This document shows positions 1 through 64,000 of a stretch of DNA of 64,000 bases, in pieces. How positions within the stretch are numbered: position 1 is the first letter of the stretch; each line of letters opens with the position of its first letter. Source of the stretch: Pseudomonas sp. 10S4 (GTDB lineage: Bacteria > Pseudomonadota > Gammaproteobacteria > Pseudomonadales > Pseudomonadaceae); NCBI RefSeq assembly GCF_034344865.1, contig NZ_CP133774.1:7006001-7070000 (forward strand). The letters run 5' to 3'. A model generated the notes under the pieces. That model saw only the letters and a list, made by a program, of their open reading frames with translations, ran no database searches and had not been told where the DNA came from. A program made the translations under genes and the position numbers.

Positions 1-752
1 ACGTGCTGGTGGTCGACGATCATCCCGCCAACCGCTTGCTCATGTGCCAACAACTGGAATACCTCGGGCATCGTTTTACCGGTGCCTGCGATGGCCAGGC
101 GGGACTGGAAGCCTGGACGCACGAAGCCTTCGATCTGGTGGTGGTTGATTGCAACATGCCCATCATGAATGGCTACGACCTGGCCTGCGCCATTCGCCTG
201 CTGGAACAGCAACAGCACCGCCCTCCCTGTACCGTGCTGGGTTTTACCGCCAACGCACAGCCGGAAGAAATACACCGCTGCAAGCAAGCCGGAATGAACG
301 ATTGCCTGTTCAAACCCTTGAGCCTGGCTGCGTTGAGCCAATGGGTCGAAAGCATCAGGCCGGCCCTGCGCAACCAGCCATTCAATGTCGAAGGACTGGA
401 CCTGTTGACGGGTGGCAATCCGGAGCTGGCACAGCGCCTGATGGCCGAGCTACTGAACAGCAATCGCCTGGATCGACAGGAGTTGCTGGCCTTAACGCGA
501 CTGGAGCCCCGAGTCGAAGGCCGCCAGGCACTGATCAACGTCGCACATAAAATCAAAGGGGCGGCCCGAATTGCCCAGGCTACCCGATTGATCGAGTGTT
601 GCGAGGCCCTCGAAAAAGCCTGCCACGACGCAGCGCCGGCGGATGAAGTCGCCCGATGCAATCAAGCCATGGACCAGGCCATGCTCGAACTGGAGCGAGC
701 GTTACTGCACCAGATTGGCCTCAACACCAACAGCAAAATAGTGGAGCCTTAA
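1..752 (+). CDS. C-terminal part of a hybrid sensor kinase (receiver + Hpt), 5' truncated by window edge
   Basis: The frame is open to the left edge, so only the end of the protein is seen. The first ~115 residues are a response-regulator receiver domain with the acidic pair VDD near the start, the phospho-acceptor Asp in VVVDCNMP (residue ~49 of the visible part) and the conserved Lys in FKP. Residues ~125-235 form an Hpt domain with the phosphorylatable His in AHKIKGAAR. A receiver followed by a terminal Hpt is the C-terminus of BvgS/EvgS-type multistep phosphorelay kinases, which pass phosphate on to a separate response regulator. The sensor and kinase parts would lie upstream. It sits 49 bp before an HD-GYP gene on the same strand, so the two may share a c-di-GMP-related circuit (inference). 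The GTG at 3 is an internal codon, not a convincing start. Confidence 0.85.
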   Translation, partial: VLVVDDHPANRLLMCQQLEYLGHRFTGACDGQAGLEAWTHEAFDLVVVDCNMPIMNGYDLACAIRLLEQQQHRPPCTVLGFTANAQPEEIHRCKQAGMNDCLFKPLSLAALSQWVESIRPALRNQPFNVEGLDLLTGGNPELAQRLMAELLNSNRLDRQELLALTRLEPRVEGRQALINVAHKIKGAARIAQATRLIECCEALEKACHDAAPADEVARCNQAMDQAMLELERALLHQIGLNTNSKIVEP

Positions 753-801
753 CTATGCTTGGACGCTGAGCAGTGCGTTAACCACTATGGAGAGACCAGC
801 G

Positions 802-3747
802 ATGCCCAGCCCACTGCGCCCGGATCAACGCCGGTTTCCCCTGCACGTCCATATCAGCGTCATGTTCACGTTCCTGTTGTTACTGACCGGCGTGGTGCTG
901 GGGATTTTCAATTACCGACAAACCACGCAGATCATTCTTTCCAGCAGTGAAAAGCTCTTCAATCGCATCGAGCAGGATGTACGCCTGGACCTGCAAACCA
1001 CCTATGAACCCATTCGCCACCTACTAAGCCTGTTGGCCGATCTGCCGGCCACCCAGGCCCCGGCTCTTGAACCACGGCTGGCATTGCTCAAGCCGTTCAG
1101 CCAATCGCTCAAGGACAACCCCGACCTGGCTTCGCTGTACCTGGGCTACGGCAATGGCGATTTCTTCATGGTTCGGCCGCTGCGCACCGATGCCCTCAAG
1201 ACGCTCCTCAAGGCCCCGGATACCGCGGCCTATCAGGTCTGGAGCATCGAGCGTCACGACAGCGCCAATCAGGTCGTTTCCCAATCCTTGTTCTACGATC
1301 AGGCCCTGAACCTCATCAGCCGCCAGGACGTGTCCGACGAAAACTACGACCCTCGGACCCGCGCCTGGTTTACCAGCGCTCGTGCGGATGCAGACCAGAT
1401 CACCACCGAACCCTATATCTTTTTCTCCACCCACAACGTCGGCACCACTCTGGCTCGACGCAGCGGCGACGGCGCGGTGATGGGCGCCGACCTGACCCTG
1501 GCCGAACTCTCCGCAACCCTGGCCAAACACGTCGTCACCCCCAGTACCGAAATCGTCCTGTTCGATGCCCAAGGCAATGCCATTGCCTACCCGGACGCCA
1601 GCAAACTGATCATCGACGACCAGAGCGCCCGCCTCAGCAAAGCTGCGGACCTGAGCCCTGGCCTCGGCGCGCTGCTCGCCAATTCGCCAGCAGGCAATCG
1701 CCTGGAGGTTGACGGCCGGCAGTGGATCTTTGCCCGCAGCAGCATGCAGGAAGGTGGCCCCCAGGGCTTGCAATTGGCACTGCTGGTGCCTGAAGACGAG
1801 TTACTCGTCGATGCCTATCGCATGCGCTGGCAAGGCGCTCTGATCACCCTGGCCACTTTGCTGCTGTGCCTGCCGCTGGGCTGGCTGACGTCGCGAATTC
1901 TGGTCAATCCCCTGCATGCCTTGGTGAAGGAAGCCGATGCAATTCGCAGTTTCGATTTCAACTTTCCGGTGAGCCGCCGCTCGCCAGTGCTGGAAGTCGA
2001 TCAGTTGAGCGTGTCGATGGCGCGGATGAAGGACACCCTGGGGAGTTTTTTCCAGATCACCGACAGCCTGTGTGCCGAAACCCGCTTCGCGCCGTTGCTG
2101 CAGCGAGTGCTGTTTGAAACGGTAAAAATCGCCCAGGCCCAGGCCGGTCTGATCTACCTGCGCGAAGGCGACGGTGATCGAATTGAACCCCATGGCCTGG
2201 TCATCAATGGCCTGTCCCAGGCCTTGCCGTCGTTTGATATTCAAGGGCATGAACTGCAAAACCCACAGAACCCAGCGTGGTTACAACGGCTGGCGAATAC
2301 CGAGAACGTGGTTGCCAGCCTGGGTTTCGAACAGGCCGGGGATTTGCAGAAGGTGCTGCTCGCGATGGAGAGCCCGCGGGTGCACCTGATCGGTATTCGA
2401 TTGCGCAACCGGCATAACGAAACCGTGGGCTTGCTGGTTCTGCTGCTGGCCGACAGCGGCAGCCAAAGCGACCTGGAAAAACTTCGACCGGATCGCATTG
2501 CGTTTCTTCAAGCGGTGTCCGGCGCCGCAGCGGTGAGTATCGACAGCCAACGTCTGCAGGCGAAACAAAAACAACTGCTCGATTCCTTCATTCAACTGCT
2601 GGCCGGCGCGATCGACGCCAAGAGCCCCTACACCGGCGGCCATTGCCAGCGGGTGCCGGCGCTGACCCTGATGCTCGCCCAGGCGGCTGCGGCCAGTCAG
2701 GCCCCGGCCTTCAGCGGCTACCATCCCACCGAAGATGAGTGGGAAGCCTTGCACATTGCGGCCTGGCTTCACGATTGCGGCAAGGTCACAACGCCCGAGT
2801 ATGTGGTCGACAAGGCCACCAAACTGGAAACCCTGAACGATCGCATCCACGAAATTCGAACCCGCTTCGAAGTGCTCAAGCGCGATGCCTGGATCAACTA
2901 TTGGCAGGCCATCGCCCTGGGTGGCGACGAGCAGCACCTGGCCGAACTACGCAATGCCGTGCTGGCGGGGCTGGACGATGACTTCACCTTTGTCGCCCGC
3001 TGCAATCTGGGCAGCGAAGCCATGGCCGAAGCCGACCTCAAGCGCCTGAACACCATCGCTCAACAGACCTGGACCCGAACCCTGGATGATCGACTGGGGG
3101 TTTCCTGGGAAGAGAACCGTCGTCAGGCGCGCACCCCGGCGTCGACACTGCCGGTCAGTGAACCGCTGCTGGCGGACAAACCCGAGCAACTGTTCGAACG
3201 CGCCGAAGGCGAACTGATCCCGGCCGACAATCCCTGGGGCTTCAAACTTGATGTGCCGCGCTACAAATACAATCGCGGCGAGCTCTACAACCTGAGCATT
3301 CCCCGGGGCACCCTGACACGCGAAGAGCGCTACATCATCAATCACCACATGGTGCAGACGATCCTGATGCTCAGCCACCTGCCCTTTCCAGGCCATCTCA
3401 ACAACGTTGCCGAGATCGCGGGCGGCCACCATGAAAAAATGGACGGCACCGGTTATCCCAAACAGTTGAAGCGCGACGACATGAGCCTGCCGGCTCGGAT
3501 GATGGCAATTGCCGATATTTTCGAGGCGCTGACGGCGGCAGATCGCCCCTACAAAAAGGCCAAGTCCTTGAGCGAAGCGTTGGGCATCATGGCCACGATG
3601 TGCCGTGACGCCCATATCGATCCGCAATTGTTCGAGCTGTTTATCAACGAACAGATTTACCGGCAGTACGCCGAGCAATTCCTCGATCCAAAACAGATCG
3701 ACACCGTGGACCCGGCAAGCCTGCTGGTCAGGGCAGGCTTGATCTGA
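802..3747 (+). CDS. Cache-HAMP-GAF-HD-GYP signalling protein (probable c-di-GMP phosphodiesterase)
   Basis: A 981-residue inner-membrane protein. A membrane segment near residues 15-40 is followed by a periplasmic Cache-type sensor (to ~340), a second membrane segment (~340-365), a HAMP-like linker, a GAF-like domain (~415-590) and a C-terminal HD domain. The metal-binding HD lies in WLHDCGK (~residue 656) and the GYP signature in HHEKMDGTGYP (~875-885), which defines the HD-GYP family of c-di-GMP phosphodiesterases. The HD and GYP halves are separated by an unusually long insert (~680-850), so the domain is non-standard. I chose ATG 802 because GGAGAG lies 7 bp upstream; an in-frame ATG at 787 has no comparable ribosome site. 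Cosubstrate and phenotype cannot be read from sequence. Confidence 0.88.
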   Translation: MPSPLRPDQRRFPLHVHISVMFTFLLLLTGVVLGIFNYRQTTQIILSSSEKLFNRIEQDVRLDLQTTYEPIRHLLSLLADLPATQAPALEPRLALLKPFSQSLKDNPDLASLYLGYGNGDFFMVRPLRTDALKTLLKAPDTAAYQVWSIERHDSANQVVSQSLFYDQALNLISRQDVSDENYDPRTRAWFTSARADADQITTEPYIFFSTHNVGTTLARRSGDGAVMGADLTLAELSATLAKHVVTPSTEIVLFDAQGNAIAYPDASKLIIDDQSARLSKAADLSPGLGALLANSPAGNRLEVDGRQWIFARSSMQEGGPQGLQLALLVPEDELLVDAYRMRWQGALITLATLLLCLPLGWLTSRILVNPLHALVKEADAIRSFDFNFPVSRRSPVLEVDQLSVSMARMKDTLGSFFQITDSLCAETRFAPLLQRVLFETVKIAQAQAGLIYLREGDGDRIEPHGLVINGLSQALPSFDIQGHELQNPQNPAWLQRLANTENVVASLGFEQAGDLQKVLLAMESPRVHLIGIRLRNRHNETVGLLVLLLADSGSQSDLEKLRPDRIAFLQAVSGAAAVSIDSQRLQAKQKQLLDSFIQLLAGAIDAKSPYTGGHCQRVPALTLMLAQAAAASQAPAFSGYHPTEDEWEALHIAAWLHDCGKVTTPEYVVDKATKLETLNDRIHEIRTRFEVLKRDAWINYWQAIALGGDEQHLAELRNAVLAGLDDDFTFVARCNLGSEAMAEADLKRLNTIAQQTWTRTLDDRLGVSWEENRRQARTPASTLPVSEPLLADKPEQLFERAEGELIPADNPWGFKLDVPRYKYNRGELYNLSIPRGTLTREERYIINHHMVQTILMLSHLPFPGHLNNVAEIAGGHHEKMDGTGYPKQLKRDDMSLPARMMAIADIFEALTAADRPYKKAKSLSEALGIMATMCRDAHIDPQLFELFINEQIYRQYAEQFLDPKQIDTVDPASLLVRAGLI

Positions 3748-4211
3748 TGCCAGTCAGTTAAAGATTTGAACACCGCAATCCATGTGGGAGCGAGCTTGCT
3801 CCCACAGGTTGCACTCTTCACTTATGGACTGGACCTACTTTTATTGAAACCTACATCTAACGCGGGTAGTGGAGATACTTAATATTCTGAGTACCCGTTT
3901 TGTACCACCGTTTCACCATCTAACTGATTTTTTACCACGGTTTCCTACCGCCTTCTAATCTCATCCGCAAAGCCCATCACCTCTCGGCCGCATCAAGCTG
4001 CCAGGCCACTCGATTCAGCATCCCCAGTGGTGAATGAAAACAGTACACCTTTCTATCGATAACGAACGTTTCCAAGGTTTTTACAGACTTGACTCTATGC
4101 AAATATCCGTAGCAGACCTTACAATAGTAATTTGGCAGCGAGCGTAAAAATGAAAATACCCACTTTCCACAACACTCGAGTCTCTATTATATTTTCTGCG
4201 GACCTGCCCCA
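3748..4211. other. AT-rich intergenic region with one REP half-site
   Basis: These 464 bases hold no convincing gene. A REP-like palindrome lies at 3783-3806. From about 3840 onward the composition becomes visibly AT-rich compared with the flanking genes, and this continues into the small membrane-protein gene at 4212. I find no clear promoter or terminator hairpin. It may be a remnant of acquired DNA (inference). Confidence 0.5.
3783..3806. repeat. REP-like palindrome (single)
   Basis: TGTGGGAGC and GCTCCCACA arms close a six-base loop. It resembles the GTGGGAGCGAGCTTGCTCGCGA repeats elsewhere in the window, but the right half is a mirror copy rather than a second REP. It lies 35 bp after the HD-GYP stop and could also act as a transcription-attenuating hairpin. 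Confidence 0.7.
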
Positions 4212-4505
4212 ATGAGAGGGACACTTACAGCTCTATTTAATATATTTTTAATACTTATATTACCTATCTTGGCCTGGGGTACCTTTTTAGATGTTTTCTA
4301 CCCAAAGTTTGGCACACCAATACTTGACCGGATAATTTTCGCAACCTTGCTCTTACTTCCACTGGTAGGTATTTATATAAAAACCGTTGAATGGCCGATA
4401 TTCTTACGAATTGTTCTAGGGCTTTCTTGCCTGCTGATTTTACTCTTCGTATTTATACTTTTTGCATTCGCGGCAGCCCTGACGGGAGCGACGGTAATGC
4501 CATAG
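4212..4505 (+). CDS. Small hydrophobic membrane protein, unknown function
   Basis: I do not recognise this 97-residue protein. It is almost entirely hydrophobic, with three predicted membrane segments (about residues 5-26, 37-55 and 63-90) and no charged loops of note. Codon use is AT-rich (TTA, ATA, TTT), unlike the CTG/GCC-rich neighbours, which fits recent acquisition together with the AT-rich DNA upstream. The ATG at 4212 has no strong Shine-Dalgarno sequence, so the start is uncertain. It could be a toxin-like or small accessory membrane protein, but nothing in the sequence decides this. Confidence 0.55.
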   Translation: MRGTLTALFNIFLILILPILAWGTFLDVFYPKFGTPILDRIIFATLLLLPLVGIYIKTVEWPIFLRIVLGLSCLLILLFVFILFAFAAALTGATVMP

Positions 4506-4609
4506 CTGTTGGCCACTGACTGCAATGCACGGTAGTACAAATGAGACAGCCGCCTTGGGCATAACACCTTTCTAGCGGCCATCTCACTTGCACCCTATGG
4601 CAGGCCTGA

Positions 4610-5092
4610 TCAGCAATCAGTCAGTCGCAGGAAAATAGCTGCCAGTTGTTCGATGCCAGCCTGATCATCGGTGGTAAAACGCGCCAGTTTCGGGCTGTCC
4701 AGATCCAATACGCCGATCAGTCGACCGTCCTTGATCAAGGGCACCACCAACTCACTGTTCGACGCGCTGTCGCAGGCGATGTGCCCTGGAAACGCGTGAA
4801 CGTCTTCGACGAGTTGAGTCTGCAAGGTCGCCGCAGCAGCCCCGCACACGCCCCGGCCAAACGGAATTCGCACACAGGCGATCTGACCCTGGAATGGGCC
4901 AAGCACCAGTTCTTCGTTGCGATTGAGGTAAAAACCGGCCCAGTTCAGGTCATCGAGCTGGTTAAACAGAAACGCCGAAAACTGCGCCGCGTTGGCGATG
5001 AAATCCCGCTCGTCCGCCAACAGCGACTCCAACTGCGCCCAGAGCATGCCGTAGCCTTCGAGGCCCTGGCCGCTCTTTTGTAAATCGATCAT
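4610..5092 (-). CDS. msrC: Free methionine-(R)-sulfoxide reductase (GAF family, fRMsr/YebR type)
   Basis: A 160-residue single GAF-domain protein of the length typical for fRMsr, a cytoplasmic enzyme that reduces free Met-R-sulfoxide using thioredoxin. The three conserved cysteines are present: Cys73 (IACVRIPFGRG), Cys83 (GVCGAAAA) and Cys107 (HIACDSASNSE), the last being the catalytic Cys in characterised homologues. The SELVVPL and IGVLDLDSP motifs are also intact. The start was set at 5092, where ATG overlaps the TGA of the upstream DUF815 gene in ATGA, so the two genes are translationally coupled. It adds to the other Met-sulfoxide and peroxide defences in the window (msrB, gpx, ohr). Confidence 0.9.
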   Translation of the reverse strand: MIDLQKSGQGLEGYGMLWAQLESLLADERDFIANAAQFSAFLFNQLDDLNWAGFYLNRNEELVLGPFQGQIACVRIPFGRGVCGAAAATLQTQLVEDVHAFPGHIACDSASNSELVVPLIKDGRLIGVLDLDSPKLARFTTDDQAGIEQLAAIFLRLTDC

Positions 5093-5979
5093 GCCTTGTG
5101 CTCCAACAGCTTGAGCCCGACCCAATAGCGAGCAAATTGATAGGCGCAACGTCCATTGCGATTACCCCGGCCAGTGGCCCAACGGACCGCGAGGATGTCC
5201 AGCTCTTCAGTGCGCTGCCAGGCCAGGCCGGCCTTGTCGGCCAATTGCCCGATCCAGTGCTCGACGACGTTGAGGAAGTGTTCCTGGGTAAACGGATAGA
5301 ACGACAGCCACAGACCGAAACGATCCGACAGTGCAATCTTGTCCTCGACGGCCTCACTTGGGTGAAGCTCACCATCAACGCGTTTCCAGTTCTCGTTGTC
5401 GCTTTCCTTTTCCGGCACCAGGTGGCGACGGTTGGAAGTGGCGTACAGCAGAACATTGTCCGGCGCCTGTTCAAGGGAGCCGTCGAGCACGCTCTTGAGC
5501 ACGCGGTAGTCGCCCTCGCCCGACTCGAACGACAGGTCATCGCAGAACAGCACGAAACGCTGAGGGAATTTGGCGATCTGCTCGACGATACGCGGCAAGT
5601 CCGCCAGGTGATCGCGTTCGATCTCGATCAAGCGCAAACCGGCCTCGGCGTGTTCGGCGAGCAACGCGCGAACCAGCGACGATTTACCGGTGCCACGCGA
5701 ACCCCAGAGCAACGCGTGGTTGGCCGGCATGCCGTCGAGGAACTGTTGGGTGTTGCGCCCCAGTTGTTCAACCTGGCGGTCGACACCGATCAAGTCGGTC
5801 AAACGGGTGTCGAGGCTGACTTGCAGCGGCAGCAGAAAACCGCTGCGGCCCTCACGCTGCCAGCGCGCGGCCAGGCAGTGCGCCCAGTCGATAGTTTGTC
5901 TCGGTGCCGGCAACAGCGGCTCGATTCGGGCCAGAACGGCATCGGCGCGTTCAAGAAAAGCATTCAATCGGGAATCCAC
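5089..5979 (-). CDS. DUF815-family AAA-type ATPase
   Basis: A 296-residue protein with Walker A GSRGTGKSS (about residues 93-101), Walker B-like FVLFCDDLSFE (~145-155) and an arginine-finger-like ATSNRRHL segment (~185-192). This is the DUF815 family of P-loop ATPases, widespread in proteobacteria and without an agreed biochemical role. The GTG at 5979 is preferred because a GAGGAG site lies 5 bp upstream; an ATG at 6003 is in frame but lacks such a site. It is the first gene of a two-gene unit with the Met-sulfoxide reductase (ATGA overlap). No direct regulation is visible. Confidence 0.85.
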   Translation of the reverse strand: MDSRLNAFLERADAVLARIEPLLPAPRQTIDWAHCLAARWQREGRSGFLLPLQVSLDTRLTDLIGVDRQVEQLGRNTQQFLDGMPANHALLWGSRGTGKSSLVRALLAEHAEAGLRLIEIERDHLADLPRIVEQIAKFPQRFVLFCDDLSFESGEGDYRVLKSVLDGSLEQAPDNVLLYATSNRRHLVPEKESDNENWKRVDGELHPSEAVEDKIALSDRFGLWLSFYPFTQEHFLNVVEHWIGQLADKAGLAWQRTEELDILAVRWATGRGNRNGRCAYQFARYWVGLKLLEHKA

Positions 5980-6130
5980 GTCTTCTCCTCGGGCACGTTT
6001 CACAGTAATGATGGCGACAAGAGCAACCCAACACAGTGTTCAATAACCGGCCCATCGTTGAATCTTGGGGCCGGGGAACATCGGTATCCCTGCATGATCG
6101 ACTATGCTGGAGCAGCGAAGGGAAACGGAA

Positions 6131-8467
6131 GTGGTTCAACACCCAATGGATATCAAGTTCACCCACCGGCTTTCTTACAAGCAAGCCCGGCTTACTGTGC
6201 TGGTCGGTTTCATATTGGGCACATTGCTCAGTCTGGTGCAAATAGGCATCGATTATGCCAGCGAAGACGCCTCCATCAACCGCGAAATACTGTCTTTGCT
6301 GGAAATCAGCCATAACCCGGCGTCACGTATCGCCTACAACATCGACGCCGAACTCGCCCAGGAATTGACCATGGGCTTGCTGCGCTCACCAGCGATCATC
6401 AGCGCGCAATTGACCGACAACAACAATACCGTGCTGGCCAGCGTCAAACGCCAGGGCATGGAAAGCGGTTATCGGGTGATCAGCGACTTCCTGTTCGGCG
6501 CCAACCGCCAGTTCGAAGATCGCCTCTTCCTCGACCACTTGCCCGACGAATCCCTCGGCACCCTGCAGCTGGAGGTCGACACCTATTCCTTCGGTAGCCG
6601 CTTCCTGCGCCGGGCCGAAGTGACATTGCTCAACGGTTTCGCCCGCAGCCTGATCCTGACCGGCATCCTGCTGGCGCTGTTTTACGTGATGCTGACCAAG
6701 CCACTGGTACGGGTCATCCGCGAACTCAGCGGCCGCGATCCACGTAGCGCGGAGCCGACATGGCTGGAGTACCCGGCGGGGCATGAAAACGATGAAATCG
6801 GTGTGCTGGTCAAAGTGGCCAATCAACAGTTCGAAAACATCGCCACGGAAATCCAGCAACGGCGCAATGCTGAAAACCGCCTGACCGACTACCTCGAGCA
6901 ACTGGAAAATATAGTCTCGGCCCGCACCGCCGAACTCAAGGCCATCAACACCCGGCTCAGTCAGTCCAACGAAGAACTGGAAGTCGCCCGCCAAACGGCC
7001 CTGGACATGGCCGAAGCGCGCTCGGCGTTCCTGGCCAATATGAGCCATGAAATCCGCACGCCGCTCAACGGCCTGCTGGGAATGATCGCCCTCTCGCTCG
7101 ACGGCCCGCTCAATGCCGAGCAACAGCAACAACTGTCCATCGCCCATGACTCGGGCAAAGTACTGGTGGAACTGCTCAACGATATTCTCGACCTGTCGAA
7201 ATTCGATGCCGGCCAGCTGGAGCTCGAACACATTCCGTTCGACCTTGGCTCGCTGATCGAGGACACCGCCAACCTGCTGTCCCAGAATGCCGCGCCCAGC
7301 GTCGAACTGGCCTGCCTGATCGATCCGCAGTTTCCGGCGCTGGTACTGGGCGACCCGACCCGCGTCCGGCAGATTGTCAGCAACTTGCTGTCCAACGCCC
7401 TCAAATTCACCCGTTTCGGGCGGGTCGATGTGCGTCTTTCAACGTTCGAGGATGGTGTGCGCATTGAAGTGTGCGACACCGGCATCGGGATCGCCCAGGA
7501 CGCGCAGGTCAAAATCTTCCAGCCCTTCACCCAGGCCGGCGCCGGCATTACCCGGCAATTCGGCGGCACCGGGCTGGGCCTGGCCCTGACGTACAACCTC
7601 TGCGAAGCCATGCAAGGACGGCTGACGATCAGTTCGGAAGCCGGGTTTGGCAGCCAGTTCTGCGCCGACCTGCCGCTGCCCGCCCACACCCGCGCCATTG
7701 CGCCTGCACCGCTGCAAGGCAAGGTCATAGCGATTACGGCAGCCAGCAGCGGCTTGGCGGAACTATTGAAAGGCCTGCTGCCTTTATGGGGGCTCGAATA
7801 TCAGCAGCGCTCCATTGAAGATTCGTTGCTCGGCCTGGAACCCGATGTATTGATCACCGACTGCCCGGAATGCCTGTTTGGCCTGCGCCCTACGTTCACG
7901 GCGCCGATCCTGTTGGTGACGGCCTATGGCAGTTTCATGCCCAGCCAAGAAGCTGCCGCCTTGGCGCCCTTGCAGCAACAGGCGCGGCCATTGGCGCGCA
8001 ACGCGCTGTACCAGACGCTACGACGAGTCTTGCAACCGGACACCACGACAATCAACGACGCCCGCCTCGACGCCCTCACCCCGCAACGCCGCGGTCGGGT
8101 GCTGCTGGTGGAGGACAACCCGGTCAATCAGTTGGTGGCCAAAGGCATGCTCGGCAAGCTCGGTTGCGAGGTGATTGTCGCCGCCCACGGCGCCGAAGCC
8201 CTGGATCAACTTGAGCTGGGGGAATTCGACCTGGTGCTGATGGACTGCAACATGCCGGTGATGGACGGCTATGAAGCCAGTCGGCACATCCGCCGCAGCG
8301 GGCGCTGGCCACAATTGCCGATCGTCGCCCTGACCGCCAACGCCATGTCCGAAGAACGCGAGCGCTGTCGGGTGGCGGGCATGAGCGACTACCTGGCCAA
8401 ACCCTTTCGACGAGAGGAACTGGCCGCTTTGCTCGACCAGTGGATACCGGCTAGGACAGCGCTTTGA
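6131..8467 (+). CDS. sagS: Hybrid sensor histidine kinase, SagS-like
   Basis: About 778 residues: a membrane segment (~20-42), a periplasmic domain, a second membrane segment (~170-190), a HAMP-like linker and coiled coil, HisKA with the phospho-acceptor His in MSHEIRTPLNG (~306), HATPase_c with DTGIGI and GTGLGL, a degenerate receiver-like stretch, and a C-terminal receiver with Asp in LMDCNMPVMDG (~705). Size, architecture and the neighbours ospR-gpx-msrB match P. aeruginosa SagS (PA2824). SagS is known to feed HptB and control the switch to biofilm growth. That this orthologue does the same is inference. Start: GTG 6131 has AAGGGA 8 bp upstream; ATG 6104 has none, and ATG 6146 is a third option. 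Its 3' end overlaps ospR by 17 bp on the opposite strand. Confidence 0.85.
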   Translation: MVQHPMDIKFTHRLSYKQARLTVLVGFILGTLLSLVQIGIDYASEDASINREILSLLEISHNPASRIAYNIDAELAQELTMGLLRSPAIISAQLTDNNNTVLASVKRQGMESGYRVISDFLFGANRQFEDRLFLDHLPDESLGTLQLEVDTYSFGSRFLRRAEVTLLNGFARSLILTGILLALFYVMLTKPLVRVIRELSGRDPRSAEPTWLEYPAGHENDEIGVLVKVANQQFENIATEIQQRRNAENRLTDYLEQLENIVSARTAELKAINTRLSQSNEELEVARQTALDMAEARSAFLANMSHEIRTPLNGLLGMIALSLDGPLNAEQQQQLSIAHDSGKVLVELLNDILDLSKFDAGQLELEHIPFDLGSLIEDTANLLSQNAAPSVELACLIDPQFPALVLGDPTRVRQIVSNLLSNALKFTRFGRVDVRLSTFEDGVRIEVCDTGIGIAQDAQVKIFQPFTQAGAGITRQFGGTGLGLALTYNLCEAMQGRLTISSEAGFGSQFCADLPLPAHTRAIAPAPLQGKVIAITAASSGLAELLKGLLPLWGLEYQQRSIEDSLLGLEPDVLITDCPECLFGLRPTFTAPILLVTAYGSFMPSQEAAALAPLQQQARPLARNALYQTLRRVLQPDTTTINDARLDALTPQRRGRVLLVEDNPVNQLVAKGMLGKLGCEVIVAAHGAEALDQLELGEFDLVLMDCNMPVMDGYEASRHIRRSGRWPQLPIVALTANAMSEERERCRVAGMSDYLAKPFRREELAALLDQWIPARTAL

Positions 8468-8912
8468 TCTGCCCCAACAACTGATCAAGGCCATCGCGCA
8501 GTTCATTCAGGCGATTCAGGTCCACACCGCTGTCGCACAGGAGGCGCGCCTTCAGCGGCCCGACCTGCTCGCGCAAGGCCAGGCCGGCTGGCGACAGGCT
8601 CAAGTGCACTTCCCGCTCATCTCGCGCCGAACGCTGACGCTGGACCAGTTGCAACTGCTCAAGCCGCTTGAGCAACGGCGTGAGCGTGCCGGAGTCCAGC
8701 GCCAGGCGTTCGCCCAAGGCCTTGACGGTCGGTTGCTCCGGGGCCGCTTCCTGCCATTCCCACAACACCAGCATCGCCAGGTATTGCGGGTAGGTCAGGC
8801 CGAGCTTATCGAGCATCGGCTTGTAGCCACGAATCACCGCCCGGGACGCGGCATACAGCTTGAAGCAGAGCTGGCTGTCGAGCTTCAGGGAGTCGGCGGA
8901 CACGGTGTTCAT
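8451..8912 (-). CDS. ospR: MarR-family peroxide-sensing regulator, OspR-like
   Basis: A 153-residue MarR/OhrR-type winged-helix repressor. The N-terminal LCFKLYAASRAV segment holds Cys16, the position of the redox-sensing cysteine in OhrR/OspR proteins, and a second Cys126 (LLCDSG) could form the 2-Cys disulfide. The DNA-recognition region LDSGTLTPLLKRLE and the wing around RSARDEREV are intact. The start at 8912 overlaps the upstream gpx stop in ATGA, so gpx and ospR form one unit. In P. aeruginosa OspR represses its own operon and the glutathione peroxidase gene until oxidised; the same arrangement here suggests autoregulation (inference). A second paralogue, ohrR, lies at 24195. Confidence 0.9.
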   Translation of the reverse strand: MNTVSADSLKLDSQLCFKLYAASRAVIRGYKPMLDKLGLTYPQYLAMLVLWEWQEAAPEQPTVKALGERLALDSGTLTPLLKRLEQLQLVQRQRSARDEREVHLSLSPAGLALREQVGPLKARLLCDSGVDLNRLNELRDGLDQLLGQIKALS

Positions 8913-9394
8913 TTGAGCAAGGCTTCGATCTCGGCGCTCAAATCCTGCGGCTTGGTCGCCGGGGCAAAGCGCTTGACCATTTGGCCGTCCTTGCCGATCA
9001 GGAACTTGGTGAAGTTCCACTTGATGCCCTGGGAACCCAGCAGGCCTGGTGCACGTTTTTTCAGTTGAACGAACAGCGGATGGGCGTCAGAGCCGTTGAC
9101 GTCGATTTTTTTGAACAGCGGAAAGCTGACGCCGAAGTTCAACTCGCAGAATTCGGAAATCGCCCCTTCGTTACCGGGTTCTTGCTTGCCGAACTGGTTG
9201 CAGGGAAAGCCGAGCACTACCAGGCCTTGATCCTTGTAGGTCTGCCACAGCTCTTCCAGACCTTTGTATTGCGGGGTAAAGCCGCACTTGCTCGCGGTAT
9301 TGACCACCAGCACCGCTTTGCCGGCGAAGTCGGACAGGGTCTTTTGTTCACCCTTGATGGTGGTGACCGGGATGCTCAGCAGGTTGTCGCTCAT
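8909..9394 (-). CDS. Glutathione peroxidase family thiol peroxidase
   Basis: A 161-residue non-selenocysteine GPx. The peroxidatic Cys37 lies in NTASKCGFT, followed by Cys65 in the family motif LGFPCNQFGKQEPG and Cys83 (EFCEL), the likely resolving residue. The tetrad Trp-Asn is present in KWNFTKF. Most bacterial enzymes of this type use thioredoxin rather than glutathione to reduce organic hydroperoxides and H2O2. The start at 9394 was chosen because conservation begins at MSDNLLSIP. It is the first gene of an operon with ospR, and OspR control of this promoter is expected from the P. aeruginosa orthologue PA2826. Confidence 0.93.
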   Translation of the reverse strand: MSDNLLSIPVTTIKGEQKTLSDFAGKAVLVVNTASKCGFTPQYKGLEELWQTYKDQGLVVLGFPCNQFGKQEPGNEGAISEFCELNFGVSFPLFKKIDVNGSDAHPLFVQLKKRAPGLLGSQGIKWNFTKFLIGKDGQMVKRFAPATKPQDLSAEIEALLK

Positions 9395-9479
9395 GATTCG
9401 GGCTCCAGATGTAGGAAGAAGCACTGAACATAGCGAGCAATTGAATTGTGTGCAATTTAATAAATCAATAGTCGATTAC

Positions 9480-9573
9480 CTGTAGGAGCGAAGCTTGCTC
9501 GCGAAGAGGGACTGACATTCAACATTGATGTTGACTGAAAATCCGCCTTCGCGAGCAAGCTTCGCTCCTACAG
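9480..9573. repeat. REPIN (inverted REP pair)
   Basis: Two inverted REP copies (TAGGAGCGAAGCTTGCTCGCGAAG and its complement) flank a ~40-bp spacer with TTGATGTTGACTG. The spacer resembles those at 24680 and 46106. It lies between gpx and msrB. Confidence 0.85.
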
Positions 9574-9581
9574 GGCTCGCA

Positions 9582-9977
9582 TTACGAGCGCGGAACGAGG
9601 TCCAGGCACACCGAGTTGATGCAGTAACGCAGGCCGGTCGGTGGCGGGCCGTCCGGGAATACATGCCCCAGGTGCGCATCGCAGGTGGCGCAGACTACTT
9701 CGGTGCGAATCATGCCGTGGCTGACATCGCGGATCTCGACCATCGCACTGTCGCCAATCGGCGCGTAGAAGCTCGGCCAGCCACAGCCGGAATCAAACTT
9801 GGTTTTCGAATCGAACAACGGCTCGTTGCAGCAGATGCAGTGGTAAACGCCGTCAGTCTTGGTGCCGTTGTACTTGCCGGAGAACGGTCGTTCGGTGCCT
9901 TTGAGGCGACAAACGTTGTATTGCTCCGGATCGAGCATGGCCTTCCATTCTTCCAGGGTTTTTTCCAACTTTTCCAT
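9582..9977 (-). CDS. msrB: Peptide methionine-(R)-S-oxide reductase
   Basis: A 131-residue SelR-domain enzyme that reduces Met-R-sulfoxide in proteins. The two zinc-binding CxxC pairs are visible (CICC and CATC), with the [10 protein letters not shown] core and the catalytic Cys in [14 protein letters not shown] 9977 is preferred because GAGGTG lies at good spacing; GTG 9983 adds two residues. It reads away from the aminotransferase gene and lies next to gpx-ospR, so this is a small oxidative-damage cluster conserved with P. aeruginosa PA2825-PA2827. Confidence 0.95.
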
Positions 9978-10203
9978 CGTCACACCTCAGCAGCTGAAAA
10001 AGCCCGATCTGTACCTTTTCCACGGATCGGGCGGCACGTATGATTGCGCCTCGTCAAACGCCAGTCTGGCAGCCAGACCACGCGCATTCAAACGGATTTA
10101 TGGGTGCTGCCTCTCAAGGCGTCAGGCCTGTGTGATTACGCAGGATTCCCAGTACGGTAGTTCATACGCCGCCTGGATCGTTCATTTTCGGGAACACATC
10201 GCC

Positions 10204-11415
10204 ATGCAGGTCAGCAAATCGAACAAGCTCGCCAACGTCTGCTACGACATTCGCGGCCCAGTGCTCAAGCACGCCAAACGCCTGGAAGAGGAAGGCCATC
10301 GCATCCTCAAGCTGAACATCGGCAACCCGGCGCCCTTTGGTTTCGAAGCGCCGGATGAAATTCTCCAGGACGTGATCCGTAACCTGCCGACGGCCCAAGG
10401 CTACAGCGACTCCAAGGGTCTGTTCAGTGCGCGCAAGGCCGTCATGCAGTATTACCAGCAGAAGCAGGTCGAAGGCGTCGGCATTGAAGACATCTACCTG
10501 GGCAACGGCGTTTCCGAACTGATCGTGATGTCGATGCAAGCGTTGCTCAACAATGGCGACGAAGTACTGGTGCCGGCTCCCGACTACCCTCTGTGGACCG
10601 CCGCAGTCAGCCTGGCGGGCGGCAACCCGGTGCACTACTTGTGCGATGAGGGCGCCGACTGGTTCCCGGACCTGGCCGACATCAAGGCCAAGATCACCCC
10701 GAACACCAAGGCCCTGGTGATCATCAACCCGAACAACCCGACCGGCGCGGTGTACTCCAAAGAAGTCTTGCTGGGCATGCTCGAATTGGCCCGCTCGCAC
10801 AACCTGGTGGTGTTCTCCGACGAGATCTACGACAAGATCCTCTACGACGACGCCGTGCACATCTGCACCGCCTCCCTGGCGCCGGACTTGCTGTGCCTGA
10901 CCTTCAACGGTCTGTCCAAGTCCTACCGCGTCGCCGGCTTCCGCTCCGGCTGGATCGCCATTTCGGGCCCGAAACACCACGCCCAGAGCTACATCGAAGG
11001 CATCGACATGCTGGCGAACATGCGCCTGTGTGCCAACGTGCCGAGCCAGCACGCGATCCAGACCGCACTGGGTGGCTACCAGAGCATCAATGACCTGGTG
11101 CTGCCTCAGGGTCGCCTGCTGGAACAGCGCAACCGTACCTGGGAATTGCTCAACGACATTCCGGGCGTGAGCTGCGTCAAGCCGATGGGCGCGCTGTATG
11201 CCTTCCCGCGAATTGACCCGAAAGTCTGCCCGATTCACAACGACGAGAAATTCGTCCTCGACCTGCTGCTCTCCGAGAAGCTGCTGGTGGTTCAAGGCAC
11301 GGCTTTCAACTGGCCATGGCCGGATCACTTCCGCGTCGTCACCCTGCCCCGGGTCGATGAACTGGATCAGGCCATCGGCCGGATCGGCAACTTCCTCAAG
11401 ACCTACCGTCAGTAA
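10204..11415 (+). CDS. alaA: PLP-dependent class I/II aminotransferase (AlaA-like)
   Basis: A 403-residue fold-type I aminotransferase. Visible landmarks are NIGNPAPFGF near the N-terminus, NPNNPTGAVY (cofactor and substrate contacts), SDEIYDKILYD, and the Schiff-base lysine at ~239 in NGLSKSYRVAGFRSGW. Homologues such as E. coli AlaA make L-alanine from pyruvate and glutamate; substrate choice cannot be proven from sequence. The start at 10204 fits the family N-terminus; a longer open frame upstream has no family similarity. It diverges from msrB and is followed by a perfect palindrome. Confidence 0.9.
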   Translation: MQVSKSNKLANVCYDIRGPVLKHAKRLEEEGHRILKLNIGNPAPFGFEAPDEILQDVIRNLPTAQGYSDSKGLFSARKAVMQYYQQKQVEGVGIEDIYLGNGVSELIVMSMQALLNNGDEVLVPAPDYPLWTAAVSLAGGNPVHYLCDEGADWFPDLADIKAKITPNTKALVIINPNNPTGAVYSKEVLLGMLELARSHNLVVFSDEIYDKILYDDAVHICTASLAPDLLCLTFNGLSKSYRVAGFRSGWIAISGPKHHAQSYIEGIDMLANMRLCANVPSQHAIQTALGGYQSINDLVLPQGRLLEQRNRTWELLNDIPGVSCVKPMGALYAFPRIDPKVCPIHNDEKFVLDLLLSEKLLVVQGTAFNWPWPDHFRVVTLPRVDELDQAIGRIGNFLKTYRQ

Positions 11416-11424
11416 GCTGACGTT

Positions 11425-11450
11425 CACCGTGCGACCCGGGTCGCACGGTG
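11425..11450. terminator. Perfect 26-bp palindrome after the aminotransferase
   Basis: CACCGTGCGACCC is followed directly by its exact complement, giving a 13-bp stem with no unpaired loop in DNA. It starts 10 bp after the stop codon. There is no T-run, so it is a weak intrinsic terminator at best, and it could instead be a protein-binding site. Confidence 0.45.
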
Positions 11451-11650
11451 ATTAATTCAGCAACACATCTCTGCACCCTGCCGCACATCTTTGTTGCCAT
11501 CGCTGCCTGGTGACCGGTTTCGTGCGCGCGTCCAACAAAGACAGGGGCCACACAGTCAATCGACTGACAAACCCTTCCTGCGTCCACGCCGGAAATGCCC
11601 TGCATACAGCTAAACTATTGCTGTAGGACACAGTTTGAAATAGTCACTCG

Positions 11651-11679
11651 GTTGAATAGCACCGTGCAGCACCTTATAT
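11651..11679 (+). promoter_or_regulatory. Candidate sigma-32 (heat-shock) promoter for htpX
   Basis: GTTGAAT at 11651-11657 and CCTTATAT at 11672-11679 are separated by 14 bp, close to the CTTGAAA-N13/15-CCCCATNT pattern of RpoH promoters. htpX is a known heat-shock gene in E. coli, which supports the reading. The transcription start would fall near 11686, about 40 bp before the ATG. Confidence 0.5.
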
Positions 11680-11725
11680 ACCCCGCAGTACGCTACATCT
11701 TTAGCATGAGGAGATTTCTACAACC

Positions 11726-12613
11726 ATGATGCGCATCCTGCTGTTTTTGGCCACTAACCTGGCGGTCGTGCTGATTGCCAGCATCACCCTGAGCCTTTTC
11801 GGCTTCAACGGGTTCATGGCGGCCAACGGGGTTGATCTCAACCTCAATCAGCTGCTGATTTTCTGTGCGGTCTTTGGTTTCGCCGGTTCCCTGTTCTCGC
11901 TGTTCATCTCCAAGTGGATGGCGAAGATGAGCACCAGCACCCAAATCATCAGCCAGCCGCGCACCCGTCACGAACAATGGCTGCTGCAAACCGTTGAGCA
12001 ACTGTCTCGCGAAGCCGGGATCAAGATGCCCGAAGTCGGGATTTTCCCGGCCTACGAGGCTAACGCCTTCGCTACTGGCTGGAACAAGAACGACGCGTTG
12101 GTTGCGGTCAGCCAAGGCCTGCTCGAGCGGTTCTCGCCGGATGAAGTCAAAGCCGTCCTGGCCCACGAAATCGGGCACGTGGCCAATGGCGACATGGTCA
12201 CCCTGGCGTTGATCCAGGGCGTGGTGAACACCTTTGTGATGTTCTTCGCGCGGATCATCGGCAACTTTGTCGACAAGGTGATCTTCAAGAACGAAGAAGG
12301 CCAGGGAATCGCCTACTACGTGGCGACCATCGTCGCCGAACTGGTGCTGGGTATCCTCGCCAGCTCGATCGTCATGTGGTTCTCGCGTAAACGCGAGTTC
12401 CGTGCCGACGAAGCCGGTGCACGCCTGGCCGGCACCAGCGCGATGATCGGCGCCCTGCAACGCCTGCGAGCCGAACAAGGACTGCCGGTGCACATGCCGG
12501 ACACCTTGAACGCCTTCGGCATCAACGGTGGCGTCAAACAAGGGTTCGCCCGGATGTTCATGAGCCACCCACCGCTGGAAGAGCGTATTGACGCGCTGCG
12601 TCGTCGGGGCTGA
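11726..12613 (+). CDS. htpX: Membrane zinc metalloprotease HtpX
   Basis: A 295-residue M48 protease of the inner membrane, close to the E. coli length. Two N-terminal membrane segments (about 3-25 and 33-57) precede the cytoplasmic catalytic domain with HEIGH (147-151), and further membrane helices lie at ~155-180 and ~195-215. The third zinc ligand is the Glu of KREFRAD (224). HtpX cooperates with FtsH in degrading misfolded membrane proteins. A sigma-32-like promoter lies upstream and a strong terminator follows. The gene order aminotransferase-htpX-tpm matches P. aeruginosa. Confidence 0.96.
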
Positions 12614-12631
12614 GTCGCCCCGCACTAACAG

Positions 12632-12663
12632 AAAAGGCCCGCAGAGATGCGGGCCTTTTTTTG
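12632..12663 (+). terminator. Rho-independent terminator of htpX
   Basis: GGCCCGCA and TGCGGGCC arms with a short loop, followed by a run of T, 19 bp after the htpX stop. Confidence 0.9.
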
Positions 12664-12695
12664 TCTGCTGATTGTTGTGGTATTTATCAGGGCCT

Positions 12696-12762
12696 CTTCG
12701 CGAGCAAGCCCGCTCCCACATTGGAATGCGTTCCCCATGTGGGAGCGGGCTTGCTCGCGAAG
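12696..12762. repeat. REPIN (inverted REP pair, short spacer)
   Basis: Inverted copies of the GTGGGAGCGGGCTTGCTCGCGAAG unit, facing opposite to the long-spacer REPINs, with a ~17-bp spacer. It lies between the convergent htpX and tpm genes. Confidence 0.88.
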
Positions 12763-12785
12763 GCATCGGTACAACCAACACAAAT

Positions 12786-13442
12786 CTATCGGCTGGAAAC
12801 CCGGTAAACCCGCTCTTCAAGCCGCGTAACACCACCTTCCAGGAACTTCCAGCTCTGGCCCAGGATGTCCTGATCTTCCAGAATCTTCAGCTCCCACGAA
12901 GCGCCCAACAACCGTTGCACTTCGTCATCAAGCACAGCAAACGGCGGTCCGTCCATTTGCGCCTGGTCGTAGTCCATGGTGATCAAAAGCCCCAGGGAAT
13001 CCTTTGGCAGAATCCGCTTCAAATGCTCGGCGTATTGCTCACGCATCGTCGGCGGCAAGGCGATCAACGCCGCGCGATCGTACAGCGCGCTGCAATCGGC
13101 GACATCGCCAGCGGTCAGCGCGAAGAAATCACCGCACCAAATCTCGATCGAACCCGCCCGATACACGGTGAAGGGGCCTTGGTCGCTGACGTCAGGGTCA
13201 AATTGATGCTCGTGGAAAAAGTCTTCCACCGCTTTTTCCGACAATTCGACGCCCAACACTTCATGACCACATTTAGCCAGCCACAGCAGGTCCAGGCTTT
13301 TCCCACATAAGGGCACCAGTACGCGCGCGCCCTCCTCCAGGCCCAGTTGCGGCCAGTACCGTTGCAGATATGGATTCACTTCCGGCAGGTGAAAGCCGAT
13401 CTGATTCGACGTCCACCGCTTGTGCCAAAACTCCGGCTGCAT
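12786..13442 (-). CDS. tpm: Thiopurine S-methyltransferase
   Basis: A 218-residue SAM-dependent methyltransferase of the bacterial TPMT family, which in Pseudomonas methylates selenium and tellurium oxyanions as well as thiopurines. The N-terminal [10 protein letters not shown] signature, the SAM-binding loop [12 protein letters not shown] (~40-51) and [11 protein letters not shown] follow the family closely. The start was set at 13442, where similarity begins; eight extra codons upstream are not conserved. It is transcribed divergently from the dioxygenase gene across about 100 bp. Confidence 0.94.
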
Positions 13443-13545
13443 AATTAATCCCGAAAATTCGATCAAAAGACGCTAAAACTTATATTAGATTTAGATCAAT
13501 GATCTGACTGAAGATGGTGCCATCTTACCCCTCAGGAGCTCATTC

Positions 13546-14313
13546 ATGTTCCCCAGCCTCTACATATCCCATGGTTCGCCGATGCTGGCACTGGAACCGG
13601 GGGCCAGCGGCCCGGCCCTGGCGCGCTTGGCTGCAGAAATGCCGAAGCCCAAGGCCATCGTGATTGTGTCGGCGCACTGGGAAAGCAACGAGCTGCTGGT
13701 CAGCGGTAACCCGCAGCCTGAAACCTGGCATGACTTCGGCGGCTTCCCAAAGGCCTTGTTCGAAGTGCAATACCCGGCGCCAGGCAATCCACAACTGGCG
13801 GCAGAGGTGGTCGAGTTGCTGAAAGCCGATGACTTGCCTGTGCGCATCGACGCCAAGCGACCGTTCGATCACGGGGTCTGGGTGCCGTTGTCATTGATGT
13901 ACCCGCAGGCCGACATTCCGGTGGTGCAAGTCTCACTGCCAACCCGTGGCGGCCCGGCCCTGCAAACCCGCGTGGGTCATGCGCTGGCCAGTCTGCGCGA
14001 ACAAGGCGTGTTGCTGATCGGCTCCGGCAGCATCACCCACAACCTGCGTGAACTGGACTGGCATGCCGGCCCGGAAAGCGTCGAGCCGTGGGCCAAGGCG
14101 TTCCGTGACTGGATGATTGAAAAACTGGCCGCCAACGATGAAACGGCGTTGCACGATTATCGCCAGCAGGCGCCGAACGCTGTGCGCAACCATCCGAGTG
14201 ATGAGCATTTGCTGCCGTTGTACTTTGCTCGCGGGGCTGGGGGTGAGTTCGGGATTGCGCACCAGGGATTCACCATGGGGGCGCTAGGCATGGACATTTA
14301 TCGTTTCGGGTAA
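13546..14313 (+). CDS. ygiD: Class III extradiol ring-cleavage dioxygenase, DODA/YgiD type
   Basis: A 255-residue LigB-superfamily protein. The metal ligands and acid-base residues of the DODA branch are visible: His9 in SHGSP, His44 in SAHWE, and later histidines in FDHGVWVPL and the HPSDEHLLPL segment. Homologues open the ring of catechol-type substrates such as DOPA; the true substrate here is unknown. A Shine-Dalgarno CAGGAG lies 9 bp before the ATG. It converges on the DEAD helicase gene, with a repeat-type palindrome and a terminator between them. Confidence 0.88.
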   Translation: MFPSLYISHGSPMLALEPGASGPALARLAAEMPKPKAIVIVSAHWESNELLVSGNPQPETWHDFGGFPKALFEVQYPAPGNPQLAAEVVELLKADDLPVRIDAKRPFDHGVWVPLSLMYPQADIPVVQVSLPTRGGPALQTRVGHALASLREQGVLLIGSGSITHNLRELDWHAGPESVEPWAKAFRDWMIEKLAANDETALHDYRQQAPNAVRNHPSDEHLLPLYFARGAGGEFGIAHQGFTMGALGMDIYRFG

Positions 14314-14323
14314 CGTTAAGATC

Positions 14324-14385
14324 AAAAGATCGCAGCCTTCGGCAGCTACGCGCCTGTGGGCGCTGCCGAAGGCTGCGATCTTTTT
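14324..14385. repeat. GATCGCAGCCTTCGGCAG palindromic repeat
   Basis: AAAAGATCGCAGCCTTCGGC and its complement form a long stem ending in a T-run. A second copy lies at 47787-47864, so this is a dispersed repeat that also works as a terminator. It follows the dioxygenase stop by 10 bp. Confidence 0.85.
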
Positions 14386-14390
14386 CAGGC

Positions 14391-14422
14391 AAAAAAATCC
14401 CCGAACCTGTCGGGGATTTTTT
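14391..14422 (-). terminator. Rho-independent terminator, bidirectional, for the DEAD helicase
   Basis: AATCCCCGA and TCGGGGATT arms with flanking A and T runs, 29 bp beyond the helicase stop codon. It should also stop readthrough from the dioxygenase side. Confidence 0.88.
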
Positions 14423-14450
14423 ATGTTCGATCAATCAGCCCGAGAGCGGA

Positions 14451-16124
14451 TTAATCTTCGCGGTAGCGACGCAGCTTCAACTGCTTACCAGCAACGCGAG
14501 TGTCCTTCAGTTTGGTCAGGAGTTTTTCCAGACCATCTTCCGGCAGTTCAACGAGGCTGAAGCTGTCACGCACCTGGATGCGACCGATTGCTTCACGAGC
14601 CAGGCCACCCTCGTTGAGGATAGCGCCCAGCAGGTTCTTGGCAGCGATACCATCACGCGCACCCAGCGCGGTACGGCAACGAGCACGGCCTTCAGCCAAT
14701 GCAACCGGAGCACGACGCTCACGATCACCACGGTCCGGACGATCACCGGTACGCTCTGGACGATCGCCGCGCGGTGCGTTGTTCGGCACCAGTGGACGTT
14801 CTTTCTCGATCGCAGCCAGGGTCAACGCCTGAGCGTTGGTGGCCTTGCGCAGCAGAGCAGCAGCCAGTGCACGCGGAGTGCAACCGATGTCAGCGGTCAG
14901 GCGATCCAGCAGATCACCGTGAGTCGATTCGGCATCAGCAACCAGCGGCGACAGGCTGTTGGTCAATTTCTTGATGCGAGCATCGAGAACAGCTTGGGCG
15001 TCCGGCAGGCGAACTTCAGCAACCTTTTGACCGGTTACACGCTCGATCACTTGCAGCATGCGGCGCTCACGCGGAGTCACCAGCAGCAGTGCACGACCTT
15101 CGCGACCGGCACGGCCAGTACGGCCGATACGGTGAACGTAGGATTCCGGGTCGTACGGCATGTCAACGTTGAACACGTGAGTGATACGCGGAACGTCCAG
15201 ACCACGAGCAGCTACGTCGGTCGCAACAACGATGTCCAGACGGCCATCCTTGAGGGATTCGATCACGCGCTCACGTTGGTTCTGAGCAATGTCACCGTTC
15301 AGCGCAGCGGCTTTGTAGCCTTTGGCTTCCAGGGCACTGGCCAGATCCAGGGTCGCTTGCTTGGTGCGCACGAACATGATCAGGGCGTCGAAGTCTTCAA
15401 CTTCCAGCAGGCTCAATACAGCCGAGGTCTTCTGGTCAGCGTGAACCAACAGGTGAGCCTGTTCGATCGCGGTAACGGTCTGAGTCTTGGTCTGGATCTT
15501 CACGTGCTGCGGATCACGCAGGTGACGCTCGGCAATGGCACGGATCGACTGCGGCAGGGTCGCCGAGAACAATACGGTCTGACGGGTTGGAGGCAGAGCC
15601 TTGAAGATAACTTCGAGGTCGTCCATGAAACCCAGTTTGAGCATTTCGTCCGCCTCGTCGAGAACCAGGTGGTTCACGGTAGACAGGACTTTTTCGTCAC
15701 GACGCAGGTGGTCGCACAGACGACCCGGAGTGGCGACAACAATCTGTGCGCCATTACGGATTGCTTTCAGTTGTGGACCCATAGGGGCGCCGCCGTAAAC
15801 GGCCACAACGGTAACGCCCGGCATTTGCTTGGCGTAGGTTTCGAAAGCGGTTGCTACTTGCAGCGCCAACTCACGGGTTGGCGCCAGGATCAGGGCTTGC
15901 GGCTCGCGCTTAGCAGGATCGATGCGATGCAGGATTGGCAGAGCGAACGCGGCGGTTTTACCGGTACCGGTTTGCGCCTGGCCAATCATGTCGTGGCCGG
16001 CCATGATGATCGGGATCGATTGCTGCTGAATAGCCGAAGGCTCTTCGTAGCCAGTCGCGATGACGGCTGCAAGAATATTCGGATTAAGATTAAAAGCGGC
16101 GAAGCCGCCGGTTTCCTGGGTCAT
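14451..16124 (-). CDS. deaD: DEAD-box RNA helicase (DeaD/CsdA type)
   Basis: A 557-residue ATP-dependent RNA helicase. In order: Q motif (YEEPSAIQQQSIP), motif I AQTGTGKT, Ia PTRELA, DEAD (LDEADEML), SAT, the RecA-2 motifs ARGLDVP and HRIGRTGRAGR, a basic arginine/glycine-rich linker (~435-475) and a C-terminal DbpA-type RNA-binding domain (~485-550) ending KLRRYRED. This order is that of DeaD/CsdA, which acts in ribosome biogenesis and cold adaptation. The start at 16124 gives MTQETGGFAAFNLN. The upstream leader is long (next entry). A long antisense open frame over it is a codon-bias shadow. Confidence 0.95.
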   Translation of the reverse strand: MTQETGGFAAFNLNPNILAAVIATGYEEPSAIQQQSIPIIMAGHDMIGQAQTGTGKTAAFALPILHRIDPAKREPQALILAPTRELALQVATAFETYAKQMPGVTVVAVYGGAPMGPQLKAIRNGAQIVVATPGRLCDHLRRDEKVLSTVNHLVLDEADEMLKLGFMDDLEVIFKALPPTRQTVLFSATLPQSIRAIAERHLRDPQHVKIQTKTQTVTAIEQAHLLVHADQKTSAVLSLLEVEDFDALIMFVRTKQATLDLASALEAKGYKAAALNGDIAQNQRERVIESLKDGRLDIVVATDVAARGLDVPRITHVFNVDMPYDPESYVHRIGRTGRAGREGRALLLVTPRERRMLQVIERVTGQKVAEVRLPDAQAVLDARIKKLTNSLSPLVADAESTHGDLLDRLTADIGCTPRALAAALLRKATNAQALTLAAIEKERPLVPNNAPRGDRPERTGDRPDRGDRERRAPVALAEGRARCRTALGARDGIAAKNLLGAILNEGGLAREAIGRIQVRDSFSLVELPEDGLEKLLTKLKDTRVAGKQLKLRRYRED

Positions 16125-16556
16125 GGGTCTGCCTCTAAGTGCATCCGCAAAGACCCATGCTCCAAAGCTGCGCATGCCGTGTAAGACTCAAGAGTCGCCC
16201 TGGCTGCTTTGTCGGCGGGGATTTGCGAAAACGAATGAATGAAAAAGATTCGTCAAGGAAGAGTCCGCTGTGCGGACGTGCAGCCGAAGCTGACTTCGGG
16301 GAATTGCGCTACCTAAACGCGGCCCGGTTAAAGGCCGGCGCGCACTATACCGGAATTCGCCCAAAAAGGGAGCATTATTTGTCGGAAAAATGACGCATAC
16401 ACCGTTATGTCACAGGCTTTGCGGATAATCGTGCAACGGTCTATTTTTCAAAGGCCCGGCCCTGCTGGCGATGGCGCTAAAACGGTTCACCCTTGAGATA
16501 CAGACCTTCGGTCTGACACCCCCCATCCCGCCCCTTCCCGCCCGAGGAAATGCCTC
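16125..16556 (-). promoter_or_regulatory. Long leader and promoter region of the DEAD helicase gene
   Basis: 432 bases without a gene between the divergent helicase and enoyl-CoA hydratase genes. On the minus strand a TATAGT hexamer at 16344-16349 is a plausible -10 box, which would give a 5' leader of roughly 210 nt. The leader holds GC-rich inverted stretches around 16320-16345. Long leaders with post-transcriptional control are known for deaD/csdA genes; that it applies here is inference. Confidence 0.4.
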
Positions 16557-17347
16557 ATGAATCAGCCCGTTTCCAGCCGTGTCAGCCGCGAACGACGCGG
16601 CCATGTCCTGTTGATCGGCCTGGACCGGGTCGCCAAGCGCAACGCCTTCGACCTTGATCTGCTCAATGAACTGAGCCTGGCCTACGGCGAGTTCGAGGCC
16701 GACAGCGAAGCGCGGGTGGCGATCGTGTTCGGCCATGGCGAGCATTTCACTGCCGGGCTCGACCTGATCAATGCCAGCGCCGCCCTCGCCAACGGTTGGC
16801 AGGCACCACCTGGCGGCTGTGATCCATGGGGGTGTTCGCCGGGCCCAGGGTCAGCAAACCGGTGATTGTCGCCGCCCAGGGTTATTGCCTGACCATTGGC
16901 ATCGAGCTGATGCTGGCCGCCGATATCAACCTCTGTGCCAGCAATACCCGTTTCGCCCAGATGGAAGTGCAGCGCGGGATCTTCCCGTTCGGCGGCGCCA
17001 CCCTGCGTCTGCATCAAGTGGCCGGTTGGGGCAACGCCATGCGCTGGCTACTGACCGGCGATGAATTCGACGCCCATGACGCCTTGCGTCTGGGGCTGGT
17101 GCAGGAAGTCATGGCCAGCGAGGATTTGCTGCCGAGGGCGATTGAACTGGCCGAGCGCATTGCCCGACAGGCGCCGCTGGGGGTTCAGGCGACGCTGATG
17201 TCGGCCAGGCAGGCACGTTACGAAGGGGAAACGGCGGCGGCGCAGGCGTTGCCGCCGATGGTGAAGAAGTTGCTGGCGAGTGAGGATGCAAAGGAAGGCG
17301 TGCGGTCGATGGTTGAGAAGCGACCCGGCGTTTTCAAAGGCTGCTGA
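16557..17347 (+). pseudogene. Enoyl-CoA hydratase/isomerase family protein, frame broken by a one-base deletion
   Basis: The first frame (from ATG 16557) gives an enoyl-CoA hydratase start with HFTAGLDL, and a second frame carries on exactly where it fails, with GPRVSKPVIVAAQGYCLTIG and the rest of the crotonase fold to 17347. The break is in a run of five G at 16828-16832: one more G restores a WGVFAGP reading. With the base added the protein has ~263 residues, full length for crotonase-like enzymes. The expected role is hydration or isomerisation of enoyl-CoA intermediates; the exact substrate is unknown. As P. aeruginosa has the intact gene next to deaD, and other genes in this window show similar indels, a sequencing error is more likely than a real pseudogene. 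Confidence 0.8.
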
Positions 17348-17358
17348 CCACAGCGCTT

Positions 17359-17474
17359 TTGTGGCGAGGGAGCTTGCTCCCGCTGGGCTGCGAAGCGGCC
17401 CCAAAAACCTGGTATTCCATGCAGATTTTGTGAGTGCTGCGCACTCAAGCGGGAGCAAGCTCCTTCGCCACAGG
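17359..17474. repeat. Second-type REP pair (TGTGGCGAGGGAGCTTGCTCCCGCTGGG)
   Basis: Inverted copies of a different palindrome family, TGTGGCGAGGGAGCTTGCTC, with a GGCTGCGAAGCGGCCCC inner segment. The same family occurs at 37654, 57366 and 63581. It lies between two convergent genes. Confidence 0.85.
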
Positions 17475-17487
17475 TAACCTCATCGCT

Positions 17488-18243
17488 TTACGTCGCCGGG
17501 CGAATCGCCTTGATCAAGGACGTCAACGAATACCCCAATCGCGGCGCCAGCCCTTCGGCCCGGGCGATCAAGCCGTCCATGTCCAGTTCCTGATCCAGCT
17601 CCGACGGCACGATCAGGATCACATTGCCCTCCTTCACCGGCAGCTCCCAGTAATGGCGGTGGTAGAGCCCGCGCAACAACGCCGCACCCAGCGGTTTACC
17701 ATCGTCGGTCGCCCACTGATTGATCACCAGCCAGCCACCCGGATTCAAGCGTTTCTGGCAATCGGTCAGAAACCCCCAGGCCAGATGCCCGACGCCGGGC
17801 CCGACATCGGTGTAAAGATCGACGAAAATCAGGTCCGCCGGCTCGGCCGTGTCGAGCAGTTCCAGCGCATCGCCAACCCGGATGTACAACCGAGGATCGT
17901 CATCCAGCCCCAGGTATTCGATGGCCAGGCGTGGCACGTCGGGGCGCAACTCGATGGCTTCGACGTCTTCCAGCGGCAGGAACTTGAGACAGGCCTGGGT
18001 CAGCGTGCCGGCGCCAAGGCCCAGGAACAGCGCGCTTTCCGGCTGTTCATGGCACAACGCGCCGATCAGCATGGCGCGGGTGTAGTCGTACTCCAGCCAG
18101 CTCGGATCGGCAGTGAACACGCAGCTTTGCTCGATGGCATCGCCGAATTCGAGAAAACGGTAATCGGCCACTTCCAGCACGCGAATCACGCCGAACTCAT
18201 CCTGTACCTCGGCGAGCAGATGCTCGACGCGCTCCTCAGTCAT
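17488..18243 (-). CDS. Spermidine-synthase-like SAM/dcSAM-binding protein
   Basis: A 251-residue Rossmann-fold protein of the spermidine synthase/methyltransferase superfamily. The nucleotide-binding segment ALFLGLGAGTLTQACLKF (~91-108), the acidic turn VEAIELRPDV and the DLIFVDLYTD segment match that fold. It lacks an obvious full polyamine-synthase signature and is shorter than typical SpeE (~285 residues), so aminopropyl transfer is uncertain. The gene has its own start at 18243 and diverges from the class II DAHP synthase gene over ~160 bp. Confidence 0.75.
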   Translation of the reverse strand: MTEERVEHLLAEVQDEFGVIRVLEVADYRFLEFGDAIEQSCVFTADPSWLEYDYTRAMLIGALCHEQPESALFLGLGAGTLTQACLKFLPLEDVEAIELRPDVPRLAIEYLGLDDDPRLYIRVGDALELLDTAEPADLIFVDLYTDVGPGVGHLAWGFLTDCQKRLNPGGWLVINQWATDDGKPLGAALLRGLYHRHYWELPVKEGNVILIVPSELDQELDMDGLIARAEGLAPRLGYSLTSLIKAIRPAT

Positions 18244-18404
18244 TTCGTCTCCTGATCGTCACCGGGTCTGCCACTTGGCAAACGGTGACGCAATACACCG
18301 CAACATGAAGCGGCAAAGGCGCGATTGTCCGCGAAGCGACGGGAATAGGTCACGCACTAATTGCTGATAACATGAGCGCCCGTGCGTAAACACTAGAGAA
18401 CGTG

Positions 18405-19751
18405 ATGAGCCAACCCTGGAGCCCTGACAGCTGGCGCGCCTTGCCGATCCAGCAACAACCCCAATACCCCGACGCAGCGCATTTGCTGCAGGTCGAGCAA
18501 ACCCTGGCCAGCTATCCGCCGCTGGTGTTTGCCGGTGAAGCCCGGGAGTTGCGCCGTCAGTTTGCCGAAGTGACCCAGGGCCGCGCGTTTCTGTTGCAGG
18601 GCGGCGATTGCGCCGAAAGCTTCGCCGAGTTCTCCGCCGCGAAAATCCGCGACACCTTCAAAGTGTTGCTGCAAATGGCGATCGTCATGACCTTCGCCGC
18701 CGGTTGCCCGGTGGTCAAGGTCGGGCGCATGGCCGGTCAGTTCGCCAAGCCACGTTCGGCCAACGACGAAACCATCAACGGCGTGACCCTGCCCGCCTAC
18801 CGTGGCGACATCGTCAACGGCATCGGTTTCGACGAAAAAAGCCGCGTCCCGGACCCGGAACGCCTGTTGCAGTCCTATCACCAGTCCACCGCGACCCTGA
18901 ACCTGCTGCGCGCCTTCGCCCAGGGCGGGTTTGCCGACCTGCATCAGGTGCACAAGTGGAACCTGGATTTCATCGCCAATTCGGCGCTGGCCGAGAAATA
19001 CAGCCATCTGGCCGATCGCATCGATGAAACCCTGGCCTTCATGCGCGCCTGCGGCATGGACACCTCGCCACAACTACGCGAAACCAGTTTCTTCACCGCC
19101 CACGAAGCGCTGCTGCTGAACTTCGAACAAGCCTTTGTCCGTCGCGACAGCCTGACCAACGATTACTACGACTGCTCGGCCCACATGCTGTGGATCGGCG
19201 ACCGTACCCGTCAGCTCGACGGCGCACACGTCGAGTTCCTGCGCGGCGTGAACAACCCGATCGGCGTGAAAGTCGGCCCGAGCATGAACCCCGAGGACCT
19301 GATTCGCCTGATCGACGTGCTTAATCCGGACAACGATCCAGGTCGCCTGAACCTGATTGCACGGATGGGCGCGAACAAGGTCGGCGATCATCTGCCGCAG
19401 TTGATTCGCGCTGTTGAGCGTGAAGGCAAGAAAGTGCTGTGGAGCTGCGACCCGATGCACGGCAACACCATCAAGGCCAGCAGCGGCTACAAGACCCGCG
19501 ATTTCGCGCAAATCCTCGGCGAGGTTAAGCAGTTCTTCCAGGTCCACGAAGCGGAAGGCACCTATGCCGGCGGTATCCACATCGAAATGACCGGGCAGAA
19601 CGTGACCGAGTGCATTGGTGGCGCGCGGCCGATTACCGAGGATGGGTTGTCGGACCGTTACCACACCCATTGCGATCCGCGGATGAATGCTGATCAGTCG
19701 CTGGAGTTGGCGTTTTTGATTGCCGAGACGTTGAAGCAAGTCCGCCGGTGA
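18405..19751 (+). CDS. Class II 3-deoxy-7-phosphoheptulonate (DAHP) synthase
   Basis: A 448-residue plant/actinobacterial-type (AroA-II) DAHP synthase that condenses PEP and erythrose-4-phosphate, the first step to aromatic amino acids. Landmarks are [11 protein letters not shown], the metal-binding Cys in that loop, [24 protein letters not shown], the SCDPMHGNT segment and [13 protein letters not shown]. aeruginosa PA2843 is this enzyme at the same chromosomal place. A second, class I, enzyme is at 34057, so the strain has two unrelated isoenzymes. ATG 18405 is preferred over GTG 18402. Confidence 0.95.
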
Positions 19752-19783
19752 GTCAGCCAGTCTCTGGTTGATTGACCTACCGC

Positions 19784-19849
19784 TATCGCGAGCAAGCTCG
19801 CTCCCACAGTGGATCACCTAACCCCTGTGGGAGCGAGCTTGCTCGCGAT
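19784..19849. repeat. REPIN (short spacer)
   Basis: ATCGCGAGCAAGCTCGCTCCCACA and its complement flank an ~18-bp spacer between convergent genes. Confidence 0.9.
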
Positions 19850-19858
19850 GACGTCAGC

Positions 19859-21088
19859 TCAATCACCACAAATTTGAGCCAATGCCACTCTTAACCGCCC
19901 CGCACTCACCCGCTGACAATTCAACTGCACCCGCTCCAAGCCCAACCAATCCGCCATCTGCCGCAAATTGACCGCCAACGCCATCATCCCCGCCTCATCC
20001 AGCCCCGGCTCTTCTTCATGCACGGCGTGCACCGCCAAACGGCCCAACGCCCGTTCAGCTCGCAAATCCACCCGCGCAGCAATCCGTTCGTTGTGCAAAA
20101 ACGGCAACACGTAATAGCCGTAGACCCGTTTGTCCTTCGGCGTGTAGATCTCCAACCGATACCGGAAATCAAACAACCGCTCGGTGCGGCTACGCTCCCA
20201 GATCAGCGAATCAAACGGTGACAGCAAGGCGCTGGCCTCGACCTTGCGCGGCACCTTGGGCTCGGGCAGGCAATAAGCCGGATGCCGCCAGCCCTCGACT
20301 TCGCAGGTCAGCAGCTCACCGGCCTCGACCAACTCCGCCACACGCCGTCGGCTGTCGGCCGGGTTCAGGCGAAAATAGTCCCGCAGGTCCTTTTCCGTCG
20401 CCACACCCAAGGCATTCGCGGCATGCAACAACAGACCGCGTTGGGCTTCGGCTTCTGTGAGCAAAGGCTGCTGGAGAACGGCCGAGGGAATGACTCGCTC
20501 TGGCAAATCGTAAAGCCGTTCGAACCCGCGCCGGCCAGCGACAGTCACTTCCCCAGCGGCAAACAGCCATTCCAGCGCATGCTTTTCGGCGCTCCAGTCC
20601 CACCACGGCCCGGCCCGTTCCTGACGGGTCGACAAACTGCCAGCGCCCAGCGCGCCCAATTCCTCAACCGAACCCAGCACCCGGCGAATCGTGTCCTGTT
20701 CCTCACGCCCAAACCGCGCCAGTTGCTGGTAGATGTCTTCGCCACGGGTAGCGCGCTGCATGCGCCAGCGCATCAGCGGGTACATGGACAACGGCAACAA
20801 CGAAGCTTCGTGGCCCCAATATTCGAACAACGTGCGTCGACGGCCCTGACTCCAGGCAGCCTGGTCGAGCAAGTCGGATGAATAGTTGCCGAGGCGGGAA
20901 AACAAGGGAAGGTAGTGCGAGCGCACTAACGCATTGACCGAATCGATCTGCAAAATGCCCAGGCGTTCGATCAGTCGGTTGAGTTGTACCGGCTTGATCG
21001 CCGCTGGCGGCTGGCGCCCGTTGAACCCTTGGGCAGCCAGTGCCAGACGTCGAGCCTGTTTGTTGGAAAAGGACAGCGTTGCGGGCAT
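19859..21088 (-). CDS. HTH_42 (YcaQ/AlkX-type) DNA glycosylase
   Basis: A 409-residue protein of the winged-helix YcaQ/AlkZ family. E. coli YcaQ (AlkX) unhooks interstrand crosslinks made by nitrogen mustards, and Streptomyces AlkZ repairs azinomycin adducts. The catalytic-loop motif reads Q47-I-D49 (LGILQIDSVN), the Gln-x-Asp form of the AlkX branch rather than the Gln-x-Gln of AlkZ. The conserved LLSPFDSLIWERSRTERLF and YGYYVLPFLH segments are intact. The start at 21088 has AAGGAG 6 bp upstream. It is monocistronic by appearance. The in vivo lesion is unknown; it is a housekeeping-type repair enzyme rather than part of a visible biosynthetic cluster. Confidence 0.85.
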   Translation of the reverse strand: MPATLSFSNKQARRLALAAQGFNGRQPPAAIKPVQLNRLIERLGILQIDSVNALVRSHYLPLFSRLGNYSSDLLDQAAWSQGRRRTLFEYWGHEASLLPLSMYPLMRWRMQRATRGEDIYQQLARFGREEQDTIRRVLGSVEELGALGAGSLSTRQERAGPWWDWSAEKHALEWLFAAGEVTVAGRRGFERLYDLPERVIPSAVLQQPLLTEAEAQRGLLLHAANALGVATEKDLRDYFRLNPADSRRRVAELVEAGELLTCEVEGWRHPAYCLPEPKVPRKVEASALLSPFDSLIWERSRTERLFDFRYRLEIYTPKDKRVYGYYVLPFLHNERIAARVDLRAERALGRLAVHAVHEEEPGLDEAGMMALAVNLRQMADWLGLERVQLNCQRVSAGRLRVALAQICGD

Positions 21089-21152
21089 GAGCATCTCCTT
21101 GTCTGCTCGCAACCTACCTCACCAGGAAGGGGTTTGTGTAGCAATGGAATCA

Positions 21153-21371
21153 TCATTTATGCATCGGATCGTCCCAGAACGGCCGGATCGATTCGTGCTC
21201 GACATCCGCACGACTCACGCCGATGTCCTTCAGCGCTTCATCGCTCAGGCTCGCCAATAGCTCACGTTCGCGGTGAAGTTCGTACCAGCGACTAAACTTG
21301 TGCAGCAAATCGGAAACCGCGTGGATTGAGAATTTTTCTGCCGTTACATGCTCGTGTTGACCTTTCATCAT
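21153..21371 (-). CDS. DUF1127 small basic protein
   Basis: A 72-residue protein whose C-terminal half has the DUF1127 core RERELLASLSDEALKDIGVSRADVE. Proteins of this family are small, arginine-rich and in several proteobacteria affect RNA turnover or phosphate and carbon metabolism; no role can be assigned here. A strong GGAGG lies 5 bp before the ATG at 21371. It diverges from the LysR gene at 21465 across 93 bp, so the regulator may control it (inference from position). Confidence 0.85.
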   Translation of the reverse strand: MMKGQHEHVTAEKFSIHAVSDLLHKFSRWYELHRERELLASLSDEALKDIGVSRADVEHESIRPFWDDPMHK

Positions 21372-21464
21372 GTCGCCCTCCTTTAGGGATGGCTCAAGTC
21401 TCGCGCCGAAGCTAAGATCAATCCAACGAATGTTTCTGATGGTATGCATCTCGGAGATTGATGA

Positions 21465-22319
21465 ATGTCGGCGTACCCAAGTATCGATACTGATGTACTG
21501 CGCACCTTTGTTGCCATCGCCGACCAGGGCGGCTTCACCCGTGCCGGCGAAATGGTCAACCGCACTCAGTCTGCGGTGAGCATGCAGATGAAACGCCTGG
21601 AAGAGGACGTGTTGCAGCGCCAGCTGTTCGAACGCGACGGGCGCCAGGTCAAGCTGACCGCCGAAGGCCAGGTGCTGCTCGGCTATGCGCGACGCATCCT
21701 CAAACTCCACAGCGAAGTCTTCAATACCCTGCGCGAGCCGCACATGGTCGGCACGGTGCGCATCGGCACGCCGGATGATTACGTGATGCGCTTTCTGCCG
21801 GGGATCCTGTCGCGCTTCGCGCAGTTCTACCCGCTGATCCAGATCGAAGTTCATTGCGAATCGACCAAGCAACTGTTGCAGCGCCAGGACCTGGACTTGT
21901 CGATCGTCACCCGTGAGCCGGGCACCGAGATTGGCCAGTTGCTGCGCAAGGAACGTTTTGTCTGGGCCGAAGCGCAATGTTTCAGCGCCCACGAGCAAAC
22001 GCCCCTGCCCCTGGCGATGTTCAACAGTGATTGTTTCTGCCGGTTGTGGGCGTGCAACGCCCTCGACGCGATGGGCCGCGATTACCGCATTGCCTACAAC
22101 AGCTCGAGCCTGTCGGCGCTGATGGCGGTGGTCAGCGCCGGGCTGGCGGTGACCGCGCAACTGGAAAGCCTGATCACCCCGGACATGCGTATCCTCGGCG
22201 CCGCCGAAGACCTGCCGCTGCTGCCCGAGGCCTGCATTATGCTGGTGCGCAACCTGCACAACCCGTCGCCAATCACCGAATGCCTGGCCGAGCACATCGT
22301 CGAAGGCTTCAAACTTTAA
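21465..22319 (+). CDS. LysR-family regulator (LrhA/HexA-like)
   Basis: A 284-residue LysR-type regulator with the N-terminal winged helix (IDTDVLRTFVAIADQGGFTRAGEMVNRTQSAVSMQMKRLE, split here for length between residues 7 and 47) and a C-terminal effector domain. The IDTDVLRTFVAIAD start and the short effector domain resemble the LrhA/HexA/PecT branch, which often regulates motility and secondary metabolism. It diverges from the DUF1127 gene, and its 3' end overlaps the TauE/SafE gene on the other strand by about 11 bp once that gene's frame is repaired. Confidence 0.88.
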   Translation: MSAYPSIDTDVLRTFVAIADQGGFTRAGEMVNRTQSAVSMQMKRLEEDVLQRQLFERDGRQVKLTAEGQVLLGYARRILKLHSEVFNTLREPHMVGTVRIGTPDDYVMRFLPGILSRFAQFYPLIQIEVHCESTKQLLQRQDLDLSIVTREPGTEIGQLLRKERFVWAEAQCFSAHEQTPLPLAMFNSDCFCRLWACNALDAMGRDYRIAYNSSSLSALMAVVSAGLAVTAQLESLITPDMRILGAAEDLPLLPEACIMLVRNLHNPSPITECLAEHIVEGFKL

Positions 22320-23059
22320 ACGCGAGCATCACCGCACAGAACACCAGGAAACCACAGAACAGCCCGCGCAGCAGACCGTTCCGGCATGGCGTGAGCGACT
22401 TTCACACCCCAACTGATGCTCAGCAATCCACCGACTGCCAAGGGCAGGCCAATCATCCAGTTCACTTGATGATGCGCCGCGTAAGTTACCAAGGTAACGC
22501 CGGTGCTCGGCAACGCCAGCGCCAGCGACAAACCTTGGGCCACCACCTGAGTGGTGCCGAACAGGCTGGTCAGCACCGGCGTCGCCACCACCGCCCCGCC
22601 CACACCAAACAACCCGCCCATGGTCCCGGATGCCGCGCCCAGCACGCCCAGCCATGGCCATGAGTAATGCATTTGTGAGGATGCCGGCGCGTTGGCAGTG
22701 AACATTCGCACAAGGTTGTAGGTCGACAGGGCGACCAGGAACGCGACAAATCCCACGCGCATGGTTTGCGCATCAATGCCCACTGCCCAGATCGAACCGA
22801 TCCAGGCAAAGCAGAACCCCATCGAAGCCAGTGGCAATGCATGGCGCAATTCAATGCGATTGCGTTGGTGATAACGCCACAGCGCGAGCATCACGTTCGG
22901 CACCACCATCACCAGCGCCGTGCCTTGGGCCAGTTGCTGGTCGAGCCCGCACAACACGCCGAGCAGCGGAATGGCGATCAGACCACCGCCAATGCCGAAC
23001 AAACCACCCAAAGTGCCCAGGGCCGCGCCAAAGATCAGGTACATCAAAAACTCAATCAC
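22309..23059 (-). pseudogene. TauE/SafE-family permease, last ~20 codons shifted by a one-base insertion
   Basis: About 250 residues with eight membrane segments and the duplicated TauE/SafE motif GxLGGLFGIGGG (near the N-terminus) and GTMGGLFGVGGA (middle). The family exports sulfite or organosulfonates, or takes up small anions. As read, the frame ends ARAVLWFPGVLCGDARV at 22316. Removing one A near 22375 gives the natural hydrophobic end LLRGLFCGFLVFCAVMLAFKV in two parts (LLRGLFCGF, LVFCAVMLAFKV) and a stop at 22309. The GTG start at 23059 has GAGGGA upstream. It diverges from a LysR gene that may be its regulator. The indel is probably a sequence error. Confidence 0.78.
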
Positions 23060-23169
23060 AGGCCAATTCCCTCTCGTCAGGTCTTTCATCCTACGCAGTC
23101 GGCGCTAGCGGGGAAACGCACAGCAACGCACAATGGCTGTGCCGATTTCGCACAGGCACTGGTAGAACC

Positions 23170-24126
23170 ATGAACCCCAATCAATTGACCGACCAACTCG
23201 GGCTGTTCCTCGATGTGCTGGAAACCGGGAGCTTTTCCGCCGCGTCCCGGCGCCATCCGCTGACGCCTTCGGCGGTGGCCCGACGCATCGACAGTCTGGA
23301 AAACGCGGTCGGCAGCCAGTTGTTTCTGCGTAGCACCCACGCCGTGCGCGCGACCCCGGCCGGGTTGGCGTTTGCCGAACGTGCGCGGCGGATCGTTGCC
23401 GAGCTGCGCCTGGCCCGGGCCGAAGCGGTGTCCCTGAGCAGCGCGCCCGAAGGCTTGATTCGGGTCGACGCGCCAGCGGCATTCGGACGCCGGCATCTGG
23501 CCCCGGTCATTGCCGATTTTCTGATGCTGTATCCCGGCCTCGACGTGCAATTGCACCTGATCGACAGCTTTGTCGACATGCAGGGCTTGAACCTGGGCAA
23601 GGTCGATCTGGTGCTGCGCGCCGGGCAGATCGCCGATACCCGGCTGGTGGCCACACCGCTGGCGAACATGGTGCGCATTGCCTGCGCCAGTCCCGACTAT
23701 TTGAAGCGCCGAGGCGTGCCGACCGATCCGTCGCAACTGAGCGAACACGATGGTCTGGACTGGGACGGCCTGGCCCCGCCCTTCGCCTGGCGCTTTGAAC
23801 GGGACGGGCACATGCAGTTGCACCGACCCGCGCGCATCCGCATGAGCGCCAACAATGCCGAAGCGCTGGTCTGCGGCGCACTGGCCGGGCTGGGCATCGC
23901 GCACCTGCCGACATGGCTGGCCAGCGAATACCTGCTGCGCGGCGAACTGCTGCCGCTGTTCTGCGAAAAGGGCTTGCCAAAACCCGAGACCGCAGGGATT
24001 TACGCTCTGCGCCTGGAGCAACAGGCCAGTTCTCGCAGTCGTTTGCTGCTGGAATACCTGAAAACCCGCTTCAGCCCGATTGCCCCATGGGATCTGGCGC
24101 TGCAAAGCGATCTGGGCCGGCACTAG
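23170..24126 (+). CDS. LysR-family transcriptional regulator
   Basis: A 318-residue LysR protein. The helix-turn-helix region (LFLDVLETGSFSAASRRH, then SAVARRIDSLENAVG) is followed by a periplasmic-binding-protein-like effector domain with the CrgA-type NAEALVCGALAGLGIAHLP segment. It diverges from the TauE/SafE permease gene over 110 bp, the classic arrangement in which a LysR protein controls its neighbour in response to a transported substrate (inference). The start is the first ATG after the intergenic gap. Confidence 0.9.
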   Translation: MNPNQLTDQLGLFLDVLETGSFSAASRRHPLTPSAVARRIDSLENAVGSQLFLRSTHAVRATPAGLAFAERARRIVAELRLARAEAVSLSSAPEGLIRVDAPAAFGRRHLAPVIADFLMLYPGLDVQLHLIDSFVDMQGLNLGKVDLVLRAGQIADTRLVATPLANMVRIACASPDYLKRRGVPTDPSQLSEHDGLDWDGLAPPFAWRFERDGHMQLHRPARIRMSANNAEALVCGALAGLGIAHLPTWLASEYLLRGELLPLFCEKGLPKPETAGIYALRLEQQASSRSRLLLEYLKTRFSPIAPWDLALQSDLGRH

Positions 24127-24194
24127 CCATAATTATCTGGCGCATTAAAGATTCGCCCGCTAGATTCATGACGATCACTGATCAAGGCTTTGAC

Positions 24195-24656
24195 ATGACC
24201 ACCGAACGCAACACCCCGGACAACTGCGACAACCTGCTGCTGGACAATCAGGTCTGCTTCGCCTTGCACTCCACTTCGCTACTGATGACCAAGGTCTACA
24301 AACCTTTGCTGCAAGCACTGGGGCTAACCTATCCGCAGTACCTGGCGATGATGGTGTTGTGGGAACGGGATGGATTGACCGTAGGCGAAATCAGCACGCG
24401 ACTGCTGACCGATCCGGGGTCGTTGACGCCGCTGCTTAAACGCCTGGAAGTCGAAGGTTTGCTCAGCCGGACCCGCAGCCGTGAAGATGAACGGGTGGTG
24501 ATTGTCGAACTGACCGAACAGGGTCGCGCCCTGCGGGACAAGGCTCGGGACATTCCGCAGTGCATCCTTGGCGCCAGCGGGCAGACAATTGAGCAGTTGA
24601 AGAAGCTGCAAGCGGATCTCCAGGAGCTGCGCAGCCACCTGCAAGACAGCCTCTGA
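24195..24656 (+). CDS. ohrR: Organic hydroperoxide-sensing repressor OhrR
   Basis: A 153-residue MarR-family repressor of the 2-Cys OhrR type. The sensing Cys21 lies in NQVCFALHSTS and the resolving Cys123 in IPQCILG, matching the Xanthomonas C22/C127 layout. The recognition helix LTDPGSLTPLLKRLE and wing RSREDERVV are present. ATG 24195 is chosen with AAGG 7 bp upstream; an ATG at 24168 is in frame but poorer. It precedes ohr in the same direction, with a REPIN and operator-like repeats between, so ohr probably has its own OhrR-controlled promoter. Confidence 0.93.
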   Translation: MTTERNTPDNCDNLLLDNQVCFALHSTSLLMTKVYKPLLQALGLTYPQYLAMMVLWERDGLTVGEISTRLLTDPGSLTPLLKRLEVEGLLSRTRSREDERVVIVELTEQGRALRDKARDIPQCILGASGQTIEQLKKLQADLQELRSHLQDSL

Positions 24657-24679
24657 TCTCCAATCCACCACAATTCCCC

Positions 24680-24769
24680 TGTGGGAGCGGGCTTGCTCGC
24701 GAAAGCGGTGTGTCAATCTGCATTGATGTCGACTGACACACCGTTTTCGCGAGCAAGCCCGCTCCCACA
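24680..24769. repeat. REPIN with long conserved spacer
   Basis: Inverted REP units TGTGGGAGCGGGCTTGCTCG flank a spacer holding GGTGTGTCA, TTGATGTCGACTG and TGACACACCG. The same spacer type is seen at 46106-46194. Confidence 0.9.
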
Positions 24770-24925
24770 TTTGTCTTATGGCGTTGCTGAAGCCATCGTT
24801 CACTCCCTCTTCGCAAAAAAATCACTCGCCGAAGATCCTGAACCAATCGCTCTAACTCAATAGTCTTTCCGGCATTCGACGCCCCGCTCATTCGAGTTCG
24901 CCAAACTTTTTCAAAAATTTATATT

Positions 24926-24987
24926 GCGCGCAAACTATTAGCGAACTACATTTACCTCGCAGTTACTTAGCGCGCAAACATTTAGCG
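24926..24987 (+). promoter_or_regulatory. Candidate OhrR operator: two 18-bp direct repeats before ohr
   Basis: GCGCGCAAACTATTAGCG (24926-24943) and GCGCGCAAACATTTAGCG (24970-24987) agree at 16 of 18 positions. They start 44 bp apart, about four helical turns, and the second ends 33 bp before the ohr ATG. Cooperative repressor binding on one DNA face is the simplest reading; identity of the protein is inferred from the neighbouring ohrR. Confidence 0.5.
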
Positions 24988-25020
24988 CAAAACACCAAAA
25001 ACCCGAATGAGACTCACACC

Positions 25021-25440
25021 ATGCAAACTCTCTACACCGCAATCGCAACCTCCACCGGTGGCCGTGACGGTCGTGCGGTTTCCAGCGACGACATCCTCGA
25101 CGTCAAACTCGCCACTCCGAAAGAACTCGGTGGTGCTGGCGGCTCGGCGACCAACCCGGAACAACTGTTCGCCGCCGGCTACTCCGCCTGTTTCATCGGC
25201 GCACTGAAGTTCGTCGCCAGCCAGACCAAACGCACCATCCCGAACGACGCTTCGATCACCGCCCATGTCGGCATCGGCCAGATCCCGGGCGGTTTCGGAC
25301 TGGACATTGACCTGCACATCAGCCTGCCGGGTCTTGAGCAAGCCGATGCACAAACCCTGGTTGATGCCGCTCACCAGGTCTGCCCGTACTCGAACGCCAC
25401 CCGTGGCAACGTCGATGTGCGCCTGCACGTCACCGTTTAA
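25021..25440 (+). CDS. ohr: Organic hydroperoxide resistance protein Ohr
   Basis: A 139-residue OsmC/Ohr-family thiol peroxidase that reduces fatty-acid and aromatic hydroperoxides using lipoylated proteins. The catalytic pair is visible: Cys in GYSACFIGALK (~57) and Cys in HQVCPYSNATRGN (~121), with the conserved Arg18 region GGRDGRAVS. Length is typical. It lies downstream of ohrR and is followed within 32 bp by an esterase gene on the same strand that may be co-transcribed. Confidence 0.96.
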   Translation: MQTLYTAIATSTGGRDGRAVSSDDILDVKLATPKELGGAGGSATNPEQLFAAGYSACFIGALKFVASQTKRTIPNDASITAHVGIGQIPGGFGLDIDLHISLPGLEQADAQTLVDAAHQVCPYSNATRGNVDVRLHVTV

Positions 25441-25472
25441 CTGCTGATTCCAGGCCCGAACAGGAAACGACC

Positions 25473-26489
25473 ATGAACACATTCAGCAAAGTCTTGACCG
25501 GTACCCTTCTCGCCCTGTCCGTCCACAGCGCATTTGCAGGCGATGGGGTTGAACACAACACCCAGGCGTTCCTCGATGCTCTGAACGCCGGCACCGGCAA
25601 ACCGATGGAACAGCTCACACCTAAAGAAGCCCGCGCGGTTCTGGTGGGTGCGCAAGCCGGGGTGAAACTGACGCTGCCAAAAGCCGATGTCAGTCAGAAG
25701 ACCATTCAAGTCGATGGTCAACCGATTAGCCTGACCATCGTCCGGCCAGCCGGGGTCAAGGGCGAGCTGCCAGTGTTCATGTTCTTCCATGGCGGCGGCT
25801 GGGTGCTGGGGGATTTCCCGACCCACGAACGGCTGGTTCGGGACTTGGTAACGGGTTCGGGTGCGGCGGCGGTGTTCGTCAATTACACCCCGTCACCGGA
25901 AGCGCACTACCCGGTGGCGATCAACCAGGCCTACGCCGCCACGAAGTGGGTGGCCGAGCACGGTAAAGAGATCAACGTCGATGGCAAACGCCTGGCGGTG
26001 GCGGGTAACAGTGTCGGTGGCAACATGGCCGCAGTGGTTGCGCTGATGGCCAAGGACAAAGGCACGCCGGCCATCAAGTTCCAGGTGCTGCTGTGGCCGG
26101 TTACTGATGCAAGCTTCGAGACCGCCTCCTACAACCAGTTTGCCGAGGGGCACTTCCTCACCAAAAACATGATGAAGTGGTTCTGGGACAACTACACCAC
26201 CGATGCCCAGCAACGTAACGAGATCTACGCATCACCGCTGCGAGCGACCACCGCACAGCTCAAAGGCCTGCCTCCGGCGCTGGTACAGACCGCTGGCGCC
26301 GACGTGTTGCGCGATGAAGGCGAGGCCTACGCCCGCAAACTCGACGAGGCCGGCGTGCCGGTCACGGCGGTTCGCTACAACGGCATGATCCACGACTACG
26401 GGTTGCTCAATGTGGTGAGTCAGGTGCCGGAGGTGCGTTCGGCGATTCTGCAAGCGTCCGAAGAACTCAAGCAACACCTGAAGAAATAA
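25473..26489 (+). CDS. Exported alpha/beta hydrolase, HSL-type esterase
   Basis: A 338-residue hydrolase with an N-terminal signal peptide (LLALSVHSAFA, cut before GDG). The HSL-family oxyanion motif HGGGW (~105), the nucleophile elbow GNSVGG (~179), the acidic residue in ADVLRDEG and the catalytic His in MIHDYG are all in place, so it should be an active periplasmic carboxylesterase. The nucleophile motif has Asn where most family members have Asp. It is 32 bp after ohr with its own GGAAACG ribosome site, perhaps part of the peroxide-induced unit. A bidirectional terminator separates it from efp. Confidence 0.87.
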   Translation: MNTFSKVLTGTLLALSVHSAFAGDGVEHNTQAFLDALNAGTGKPMEQLTPKEARAVLVGAQAGVKLTLPKADVSQKTIQVDGQPISLTIVRPAGVKGELPVFMFFHGGGWVLGDFPTHERLVRDLVTGSGAAAVFVNYTPSPEAHYPVAINQAYAATKWVAEHGKEINVDGKRLAVAGNSVGGNMAAVVALMAKDKGTPAIKFQVLLWPVTDASFETASYNQFAEGHFLTKNMMKWFWDNYTTDAQQRNEIYASPLRATTAQLKGLPPALVQTAGADVLRDEGEAYARKLDEAGVPVTAVRYNGMIHDYGLLNVVSQVPEVRSAILQASEELKQHLKK

Positions 26490-26532
26490 CACCGCTCGCT
26501 CCTACAAAGGTCATGCGTATTTCTGGCAGGCA

Positions 26533-26565
26533 CAAAAAAGCCCGACTCAATGGTCGGGCTTTTTC
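26533..26565. terminator. Bidirectional Rho-independent terminator
   Basis: AAAAAAGCCCGAC and GTCGGGCTTTTT arms between the convergent esterase and efp genes. Confidence 0.92.
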
Positions 26566-26581
26566 ATTACTCAAGCTGTGC

Positions 26582-27151
26582 TTATTTAGCACGGCCTTTG
26601 TAGGAACCGCCTTCGCGGGTGTCGATTTCGATGCGATCACCGATTTCGATGAAGTCGGCAACTTGCAGCTCAGTACCGTTGCTCAACTTGGCAGGCTTCA
26701 TGACTTTGCCGGAAGTGTCACCGCGAGCGGAACCTTCGGTGTAGTCAACTACGCGCACGATAGTGGTCGGCAGTTCTACGGAAACCAGGCGCTCTTCGAA
26801 GAAGATCGCTTCGCAAACATCGGTCATGCCTTCTTCAACGAAAGGCAGAACGGCTTCGATGTCCTCAGCGTTCAGCTCGTACATGGTGTAGTCAGTGGTG
26901 TCCATGAACGTGTAGGTGTCGCCGCTGATGAAGGACAGGGTCGCTTCTTTACGGTCGAGGATTACGTCGTCCAGTTTGTCGTCAGCGCTGTAAACGATCT
27001 CGGTCTTGTAACCGGTCAGCAGGTTCTTCAGCTTGGTCTTCATGATCGCGCTGTTACGACCGGACTTGGTGAATTCAGCTTTCTGAACCAGCCAAGGATC
27101 GTTTTCGAGACGGATCACGGTACCGGGTTTCAGTTCTTTACCAGTTTTCAT
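26582..27151 (-). CDS. efp: Translation elongation factor P
   Basis: A 189-residue EF-P that relieves ribosome stalling at polyproline stretches. The three domains are full length and the modification loop reads FTKSGRNSA with Arg at position 32, the residue rhamnosylated in Pseudomonas, instead of the lysine modified in E. coli. The enzyme for this, earP, is directly upstream on the same strand with 48 bp between, so the factor and its activator form a conserved pair. Confidence 0.97.
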
Positions 27152-27199
27152 TGCGAATATCCGAATTTGGATGGGATTTACAAAAATCTAGGCCGCGTA

Positions 27200-28342
27200 T
27201 CATATCCAATTTACATAAAACTGTACCAGCGCTGCGGCAAGATCAGCCTGCAAGGCTTGTTCCAGACACCACGCCTCGGCATGTTTTTCCAGCTCCGGCC
27301 AGTGTTTACGGGTCGCCAGCCACTGGTCGGCCATGTCTTCGCCAGCATTCCACGCCCGCCAAAGACCGCTGATCGCCTCGCTGGCCGGCGTCGACAAGCC
27401 TTTTGTATAGAGCGCGATGAAGGCTTCGAGCTTCTCCAGGTGCACATCTTCTTCCTGCTGATAGATGTGCCAGAGCATCGGCCGCCCTGCCCATTGGGCG
27501 CGGACAAACGAGTCTTCGCCGCGTACAGCATTGAAATCGCAGCACCAGAGCAGGTGATCGTATTGATCCTGCCGGACGAACGGCAGCACCTGAACAGTCA
27601 GTGCATCGCGCACATGCAACGCACCGGCCACCAGGCCGCTGACCCCGAGCCAGCGTTCAACATCACCGAGAATCCGCCCTTCGGGCACCAGCAGATGCGT
27701 GGGTGTCGGGTCGGTCGACAGCCTGTCAAGCCAGCTCGCCAGCCCAGTGTTTTCGTAGGCAAACAGCGAGATCAACCGGGCTGCGGGTGCACGATCAACG
27801 CCCAAACCTTGCAGGAATTCTCGCTGGGCTTCGGGGCTTTGCTGAAACTGCCGACGCCGCTCGAGCAATCCGCTTTCACGCAGCAAGCCACCGGTGTCCT
27901 TCTGGAACCCCGGGAAGAAGAAGTACTTCTGCACGCTCTTGTACTTCACCGACGGCAAACCGTGACAACCGATGACCCAGTCCTCGGCGCTTAGGTAATC
28001 CAGATTCAGCCACAACGGCGGTTTCTCCCGCTCGACCATGGCGTCCATGTACACGCCGGGCAGTTGGCAGGCGAACGCGGCGATCACCACGTCGGCGGCA
28101 GCAACCGGTTGCCATTCGGTCGGCCAGTGACACACCTCGACTCCCTGCTGCCATTGCTGGGGCGCATTGATGTCGATTTCCGGGCACAGGCGTTCGAAGG
28201 CGCGCAGGTCGTCAACCCATAGGCGCACGACCACAGAATGTTCGGCCACCAGTTGCCGGGCCAGGCGCCAGGTCACGCCGATGTCGCCAAAGTTGTCGAC
28301 CACCGTGCAAAAAATATCCCAGCGGGTTTTCAGTTCAGGCAT
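27200..28342 (-). CDS. earP: EF-P arginine rhamnosyltransferase EarP
   Basis: A 380-residue GT-B glycosyltransferase that transfers rhamnose from dTDP-L-rhamnose to Arg32 of EF-P. The family N-terminus WDIFCTVVDNFGDIGVTWR contains Asp16 and Asp20, and Glu276 lies in AVRGEDSF; these correspond to the essential D13, D17 and E273 of P. aeruginosa EarP with a constant offset of three. Nucleotide-sugar contacts follow in that region. It is the first gene of the earP-efp unit. Confidence 0.95.
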   Translation of the reverse strand: MPELKTRWDIFCTVVDNFGDIGVTWRLARQLVAEHSVVVRLWVDDLRAFERLCPEIDINAPQQWQQGVEVCHWPTEWQPVAAADVVIAAFACQLPGVYMDAMVEREKPPLWLNLDYLSAEDWVIGCHGLPSVKYKSVQKYFFFPGFQKDTGGLLRESGLLERRRQFQQSPEAQREFLQGLGVDRAPAARLISLFAYENTGLASWLDRLSTDPTPTHLLVPEGRILGDVERWLGVSGLVAGALHVRDALTVQVLPFVRQDQYDHLLWCCDFNAVRGEDSFVRAQWAGRPMLWHIYQQEEDVHLEKLEAFIALYTKGLSTPASEAISGLWRAWNAGEDMADQWLATRKHWPELEKHAEAWCLEQALQADLAAALVQFYVNWI

Positions 28343-28466
28343 TGCGGGCTCCCGTTGGCAAAGGCGCCGATTGTCCGCATAAATTACCCCGTGCAGAAGA
28401 GCCGACGGCGATTAATCTTCGTGCGACAATCGCCATCCGCCCGCGACTACCCGCCAGGAGGCAGCC

Positions 28467-28877
28467 ATGCCCTACCGTCCCAACCCGCGCCGCCCGTTGC
28501 CGATTCGCCTCAATGCCATGCAATTGACCGCCAGTATTGCCGTGGGTCTTTGGCTGGGGTTCATCGCCATCGCGCTGACCTGTTGGCTCGCTTCGCGTTT
28601 TTTGCCCTCCGAGCAATTGGCGCCCGTGGCTCAGGTCGTCCAGCGGCTGACCCAACCGACGGCAGTGGTGCAACCGGTGCCGGACATCCCGCCTCAGAGC
28701 CCGCTGTTCGAACAATACAAAGAAAACCTGCGCAAGAACGAACAGCAACAAACCCTGGATCAGGCCCGCACGAATAACCGCAACCTGTCGAATCCGAAAT
28801 GCCAGTTCTGGCTGCAACAGGACCAGACCGCGCCGAGCGAAAAAAGCCGCGCCAACGTCCTGCAATTCTGCGATTGA
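28467..28877 (+). CDS. Single-pass membrane protein, unknown function
   Basis: I do not recognise a named family. The 136-residue protein has a basic N-terminus (MPYRPNPRRPLPIR), one membrane segment at about residues 22-44, a proline/valine-rich linker and a polar, glutamine-rich C-terminal domain with two cysteines (PKCQFW and LQFCD) that could form a disulfide outside the cytoplasm. It diverges from earP, and its stop is 2 bp before the GreA-like gene, so those two are probably co-transcribed. The ATG 28467 follows a CAGGAGG site. Confidence 0.75.
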   Translation: MPYRPNPRRPLPIRLNAMQLTASIAVGLWLGFIAIALTCWLASRFLPSEQLAPVAQVVQRLTQPTAVVQPVPDIPPQSPLFEQYKENLRKNEQQQTLDQARTNNRNLSNPKCQFWLQQDQTAPSEKSRANVLQFCD

Positions 28878-28879
28878 TC

Positions 28880-29374
28880 ATGAAGCTCTCTATGCACAAG
28901 CCGACCGTCCACCAACTGATTCTCGACAAGCTGCGCATCGATCTCGACATCGCCGAACGCGCTGCGCAAACCGCCTACGAAACCGCGACCCACGAAGAAA
29001 ATATCGCCGAAAACAAGTACGACACGTTGGGGCTGGAGGCGTCTTACCTCGCGGCCGGGCAGGCGAAACGGGTCGAGGAAATCCGTCATTCACTGACGCT
29101 GTGCCAAAACCTGACATTGCGCCCGTATGACGATCAGCGCGGTATCGAGGTCGGCGCCCTGCTCTGGCCTGGAGGACGAGAAGGGTCGTGAACAATGGCT
29201 GTTCCTGGCCCCCGATGCGGCGGGTTTGAAGGTTGACTTGGTGGGGCAGATGATCACCGTCATCACCCCCGCTCGCCGCTGGGCAAAAGCCTGCTGGGCA
29301 AGTTCGAAGGGGACGATGTGGAGATTCTGGTGGCGGGCGCTCGGCAACAGTTTGCTGTCACCGAGGTTGTGTAA
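28880..29374 (+). pseudogene. GreA/GreB-family transcription factor, frame broken twice (+1 and -1)
   Basis: A 164-residue protein once two compensating indels are repaired. The N-terminal half (HKPTVHQLILDKLRIDLDIA...YDTLGLEASYLAAGQ in parts) is a coiled coil like the Gre finger, and the C-terminal half ends with the FKBP-like SPLGKSLLGKFEGDDVEI motif of GreA/GreB. An extra T near 29165 shifts the frame after VGALL, and a missing base near 29272 restores it before SPLGK. Gre factors rescue backtracked RNA polymerase; this branch is divergent, so its activity is uncertain. GreB itself is at 42017. Two opposite indels 100 bp apart that leave good similarity throughout point to sequence errors. 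Confidence 0.75.
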
Positions 29375-29380
29375 GGCAGA

Positions 29381-30363
<983 letters not shown>

Positions 30364-30472
30364 TCAAAGCAGGTAGACGCCACGGGCATCAGCGACGGTA
30401 TATAACTATATTAATGGCTTGAAGAATAAATCTAGAACTTTTTTATCAAAACGCCATTATTCGTGTTCTGGC

Positions 30473-30583
30473 GTCCTGCTTCGTGAATACGCTCCTCTTT
30501 TGACGAGGGACTGTTGCTGCCAGGCAACGCACCATGGCAGTAACAGGCCCCGTCAAAAAGGAACAGTATTTGCGAAGCAGGAC
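30473..30583. repeat. 111-bp nested imperfect palindrome between cysB and usp
   Basis: Three nested stem blocks share one centre: an 11-bp perfect outer stem (GTCCTGCTTCG / CGAAGCAGGAC), an 8-bp perfect middle stem (TTTTGACG / CGTCAAAA) and an 11-of-12 inner stem (CTGTTGCTGCCA / TGGCAGTAACAG), with a 12-nt loop. It ends 1 bp before the usp stop codon. It does not match the REP families in this window. It could be a terminator, a structured RNA 3' end or a small non-autonomous element. Confidence 0.7.
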
Positions 30584-30584
30584 A

Positions 30585-31088
30585 CTAACGATCACCTTGG
30601 CGCCGACGTTCCACCAACGGCACCAGATAGACCGGCACCCGCGCCAGTTGCAGCACACGCGCCGCCGTACGCCCCAAAGGTGTTTCCGCACCAGCACGAT
30701 GGCTATGACTACCTAGGATCAGCAAATCCACCGAGAGTTTCTGCGCCTGCTCAAGAATCACCTGCGACGGATCGCCCTGAAGCACCCGCACCGCTTTGAT
30801 CCGCTCCAGATCCTGCTCGCCCTCCTCCCCCAGCTCTTCACGAAAGCTTTCGAGCACCCGTTGCTCAATATTGGCGATTACCGTGCTCAGGCCCTGACTG
30901 TGAAACTCGTTCAGCGCCTGTTCATCGAGATAACTTTGCAGCACCGATTCGGCGAACAGCCCCATGGGTTCCACCGCGTGCACCACATACAAGTCGGCAT
31001 TGAATGTTCGCGCCAATGCCAAGGCGTGCTGCATCACCAAAGGTGCGTACAGGCCGAGGTCGGTGGCATACAGCATGGAACCAATCAT
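30585..31088 (-). CDS. Universal stress protein, UspA family
   Basis: A 167-residue single-domain Usp. It has the N-terminal LYATDLG strand, and the C-terminal nucleotide-binding pattern LLILGSHSHRAG...LGRTAARVL of ATP-binding Usp proteins. A near-perfect AGGAGG lies 5 bp before the ATG at 31088. It ends inside the foot of the long palindrome. The usp-cysB adjacency is conserved in P. aeruginosa (PA1753-PA1754). Confidence 0.9.
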   Translation of the reverse strand: MIGSMLYATDLGLYAPLVMQHALALARTFNADLYVVHAVEPMGLFAESVLQSYLDEQALNEFHSQGLSTVIANIEQRVLESFREELGEEGEQDLERIKAVRVLQGDPSQVILEQAQKLSVDLLILGSHSHRAGAETPLGRTAARVLQLARVPVYLVPLVERRRQGDR

Positions 31089-31183
31089 ATGACCTCCTTG
31101 CGTGCCAACTTGGCGGAGATTTGATTCAGCTTAGCAGTGCCTTGGCGTGTACGACGGGCCGCGTAACGCCTTGAAGCAAGGGC

Positions 31184-32089
31184 TTAAACTTTCTGCTCGT
31201 TGCTGATGCCGTGAGGCACATGACCGGTGGCGACCACTTCGCGAGCCAGTTCGCAATGGCCGGCCTGATCATCGAAAAACACGTCGGCGGCAAAGGCTTC
31301 CAAAAACGCCGCTTTGGTCAGGCCGCCGAGAAACAGCGATTCGTCCAGGCGAATGTCCCACTCGCGCAGCGTGCGGATCACACGCTCGTGGGCCGGTGCC
31401 GAACGTGCAGTCACCAGCGCCGTGCGGATCGGGCAAGCGTCGTCGGGGAATTCGCGCTGCAACAGATTGAGCGCCGCCAGGAAGCCTTTGAACGGCCCAC
31501 CGCGCAAGGGCTCGCGGGCAGCTTCACGTTCACTGGCCTGAAATGCCGCAAGGCCACCCGATTGATACACGCGCTCCGACTCGTCGGAAAACAGCACCGC
31601 GTCACCGTCGAAGGCAATGCGCAATTCGTCACTGGCCGCACGGCTCGCGCCGCCCGACAGAATGGTCGCGGCGGCAAAGCCGGCATCGAGTGCGCTGCGC
31701 ACATCTTCGGCATGAGTCGACAGAAACAGGTCGCAACCAAAAGCCTTGAGGTACGGATAAGGACTGCGCCCGCCGACAAACGCCGCACGGGAAATCGCCA
31801 GGCCGTAGTGGTGAATCGAGTTGAACACCCGCAGGCCGGTGTCGGCACTATTGCGCGACACCAGCACGACTTCGACCCGGGCGCGGCCAAGGCTGGTATT
31901 GAGTTTCAGGAGTTTTTCCACCAGCGCAAAGGCATCGCCGGGCTCGAGGATCTCGTCTTCGTGCTCGATCTGGTATTGCCGATAGGCTTCGACGCCGCTC
32001 GACTCATACACCTTGTGGCTCTCGCTCAAGTCGAACAACGCTCGCGATGAAATCGCCAGCACCAACTTGTCATCTATGTCCTTGGCCAT
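31184..32089 (-). CDS. Cytosolic 5'-nucleotidase (NT5C1 family)
   Basis: A 301-residue protein of the 5-nucleotidase family (Pfam 5-nucleotidase, related to mammalian NT5C1 AMP-specific enzymes). The conserved VLAISSRALFDL start, the VLVSRNSADTGLRVFNSI segment, and AFDGDAVLFSDESE with its HAD-like aspartates are present. It probably dephosphorylates nucleoside monophosphates in the cytoplasm. It has its own start and lies between usp and a reductase on the same strand with gaps of ~25-95 bp. Confidence 0.85.
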   Translation of the reverse strand: MAKDIDDKLVLAISSRALFDLSESHKVYESSGVEAYRQYQIEHEDEILEPGDAFALVEKLLKLNTSLGRARVEVVLVSRNSADTGLRVFNSIHHYGLAISRAAFVGGRSPYPYLKAFGCDLFLSTHAEDVRSALDAGFAAATILSGGASRAASDELRIAFDGDAVLFSDESERVYQSGGLAAFQASEREAAREPLRGGPFKGFLAALNLLQREFPDDACPIRTALVTARSAPAHERVIRTLREWDIRLDESLFLGGLTKAAFLEAFAADVFFDDQAGHCELAREVVATGHVPHGISNEQKV

Positions 32090-32113
32090 GCCCTTCCCCT
32101 CTGGTTGATCGAC

Positions 32114-33070
32114 TTAAACGTTTCGTCGATCGATAAAACCGAGCGCCCGATACAGGGCCTCGATGCGCGGCAATTCACATCCCGCCGCTTTCGCCGCCGC
32201 CAGGGGCCGTGCGTAGATCGCTTCCAGCTCCAGCGGTCGTTTGTGCTGGAAATCGTGGTACATGCTCGGCCAATAGTCAGGCATTTTTTCGGTCACCATA
32301 AACAGGTGATCGGCATACCCGGCCGGGATGTCGTGACCGCAGGCGATTGCGCCCCGAACCACTTCGGCCATCAACGCCTTGATCAGTTCCCGACTGTCGG
32401 CGTCGGCCATCAGCGGTGTAGTGCTCGCCCCAAGCAGCACCGACAGACCGTTGTAAGGGATATTCCAGACCAGTTTTTGCCAGCGCGCCTGATGCAGGTT
32501 CGGCATGCCCTGAGAGTCGATGCCAGCCGAGCGGACCAATCCTGCGCCCTCTTCGACGATTGCCTGGCGGGCCTGCTCATCACCGGCCGGGCCACTGTGA
32601 TAGCCGACATTCACCGCGCCGAGCGCCTGATGGGTAATGACGCCAGGCCCGGCGCGATGGACGCAGATAAAACAGAGCCCGCCAAGCACGTGCAGCGAAT
32701 CGGGGAGCAATTCGCGCAAGCTGTCCTCAACATCCAGGCCGTTTTGCAGCACCAGTATTTTGGCATCGGGTGCGGCGGCCTGGAGGATGGCCGGTGCGAG
32801 ATCGGCGTTGTTGGTGGTTTTGGCGCCGACCAGCAGCCAGTCGCAGGGCGGCATGTCCTCGGCACACGAATAGGCCTGGGCCGGGTTCAGGCTCAGCGCG
32901 CCATGCACTGCACTGTTGAGTTGCAGGCCGCGCTCGGCGACCGCTGAAAACTCACTGCGCAACAGAAAATGCACATCGAAACCGGCGCGCGCCAGCATCA
33001 CCCCGTAGAAACCACCGATCGCGCCGGTCCCGATAATACCGATTGTCGGCTTGGCAACTGCTCCCATCAT
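32114..33070 (-). CDS. Ketopantoate reductase (PanE/ApbA) family protein
   Basis: A 318-residue NADPH-dependent reductase with the N-terminal Rossmann motif GIIGTGAIGGFYG (~10-22), the VGAKTTNN stretch and the catalytic Lys in ARWQKLVWNIPYN. The family includes 2-dehydropantoate 2-reductase for pantothenate synthesis, but many pseudomonads carry several paralogues, so the pathway is uncertain. Its ATG at 33070 overlaps the TGA of the thioredoxin-like gene, giving a coupled pair. Confidence 0.85.
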   Translation of the reverse strand: MMGAVAKPTIGIIGTGAIGGFYGVMLARAGFDVHFLLRSEFSAVAERGLQLNSAVHGALSLNPAQAYSCAEDMPPCDWLLVGAKTTNNADLAPAILQAAAPDAKILVLQNGLDVEDSLRELLPDSLHVLGGLCFICVHRAGPGVITHQALGAVNVGYHSGPAGDEQARQAIVEEGAGLVRSAGIDSQGMPNLHQARWQKLVWNIPYNGLSVLLGASTTPLMADADSRELIKALMAEVVRGAIACGHDIPAGYADHLFMVTEKMPDYWPSMYHDFQHKRPLELEAIYARPLAAAKAAGCELPRIEALYRALGFIDRRNV

Positions 33071-33453
33071 GGCAACTCCTCAGCAATTCGATTCAGCGCC
33101 TGCCCTACCGCCTCATTAAGTTCGGTGCTGGTCAGGCGCGACTGTACCGCCCCAAAGAACTCACCGTCGCGCACCACAAACAGCGCCGGCAAATGAAAGA
33201 CCTCATAACGTTCCACCAACCCGCCATTGTTGCCGGCGTCGATCCAGCACAACTGATCGACCACCAGATCAAGCCTTGGCAATTGCTCGCGGGCAAAACG
33301 GCAACTGGCGCAGCCGACGCTGGTGAAAATCACTAGTGAAGTACCGCTCATCGCCAGCAGCCGTTGGTCGGCGTCGAAATCGGTCAGTTCCGATTCGAAC
33401 ACTATACTGGGGGAAACAATGTCAAATGGGCGACACAGGGAGTCCGTGTTCAT
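33067..33453 (-). CDS. Thioredoxin-like protein with CASC active site
   Basis: A 128-residue thioredoxin-fold protein with the redox motif C48-A-S-C51 in FTSVGCASCRFAREQLP and a cis-Pro region FHLPALFVV. It lacks a clear signal peptide, so a cytoplasmic role as thiol reductase is likely. The longest reading starts at 33453; a GTG at 33402 that removes 17 poorly placed residues is a credible alternative. It is translationally coupled to the ketopantoate-reductase-like gene (ATGA overlap). With the longer start, its first codon overlaps that of the divergent PilZ-like gene in the tetranucleotide CATG. Confidence 0.82.
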   Translation of the reverse strand: MNTDSLCRPFDIVSPSIVFESELTDFDADQRLLAMSGTSLVIFTSVGCASCRFAREQLPRLDLVVDQLCWIDAGNNGGLVERYEVFHLPALFVVRDGEFFGAVQSRLTSTELNEAVGQALNRIAEELP

Positions 33454-33895
33454 GGGACGTTTTCTTCCTCATCCTGACGATGTGCCCGTGGAGCTGACGC
33501 TACTCAAACATGAGTGCATTTCACGGCAACGGCTGCACACTATCAGCCTCGGCGGCATGGCTTGCAATTACCACCGCGCCTGGCGCCACGGCACGGCGCT
33601 GGAAGTTCGCATGCCGACCTTGAACCCCGACTTGCGTTACCTGGGCTATGTAGCCTGGTGCCTGCGACGAAAGCGCGGCTATCTGGTGGGCATTGCCTTT
33701 GTTGACGAGCAGATGCTGTTCAGTGCCCGGATGGGCGAACAGGCATGCCAGATCGAACGCTATTGCCGCCTGCACGAGGTGCAGGAGGACTTGCAGGATA
33801 TTCAAGCGCTGGCCCTCGAATGGGTCCAGCAGCATGCCGACGAGTTCTCCCACGACACGGTTCGCAAGGCTTTTGCACAGCCTGTGCTGGATTAG
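33452..33895 (+). CDS. PilZ-domain-like protein
   Basis: A 147-residue protein whose N-terminal half looks like a PilZ domain: basic residues in SRQRLHTISLGGM, where the SxGG turn matches the second PilZ motif, followed by beta-strands GTALEVRMP and YLGYVAWCLRRKRGYLVGIAF. PilZ proteins bind c-di-GMP; the Asp of the second motif is replaced here by Thr, so binding is uncertain. The C-terminal ~50 residues are helical. The start at 33452 has AGGGAG upstream; ATG 33419 with GGGGG at 5 bp is another possibility. It diverges from the thioredoxin-like gene. Confidence 0.75.
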   Translation: MGRFLPHPDDVPVELTLLKHECISRQRLHTISLGGMACNYHRAWRHGTALEVRMPTLNPDLRYLGYVAWCLRRKRGYLVGIAFVDEQMLFSARMGEQACQIERYCRLHEVQEDLQDIQALALEWVQQHADEFSHDTVRKAFAQPVLD

Positions 33896-34056
33896 GTCCA
33901 CGCGCAAACTAACTGAGAATGCCCCCTAAACCAGTGTTTGCCCATTGTCGAGCCACGGTGTAACGCGCTAAGGTTCCGCTCCCGACGCGCTTAATTTGCT
34001 GTGCTCCGCCGCGCGGGTTCGCTGGCGGCCGGCACCCGTGACCTGACGAGTAAACG

Positions 34057-35133
34057 ATGGCTGATTTACCGATCAACGACCTAAACGTCGCTTCCAACGA
34101 GACGCTGATCACCCCTGATCAGCTCAAGCGTGATATCCCTCTGAGCGACGCTGCCCTGCGCACCGTGACCAAAGGCCGCGAAGTCATTCGCAACATTCTT
34201 GATGGCACCGACCACCGCTTGTTCGTTGTGATCGGGCCTTGCTCGATCCACGACATCAAGGCTGCCCACGAATACGCCGAGCGCCTGAAAACACTGGCCG
34301 CCGAAGTGTCCGATACCTTGTATCTGGTCATGCGCGTGTATTTCGAGAAGCCACGTACCACCGTTGGCTGGAAAGGTCTGATCAACGATCCGTACCTGGA
34401 CGACTCGTTCAAGATTCAGGACGGTTTGCACATCGGTCGCAAATTGCTGCTGGACCTGGCCGAGATGGGTCTCCCGACCGCGACCGAAGCCCTCGACCCG
34501 ATCTCCCCGCAATATTTGCAGGACCTGATCAGTTGGTCGGCCATTGGCGCGCGCACCACCGAATCCCAGACTCACCGTGAAATGGCCTCCGGCCTGTCCT
34601 CGGCAGTCGGCTTCAAGAACGGCACCGACGGCGGCCTGACCGTGGCGATCAACGCCCTGCAGTCGGTTTCCAGCCCGCACCGTTTCCTGGGCATCAACCA
34701 GGAAGGTGGCGTGTCGATCGTCACCACCAAGGGCAACGCCTACGGTCACGTGGTATTGCGCGGTGGCAACGGCAAGCCGAACTACGATTCGGTCAGCGTC
34801 GCACTGTGCGAGCAAGCGCTGAACAAAGCCAAGATCAAGCCAAACATCATGGTTGATTGCAGCCACGCCAACTCCAACAAGGACCCGGCCCTGCAACCAC
34901 TGGTGATGGAGAACGTCGCCAACCAGATCCTCGAAGGCAACCAGTCGATCATCGGCCTGATGGTCGAGAGTCACCTGAACTGGGGCTGCCAGGCGATCCC
35001 GAAAGACCTCGCCGATCTGCAATATGGCGTATCGATCACCGATGCCTGCATCGACTGGTCCGCCACCGAAAACACCTTGCGCAGCATGCATGCCAAGCTC
35101 AAGGACGTGCTGCCGAAACGCGATCGCAGCTGA
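34057..35133 (+). CDS. Class I DAHP synthase (AroF/G/H family)
   Basis: A 358-residue class I 3-deoxy-7-phosphoheptulonate synthase. The VIGPCSIHD metal-site loop, the YFEKPRTTVGWKGLINDP motif, SWSAIGARTTESQ and VDCSHANSNKD are all intact, and the N-terminal ~45-residue extension is that of the feedback-regulated enzymes (Phe, Tyr or Trp type; which one cannot be told reliably). It corresponds to P. aeruginosa PA1750. An unrelated class II enzyme is encoded at 18405, so entry to the shikimate pathway is split between two isoenzymes. A terminator follows. Confidence 0.95.
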   Translation: MADLPINDLNVASNETLITPDQLKRDIPLSDAALRTVTKGREVIRNILDGTDHRLFVVIGPCSIHDIKAAHEYAERLKTLAAEVSDTLYLVMRVYFEKPRTTVGWKGLINDPYLDDSFKIQDGLHIGRKLLLDLAEMGLPTATEALDPISPQYLQDLISWSAIGARTTESQTHREMASGLSSAVGFKNGTDGGLTVAINALQSVSSPHRFLGINQEGGVSIVTTKGNAYGHVVLRGGNGKPNYDSVSVALCEQALNKAKIKPNIMVDCSHANSNKDPALQPLVMENVANQILEGNQSIIGLMVESHLNWGCQAIPKDLADLQYGVSITDACIDWSATENTLRSMHAKLKDVLPKRDRS

Positions 35134-35153
35134 TCGCCGTTTTCTGCGCACAC

Positions 35154-35184
35154 AAAAACGCCGGGCTAAACCCGGCGTTTTTTT
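35154..35184. terminator. Bidirectional Rho-independent terminator
   Basis: AACGCCGGG and CCCGGCGTT arms around a short loop with flanking A and T runs, between the convergent DAHP synthase and acetyltransferase genes. Confidence 0.92.
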
Positions 35185-35195
35185 ATGCGTTGTGT

Positions 35196-35483
35196 TTACT
35201 GGCTCAGCTTGGCAGCGTGCCGCTGGTGACGCTCCATGTAGCGCTCCACGTAGGAGCACGATGGAATGACTGTGTAACCCATTTCCTCGGCGTACTGCAG
35301 CGCCTGCTCGGTCAATGCCGCCGCAATGCCGCGGCCACGCAAGGCGTTGGGCACGAAAGTGCGATAGATATCCAGGGTCTGTTTCCCCAGATCCATATAG
35401 GTCAGGTAGGCACGATGACCGTCCACATTGGTCTCGAACTGATGACCAGCCTGGTCATGGTGGATGGACAACGCCTCGCTCAT
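35196..35483 (-). CDS. Small GNAT-type N-acetyltransferase (YjdJ-like)
   Basis: A 95-residue minimal GNAT domain. The acetyl-CoA loop is visible in RTFVPNALRGRGIAAALTEQAL and the CSYVERYM segment near the end is typical of the short YjdJ/GNAT family. The substrate is unknown. The start at 35483 has GAGGAG 6 bp upstream. It converges on the DAHP synthase gene. Confidence 0.87.
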   Translation of the reverse strand: MSEALSIHHDQAGHQFETNVDGHRAYLTYMDLGKQTLDIYRTFVPNALRGRGIAAALTEQALQYAEEMGYTVIPSCSYVERYMERHQRHAAKLSQ

Positions 35484-36124
35484 CACTACTCCTCGCGGGT
35501 CTTGGATTCTGACCCCTACCTTACCGATGTTTTTCCGGCGAAGGAACATCTACGCCACCCTGTGCCTGAATGGACACCGAGAAGAGCTGCACCTATCTCG
35601 CGCAACCGGGCACGTATCAAATAGTAGGCACCATTGGCAGAAATGCTCAAGGTGCGCTCGTCATCACGTTGGGGGCGGCAGGTACGGCTCCGGGTTACGC
35701 AGGGACGGCTCGACCGAGGATCTTCCCCGGGTCGAAAGCCTGAACATTGCCGGATGTTGAGACTTAAGACGAGCGCCCTTTGTTAAAGTCACCTCAACAT
35801 GCAGAAAGATATGAGAGGCGCTGCGCAAAATCCGAACAAAAGTGTAGACGACAGCATGTAGACAGACTTTAACAAAGACTGAAAATACCGCCTTTTTGAT
35901 CGGGAACTTTTTGCGCACGGCTCGCTCAGCTCGGGCTTTCTAGCTGGATATTTTTTATCCAGTGCAGTTAAAAGTTGCTCGAAAAAGAATCAACGCCTAC
36001 AATTTTTTTTGCTTCTTGCTTTACGTCAGTTTACTTACGACAAGTAATGGGTAGTATGTACGCCGGCTATTTCCTCACTCTGAGGAGACAGCTACTTAAT
36101 AGAAAGTCCTTGAAGGGGAACACG
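35484..36124. other. 641-bp intergenic region upstream of oprI
   Basis: No convincing gene. It contains a perfect 13-bp inverted repeat at 35778-35790 and 35865-35877, AT-rich DNA from 35900 to 36060, and near 36016-36057 promoter-like hexamers (TTGCTT, TAGTAT) for the strongly expressed oprI. A short reverse open frame at 35664-35918 has no recognisable content. The oprI leader from the putative start site would be about 60 nt. Confidence 0.5.
35778..35877. repeat. 13-bp perfect inverted repeat pair
   Basis: CTTTGTTAAAGTC at 35778-35790 and its exact complement at 35865-35877, with 74 bp between. It could mark the ends of a small element or two operator half-sites; there is no flanking duplication that I can see. 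Confidence 0.55.
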
Positions 36125-36376
36125 ATGAACAACGTTCTGAAATTCTCTGCTCTGGCTCTGGCCGCAGTTCTGGCTACCGGTTGCAGCAGCGTATCGAAAG
36201 AAACCGAAGCACGTCTGACCGCTACTGAAGACGCAGCTGCTCGCTCCCAGGCTCGTGCAGACGAAGCTTACCGTAAAGCTGATGAAGCTCTGGCTGCTGC
36301 TCAAAAAGCACAACAGACTGCTGACGAAGCTAACGAGCGTGCTCTGCGCATGCTGGACAAAGCTAGCCGCAAGTAA
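36125..36376 (+). CDS. oprI: Major outer-membrane lipoprotein OprI
   Basis: An 83-residue murein (Braun-type) lipoprotein. The signal peptide ends in the lipobox LATGC, and the mature part is a continuous alanine-rich coiled coil with heptads ([19 protein letters not shown]) ending in Lys, the residue linked to peptidoglycan. ATG 36125 is chosen because it starts the signal peptide, with AAGGGGAA upstream; a longer open frame is not relevant. Codons are the optimal ones of a very highly expressed gene. A terminator follows, and an L,D-transpeptidase gene, the enzyme type that attaches such lipoproteins, is the convergent neighbour. Confidence 0.97.
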
Positions 36377-36397
36377 TAATCCTTCGGGGTTGTTATC

Positions 36398-36427
36398 AAG
36401 CCGATCCATTTATGGGTCGGCTTTTTT
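36398..36427 (+). terminator. Rho-independent terminator of oprI
   Basis: AAGCCGA and TCGGCTT arms followed by a T-run, 22 bp after the oprI stop. Confidence 0.9.
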
Positions 36428-36452
36428 ATGCCTGGCGTTTAGTCCCAGGCAT

Positions 36453-36492
36453 AAAAAACCCGCCGACACAGCCTGCGTCGGCGGGTTCTTTT
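36453..36492 (-). terminator. Rho-independent terminator of the L,D-transpeptidase gene
   Basis: AACCCGCCGAC and GTCGGCGGGTT arms flanked by A and T runs, 7 bp beyond the stop on the minus strand. Confidence 0.88.
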
Positions 36493-36498
36493 CAGCGT

Positions 36499-37487
36499 TT
36501 ACTGCTGCAGGTCGATCGGCGCACTCGACGCCATCGGTGCAGAAGTATTCGGCACGGCAATCTCTACCGGCATGCCATCTTCGGCAGCAACCACGTCACG
36601 CACCACATCCCAGTTCATGCGCAGGTTGTTGGTGATGTCTTCACGCTTGAGCATCGCGTTGATCACGGCGGTGTGCTTGTCGACCACCGACGGGTTGCCG
36701 TTGTCGTCCAGCGGCGTATGCGCCTCCAGATAAACCTTGCCGCCACTCATGCCGAACTTGTACGGGTCGTTGATGATCCGCACCGACGTACCGACCGGCA
36801 CCATGCCCGCCATTTCCAGCACGTTGTTGTTGAACATGCGGAAGCAGCCGTGGCTGGTGCGCATGCCGATACCGAATTTTTTGTTCGAGCCATGAATCAG
36901 GTAGCCCGGCGTGCCGAGGCTGAACTTGAACGGCCCCAGCGGGTTATCAGGGCCGGCCGGCACCACATTCGGCAACGGGTCACCATCAGCGGCGTGCTCG
37001 GCCTTGATCGACGCTGGGGGGTCCAGGTCGGGTTAGGCGTTTTGGCGGTGATGGTGGTGTGAGCGATTGGCGAACCCCAGCCTTCACGACCGATACCCAG
37101 CGGGAAGGTGTACACCACGTTCCGGCCTTTCGGGTAGTAGTAGAGACGGTATTCAGCCAGGTTGATCACAATGCCTTCACGCGGACCCGGCGGCAGGATG
37201 AAGCGGGTCGGCAGAATGATTTCGGTGCCGGCGCCCGGCAGCCAGGCATCGACGCCCGGGTTGGCCGCGACCATTTCCGAATAGCCCAGATCGTAAGTGG
37301 TACCAAGGTCGGCGAAGGTATCTTCGTACTTGGCCTTGATCACTTGCACCTGACCGATGATGTCTTCACCAGGGGGTGGTAGAGGCAGCTCCAATGCTGA
37401 AACAGGACCGGCCACACAGAGGGCAGCAAGGGTCAAGCAGCGGGTGACGGCGGGAAAGCGCGGCAACATCCAGAAAATCCTTCGCAT
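36499..37487 (-). pseudogene. L,D-transpeptidase (YkuD/ErfK-YbiS family), frame broken by a one-base deletion
   Basis: With one base restored this is a ~330-residue exported protein: signal peptide (LTLAALCVAGPVSA), LysM-like segment (~40-100, GEDIIGQVQVIKAKYEDTF), and YkuD catalytic domain with HGSNKKFGIGMRTSHGCFRMFN, containing the active-site Cys. The upstream frame reads well to TPNPTWTP; a run of six G on the plus strand (37016-37021), where seven are expected, shifts it, and the downstream frame resumes before PNVVPAGPDNPLGPF. L,D-transpeptidases of the ErfK/YbiS group crosslink Braun lipoprotein to peptidoglycan, which fits its position next to oprI. The break is probably a sequencing error. 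Confidence 0.87.
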
Positions 37488-37829
37488 GAACGACTAGAGG
37501 TATAAGACGGCGATTGTACACCGACACCCGTAAATTCGGGGAGATCGAGAACATTGCAGGCGATACATGACGTTTTTTTCATGTGGGCTTGTTTGGCGAA
37601 GGGACTTGGCCTAATCCCGATGAATTGAGGACGTCTGGCGTCGAACTCATACCTGTGGCGAGGGGGCTTGCTCCCGCTGGGCTGCGCAGCAGTCCTGAAA
37701 TCAGGCAACTGGTTCTATAGATGGACCACATAATCGGAATTGGGGTCCGCTTCGCGACCCAGCGGGAGCAAGCTCCCTCGCCACAGGGACAATGGTCACC
37801 CGTAACTTACCGGCGCCTGCCACCGCAGT
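37488..37829. other. Intergenic region with a REP pair
   Basis: 342 bases between the L,D-transpeptidase start and the next gene end. Apart from the REP pair at 37654-37785 I see no gene. The transpeptidase promoter should lie at 37490-37600 but no clear hexamers stand out. Confidence 0.5.
37654..37785. repeat. Second-type REP pair
   Basis: TGTGGCGAGGGGGCTTGCTC and its complement as outer arms, with GCTGGG / CCCAGC next to them and a ~75-bp interior. Same family as 17359, 57366 and 63581. Confidence 0.85.
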
Positions 37830-38123
37830 CTAAAGCTCGAAACGCAGTTCCGGCCAGATCGGCGAGGTGCCGCGTTTTTGCGACTCGAGGATGGCCCGGC
37901 ACAACGAGCACAAACGCTGATCCTGAAACACCCTGCGGTCCACACTCGACCAGCGCGGTTGCGCCGGCAGCAAGCTGCCGCAGAGGGTCCGGTCCGCCGA
38001 GCCGCCGAGTTCCAGCTGACGGGTCACCAGATGCACCCGCACTTCCTGGCAGGCGAACAGATCCAGCTGCTCGTCAGGCTCGATCAGTTGGTAGGCAAAA
38101 AGGGACCAGGCGGGACGCGGCAT
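37830..38123 (-). CDS. Conserved hypothetical protein (PA2855-like)
   Basis: A 97-residue cytoplasmic protein without a named domain. It has two cysteine pairs, in LFACQEV and the CxxC of RLCSLCRAIL, which could bind metal. Its place between the L,D-transpeptidase and tesA is conserved in P. aeruginosa (PA2855), which supports it being a real gene. The start at 38123 gives MPRPAWSLFAY. It is 55 bp downstream of the tesA stop on the same strand. Confidence 0.75.
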   Translation of the reverse strand: MPRPAWSLFAYQLIEPDEQLDLFACQEVRVHLVTRQLELGGSADRTLCGSLLPAQPRWSSVDRRVFQDQRLCSLCRAILESQKRGTSPIWPELRFEL

Positions 38124-38178
38124 CGGGGGCTCCAAATCGGGGCGCCACCTTAGCCGAAACACCGCCACTAGAAAAGCG

Positions 38179-38783
38179 TCAAAGCAGCGGTTTCAGTGTC
38201 GGCCAGACATTTTCCAGCAACTGGCCCTGAGCCCCTGCCGCCGGGTGCAGGCCATCGGCTTGCATCAGCTCCGGATGACCGCCGATTCCTTCGAGAAAAA
38301 CGGCACCAGCGGGATCTTTTTCTCGGTGGCCAGGTTGCCGTAGACCTCGGCAAAGGCTTCGGTGTAGCGCTTGCCGTAGTTGGGTGGCAATTGCATGCCC
38401 AGCAACAGGACCTTGGCGCCACTGGCCCGGGAGCTGTCGATCATCGCCGCAAGGTTTTGTTGCAATTGTGTTGGCAGCATTCCGCGCAAGCCGTCGTTGC
38501 CTCCCAATTCGAGGATCACCAACTCGGGTTTATGCTCTGCAAGCAGCGCCGGCAGGCGTGCCTGGCCTCCGGCACTGGTGTCGCCGCTGATGGAGGCGTT
38601 GATCACTTTATCGTCGAAACCTTCGCGCTTGAGCCGTTGCTCAAGCAGCGACACCCACCCCAAACGGGTATCCAGTCCGAAACCGGCGCTGATACTATCG
38701 CCAACGATCAGGACTGTACCCGCCGCTGCGTTCTGGGCCATGCACATCAAGGCCAGGCCAGCACTCAAAAACCACACACGCAT
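38179..38783 (-). pseudogene. tesA: Periplasmic acyl-CoA thioesterase/esterase TesA, frame broken by a one-base deletion
   Basis: A ~201-residue SGNH hydrolase. The signal peptide (LSAGLALMCMAQNAAA) precedes block I GDSISAGFG with the catalytic Ser, the GGNDGLRG block and, only after repair, the GLHP block with the catalytic Asp-His pair. As read, the frame ends early at 38265 after PFFSKESAVIRS. Adding one base near 38295 gives FFLEGIGGHPELMQADGLHP and the normal end NVWPTLKPLL. TesA acts as thioesterase and lysophospholipase in the periplasm. It diverges from an ABC exporter gene, as in P. aeruginosa PA2856/PA2857. Probably a sequence error rather than inactivation. Confidence 0.87.
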
Positions 38784-38793
38784 CGGATTCTCC

Positions 38794-39478
38794 ATGGGCG
38801 CAAGCATTCTCACCGCGAAGAACCTCAGCAAAGTGGTTCCCAGCGCGGAAGGTGAACTGACTATCCTGCACGAACTCAGCCTGGAACTGAACAAGGGCGA
38901 CAGCCTGGCCATCGTTGGTGCCTCCGGTTCCGGTAAATCGACCCTCCTGGGCCTGCTCGCCGGCCTCGATCTGCCGAGCAGTGGCGAAGTCATCCTCGCC
39001 GGCCAGGCCCTGAGCAATCTCGACGAAGATCAACGCGCGCGCATCCGCGCCGAGCACGTGGGTTTTGTCTTTCAATCGTTCCAGTTGCTCGACAGTCTTA
39101 ACGCGCTGGAAAACGTCATGCTGCCGCTGGAACTCGACGGCCGCAAAGACGCCCGGGAGCGCGCCACCGAATTGCTGCAACGAGTTGGCCTGGGCCAGCG
39201 CCTCACCCACTCGCCACGCCAGCTCTCCGGCGGTGAACAGCAGCGCGTGGCCATTGCCCGCGCGTTTGCCGCCGAACCTGACGTGTTGTTTCGCCGACGA
39301 ACCCACCGGCAACCTCGACAGCCACACCGGCGAGCGCATCAGCGACTTGCTGTTCGAACTGAACCAGGAACGCGGTACGACCCTGGTGTTGGTAACCCAC
39401 GACGAACGCCTGGCACATCGCTGCCGGCGCCTGATCCGCCTTGAAGCCGGCCTGCTGGTCGCCCCTCTGGAGCCTTGA
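38794..39478 (+). pseudogene. ABC transporter ATPase (YbbA/LolD family), frame broken by a one-base insertion
   Basis: A ~227-residue MacB/LolD-type ATPase. Walker A GASGSGKST, the Q-loop VFQSFQLLD and the signature LSGGEQQRVAIARAFA are in the first frame. An extra T in a run of three at 39289-39291 shifts it just before Walker B; the second frame continues FADEPTGNLDSHTGERI and the H-loop VTHDERLA to the stop. The stop overlaps the ATG of the permease gene (TGATG), so ATPase and permease form one transporter. The family exports lipids, lipoproteins or unknown envelope substrates. Confidence 0.88.
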
Positions 39479-41982
39479 TGGCACGCTTGCCGCTATTGCG
39501 CCTGTTCAGCCTCGCCATCCGCCAACTGCTGCGCGACGCCCGCGCCGGGGAGCTGCGGGTGTTGTTCTTCGCCTTGCTGGTGGCCGTGGCGGCGAGTACT
39601 GCCATCGGTTATTTCGGCGCCCGCCTCAATGGCGCCATGATGCTGCGTGCCACCGAGTTTCTCGGTGCCGACCTTTTGCTCGAAGGCAGTTCACCTGCGC
39701 GCCCCGAGCAGATCAAAAGCGGTACGGAGTTGGGCCTGGAACATGCGCAGGTGGTGGAATTCTCCAGCGTCATCGCAACGGACAAGGGCATTCAGCTGTC
39801 CAGCATCAAGGCGGCCGACGATGTCTATCCACTGCGCGGCGAACTGAAAAGCGCCCCCACGCCATTTGCCCCGGAAGTTTCCGGCGGCGGGCCAAAACCC
39901 GGCGAAGCCTGGGTCGAAGCACGCCTGCTGACGGCTCTGGATCTGAAGATCGGCGACAGCATCGACGTCGGCATGAAAACCCTCAAGCTGTCGCGGGTGT
40001 TGACGTATGAACCGGACCGCGCCGGCAATTTCTACAGCCTGACGCCGCGCGTGTTGATCAACCTCAGCGACCTTACGGCGACTGGCGTGGTGCAGCCCGG
40101 CAGCCGGGTCAGTTATCGCGAACTCTGGCGCGGCAATGCCCAGTCGCTGGAAACCTATCGGCAACTGGTCAAGCCGGGCCTCGCCGCCAACCAGCGCCTG
40201 CAAGATGCCCGGGATGGCAACCGACAGATCGGTGGTGCACTGGGCAAGGCCGAGCGCTACTTGAACATGGCCAGTCTGGTGGCGGTTTTGCTGTCCGGTG
40301 TGGCCGTGGCACTGTCAGCGACACGCTTCGCCATGCGTCGATTCGATGCCAGCGCCTTGCTGCGCTGTCTGGGTCTGTCCCGTCGGGAAACCATGCTGCT
40401 GTTCAGTTTGCAGCTGACAGTGCTTGGCTTGCTCGCCAGCCTCAGCGGCGCCCTTCTCGGCTGGTTGGCGCAACTCGGGCTGTTTGCGCTGCTGCATGAC
40501 TTGCTGCCCACTGACGTTCCACCGGGCGGCTTGCTGCCAGCCATTGCCGGGATCGGCACCGGGCTGGTGGCACTGGCCGGTTTCGCCCTCCCACCGCTGG
40601 CCGCCCTTGGCCGGGTACCGCCATTGCGCGTATTGCGTCGAGACATGCTGCCAATCCCGTCCAGCACCTGGATGGTCTATGGCGCGGCGCTGGGCGCACT
40701 CGGGTTGATCATGTGGCGTTTGAGTCTGGACCTGGTGCTGACCTTCGCCCTGCTGGGCGGTGGCGTGATCGCTGCGGTAGTGCTCGGCGGCTTGCTGCTG
40801 TTGCTGCTCAATAGCCTGCGTCGAATGTTGGCCCGTGCGTCATTGCCGTGGCGCCTGGGTCTGGGCCAACTGCTGCGTCATCCATTGGCGGCCGCTGGCC
40901 AATCCCTGGCCTTCGGTTTGATTCTGCTGTCCATGGCGCTGATTGCATTGCTGCGCGGCGAGCTGCTGGACACCTGGCAGAACCAGTTGCCGAAAAACGC
41001 ACCGAATTATTTCGCGCTGAATATTCTCCCGGCGGACAAACAGGCGTTCACCGATCGCCTGATCGAACTGTCGGCACAATCGGCGCCGCTGTACCCGGTG
41101 GTACCAGGCAGGCTGATCAGTATCAATGGCGAAGCGGTGCAGGACATCGTCAGCAAGGATTCGGCCGGTGACCGGGCGATCCAGCGTGACCTGAGCCTGA
41201 CTTGGGCGGCGGACCTGCCAGCGGGCAACAAGCTCACTTCGGGAACCTGGTGGACCGAACAAACGCCGGAGGATGTTCCCGGTGTGTCGGTGGAAGGCAA
41301 GGTTGCCGAGAGCCTGAAGCTCAAGCTGGGCGATCATCTGGTGTTCACCGTCGGCGGGGTCAATCGCGAAGCGAAAGTCACCAGCCTGCGGGAGATCAAC
41401 TGGGACAACTTCCAGCCGAACTTCTTCATGATCTTTCAGCCTGGCACGTTGAAAGATCTGCCCGCGACCTACCTCACCAGTTTTTATCTGGCAGCCGGTC
41501 ACGATCAGCAGATTGTCGATCTGTCCCGGGCGTTCCCGGCGGTCACCATTCTGCAAGTTGAAGCCTTGCTGGAACAGCTGCGCAGTATCCTTGCCCAAGT
41601 CACCCTGGCGGTGGAATACGTGTTGTTGTTCGTGCTGGCGGCGGGCATGGCCGTGCTGTTCTCCGGCCTGCAAGCAACACTGGATGAACGAATTCGCCAA
41701 GGGGCGCTGTTACGCGCCCTAGGGGCCGAGCGCCAATTGCTGGTCAAGGCCCGGCGCATCGAGTTCGGCTTGCTCGGCGCCGTCAGCGGCCTGCTGGCGG
41801 CCCTGGGTTCGGAGCTGGTCAGCCTGGTGCTTTACCGTTACGCCTTCGACCTGCCCTGGCACCCGCATCCGTGGCTGCTGGTGCTGCCATTGATCGGTGC
41901 CGTGCTGATTGGTGGCGCCGGTGTGTTCGGTACGCGTCGCGCCCTGAACGCCAGCCCGCTGACAGTCCTGCGCGAGGGTTGA
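39478..41982 (+). CDS. ABC transporter permease, FtsX/YbbP family
   Basis: An 834-residue inner-membrane permease of the YbbP type, with a large periplasmic domain after the first membrane helix (~22-45), a first FtsX bundle (~260-420), further helices (~400-480), a second periplasmic domain (~500-690) and a C-terminal FtsX bundle (~690-830) ending [13 protein letters not shown]. It works with the ATPase encoded just upstream (ATG overlaps the TGA). E. coli ybbAP lies divergent from tesA in the same way, so the link to TesA is ancient, but the substrate remains unknown. Confidence 0.92.
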
Positions 41983-42016
41983 TAGACTCCAGCACTCTCT
42001 ACCACAAGAAGTCGCC

Positions 42017-42514
42017 ATGAGCCGTTATCGCCCTCCCCGCACCGCTGGCACCGCGCTGATCACCCCCGAAGGTGAAGCGCGGATGCGTGCCGAGTTTCAC
42101 GAACTCTGGCACGTGCGCCGACCGCAGGTAACGCAATCGGTCAGCGAGGCAGCGGCCCAGGGTGATCGCTCGGAAAATGCCGAATACACCTACGGCAAGA
42201 AAATGCTGCGCGAGATCGACAGTCGTGTGCGTTTTCTCACCAAACGACTGGAAGCCCTGAAAGTCGTCAGCGAAAAACCCAGCGATCCGAACAAGGTGTA
42301 TTTCGGCGCCTGGGTGACGATTGAAGATGAGGACGGCAAAGAGTCGCGCTATCGCATTGTCGGCCCGGACGAACTGGACCTCAAACTGGGACTGATCAGC
42401 ATTGATTCGCCACTGGCCCGCGCCCTGATCGGTAAGGCGCTGGACGCAGAAGTCCGGGTCCAGACACCCACCGGTGAGCAGTGCGTGTATATCGTGGCGA
42501 TCGAGTATCTGTAG
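42017..42514 (+). CDS. greB: Transcript cleavage factor GreB
   Basis: A 165-residue Gre factor. The N-terminal coiled coil has the acidic tip [18 protein letters not shown] that reaches into the RNA polymerase active site, and the C-terminal FKBP-like domain has the GreB form of [25 protein letters not shown] (in parts) ending with the hydrophobic IVAIEYL. It restarts backtracked polymerase by stimulating RNA cleavage. It begins 34 bp after the permease stop in the same direction. Confidence 0.95.
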
Positions 42515-42526
42515 CGTCCTGAAACC

Positions 42527-42835
42527 TCAGCGCCGGGTAATCAACCCTTGTCGAGCGACACGGGTTAATTGTTTGATCACTTCGGGCGCATCTTCAAGGC
42601 TCGGCGACTGAATCACCGCCAGATCAAAACTGTCGTTGGCAAACCGAGCCAGTGACTCACCATCTTCGACAAACTGGATCAGGAAAGCTGCGGGGCCGCC
42701 AGTACGACGTGGCCAGCCGTCGAGATAACGCAGAAGCGTCGGCTGATGTTTGCCGCCAAGCAGGATTTTTGGATTGCGCTGGGTGAGGTGTGCCGTGATC
42801 GGCGCGGGGCGTACAACGGGGCTTAGTGCATTCAT
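42527..42835 (-). CDS. Conserved hypothetical protein
   Basis: A 102-residue protein that I do not recognise. The sequence looks globular with one cluster like a strand-helix unit (FDLAVIQSPSLEDAPEVIKQLTRVAR) and no membrane segment or metal motif. The start at 42835 is used because the preceding seven codons lack support; no strong ribosome site is visible. It converges on greB, with stops 12 bp apart, and about 250 bp without genes lie upstream. Confidence 0.6.
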   Translation of the reverse strand: MNALSPVVRPAPITAHLTQRNPKILLGGKHQPTLLRYLDGWPRRTGGPAAFLIQFVEDGESLARFANDSFDLAVIQSPSLEDAPEVIKQLTRVARQGLITRR

Positions 42836-43038
42836 TGGGTCGTGTCTCTGCCTCAAAAGTCTGCATGGCAGGTGAGAGGCAACACCGAACCAGCGCTTTA
42901 GCGGTATTTCGAAGCCTGTTTCAAGCTTCTATCGGCAACTGGATGAGTCACCTGGCGCCCCGCAAGTAGCTGTTTAAATCGGCGCATGAGCAACATCCTA
43001 GAGAACGTGACCGGACAGTGTCAAGAATCCCGAGCAAC

Positions 43039-43068
43039 AAAAAAGGCCCGCGCAATGCGGGCCTTTTC
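43039..43068 (-). terminator. Rho-independent terminator of doxX
   Basis: GGCCCGC and GCGGGCC arms with A and T runs on both sides, 15 bp beyond the doxX stop. Confidence 0.88.
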
Positions 43069-43083
43069 GTTAAGCCAGAGCGG

Positions 43084-43518
43084 TCAGCCGGCGATGGCGC
43101 GGTCTGCTGAAAGCTTGCCGGCGCCTTCGATCAGCACCGCGATGCTGCCACCGAGCAAAGCCAGGGCAAACTCGTAGCCATTGTTGGCCAAGAACAGACC
43201 GTTATGGATGTGCACCGAGAAGATCGCCACCAGTGAGAGGAAGGTCAGCCCCAGTGCCGCCGGACGAACCAGCAAACCGATGATCAAGGCCAGACCAGCG
43301 AAGAATTCCGTACCACCCGCCAGGATCGCCATCAGGTGACCCGGTGCAAGGCCAAGGCTTTCCATGTACTGCGCGGTGCCGGCAATCCCGTAACCACCGA
43401 ACATTCCGAAGAGCTTCTGCGAACCGTGAGCCGCGAAGATAATGCCGACGAAAATACGCAGAACAGTCAGGCCGTAGCCAGCGCGGGTAAACAGTACCTT
43501 GTTGATCAGAGTGCTCAT
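43084..43518 (-). CDS. DoxX-family inner-membrane protein
   Basis: A 144-residue protein with four membrane helices (about 15-35, 55-72, 76-95 and 105-125). The DoxX signature is visible in LRIFVGIIFAAHGSQKLFG near the N-terminus and GGTEFFAGLALIIGLL in the middle. DoxX proteins are linked to quinone-dependent oxidation or to redox homeostasis in different bacteria; no specific role can be assigned. Its own terminator suggests a single-gene unit. Confidence 0.9.
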   Translation of the reverse strand: MSTLINKVLFTRAGYGLTVLRIFVGIIFAAHGSQKLFGMFGGYGIAGTAQYMESLGLAPGHLMAILAGGTEFFAGLALIIGLLVRPAALGLTFLSLVAIFSVHIHNGLFLANNGYEFALALLGGSIAVLIEGAGKLSADRAIAG

Positions 43519-43623
43519 GCTGTGTCATCCATTGTGAGTATGTGTGTTGGTTGGCCGCCATATTAATCTGAAAATCGAATGATAAAAGCGGAAATATCCC
43601 ACCATAACAATCAGTTTAGTCGA

Positions 43624-45045
43624 TCATTTTCGCGAGACCACTTTTTGCCCTTTAGGCTCCAACGACTCCCGCTCCCGATCAAACGCCAAGTAATACTTGT
43701 TCACGCTATTAACATAGCTGACGGCGCTCATCCCCACTTGCTCCATGGCAATGCGCTCGACCTGAAAGAACCACTGATTAGGGTTCAAACCCCGTCGCCG
43801 GGCCTCAGCACGCATGCCCTGAACCCGTTCCGGCCCCATGTTGTACGCCGCCAGCACGAACGCCATCCGTTCGCGCTCGTTGAGTTTGGGGCTGGAGAAG
43901 AATTTTCGGCGGATCATCGCCAGGTACTTGGCCCCTGCCTGCACATTGGCGTCGAGGTTCTGCACATTGTTGACCCCGACCCGCTGTGCCGCCGACGGGG
44001 TGATCTGCATCAAGCCAGTGGGGCCACCGCCACTGCGGGCCTCGGGTTGCAGCGCCGACTCCTTAAACGCCAACGCCGCCAGGTTCAACCAGTCCATGCC
44101 TTGGGCATCAGCGTGTTTTTGCAACACCGGCCGGAGTTTTTCCAGCCGCTCCCGATCGGCCTTCGCCAACGGATAGTGCACTTGATACAGGCGCCGGTAG
44201 ATCCGCAGAAACGCCACGTCCTCATCCGACGGTTTCTTGTAGGTGGTCAGGAAGCGATCAATGCTCGCCCGCAACATCGAGGCATCGCGGCGCACGAACC
44301 AGTATTCCTCGCCGGGCGCACCGATCAGCACCTGCCGATCAAACCGCAGCTTGGGCAGAATCTTGCCCCAGCGCTCGGCGATCGGCTGCTCGACGATGGT
44401 CAGGTGGAAGATGCCACCCTGGACCATCTCCAGCACGTCCTCAACCGCCAGGCTCGGGTCGACCCACTCAACCTTTACCGGTGCCAGTTTGTGCAAGGCG
44501 AGCTTTTGATTGATCTGACTGACCGCGTCCCCGGCCGCACTGCCCGTGGGCAATGCCAGGGTTTTGCCAGAGAGTTGTTCGAGATGGGTGTAACGTCGTT
44601 CACCCTTGATGCCGACCAGGATCAGCGGCACGTTGCTGGCAATCGGTTCGCTGGTACTCACGGCGTGGCCGGATTGCGGATCGAGCAATTCCCCGGGAGC
44701 CACCAGATCGCCCTCGCCGCGCTGCAACGCGCCGAGCAGTTGATCCTTGGCTTTGGGGATGATCTTGAGGGTGATTTCCTGGCCGTCACGTGCGTGGCCA
44801 TTGAGGTATTGCTCGAAGGCCCGCAGGCGATGGTACTCGACACCGATGGCCTGGCCCTCAACTTCACCGGAGCTGTTACGGCTCTGATTGACCAGGACCT
44901 TCAGCACGCGGCTGCTGCGGATTGCCGCCAGATCGCGGACCTGGGTGGACGGCACGGCTTGCAGCGGCCCGGCGAGGCGCGCAACCGCCGGCATCGGCAG
45001 CAGCAACGAACAACACAGCAGTAGCAAAACCGAGGGACGTGTCAT
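43624..45045 (-). CDS. Membrane-bound lytic murein transglycosylase, MltF-like
   Basis: A 473-residue exported protein: signal peptide (LLLLCCSLLLPMPAVA), an N-terminal solute-binding-protein-like domain (~45-290), and a C-terminal SLT domain (~320-450) with the catalytic Glu in ALAFKESAL and the GGGPTGLMQITPSAA and AAYNMGPERV motifs. This is the MltF layout, in which the binding domain regulates peptidoglycan cleavage. The lipobox-like cysteine pair LLCCS is followed by a peptidase site, so lipid anchoring is uncertain. It matches P. aeruginosa PA2865. Confidence 0.9.
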   Translation of the reverse strand: MTRPSVLLLLCCSLLLPMPAVARLAGPLQAVPSTQVRDLAAIRSSRVLKVLVNQSRNSSGEVEGQAIGVEYHRLRAFEQYLNGHARDGQEITLKIIPKAKDQLLGALQRGEGDLVAPGELLDPQSGHAVSTSEPIASNVPLILVGIKGERRYTHLEQLSGKTLALPTGSAAGDAVSQINQKLALHKLAPVKVEWVDPSLAVEDVLEMVQGGIFHLTIVEQPIAERWGKILPKLRFDRQVLIGAPGEEYWFVRRDASMLRASIDRFLTTYKKPSDEDVAFLRIYRRLYQVHYPLAKADRERLEKLRPVLQKHADAQGMDWLNLAALAFKESALQPEARSGGGPTGLMQITPSAAQRVGVNNVQNLDANVQAGAKYLAMIRRKFFSSPKLNERERMAFVLAAYNMGPERVQGMRAEARRRGLNPNQWFFQVERIAMEQVGMSAVSYVNSVNKYYLAFDRERESLEPKGQKVVSRK

Positions 45046-45282
45046 CCACTCTCCGGAAAGAATACTGGTCCGGCTTCAGGGTAAATTCCGTGAAGCAAAA
45101 CGACAGAAACAGAGCGCCTGGAGCGCTGGCAAAGTGCGAAAGACTGGCACAGTGATGGCAGTTTCACCAACCCGACCTGTCTCGCGGCATCAAAAGACAG
45201 CTTTAACTCGTTGTAGTTCTTGGCTTTTCTTATAAATCTACAGCTCTGATATGCTTTCCGGCCTTTGGTCCGAGGTAGCACC

Positions 45283-46092
45283 ATGCAACTCATCGATATC
45301 GGCGTCAACCTGACCAACCCCAGTTTCGACGATAAACACCAGGCCGTACTCGACCGCGCCTACGCTGCCGGGGTCTGCCAATTGGTGCTCACCGGGACCA
45401 GTGTCGACGGCAGCGAACAGGCTCTGGAACTGTGCCGGCAACTGGACGAAAGCGCGCAACGGCTGTTCGCCACCGCCGGCATTCACCCGCACTCCGCCAG
45501 CGACTGGAATGCCGATAGCGAGCGGCGCCTGCGCAGTTTGCTCAAAGAGCCGAACATGGTGGCCGTGGGCGAATGCGGGCTGGATTTCAATCGCGACTTC
45601 TCGCCGCGTCCGCAACAGGAAAAGGTCCTCGAAGAACACCTGGCCATGGCGGTCGAACTGCAATTGCCGGTGTTCCTCCATGAACGCGATGCCAGTCAGC
45701 GCTTGCTCGAAATCCTGCGCGACTACCGTGATCAGTTGCCAGCCGCCGTGGTGCATTGCTTCACCGGCGAAAAGAAAGCGCTGTTCAGTTACCTCGACCT
45801 GGATTTGCACATCGGCATCACTGGCTGGATCTGTGATGAACGACGGGGCACGCACCTGCATCCGCTGGTGAAAGAGATCAAGCGCGGACGCTTGATGCTG
45901 GAGAGTGATGCACCGTACTTGCTGCCGCGCAGTCTAAGGCCCAAGCCAAAGAACGGGCGCAACGAGCCGGCTTATCTGACCGAGGTGTTGCGCGAAGTGG
46001 CGTTGCATCGCGAGGAAAGTGAAGAAGACCTGGCGGCTCATACCACTGCTTGCGCCCGGGCATTCTTCGGCCTGCCTACGTTCCCCCAGTAA
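45283..46092 (+). CDS. tatD: TatD-family 3'-5' DNA/RNA exonuclease
   Basis: A 269-residue TIM-barrel metallohydrolase. The metal-binding residues are visible in the N-terminal LIDIGVNL (where the usual HxH is reduced, as in TatD itself), [35 protein letters not shown] and LESDAPYLL. The GIHPH and [10 protein letters not shown] forms are those of TatD proper. It degrades damaged single-stranded DNA or RNA. ATG 45283 has GAGGT 7 bp upstream; the frame is open six codons further to a GTG at 45265. Confidence 0.9.
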
Positions 46093-46105
46093 CACCTAAA
46101 TCCCC

Positions 46106-46194
46106 TGTGGGAGCGGGCTTGCTCGCGAAGGCGGCAGCACATCCAACATTGATGTGACTGACACACCGCTTTCGCGAGCAAGCCCGCTCCCACA
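46106..46194. repeat. REPIN with long conserved spacer
   Basis: Inverted REP units with a ~40-bp spacer containing CATTGATGTGACTGACACAC. The spacer closely matches the REPIN at 24680. Confidence 0.9.
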
Positions 46195-46300
46195 TTGGAA
46201 CCGTGGTGGTTGTTGACCTGCATCAACGTCCGAATCCCTGCATAGCGGCACAATGCTGGCACCTTGCCAATGCTGTTTCCGCTATCAGAGAAGACCTCCT

Positions 46301-47782
46301 ATGGGTGCCTGGCTTAGCAACATCTCGCTGAAATACAAATTCTGGGCGGTCAACGCGGTCGCCTTCGTCACCACCCTGCTGTTGGTGTTGTACGCCGTAC
46401 AACTTGAACAGCAAGCCCGCAGCCATGCATCCCAGGCATCGGCTCAGGCTCAGGCACGTTTGCTCAACGCCTGGCCTGCCGGGCAGCCGCTGCCCCAGGC
46501 TGACAACGTACTGACCTTCAGTCACGGCCAGGCACCACGGATCAACGATCAACCAGTGCTGGAACTGACCGACACCAATGGCTGGGTCGATATCAACCGC
46601 ATGCCGCTGTTCGGCGACAACCCGTTGATGGGCGCCGAGGTGTTCAGCCGCGCCGACGGCCAGCAAATCGCAGTGATCGCTTACGGCCCGAGCCTGACCC
46701 AAGTGTTCGGCGAACGTTTCTTCAACTATGCGATGGCGGTGGCGATCCTGATGCTGGCGATGCTCGGTGCTTCGCAGTTGTTGATCCGTTTCTTGCTCAG
46801 CCAGCTCAATACCTTGAAAGACGTGATGCTGCACGTCGAGAAAACCGGCGACCTGTCGGCCCGCGTGCCACTGGCCTGCAAGGATGAAGTCGGGCAGATG
46901 GCCAACGCCTTCAACGCCATGCAGGCCGGTTATCAGCGGGTGGTCAACACCGTCGCCAACACCGCCCGGCAACTGGATGTCGGCGCGGCACGGCTGGCGT
47001 CGAGCATGAATGAAGTGCGCCACGGCATGCTCGGCCAGCAAAGCGAAACCGATCAAGCCGCCACCGCCATCAACGAAATGACCGCCACGGTTTATCACAT
47101 CGCCCAGCATGCCGGCGCCACCCGCGACCTCTCGCAAAGCGCCGACACCCTGGCCGGCAGCGGCCAGGAAGTGGTCAGCCGAGTGCAGAAGTCGATTGCC
47201 GGATTGTCCAGCGGCGTGCAGCAGACCGCCGAGATGATCCAGCGCCTGGCCGAGGACAGTCAGAAGATCAATGGCGTGGTCAGCGTGATTCACAGCATTG
47301 CCGAGCAAACCAACCTGCTGGCGCTCAACGCGGCCATCGAAGCGGCGCGGGCCGGAGAAATGGGCCGCGGCTTTGCGGTGGTCGCCGATGAAGTACGCAA
47401 CCTGGCCAAGCGCGTGCAAACCTCGACGGATGAAATCACGCTGATGGTTGCTGCCTTGCAGGCCGGGACCCGAGACGCCGTGGACTTCATGCAGGAGAGC
47501 TCGTTCAAGGCCGACGATTGCGTCCAGCAGGCTCAGGAAGCCGGGGCAGCCTTGGCGCAAATCACCAGCGCGGTGGCGCAGATGCGTGAAAGCAATACGC
47601 AGATCGCAGTGGCCGCCGAGCAGCAGAGCCATGTGGCCGAAGAGATGAATCGGGCGGTGGTGAGCATTCGTGACGTGACCGAGAACACGGTGCAACAGAC
47701 GGTGGATTCAGCGACCACCAGTAATGAGTTGGCGACGTTGGCTGGGGAGTTGAGCAAGGCTATCGGGCAGCTAAAGCTTTAA
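46301..47782 (+). CDS. Methyl-accepting chemotaxis protein
   Basis: A 493-residue transducer with a membrane helix at ~12-32, a small periplasmic ligand domain (~33-140), a second helix (~143-167), a HAMP domain (~170-220) and a cytoplasmic signalling coiled coil. The hairpin tip that contacts CheA/CheW is intact: [19 protein letters not shown] then [15 protein letters not shown]. The ligand is unknown. It corresponds in place to P. aeruginosa PA2867. A repeat-type terminator follows directly. Confidence 0.93.
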
Positions 47783-47786
47783 AGTC

Positions 47787-47864
47787 AAAAGATCGCAGCC
47801 TTCGGCAGCTCCTACATTGGATCGGCGTACACCTGTAGGAGCTGCCGAAGGCTGCGATCTTTTT
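47787..47864. repeat. GATCGCAGCCTTCGGCAG palindromic repeat, second copy
   Basis: AAAAGATCGCAGCCTTCGGC and its complement with AGCTCCTACA / TGTAGGAGCT extending the stem, ending in TTTT. Starts 4 bp after the chemoreceptor stop and should terminate transcription. First copy at 14324. Confidence 0.88.
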
Positions 47865-47967
47865 GCCCATTACACCTATCGAGTCAATAGCCAACCTTGA
47901 TTCGCCGCCCACCCCTGCCCCGCCTATTCTTCAAGCATGTGTTCAACATGTATCGAGGAGTTTCAAC

Positions 47968-48201
47968 ATGGGCAAACGTCATCCTAACCTTCCAGCCTGG
48001 CAATGGAAGTCGCACCCGCAAAATGACCAACACGCAACCCATCATGCTTTGAATCTGATCGCCGTTGCGCTGGTCATCATCGGGTTTCTGCTGCTCGTTT
48101 CAGGCGTTTTCAGCCTGAGCCCGATCAATGTCGTGATTGGCGCCATCGGTGTGTTCGCCGCGCTGGGTATTCAGCGCCGCGGTCACAGCCTGAAGGCGTG
48201 A
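47968..48201 (+). CDS. Small membrane protein, unknown function
   Basis: A 77-residue protein with a polar N-terminus (MGKRHPNLPAWQWKSHPQND) and two adjacent membrane helices (about 28-46 and 50-67). I do not recognise a family. A GAGGAG site 8 bp before ATG 47968 supports translation; the longer open frame upstream is not supported. It lies between the chemoreceptor terminator and a convergent thioesterase gene. Confidence 0.7.
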   Translation: MGKRHPNLPAWQWKSHPQNDQHATHHALNLIAVALVIIGFLLLVSGVFSLSPINVVIGAIGVFAALGIQRRGHSLKA

Positions 48202-48297
48202 GTCTGAGTGATGTCGTGCTTGCTGGCCGATCAATTCCTGACGTTCTCAGCGGTGGCGGGTGGCGCGCTTGGTGTAAGCAGCGCCACCCTTGCTGAG

Positions 48298-49095
48298 TCA
48301 GGCAAAAATCGTCACGGTCTGCCGGCTCATGGCAATCAACTGACCGTCTGTGCTCCACAGTTTCGCCGCCGCATGCCCATAGCCATCTGCAGCATATTCG
48401 ATGTCCACCAGGTACTTGCACCAGTCCAGCGTACTCAACGCCAGCAACGGCTGGACGAATTCGATGGTCCAGGTCAGCGTACTGCCCGCCGCCGGTTTGT
48501 TCAGGTGCGGCAGCAAGGCCGGTGGCCAGGCGTCGACCAGCGCGAGGATATACGCCTCGCTGAGCGGCTCGTCCTTCACATCCCCGCGCAAGCGCACCCA
48601 ACCGCCCATGTCCCGGGATTTGTTCCCGGTGAACGGCAACCCACCGACGCTCCAGCGCATCGCCAGATGTTTCATGAACTCCGGGGTCACGCCTTTGATG
48701 TAGGGCAGTTCCTGGCATTCGTCCCAGTGTTTCATCTCGGGCGCAGATTGCGCCGTCACCGCCACTTCGGACGGTCGCGAGGCACCGAAACTGCCCTGGA
48801 CCAGTGTCACCACCTGACCTTTCTGCATCACCCGGCCCAGCACTTGGCTGACGGCCTTGCCTTCGCGCAACACGTCGACTTCAAAACTGACCGGCACATC
48901 GGGTTCTACCGGGCCGACAAAAGTGATCGCCAGCGAACGCACTGGCCGATCCGCCGGGACTTTTGCGCGCATGGCTTCGTACTGCAACGCGGCGACCAGG
49001 CCACCAAAACTGGCACGGCCCTGGCCCCATTCGGCGGGAATCGACAGCGCCTGCGGCTGGCTGCGGACAGCGTCGAGCAGATCGGAAAATCGCAT
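48298..49095 (-). CDS. Acyl-CoA thioesterase, double hot-dog (TesB-like) family
   Basis: A 265-residue protein with two tandem hot-dog folds. The N-terminal fold contains WGQGRASFGGLVAALQYEAM, and the C-terminal fold carries the ALVDAWPPALLPHL segment with the Asp of the thioesterase active site, and TLTWTIEFVQPL. It likely hydrolyses acyl-CoA thioesters; chain-length preference is unknown. The start at 49095 gives MRFSDLLDAV, where family similarity begins. Confidence 0.85.
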   Translation of the reverse strand: MRFSDLLDAVRSQPQALSIPAEWGQGRASFGGLVAALQYEAMRAKVPADRPVRSLAITFVGPVEPDVPVSFEVDVLREGKAVSQVLGRVMQKGQVVTLVQGSFGASRPSEVAVTAQSAPEMKHWDECQELPYIKGVTPEFMKHLAMRWSVGGLPFTGNKSRDMGGWVRLRGDVKDEPLSEAYILALVDAWPPALLPHLNKPAAGSTLTWTIEFVQPLLALSTLDWCKYLVDIEYAADGYGHAAAKLWSTDGQLIAMSRQTVTIFA

Positions 49096-49235
49096 GAAAA
49101 CCTCAGAACGCGGAAAAGGATGAAGGGATCTTAACCAGCCTCTGAGGGCGGCACAGCGCTTATTCCGGCCAAAAGCACTGACAGATGAGCCGCGTTTGGC
49201 TCTAACACACCTTCCAAACTCAAACACAAAACCAA

Positions 49236-49325
49236 TGTGGGAGCGGGCTTGCTCGCGAAAGCGGTCTGTCAGTCAACTTTGATGTTGAATGTATCGACCT
49301 CTTCGCGAGCAAGCCCGCTCCCACA
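49236..49325. repeat. REPIN with long spacer
   Basis: Inverted GTGGGAGCGGGCTTGCTCGC units with a ~40-bp spacer containing TTTGATGTTGAATG, a diverged relative of the spacers at 24680 and 46106. Confidence 0.88.
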
Positions 49326-49342
49326 TTTGATCCGTGGTGTTC

Positions 49343-50111
49343 TCAGGATTTGAAGCAGGCAGCGCTTAGTTTATCGAGCACTCGGTCGGCACGCCTTTCA
49401 GCCTGGGTCATGGTGGTTTTCCAGACCGCGACGCAGGATTGTAAATCCGCTTCCTGTTCCGCCCGCAGCAGCCACTGCCAGCAGTCGTGCCAATCACCCA
49501 GCGCGGCCTGGGCCGATTTGAGTCTGGGCATGGCGGCTTTGGGTAAACGGTCGAGTTCGGGATAGGCCTCGATGCCATAGCGCACGCGCTTGATCAACAA
49601 GCGCAGCAAATGACGATCATGGGCCGGGTCGTGCAGGGTGTGGTCGAGTTTCTTCCACTGTTTGGCCAGGCGCTTTTCGATGCGCTTGCGCAAGCCCTTG
49701 AGCAACCCCTGACGCTGGGACGCGCGCAGGAAGCGCGGAAACGCGTCGAGGATCATCAGCAATTGAATGACTTCAGGGCTGGTCGCGACCGTCGGATAAG
49801 CCACGTCCATTTGCGCCATGCGCCGCTTTCGCCGCCTCGGGTTGACCATGTTCAAGCAGGTACGCCGCCAACACTTCGCGATCGCGCAGCGGCGTGGTCA
49901 GTTGACCGACCCCGGACGCCGCCACTTCCAGTTGCTCGACCCCAGGTAAACCACGAAGGGGCCGCAACAGGCTGCGCAAACGGCGCACCGTGGTGCGCAA
50001 TTCGTGCAATGCTTCAGGGTCGGTACGGGCAGTCAAGCGTGCCTGACAGGCCAGCAAACGGACTTCCAGGCTCAGAACCTGAGCCACCAATCGGTCAACC
50101 AAGGCAGACAT
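49343..50111 (-). pseudogene. CHAD-domain protein, frame broken by a one-base insertion
   Basis: About 255 residues when repaired. The first frame starts MSALVDRLVAQVL and has the CHAD helix ALHELRTTVRRLRSLLRPLRG, then runs off after EAAKA near 49830. The second frame resumes with RMAQMDVAYPTVATSPEVIQ and the second CHAD half (DRHLLRLLIKRVRYGIEAY, ALGDWHDCWQW). CHAD domains are helical, histidine-rich polyphosphate-binding modules. The indel is in CGCCGC-type repeat DNA at 49818-49830 and needs one base removed (or two added). It is likely a sequence error. Confidence 0.8.
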
Positions 50112-50197
50112 CGTTTGCTCCCTGAATCGAATTCCCTACGGCACTCGATGCATCTTGCCTGTATCGAAGCTCGCCGCCATTGAGCTACATCATAGTC

Positions 50198-50476
50198 TTA
50201 ACGGCCCGCGCGGGATTCACGAATGTAGAAACGCGCCTTCTCGGCTTTGCTGGTGCAACCTTCGTAGGCTTCAAATTGCTGTTGGGTCTTGGCGCCGGTC
50301 AACAGCGACAGGGCCTTGGAGTAACTGACGGTGCCGGCGAAACCTTCGGCCTTGGCCAGGTCCAGTTCATGCCAGGCCGCATCAATCTGGCTGCCACAAC
50401 TGTCACGGTACGCAGTTTTCCCAGCACAACCGGCCAGCGCCAGGGCAATCAAAGGCACACAGATCCAGGCTTTCAT
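50198..50476 (-). CDS. Small putative lipoprotein
   Basis: A 92-residue protein with a lipoprotein signal peptide and lipobox LALAGC, cleaved before Cys17. The mature part is helical with two further cysteines (RDSCGSQ and YEGCTSK) that may pair. I do not recognise a named family; similar small lipoproteins are annotated as hypothetical in pseudomonads. The start at 50476 is the signal-peptide Met. Confidence 0.8.
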   Translation of the reverse strand: MKAWICVPLIALALAGCAGKTAYRDSCGSQIDAAWHELDLAKAEGFAGTVSYSKALSLLTGAKTQQQFEAYEGCTSKAEKARFYIRESRAGR

Positions 50477-50698
50477 CGATAACACCTCAAAGATAAATAA
50501 ACAGTCGTGCAGGTAAGACGTTTGGGCGCGTAAAAAGTGCCTTGACCCCGCTGCACAAACTACAGCGCCCGCGAGCATACCCATCTGTCGCCATGCAGTG
50601 TCGAAAAAACGACGCCCCTGCCCCGCCCAACGACCTTAACGATTGAAGCACGCCCCTCGATGGGTGCATTGTTGAACCTTGTCAGATGAGGGCGGTTC

Positions 50699-51736
50699 AT
50701 GAAAAAGCGTGTCGCACTGGTGCTGGGCTCAGGTGGAGCCCGGGGCTACGCCCATATCGGTGTCATTGAAGAGATCGAACGGCGTGGCTACGACATCGCC
50801 TGCATCGCCGGTTGCTCGATGGGCGCGGTGGTCGGCGGGATTTATGCCGCCGGCAAACTCAACGAGTATCGTGACTGGATCGAAAGCCTGGATTACCTCG
50901 ATGTGTTGCGCCTGGTGGACGTCAGTTTTCGCCTGGGGGCGATTCGCGGGGAGAAAGTCTTTGGCCAGATCCGCAAGATCGTCGGCGAGATCAATATCGA
51001 AGACCTGCGCATCCCTTACACGGCGGTGGCCACCGACCTGACCAACCAGCAGGAAATCTGGTTCCAGGCAGGCTGCCTGCACCAGGCCATTCGCGCCTCG
51101 GCGGCGATTCCCAGTTTGTTCACGCCGGTGATGCAGGGCAATCGCATGCTGGTCGATGGCGGCCTGCTGAACCCGCTGCCGATTGTGCCGGTAGTGTCGA
51201 GCCATTGTGATTTGATCATCGCGGTCAACCTCAACTCGACCAACCAGCGTCATTATCAACTGCCGGTGATCCAGCGCCCGGCGGCGTTCAAGTCGCGCTT
51301 CGATAACCTGATCAATTCCCTCGGCTCGAAGATGCCGTTCCGGCGCAAACAGGCTGAACAATTGCTGCTGCTGGAACAGGAGGCGTTGAAAGCCGAGGCG
51401 GCGGAAATCAATCCCTGGATCGAATCTGCCGAACCCGAAGCCCAGCAGCCCGCCGCTGCGCCGCAAGGCGAAGGTGCGCCGAAATCCGCTACGGGCTCGT
51501 TCATCATCGACAACGTTGGGCCGGCTTCTTTGCTGGACCTGATCAACCAGAGTTTCGAAGTGATGCAGACCTCGTTGGCGCAGTACAAGATTGCCGGGTA
51601 TCCGCCGGATGTCTTGATCAACGTGCCGAAGCGCGTGTGCCGGTTTTTCGAGTTTTACAAAGCACCGGAGTTGATCGCGTTGGGACGGGAGATTGCGCGG
51701 GATACGATGGACCGGTATGAGAATGAGCAGAACTGA
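50699..51736 (+). CDS. rssA: Patatin-like phospholipase, RssA-like
   Basis: A 345-residue patatin-family protein. The oxyanion loop GSGGARGYAHIGV, the nucleophile elbow GCSMGAVVGG and the DGGLLNPLP dyad Asp are all intact, so lipid acyl hydrolase activity is likely. The first ~230 residues are the catalytic domain; the rest, with an alanine/proline/glutamine-rich linker near 245-265, is a less conserved tail. E. coli RssA belongs to this family. The ATG directly follows the gap after the divergent lipoprotein gene. Confidence 0.87.
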   Translation: MKKRVALVLGSGGARGYAHIGVIEEIERRGYDIACIAGCSMGAVVGGIYAAGKLNEYRDWIESLDYLDVLRLVDVSFRLGAIRGEKVFGQIRKIVGEINIEDLRIPYTAVATDLTNQQEIWFQAGCLHQAIRASAAIPSLFTPVMQGNRMLVDGGLLNPLPIVPVVSSHCDLIIAVNLNSTNQRHYQLPVIQRPAAFKSRFDNLINSLGSKMPFRRKQAEQLLLLEQEALKAEAAEINPWIESAEPEAQQPAAAPQGEGAPKSATGSFIIDNVGPASLLDLINQSFEVMQTSLAQYKIAGYPPDVLINVPKRVCRFFEFYKAPELIALGREIARDTMDRYENEQN

Positions 51737-51770
51737 GAATCTGAAAATTCTCGGGTGACTGTCAGGACCT

Positions 51771-51795
51771 CATCGCGAGCAAGCTCGCTCCCACA
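51771..51795. repeat. Left REP arm of a REPIN split by an insertion sequence
   Basis: CATCGCGAGCAAGCTCGCTC..CACA. Its partner in opposite orientation is at 53192-53216, with the insertion sequence between them. Confidence 0.85.
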
Positions 51796-51916
51796 GTGGA
51801 TCTTTGGTGGACACACCATATGTGATCAGCCCCAATCAAATAATGAAATGGCTCCCCCGCCGCCCCCTGTGATCACCCACTAAGCTTTCACAGGGGGCTC
51901 ATCGGAGACCGTTGCC

Positions 51917-52942
51917 ATGAACAAAGTAGCTATTGTCGCCATCGATCTGGGAAAACACACCTTTCATCTGCATGCACAAGATGATCGTGGTCATGAGCTT
52001 TACCGCAAAAAGTTTAATCGGGCGGCGCTCATCCAACATCTGGCCAATCTCGAACCCTGCACCGTTGCGATGGAAGCTTGCGGCGGAGCCCACTTCATGG
52101 CGCAGGAAGTCTCAAGACTGGGGCATATACCCAAACTCATTGCTCCGCATCTCGTGCGTCCGTATGTGAAAAGCAACAAGAACGACTTCGCTGATGCCGA
52201 AGCGATCTGCGAGGCTGCAACTCGTCCAACAATGCGCTTTGTGCCGCCTAAGAATCAGGCTCAGCAGGCGCTGGCCATGCTCAACTCGACACGTGATTCG
52301 TTCATCAAAGAACGTACTGCTACCGTCAATCGGATTCACGCAGCCCTCCTGGAAGTCGGAATCAGCTTGGCCCCAGGCTTCAAGTCCATCAAAGATCTTC
52401 CAGCGCTGCTTGAAGCACATCCACTTCCCGATTCCATCAAAAAACTACTGACCAGGCTGCGTGAGCACTTCAATTACTTGCACGAGCAGGTCAAGGCTTT
52501 GGATAAGGAAGTGGAGTGCCAAGCCGCTGAAGATGATCTGGCTGTTCGCTTGATGACGATGCCGTGTGTCGGCCCGATCACCTCCAGCGTCCTGGCTGCC
52601 GAGTTGGGCGATGGCAAACAGTTCAAGTGCGGCCGAGGCTATTCGGCCTCGATCGGGCTAGTGCCCAAACAACACTCCACGGGCGGAAAAACCGTACTTT
52701 TAGGCATCAGCAAGCGGGGTGACCGAAACCAGAGACGCCTGCTGATCCAGTGTGCCCGCGTCTATCTGATGCAGTTGGATCGACAGAAAGGAGCGCTGGC
52801 GGACTGGGTCCGACGGCTATGGGACAACCATCACTCCAATCATGTGGTCTGCGCACTGGCCAACAAACTGGCGAGAATCGCCTGGGCGATTGCAGCACAC
52901 CACACCGAATTCGATGCGGGGCCAGGCGCGATGAACGCCTGA
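51917..52942 (+). CDS. IS110-family transposase
   Basis: A 341-residue DEDD transposase/recombinase. The RuvC-like N-terminal domain has D10 (VAIDLGKHTF), E53 (VAMEACGG), and D90/D93 (KNDFADAEA). A coiled-coil middle part precedes the C-terminal Transposase_20 domain with MPCVGPITSSVLAAELGD, GYSASIGLVPKQHSTGGK and SKRGDRNQRRLLIQ, where the catalytic Ser is expected. The gene looks intact, so the element may still move. A hairpin (CCCCCTGTGA / TTTCACAGGGGG, about 51864-51898) lies just before the gene and may limit transcription from outside. Confidence 0.93.
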   Translation: MNKVAIVAIDLGKHTFHLHAQDDRGHELYRKKFNRAALIQHLANLEPCTVAMEACGGAHFMAQEVSRLGHIPKLIAPHLVRPYVKSNKNDFADAEAICEAATRPTMRFVPPKNQAQQALAMLNSTRDSFIKERTATVNRIHAALLEVGISLAPGFKSIKDLPALLEAHPLPDSIKKLLTRLREHFNYLHEQVKALDKEVECQAAEDDLAVRLMTMPCVGPITSSVLAAELGDGKQFKCGRGYSASIGLVPKQHSTGGKTVLLGISKRGDRNQRRLLIQCARVYLMQLDRQKGALADWVRRLWDNHHSNHVVCALANKLARIAWAIAAHHTEFDAGPGAMNA

Positions 52943-53176
52943 CCCCGCTGTCACCCGAGCACCACCCACCTGGTTTGCGATGCTGGATAACAGATGACGT
53001 GAACGGCCAACCGGCCTGACGAAAACCCTGAGCTCCCACACGGCTGAAAGGCCGTCCAAGTAATTAGGATCGCCGGGCATCGATTCTCATCAAGGCGCGA
53101 ATGGACCAACCTCCACTCAGACGCCGGATAGATGAAAGCAAGCCAAACACATCATCAAAAACAGTATTGCAGAAAA
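52943..53176 (+). ncRNA. Candidate bridge/seek RNA region of the insertion sequence
   Basis: The ~234 bases between the transposase stop and the right subterminal repeat hold no gene. In IS1111-group elements this region is known to encode the structured RNA that guides the recombinase to its target. Short inverted stretches are visible (GGCCAACCGGCC near 53006, CGGCTGAAAGGCCG near 53041). I have not folded it, and RNA ends are unknown. The whole region is given as the search space. Confidence 0.45.
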
Positions 53177-53191
53177 GGGGGGAACCATAGA

Positions 53192-53216
53192 TGTGGGAGC
53201 GAGCTTGCTCGCGATG
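53192..53216. repeat. Right REP arm of the split REPIN
   Basis: TGTGGGAGCGAGCTTGCTCG then CGATG, the inverted partner of 51771-51795. It abuts the inferred right end of the insertion sequence. Confidence 0.85.
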
Positions 53217-53240
53217 AGGCCGGCTCAAACAATACAATTC

Positions 53241-53939
53241 CTAAAGACTGTCCTCGTTCAACAACCGATACCCCACCCCCGCCTCGGTCACGATAAACCG
53301 CGGCTGAGTCGGATCATCTGCGAGTTTCTGGCGCAAATGCCCAACCACAATCCGCAGGTAATGACTGTCCTCGGTATGGGTCGGCCCCCAGATGTCCTTG
53401 AGCAATTGCTGCTGGGTGATGACCCGCCCCGGATGCCGCGCCAGTTGCGCCAGCACCGCGTACTCCTTGCGGGTCAGCGCGACTTCAACACCGTCGAGCA
53501 ACACTCGGCGATACGCCAGGTCTACGGTCAGCGGGCCGAACGTCAGGGCCGCTTGCTGAGCCTCACCGGCCGGCGCCTGTCGCAACAACGCCCGAACGCG
53601 CGCGAGGAATTCCTGAATGCCAAACGGCTTGGTCACGTAATCGTTGGCGCCGCCATCCAGCGCTTCAACCTTCTGCCCTTCGCTGGCGCGCACCGACAGC
53701 ACCAGCACCGGCACCGTCGACCATTCGCGAAACTCGCGCAGCACTTGCTGGCCGTCCATGTCCGGCAGCCCCAGGTCGAGCACCAGCAGATCGGGTTTGT
53801 TCAGCGCCGCTTGCGCCAAACCTTCGTTGCCAGTGCCGGCCTCCAGCACTTTGTAGCCCTGGGAGGCGAGGCTGATGCGCAGGAACTTGCGGATCTGCGG
53901 TTCGTCGTCGATGACCAAAATGGTCGCGGTCTGGCTCAT
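53241..53939 (-). CDS. kdpE: Potassium-responsive response regulator KdpE
   Basis: A 232-residue OmpR-type regulator. The receiver domain has DDE near residue 11, phospho-acceptor Asp55 in LLVLDLGLPD and Lys in VTKPF; the C-terminal winged helix includes LTRKEYAVLAQLARHPG and HTEDSHYLRIVVGHLRQKL. It is phosphorylated by KdpD and activates kdpFABC under potassium limitation. It is 48 bp downstream of kdpD, the last gene of the cluster. Confidence 0.96.
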   Translation of the reverse strand: MSQTATILVIDDEPQIRKFLRISLASQGYKVLEAGTGNEGLAQAALNKPDLLVLDLGLPDMDGQQVLREFREWSTVPVLVLSVRASEGQKVEALDGGANDYVTKPFGIQEFLARVRALLRQAPAGEAQQAALTFGPLTVDLAYRRVLLDGVEVALTRKEYAVLAQLARHPGRVITQQQLLKDIWGPTHTEDSHYLRIVVGHLRQKLADDPTQPRFIVTEAGVGYRLLNEDSL

Positions 53940-53987
53940 GAGTTCACATCAACAAATAGAAGTGGCAAGAGAGTAGCGCAAGCGCGA

Positions 53988-56639
53988 TCAGGCTTCACTT
54001 TCGTAGCCCGGTTGCGCCTGCAACGGCAGGTGCAAGGTGATGCAGGTGCCACGCCCTTCAATGCCATCGGCAACGCTGATCCGCCCACCATGGGCGCCGA
54101 CCATGCCCTGACAAATCGCCAGCCCCAACCCCGTGCCCTGCCCGCCACGATCACCACGCGCGGCGGTGTAGAACATGTCGAAAATCTTCGCTCGCTCGTC
54201 CTCCGGAATCCCCGGGCCTTCATCGCTGACGGAAAAAAACAGCTCGCTGTCATCGGCCCCGGCGCGCACTTGCAGGCGTCCGTGAACCGGTGAAAACCGC
54301 GCGGCGTTTTCGATCACGTTGACCAGCGCCTGTTCGATCAATGCCGCATGCACGTACAGCAGCGGCAGCTCGGCCGGCACTTCGGTGCTGACCTGCAACG
54401 GCGCCAACACCGCGCGCAGGCGATTGAGCGAACTGCCGACGATATCGGCGGGCGACACCCAGTCCCGGGCCAGTTTCAGCGCGCCGTGACCGAGGCGGGT
54501 CATGTCCAGCAGGTTTTGGATGTAGCGGTCGAGACGCTCCGCTTCATCGCGGGTGCCTTCGAGCAGCTCGCGGCGATCCTCCAGCGGGATCGCTTCGCCG
54601 AGGGCCAGCAGGCTGTCGATGCTGCCACGCATGGAAGTCAGCGGCGTGCGCAAATCGTGGGACACCGAGGCCAGCAAGGCACTGCGCAGTTGCTCGGTTT
54701 CACCGTGCAGCCGCGCTGCTTCGAGGTCTTCGGCCAATTGTGCACGGGCCAGGGCCTGGGCCAATGGCTGGCTCAGCGCAGTCAGCAAACGCCGGCGCTG
54801 GCCGCTCAAGGTCTGGCCTTCTTTGGCGCAGACACCGAGCAACGCCAGCGGCCCATCTTCGACCGACAACGGCCACCACCACCAACGCCCGAACGGCAGC
54901 GTGCCGGTGCCGGCGCCCGCCGGCTGATCGTGTTGCCAGGCCCAATCGGCAGCGGCACGTTCGGCCTCGGAGAACTCCAGCGGACCGCCGGTTTCGACTT
55001 TCCAGCCACCCTGCCCGTCGCGGTTGAGCAGGCACAGTTGCAGATCGCTCCAACCATTCAAATGCTGGGCGGCGGCACTGACCACGGCCTGGCGGTCGGT
55101 GGCGGCGGTGAGTTTGCGCGACAGGTCGAGCAGTTCGGTGGTTTCTTCCTGTGTGTCGCGCAAAGCCTCCAGTTGTCGACGTTGCCGCGCGGCGAGGTTG
55201 CCGGTGAGCGCCGCCATCAGCAGGAAAAACAGCAACGTCAGGACGTCTTCTTCGCGCTGGATGGCGAACGAGAAGTTTGGCGGTATGAACAAAAAGTCGT
55301 AGGTCAGAAACGACAACGCCGCACAGGCCAGCGCCGGGCCAAGGCTGCTGCGCACCGCCACCAGCAACACGGCGGCAAGGAACACCAGGGAGATATTCGG
55401 CAGCGGCAAAACACTTGCCACTGCCCAGGCCAAAGCACTGGCCAAAACGGTTGCCACCAAGGCCAGCGCGTAGTCGAACCAGACCAATGAATGCGCCGAA
55501 CGCTGACGGGTTGCGGGCACTTCATGGTCGCTGTCGAGGACGTTGATTTCCAGCCCACGGGCATCGCGCAACAAGCGTGACGCCAGACCGCCGCCGAACA
55601 CCCTTCGACGCAAACGCTGGCGCGACTGACCGACCAACACCAGGCTCGCGCGACGTTCGGCGGCGTGCTGGATCAGGGTTTTCGCCACCTCGCCGGCCCG
55701 CAGCAACACCACTTCGCCGCCGAGGCGCTCGGCCAGTTGCTGGGCGCTTTGCAGGCGCAGGCGCGATTGCTCGTCGCGCACGCTGCCGTTGTCCACATGC
55801 ACCAGGCTCCACGGCAAATGCCGACGCTGGGCGACGCGGCTGGCGTGACGCACCAGACGTTCGGCCTGAGCATCGCCATCGACCCCGACCAACAAGCGAC
55901 CGCGCACCGCAGGTGCCGCCTGGCCGAGCTGGCGATAACCCTGGGCCAGATCATCATCGACCTGAGCCGCAGCGGTTTGCATGGCCATTTCACGCAGGGC
56001 GGTGAGGTTGGTTTGCGTGAAGAACGCATCGATGGCCGCCCGCGCCTGCTCCGGCACGTAGACCTTGCCATCGCGCAGACGCTCCAGCAATTCCCGGGGC
56101 GGCAGGTCGATCAAGAGCAGTTCGTAGGCTTCTTGCAGGACCCAGTCCGGCAGGGTTTCGCGGACCTGGACGCCAGTGATGCCGCGCACCTGATCGTTGA
56201 GACTTTCCAGGTGCTGGACGTTGACCGTGGTGTACACGTCGATGCCGGCGGCCAGCAGTTCCTGGATATCTTGCCAGCGCTTGGCGTGACGACTGCCGGG
56301 GGCGTTGCTGTGGGCCAGCTCATCGACCAGCACCAGTTTCGGCTTGGCTTTGAGCAGGCCGTCGAGGTCCATCTCTTCAAGCATCACGCCACGGTATTCC
56401 GAGCGCACCAGCGGTTGTTGCGGCAAGCCACCGAGCAGCGCTTCGGTTTCGGCGCGGCCATGGGTTTCGACCACGCCAGCGATGATTTTCACGCCTTGGC
56501 GCAGTTGGGTGTGGGCCGCTTCGAGCATGGCGTAGGTCTTGCCGACGCCCGGTGCGGCACCGAGGAACACCTTGAGCCGGCCACGGCCATCCCGAGGCAG
56601 ATCTGCTAACAACGCATCGGCGCGGCCGGAGTCACTCAT
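53988..56639 (-). CDS. kdpD: Potassium-sensing histidine kinase KdpD
   Basis: An 883-residue kinase with the full KdpD plan: N-terminal KdpD domain with Walker A GAAPGVGKT (28-36), a Usp-like domain (~250-370), four closely spaced membrane helices (~395-495), a GAF-like region, and HisKA (His in SVSHDLRTPLTSMRGS, ~660) with HATPase_c (ALVNVIENAARFS, GPGIPEDE, GTGLGLAICQ). It controls the phosphorylation of KdpE in response to low potassium and turgor-related signals. A REPIN separates it from kdpC. Confidence 0.96.
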   Translation of the reverse strand: MSDSGRADALLADLPRDGRGRLKVFLGAAPGVGKTYAMLEAAHTQLRQGVKIIAGVVETHGRAETEALLGGLPQQPLVRSEYRGVMLEEMDLDGLLKAKPKLVLVDELAHSNAPGSRHAKRWQDIQELLAAGIDVYTTVNVQHLESLNDQVRGITGVQVRETLPDWVLQEAYELLLIDLPPRELLERLRDGKVYVPEQARAAIDAFFTQTNLTALREMAMQTAAAQVDDDLAQGYRQLGQAAPAVRGRLLVGVDGDAQAERLVRHASRVAQRRHLPWSLVHVDNGSVRDEQSRLRLQSAQQLAERLGGEVVLLRAGEVAKTLIQHAAERRASLVLVGQSRQRLRRRVFGGGLASRLLRDARGLEINVLDSDHEVPATRQRSAHSLVWFDYALALVATVLASALAWAVASVLPLPNISLVFLAAVLLVAVRSSLGPALACAALSFLTYDFLFIPPNFSFAIQREEDVLTLLFFLLMAALTGNLAARQRRQLEALRDTQEETTELLDLSRKLTAATDRQAVVSAAAQHLNGWSDLQLCLLNRDGQGGWKVETGGPLEFSEAERAAADWAWQHDQPAGAGTGTLPFGRWWWWPLSVEDGPLALLGVCAKEGQTLSGQRRRLLTALSQPLAQALARAQLAEDLEAARLHGETEQLRSALLASVSHDLRTPLTSMRGSIDSLLALGEAIPLEDRRELLEGTRDEAERLDRYIQNLLDMTRLGHGALKLARDWVSPADIVGSSLNRLRAVLAPLQVSTEVPAELPLLYVHAALIEQALVNVIENAARFSPVHGRLQVRAGADDSELFFSVSDEGPGIPEDERAKIFDMFYTAARGDRGGQGTGLGLAICQGMVGAHGGRISVADGIEGRGTCITLHLPLQAQPGYESEA

Positions 56640-56688
56640 GCTTGGGAATCTCTTTTTTCAGATGTTGATTAAGTGCCTGTGAGACCGT

Positions 56689-56754
56689 CTTCGCGAGCAA
56701 GCCCGCTCCCACATTTTGAAATGCATTCCAATGTGGGAGCGGGCTTGCTCGCGA
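56689..56754. repeat. REPIN between kdpC and kdpD
   Basis: CTTCGCGAGCAAGCCCGCTC and its complement with an ~18-bp spacer, inside the kdp gene cluster. Confidence 0.9.
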
Positions 56755-56771
56755 ATGGCCGCGCCACCGAT

Positions 56772-57317
56772 TTACAGTTTTTCCAGCGCGATGTTCAACG
56801 CCAACACATTAACCACCGGTGGCCCCACCAATGGTCGCTCGATGTTTGCATTCATCAGTTGTTCAACCGTCGCCACCGGCAGGTTACGCGCAGCTGCAAC
56901 ACGCGCCAGTTGATAGGCAATCGCTGCCGGTGGCAAGTGTGGATCGAGGCCGCTGCCGGAGGTGGTCAGCATCGCCAACGGCACCGGGCCCTGGCCTGGC
57001 ACGATCAGTTTGTTGGCATCGTCGATCACTCGAGTGGCCAGCGCCGGGTTGCTCGGCGAGAGGTTGCTGGCGCTGCTCGACACGGTGGCAAACGCACCTG
57101 CCGATGGCCGTGGATGGAACCAGGCGTCGCCGACGAAAACCTGGGCAATCAGCGACGAGCCACGGACCTTGCCGTCGGCGTCACGCACCAGGCTGCCATT
57201 GGCCTGGTCCGGGAAGGCGACCTGAGCCACGCCGGTGACCACCAAGGGGTAAGCGACGCCAGTGATCAGCGTCATCAGGACCAGCAGGCTCAGGGCCGGA
57301 CGTATCATTGTGGACAT
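56772..57317 (-). CDS. kdpC: Potassium-transporting ATPase subunit KdpC
   Basis: A 181-residue single-pass subunit. The membrane helix is at ~8-30 ([21 protein letters not shown]), followed by the periplasmic domain with the conserved [20 protein letters not shown] and [13 protein letters not shown] motifs. KdpC stabilises the KdpFABC complex and raises its ATP affinity. The start at 57317 gives [12 protein letters not shown] pairs flank the gene on both sides, an unusual feature inside a tightly functional operon. Confidence 0.95.
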
Positions 57318-57365
57318 TTCAAAATCCTCGAATTCGGAAAATACTGTGAAGGCACACACATCACC

Positions 57366-57496
57366 TGTGGCGAGGGAGCTTGCTCCCGTTCGGCTGCGAA
57401 GCAGTCGTCAACCCGGCGAATGCGCTTTGCCTGAACAAACGCGGTGGCTGGGATGGGGCTGCTTCGCAGCCCAGCGGGAGCAAGCTCCTCGCCACA
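57366..57496. repeat. Second-type REP pair between kdpB and kdpC
   Basis: TGTGGCGAGGGAGCTTGCTC and its complement as outer arms with GGCTGCGAAGCAG / CTGCTTCGCAGCC inside. It fills most of the kdpB-kdpC gap. Confidence 0.87.
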
Positions 57497-57525
57497 AAAA
57501 GCAGCTCCCACCCACCCGTTAACTG

Positions 57526-59584
57526 TTAAACCAAATGCAACGCCGTCAACACCATGTCGATCGCCTTGATGCCCACGAACGGCACCAGAAGCCCGCCCAG
57601 GCCGTAGATCAGCAGGTTGCGGCTGAGCACGCTCGCGGCGGCGGCCGGACGGTAGGTGACTCCGCGAAGCGCGAGCGGGATCAGTACGACGATGATGATC
57701 GCGTTGAAGATGATGGCGGACAGGATCGCCGAGGCTGGCGAGTGCAGCTGCATCACGTTCAGCACGGCGAGGCCGGGGAAGACCCCTGCGAACATGGCCG
57801 GGATGATCGCGAAGTACTTGGCGATGTCGTTGGCGATCGAGAAGGTGGTGAGGGCGCCGCGGGTGATCAGAAGCTGTTTGCCGATTCGGACGATATCGAT
57901 GAGCTTCGTCGGGTCAGAGTCGAGGTCGACCATATTGCCGGCCTCCTTCGCGGCGCTGGTGCCGGTGTTCATCGCGACCCCGACGTCGGCCTGGGCGAGT
58001 GCCGGTGCGTCGTTCGTTCCGTCGCCCGTCATGGCGACGAGATTGCCGCCCTCCTGCTCACGCCGGATGAGGGCGAGCTTGTCCTCTGGGGTGGCCTCGG
58101 CGAGGAAGTCGTCGACGCCGGCTTCCGCTGCGATCGTCTTGGCGGTCAGCGGGTTGTCGCCGGTCACCATGATCGTGCGGATGCCCATGCTGCGCAGTTC
58201 GGCGAAAACGCTCACGAATGCCAGGCTTGACCACGTCCTTGAGGTGGATCGCACCGAGCAGTTTGCCTTCGGCGCAGACCAGCAACGGAGTGCCACCGCT
58301 CTGGGCGATCTTGTCGATTTCCCGGGACAGCGACGGCGCCAAATCAGCACGTTTCAGACCGACGAAGGCCAGCAATGAATCCACCGCGCCTTTGCGATAC
58401 ACGCGGCCTTGATGGTCGACACCGGACAGGCGAGTTTCGGCGCTGAACGGCACCGCCGTCAGCAGCTCAGGGCTTGGCTCTGGCTGCGGATGCAGGCCAC
58501 GCAGGTACTCGACGATGGATTTGCCTTCAGCCGTGTCGTCGGCCAGCGAGGCAAACAACGCACCTTCGGCCAGTTCCTTGGCGGTAACACCCGGTGCCGC
58601 GTAAACGGCGGTGCAACGACGGTTACCGAAGGTGATGGTGCCGGTCTTGTCCAGCAGCAGGACGTGCACGTCCCCCGCCGCTTCCACGGCGCGACCGGAT
58701 TTGGCGATCACATTCAAGCGAACCAGGCGGTCCATGCCGGCGATACCGATGGCGGAAAGCAGGCCGCCGATGGTGGTCGGAATCAGCGTGACCAACAACG
58801 CCACCAGGAACACCAGCGGCAGGCTGCCGTTGGCGAAGTGGGCGAACGGTTGCAGGGTGACGACCACCAGCAGGAAGATCAGCGTCAGGCCGATCAGCAG
58901 GATGTCGAGCGCCACTTCGTTCGGGGTTTTCTGACGTTTGGCGCCTTCGACCAGAGCGATCATGCGATCGAGGGTCGACTCGCCAGGGTTGGCAGTAATG
59001 CGTATCAGCAGCCAGTCGGAGACCAGGCGGGTGTTGCCGGTGACGGCCGAACGGTCACCGCCGGACTCACGAATCACCGGCGCGGACTCACCGGTAATTG
59101 CCGCTTCGTTGACCGCCGCGATGCCTTCAATCACCTCGCCGTCACCGGGGATCATTTCCCCGGCTTCGACGCGCACCACATCATCCTTGCGCAGGCTGGT
59201 GGCCGGCACCACTTGAAAGGTGCCGTTGGAGGTTTTGCGGCGGGCACTCAAGCCTTCGCTGCCGGCCTTGAGGCTGTCGGCGCGGGCCTTGCCCCGACCT
59301 TCGGCCAAGGCTTCGGCGAAGTTCGCGAACAGCACGGTAAACCACAGCCACAGCGCGATTTGCGCCGCGACGAAGGTCGGCACGCTGCCGTCGGGAATGA
59401 AGCACAGCACGGTGGTCAGGATGGCGGTCAGTTCGACCACCAGCATCACCGGCGCACGCTGCAATTGCCGAGGGTCGAGCTTGACGAAGGCTTGCACCAG
59501 CGCCGGGCGCCACAGGGCCGACATCGCAGTTTTCGGTTGTTCCGGCGCCTTGACGATCACCGGTTTATTTACGGGCATATTCAT
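57526..59584 (-). pseudogene. kdpB: Potassium-transporting P-type ATPase subunit KdpB: frame broken by a one-base insertion and 3' part of foreign type
   Basis: KdpB is the ATP-hydrolysing subunit of the KdpFABC pump. The first frame gives a Pseudomonas-type N-terminus, membrane helices, the TGES loop (ITGESAPV) and phosphorylation site DKTGT (Asp ~312). An extra A in a run of four at 58205-58208 breaks it after [11 protein letters not shown]. The other frame continues [30 protein letters not shown] and the last helices to LTALHLV. From about 58200 to 57610 the codons change: 11 of 21 Leu are CTC, Glu is mainly GAG, Lys mainly AAG, and the protein ([27 protein letters not shown]) looks actinobacterial. 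The last ~25 codons look Pseudomonas-like again. Repaired length is ~685, as expected. Confidence 0.85.
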
Positions 59585-59595
59585 TCATTGATTCC

Positions 59596-61290
59596 TTAGA
59601 AGCCCATGCTCAAGTGTTCGGCAATCGGACCCAGCGCCAACGTCGGCAAGAAGGTCAGGCCACCCACGAGCAAAATGGTCACAGTCAACAAGGTCACGAA
59701 CAACGGGCCATGCGTCGGGAAGCTGTTCTGGCCAATCGGTGCGGTTTTCTTCATCGCCAGGCTGCCGGCCAATGCCAGAACCGGGAGGATGTAACCGAAG
59801 CGACCGATCAACATGCCAAGACCGAGCATCAGGTTGTGGAACGGGGTGTTGGCACTCAGACCGCCGAATGCCGAACCGTTGTTGGCACTGGCCGAGGTGT
59901 AGGCGTACAGCAACTGACTGAAACCATGCGGGCCAGGGTTACTGATGGCACCGGCAGGTCCCGGCAGGCTGGCGGCGATTGCACCCAGCACCAGCACGCC
60001 GACCGGCATCACCAGCAAGGTCACGACCAACAATTGCACTTCCTTGGCTTGAAGTTTCTTGCCGAGGTATTCCGGTGTGCGGCCGATCATCAGGCCGGCG
60101 AGGAACACCGCGATCAACACGTTCAGCAACATGCCGTAGAGCCCGGCACCGACGCCGCCGAAGATCACTTCGCCGACCATCATGTTGACCAGTGCGACCA
60201 TGCCGCTCAGCGGGTTAAGGCTGTCATGCATGCCGTTGACCGAACCGTTGGACGCCGCGGTGGTAGTCACCGACCAGAGCACGGTGGCGGTGGTACCGAA
60301 GCGCGCTTCCTTGCCTTCCAGCGGTGCGGTCTGTTCGACGGCAGCGTTGGCCAGCGCAGGGTTGGGTTGGTATTCAGCCCACATCGACGTCGCGCCGCCG
60401 ATCAGGAACAGCGCCAGCATGCAGGCGATGATCGCGCGGCTCTGACGCAGGTCTTTCACGTAATGACCGAAGGTGAACACCAGGGCGACCGGGATCAGGA
60501 TGATCGAACCCATTTCAAACAGGTTGCTCCACGCGGTCGGGTTTTCGAACGGATGCGCCGAGTTCACGCCGAAGAAGCCACCACCGTTGGTGCCCAGTTG
60601 CTTGATCGCAATCTGGCTGGCGGCCGGGCCAAGCGGGATCACTTGATCGACGCCTTGCATGGTCACGGCATTCACGTAGTGCGCGAAGGTTTGTGGCACG
60701 CCCTGCCAGACCAGATACAGCGCCAGCAGCAAGCAGATTGGCAGCAGGCCGTAGAGGGTGGCACGGGTCATGTCGACCCAGAAGTTACCCAAGGTCTTGG
60801 TGGACTTGCGACCGATACCGCGGCACAGGGCAACCAGCACGGCGAGGCCGGTGGCGGCGCTGACGAAGTTCTGCACGGTGAGGCCGGCCATCTGACTCAG
60901 GTAGCTCAAGGACGCTTCACCGCTGTAGGACTGCCAGTTGGTGTTGGTCATGAAGCTGATGGCGGTGTTGAACGCCAGCGTCCACTCTTGACCCGGCAGG
61001 TTTTGCGGGTTGAGCGGCAAGTGGTCCTGGAACAACAGGATCGCGAACAACAGCAAGAAGCCCGCAAGGTTGAAGGCGAGCAAGGCCAGGGTGTATTTCT
61101 GCCAGCTCTGTTCTGCCTGCGGGTCTACCCCGGCTACGCGATAACAGCCGCGCTCCACCGGGCCAAGGATCGGTGACAGCCAAGTGCGCTGCCCCTCCAT
61201 CACCTTGTAGTAAAAACGCCCCAGAAACGGTGCCGGAATCAGCACCAGGGCGAAGAAGGCCAGGATCAGCCAATAGTCATAACTGTGCAT
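59596..61290 (-). CDS. kdpA: Potassium-transporting ATPase subunit KdpA
   Basis: A 564-residue potassium channel-like subunit with about ten membrane helices and four selectivity-filter loops. The filter-like segments SFMTNTNWQSYSGE, GTNGGGFFGVNSAHPFENPT (20 residues), TTTAASNGSVNGMHDS and SASANNGSAFGGL are all visible. It binds and translocates K+ with KdpB. The start at 61290 gives MHSYDYWLIL. It begins 8 bp after kdpF, and kdpB starts 11 bp after it. Confidence 0.97.
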   Translation of the reverse strand: MHSYDYWLILAFFALVLIPAPFLGRFYYKVMEGQRTWLSPILGPVERGCYRVAGVDPQAEQSWQKYTLALLAFNLAGFLLLFAILLFQDHLPLNPQNLPGQEWTLAFNTAISFMTNTNWQSYSGEASLSYLSQMAGLTVQNFVSAATGLAVLVALCRGIGRKSTKTLGNFWVDMTRATLYGLLPICLLLALYLVWQGVPQTFAHYVNAVTMQGVDQVIPLGPAASQIAIKQLGTNGGGFFGVNSAHPFENPTAWSNLFEMGSIILIPVALVFTFGHYVKDLRQSRAIIACMLALFLIGGATSMWAEYQPNPALANAAVEQTAPLEGKEARFGTTATVLWSVTTTAASNGSVNGMHDSLNPLSGMVALVNMMVGEVIFGGVGAGLYGMLLNVLIAVFLAGLMIGRTPEYLGKKLQAKEVQLLVVTLLVMPVGVLVLGAIAASLPGPAGAISNPGPHGFSQLLYAYTSASANNGSAFGGLSANTPFHNLMLGLGMLIGRFGYILPVLALAGSLAMKKTAPIGQNSFPTHGPLFVTLLTVTILLVGGLTFLPTLALGPIAEHLSMGF

Positions 61291-61298
61291 AGCCGCTC

Positions 61299-61388
61299 CT
61301 AGTTCCGATCCGCGCGCAACAGCGCAACCAACAGATAAATGAACAGCCCCACTGCCAGTAGCAGTGACACCCCGTCCAGAACGCTCAT
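61299..61388 (-). CDS. kdpF: KdpF, small stabilising subunit
   Basis: A 29-residue peptide, MSVLDGVSLLLAVGLF then IYLLVALLRADRN, a single membrane helix. Length and sequence type match KdpF, which stabilises the KdpABC complex. It is the first gene of the operon, 8 bp before kdpA, and an AGTTCTCCG (minus strand GGAGAACTT) ribosome site lies 5 bp before the ATG. Confidence 0.9.
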   Translation of the reverse strand: MSVLDGVSLLLAVGLFIYLLVALLRADRN

Positions 61389-61474
61389 GGAAGTTCTCCG
61401 TGTTACGGCGTATTGCCGCGTGTGGAGTCATTGTCCGCAGGGTGGCTGTAAAGGAACGAGACCGAGGGGTGTGA

Positions 61475-61496
61475 CGGGGCATAAAGAAAGCGTAAA
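61475..61496 (-). promoter_or_regulatory. Candidate KdpE binding site upstream of kdpFABC
   Basis: On the minus strand the site reads TTTA-CG-CTTT-C-TTTA-TG-CCCCG. From memory, the E. coli KdpE site has the same blocks TTTA, CTTT, TTTA and CCCCG with identical spacing (17 of 22 positions). It lies about 87 bp before the kdpF start, the right place for an activator site. Confidence 0.6.
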
Positions 61497-61539
61497 GAGT
61501 GGCTTTATGCCGGCGTTACAGCGGGGTTGGGGCGGACGC

Positions 61540-61623
61540 CATCGCGAGCAAGCTCGCTCCCACAGGGATCGGTGTTGTTTGGGCGAACGCATTCCAACTG
61601 TGGGAGCGAGCTTGCTCGCGATG
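61540..61623. repeat. REPIN upstream of kdpF
   Basis: CATCGCGAGCAAGCTCGCTC and its complement flank a ~36-bp spacer. Confidence 0.9.
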
Positions 61624-61791
61624 GCGGCATAAATGACGACACCGCCCCCAACTGGCGCACAAAAACAGGCCATTGCGCGGCGATCATCCCCGATACGACA
61701 GCTTTCACCCCTTTACGACGCACAAATACAAAATGGCACGCCCACTGCAAAGCCCTCCCCCGAGCTTTCCAAACCGTTCAGGGAGCAACGC

Positions 61792-63156
61792 ATGAACACA
61801 CAACTCAAACCCACGCTGGGCACGCTGCACTTGTGGGGCATCGCCGTCGGGCTGGTGATTTCCGGTGAGTACTTTGGCTGGAGTTACGGCTGGGGCGTGG
61901 CCGGGACATTGGGCTTTCTGGTGACTTCCTTTATGGTCGCCACCATGTACACCTGCTTCATCTTCAGCTTCACCGAACTGACCACGGCGATTCCCCATGC
62001 CGGCGGTCCCTTTGCCTACAGCCGCCGCGCCTTTGGCGAGAAAGGCGGATTGATCGCCGGGATGGCGACACTGATCGAATTTGTCTTCGCCCCGCCCGCG
62101 ATCGCCTTGGCGATTGGCGCGTACCTGAATGTGCAGTTTCCAGCGCTTGATCCGAAACACGCAGCCGTCGGCGCCTACATCGTGTTTATGGGCCTGAACA
62201 TCCTCGGAGTGAAACTGGCGGCGACGTTCGAATTGGTGGTCTGCGTATTGGCCGTGGCCGAACTGCTGGTGTTTATGGGCGTGGTCGCCCCGGCGTTCAG
62301 CTTCAGCAACTTTGCCCTTAACGGCTGGGCCGGTTCCGATGTGTTCAGCATGCCGGCGATTGCCGGGATGTTTGCGGCGATCCCGTTTGCGATCTGGTTT
62401 TTCCTGGCCATCGAAGGCGCGGCAATGGCGGCCGAAGAAGCCAAGGACCCGAAACGCACGATTCCGAAAGCCTACATCAGCGGTATCCTGACCCTGGTGC
62501 TGCTGGCCATGGGCGTGATGTTCTTTGCCGGTGGCGTCGGTGACTGGCGCACCCTGTCGAACATCAACGACCCGCTGCCGCAAGCGATGAAAGCGGTGGT
62601 TGGCGAAAGCTCCGGCTGGTTGCACATGCTGGTGTGGATTGGTCTGTTCGGTTTGGTGGCGAGTTTCCACGGGATCATTCTTGGCTACTCGCGGCAGTTC
62701 TTTGCCCTTGCTCGGGCCGGTTACTTGCCGAAATCCCTGGCCAAGCTGTCACGCTTCCAAACCCCGCACCGGGCGATTATTGCCGGCGGCCTGATCGGCA
62801 TCGCAGCGATTTACAGCGACGGCTTGATCAACCTCGGCGGCATGACGCTGACGGCGGCGATGATCACCATCGCGGTGTTCGGCGCGATTGTGATGTACAT
62901 CATGAGCATGCTCAGCCTGTTCAAACTGCGTAAAACCGAGCCGAACCTGGAACGGACTTTCCGCGCGCCGTGCTATCCGCTGGTGCCGATGATTGCGCTG
63001 GTGCTGGCGGTGGTGTGCCTGGTGGCGATGGCCTGGTTCAACGCATTGATCGGGGTGATCTTCCTCGGCTTCATGGCGGTGGGATTCGTGTACTTCATGC
63101 TCACCGCACAATTGCGTGCCGATGCGCCAGCAGATGCGATGCTGACCGGGCTCTGA
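61792..63156 (+). CDS. eat: Ethanolamine permease (APC superfamily)
   Basis: A 454-residue transporter with about twelve membrane helices. The start LGTLHLWGIAVGLVISGEYFGWSYGW and the segments FSFTELTTAIPHAGGPFAYS and IWFFLAIEGAAMAAEE match the proton-coupled ethanolamine permease Eat of pseudomonads. GGGAG lies 8 bp before the ATG. Genes for ethanolamine ammonia-lyase are not in the window, so the catabolic link is inferred from the family. Confidence 0.9.
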   Translation: MNTQLKPTLGTLHLWGIAVGLVISGEYFGWSYGWGVAGTLGFLVTSFMVATMYTCFIFSFTELTTAIPHAGGPFAYSRRAFGEKGGLIAGMATLIEFVFAPPAIALAIGAYLNVQFPALDPKHAAVGAYIVFMGLNILGVKLAATFELVVCVLAVAELLVFMGVVAPAFSFSNFALNGWAGSDVFSMPAIAGMFAAIPFAIWFFLAIEGAAMAAEEAKDPKRTIPKAYISGILTLVLLAMGVMFFAGGVGDWRTLSNINDPLPQAMKAVVGESSGWLHMLVWIGLFGLVASFHGIILGYSRQFFALARAGYLPKSLAKLSRFQTPHRAIIAGGLIGIAAIYSDGLINLGGMTLTAAMITIAVFGAIVMYIMSMLSLFKLRKTEPNLERTFRAPCYPLVPMIALVLAVVCLVAMAWFNALIGVIFLGFMAVGFVYFMLTAQLRADAPADAMLTGL

Positions 63157-63357
63157 CATGCCGAGCCATCCGATCCTAGGGTGGCAACACACCCTTCGGC
63201 AGCTCCTACAAGGGTGTTTCGGGCGACCGTGACACCGTGCAGGTGAACGAGGCATAACAGGCATAGAATGGAACCACTGCGATTTTCCATCGCTCAAAGT
63301 GGTATGCACGATCGGTTGGCGAAATCCGTCAACCGGCCTGCCCTCAAGGAGAGCCCT

Positions 63358-63525
63358 ATGCCCTGGTATGCCTGGTTGATTCTGGTCGTTGCAATCGGCT
63401 CGATCGTTGGTGGTTTGATGATGTTGCGCGACACCGCCACCAAGGTCGATATGACCGAAGAGCAACGTAAACGCGTCGCCGAACGCAATGCGGAAATGGA
63501 TGCCAAGGAAGCGCAGGACCGCTAA
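63358..63525 (+). CDS. DUF2897 small membrane protein
   Basis: A 55-residue protein with one N-terminal membrane helix (WYAWLILVVAIGSIVGGLMML) and a charged helical tail (EEQRKRVAERNAEMDAKEAQ). It matches the DUF2897 family of gammaproteobacteria, whose function is unknown. AAGGAG lies 7 bp before ATG 63358, and a terminator follows the stop by 4 bp, so it is a compact single gene. Confidence 0.85.
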   Translation: MPWYAWLILVVAIGSIVGGLMMLRDTATKVDMTEEQRKRVAERNAEMDAKEAQDR

Positions 63526-63528
63526 ACG

Positions 63529-63556
63529 AAAAACCCCACTCTTGCAGGTGGGGTTT
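63529..63556 (+). terminator. Rho-independent terminator
   Basis: AAACCCCAC and GTGGGGTTT arms with a short loop after the DUF2897 gene. Confidence 0.85.
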
Positions 63557-63580
63557 GCTATTGGTCTCAACACAAATCCC

Positions 63581-63712
63581 TGTGGCGAGGGAGCTTGCTC
63601 GCGCTGCGTCGCGCAGCGGCCCTAAAACCGCCGCCTCCTTTCTTGCAGACATACGCATGCATAGGCCTGACGGCTGCTTCGCAGCCGTACGGGAGCAAGC
63701 TCCCTCGCCACA
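63581..63712. repeat. Second-type REP pair
   Basis: TGTGGCGAGGGAGCTTGCTC and its complement as outer arms, with an inner GGCTGCTTCGCAGCC stem, between convergent genes. Confidence 0.86.
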
Positions 63713-63721
63713 AAAGCACGG

Positions 63722-64000
63722 CTACTTTTCCCAATCGGCCTTGGCGATATGCAAGCCATGCAGCCCTTTATATGCAGCACGTTCAGGCTGGCTCCAGCCT
63801 TCGAGCAACGAATCCTCCAACCGATAAATCTCCACCCCCAACGGGCGACACACGCTCAGCGGATCCTGCGCATCCGGCCCCCACATGGCCAGAGACAGGT
63901 CGCCACCCGGGCAGGTCGACAGCGCGCACAACAAATCGATTTCGGCAAAGAACTCCAGGTAGTCGCCCTTCTGCGCCGGGCAGGCCTTCATGAAATACAT
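63722..64000 (-). CDS. DUF1989 (urea carboxylase-associated type) protein, 5' truncated by window edge
   Basis: Only the last ~92 residues are seen; the gene continues beyond 64000. The segment CALSTCPGGDLSLAMWG followed by CRPLGVEIYRLED is typical of DUF1989 proteins, a family found next to urea carboxylase and guanidine-utilisation genes. Whether such genes lie to the right cannot be known from this window. The Met at the edge is internal. Confidence 0.8.
   Translation of the reverse strand: MYFMKACPAQKGDYLEFFAEIDLLCALSTCPGGDLSLAMWGPDAQDPLSVCRPLGVEIYRLEDSLLEGWSQPERAAYKGLHGLHIAKADWEK

Follow-up and report, generated by a model that had tools for sequence, protein, structure and literature searches.

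In homeologous recombination, or intragenic lateral transfer, a short foreign tract replaces the homologous part of a gene. Sequences of two organisms may also meet in the data of a contaminated culture. In the part of one such account that is relevant here, a Vibrio culture was contaminated by other bacteria, and the mixed assembly was resolved into bins on the basis of coverage, GC and gene taxonomy (PMC10845552). The main text of that account nowhere uses the word stem 'chimer'.

In this study, we analyzed a window of 64,000 nucleotides (bases 7006001-7070000 of a one-contig Pseudomonas genome of 7,270,762 bases, or 7.27 Mb) that contains the gene for KdpB, the P-type potassium-transporting ATPase subunit (family profile TIGR01497). 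First, two parts of this gene jointly span the profile of the family, but the assembled gene is a frameshifted composite of two genera and probably not what the cell encodes. Second, in contrast with homeologous recombination, the foreign sequence comes from one donor and is found again in all six 16S genes, in 23S and in pstB, which is not a biological pattern. Finally, the case resembles cross-contaminated assemblies from non-axenic cultures, as far as PMC10845552 illustrates them, in that sequences of a second organism would be present in the data of a presumed pure culture; however, the foreign sequence here lies inside genes of a single finished contig, whereas there a mixed assembly was binned.

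Results

Structure of the assembled kdpB gene

The kdpB gene lies between kdpA and kdpC on the minus strand, running from 59584 to 57526 (Table 1). Its first open reading frame stops at 58058, and the remainder continues in another frame down to 57526. The NCBIfam KdpB profile TIGR01497 matched the first part with 558.2 bits (profile positions 9-460 of 675) and the last part with 412.2 bits (positions 454-675 of 675), against a cut-off of 527.9; no full-length match was found in one reading frame of the assembled gene, in which the frameshift splits the profile match. The original prediction had correctly noted a frameshift near an edge of the unusual piece but had assigned it to the left one; it is located at the higher-coordinate edge (58204-58208), which is the 5' edge of the piece in the sense of the gene. 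Since homopolymer-type indels occur in the window, a sequencing error is a likely cause. The frameshift was dropped as proof of illegitimate joining, given a similar one-base insertion at 39292 and the common homopolymer indels in the window.

Table 1. Coordinates of the features discussed; positions without a contig name refer to the window.
Feature	Position	Strand	Remarks
kdpB as assembled	57526..59584	-	Cryobacterium middle between Pseudomonas ends; frameshift of one base at about 58204-58208
kdpB, Pseudomonas-type part (first two thirds)	58209..59584	-	compared with G237 over 58250-59584
kdpB, Cryobacterium-type piece	57600..58204	-	matches G681 (L151); edges uncertain by about 10-20 bases
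kdpB, Pseudomonas-type 3' end	57526..57593	-	compared with G237 and G681 over 57526-57592
kdpA	59596..61482	-	undisturbed Pseudomonas gene; longest open reading frame, true start may lie downstream
kdpC	56772..57317	-	undisturbed; protein 99.5% identical to G237; NF001454, 230 bits
kdpD, sensor kinase	53988..56639	-	undisturbed; protein 99.9% identical to G237
kdpE, response regulator	53241..53939	-	undisturbed; protein 98.3% identical to G237
second kdpB	G000:C1:6380290-6382136	+	diverged (67%)
pstB	G000:C1:1634860-1635669 (L197:14860-15669)	-	Pseudomonas ends, Cryobacterium middle
16S rRNA, six copies	G000:C1 50423-51952, 706773-708302, 1068202-1069731, 1886334-1887863, 2679674-2681203, 6913354-6914884		all mosaics
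one-base indels relative to G237	29165, 29270, 29827, 36421, 36452, 37015, 38300, 39292, 47859

The gene was compared at the DNA level with an ordinary kdpB, supplied by the same-species genome G237, and with that of the Cryobacterium genome G681 (Micrococcales, Microbacteriaceae). Identity to G237 was 99.3% at 58250-59584, fell to 71.7% at 57600-58203 and was 98.5% over the final 67 bases (1 base different), versus 60.3%, 99.7% and 49.3% to G681 in the same parts. The original prediction, which had described the first two thirds as Pseudomonas and the end of the gene as reverting to that type, is borne out on both points. The shift in codon choice that it had reported is also present: CTC accounts for 11 of 20 Leu codons in the piece versus 6 of 59 upstream (11 of 21 had been predicted, one codon off), GAG for 5 of 7 Glu codons versus 8 of 26, and AAG for 5 of 6 Lys codons versus 10 of 20. 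The GC content at third codon positions was 0.89 in the piece and 0.78 upstream in kdpB.

The piece had been placed at 57610-58200, which was approximately right; it is slightly wider, with its left edge at about 57594-57621 and its right edge at about 58190-58208. In the alignment with G237 and G681, both edges fall in or beside short runs common to the two parents. The parents align without indels within the piece, which is clean and in register, and no garbled stretch was found in kdpB in the three-way alignment. Outside the piece, the window and G237 are identical from about 59980 to 58737. Differences between the two are present at 58652-58736 (10, the window base being present in 1 to 24 of 30 Pseudomonas relatives) and at 58226-58244 (4, the window having the majority base of these relatives, 23-27 of 30), and none of them looks foreign. 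The Cryobacterium tract is absent from G237, the one other same-species genome found.

Rest of the kdp operon

The other kdp genes are undisturbed (Table 1). The KdpA protein is 100% identical to that of G237 over 628 residues (TIGR00680, 747.8 bits), and two further genes are presumably kdpD and kdpE, as judged from their sequence and position. A contig-level misjoin, in which overlapping sequence led the assembler to insert a contig of Cryobacterium into that of Pseudomonas, would agree with the location of both kdpB edges in or beside runs common to the parents. However, Pseudomonas sequence resumes after 600 bp, the rest of the operon is 98-100% identical to G237 in protein, and the six 16S genes described below alternate between the parents in blocks, where a misjoin would switch once and stay; such an event is therefore highly unlikely. 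Thus, of the earlier suggestion of a chimeric join in a mixed assembly, the artefact is supported but the contig join is not, since the contig runs on uninterrupted at either side and its consensus appears to have been overwritten.

The kdpB-kdpC spacer (57340-57525) gave no alignment with the G237 spacer, though the operon is otherwise near-identical, and looks repeat-rich. The second, diverged kdpB of the same genome has a longest open stretch of 497 residues (in L002), is without the N-terminal part and may be split too.

Donor of the kdpB piece

The piece is identical to Cryobacterium G681 at 602 of 604 bases, with two substitutions. In a protein search restricted to the piece, all 196 of 196 residues were identical to the named Cryobacterium KdpB proteins P0001-P0003, and the KdpB of G681 is 100% identical to P0003, which is labelled Cryobacterium. 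When the 198-residue piece was searched against the genome collection, the best 80 of 590 matches all had actinobacterial names (80/80, phylum judged from titles). At the DNA level, a search of the family to which a Frigoribacterium belongs (398 genomes) gave at most 85% among the matches listed. One of these genomes, G664, is a Cryobacterium by its KdpB (100% identical to P0113), and its genus was then searched: 56 of 57 genomes matched the piece, the best being G681 (96% over 681 bases including flank). On sequence identity, the donor is a Cryobacterium close to G681, and chance is no explanation for 602 identical bases out of 604. The Micrococcales character assigned to the piece by the original prediction is thus confirmed and narrowed to Cryobacterium. 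The two substitutions are as expected of another Cryobacterium strain, whether the piece was acquired naturally or by artefact.

We also considered that the piece might come from another Pseudomonas, or from gene conversion by the second kdpB that the genome does contain. The piece shows 74% identity to that second copy and at most 77% to any non-own match among those listed from 249 genomes of the genus, versus 99.7% to G681. We give this origin practically no credence, and the chimera survives the comparison with Pseudomonas kdpB genes. A plasmid source was rejected (best plasmid match 82%, Nonomuraea), as was a phage source: nine phage records matched, with 65-71% identity over part of the piece among the matches listed (five).

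Altogether 7974 proteins above threshold share the piece. None of the best 120 of these 7974 had a Pseudomonas-type N-terminus (best 54.9% identity), in a collection clustered at 90% identity, where a Pseudomonas cluster could conceal a true chimera from another strain.

Cryobacterium blocks in the rRNA genes

A 16S family search found six copies in the same contig, scoring 1499.5-1520.4 bits, compared with 1611.2 bits for G237 and 1603.1 bits for Cryobacterium G681 (single copy found in each). All six are Pseudomonas/Cryobacterium mosaics, with the G681 base at 190-211 of the 344 sites that separate G237 from G681. Over columns 270-985, the six copies match G681 at 694-695 of 695-696 positions and G237 at 570-571 of 715-716, and over columns 988-1040 they match G237 at 51 of 53. 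In the first and sixth copies, the 5' portion is mostly Pseudomonas up to about column 235; the next 122 sites in a row (columns 274-982) are of Cryobacterium type, all but one of those at 991-1036 are of Pseudomonas type, and the remainder are mainly Cryobacterium, the sixth copy having more Pseudomonas sites near its 3' end. The 3' parts vary among the six copies.

The one 23S copy that was aligned (L285:10151-13053) alternates as well, with 165 Cryobacterium sites, 573 Pseudomonas sites and 10 that are neither, out of 748. The six own 23S copies scored 2677-2727 bits, and the full matches in G237 scored 2906, 2892 and 2692. Low 23S bit scores were dropped as evidence on their own, the G237 copy at 2692 being within the range of the own copies. 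The low-scoring copy and several apparent 23S fragments lie at C1:1137424-1140301, 1850024-1851924 and C2:386191-387433 of G237, and this reference is not flawless itself.

Codon scan of the genome and pstB

Codon use was scanned in the window and in 120 segments of 20 kb from across the genome (2.46 Mb in total, about a third of the genome). A six-frame scan for Cryobacterium-like codon use, which could miss tracts shorter than about 330 bp, gave 13 windows above threshold; pstB (19.9) and kdpB (18.6) ranked highest, and the third scored 13.2. Two scans based on open reading frames had both placed pstB first. The known kdpB piece was outside the top 30 of 1942 frames in the earlier one, and in the second it was only 6th of 1689, and in an antisense frame, a consequence of the gene being split by the frameshift.

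Sequence and neighbouring genes suggest that the top-ranking gene is pstB; its middle is almost identical to G681 and contains a one-base frameshift. About 40 columns fit neither parent, and these coincide with indels between the parents. Such garble would arise when a consensus is forced through reads that do not match, whereas recombination would copy either parent.

The mosaics thus have sharp block edges and one donor, and they recur in unrelated conserved loci of a contig with long-read-type indels. These data bear on a natural cross-phylum homologous (homeologous) replacement, in which 600 bp of kdpB would have been exchanged after uptake of Cryobacterium DNA by a Pseudomonas cell. Such an exchange would account for a clean, in-register piece bounded by short shared stretches; Cryobacterium is known from cold habitats and could meet Pseudomonas there; and the window shows other short replacement-like tracts relative to G237, of which the two tested are of Pseudomonas type. 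On the other hand, a single, nearly identical donor would have to account for independent or concerted replacements at kdpB, pstB, 23S and six 16S genes, and the ribosome would have an actinobacterial 16S core. In addition, the pstB piece has a stretch matching neither parent, and the kdpB piece is nearly identical to a modern genome. Under natural replacement the rRNA and other core genes should be vertical, but here 16S and 23S are mosaic with the same donor. Because 16S, 23S and pstB of the same contig also hold Cryobacterium blocks, natural recombination is very improbable, and the cross-phylum exchange offered by the original prediction is unsupported. Recent cross-phylum homeologous recombination as a real source of Cryobacterium tracts in the strain's kdpB, pstB and rRNA genes appears exceedingly unlikely.

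Quality of the contig and other differences from G237

Relative to G237, the window has nine distinct one-base indels, each isolated within sequence that otherwise matches (Table 1); 7 are homopolymers shortened in the window and 2 are insertions. Shortened homopolymers are a signature of long-read consensus without full correction. The indels at 38300 and 39292 appear to break open reading frames, which from their translations look like tesA and an ABC-transporter ATPase, respectively.

Short tracts that are 23-36% different from G237 in near-identical surroundings were also seen at 354-745, 1251-1692, 7585-8089, 32594-33148 and 49187-50366. Two of them, 7585-8089 and 32594-33148, were rejected as foreign, since all 17 Pseudomonas genomes searched match them (best 82% and 86%, respectively) and none of 4 Cryobacterium genomes does. 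To judge from these matches, both are ordinary Pseudomonas variation, and not every divergence from G237 is foreign. Block order differs between window 1-46115 and G237:C2:78001-127650: window 23232-43029, which matches parts of G237:C2:78001-100096, lies between 4603-12613 and 43084-46115, which are neighbours in G237. This difference reflects either a rearrangement or a misassembly.

Discussion

Our results indicate that the kdpB chimera is almost certainly an artefact of consensus building from contaminant Cryobacterium reads. Three observations are those expected of a contaminant chimera. First, the foreign tract has a near-perfect match in a present-day genome of another organism (602/604 to G681). 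Second, the same donor occurs at unrelated conserved loci (all six 16S genes, the one aligned 23S copy and pstB). Third, garble or indels are found where the parents misalign (about 40 columns in pstB; one-base frameshifts in kdpB and pstB), with shortened homopolymers elsewhere in the window.

We infer that Cryobacterium DNA or reads close to G681 were mixed into the data behind the Pseudomonas contig. At conserved stretches, such as the rRNA genes, kdpB and pstB, foreign reads may have mapped to the draft of the Pseudomonas genome and decided the base call; alternatively, they may have shared a collapsed graph edge with it. The software step would thus be either mis-mapping at polishing or a collapsed graph edge, and Cryobacterium sequence would have replaced that of the contig between two short stretches common to both genomes. 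Some points count against such an artefact. The parents of the kdpB piece share only about 72% of their bases, and why kdpB and pstB were affected is unexplained; moreover, the genome table lists a contamination of only 1.23%, with a completeness of 99.55%.

A finished one-contig genome in which all six 16S genes are chimeric and two or more protein genes contain foreign tracts would be misleading in 16S databases, in phylogenies and in searches for horizontal transfer; its completeness and contamination figures gave no strong flag. For the biology of the organism the finding has no import: the kdpB of the strain is most likely of the ordinary Pseudomonas kind. The value of the finding is that of a warning.
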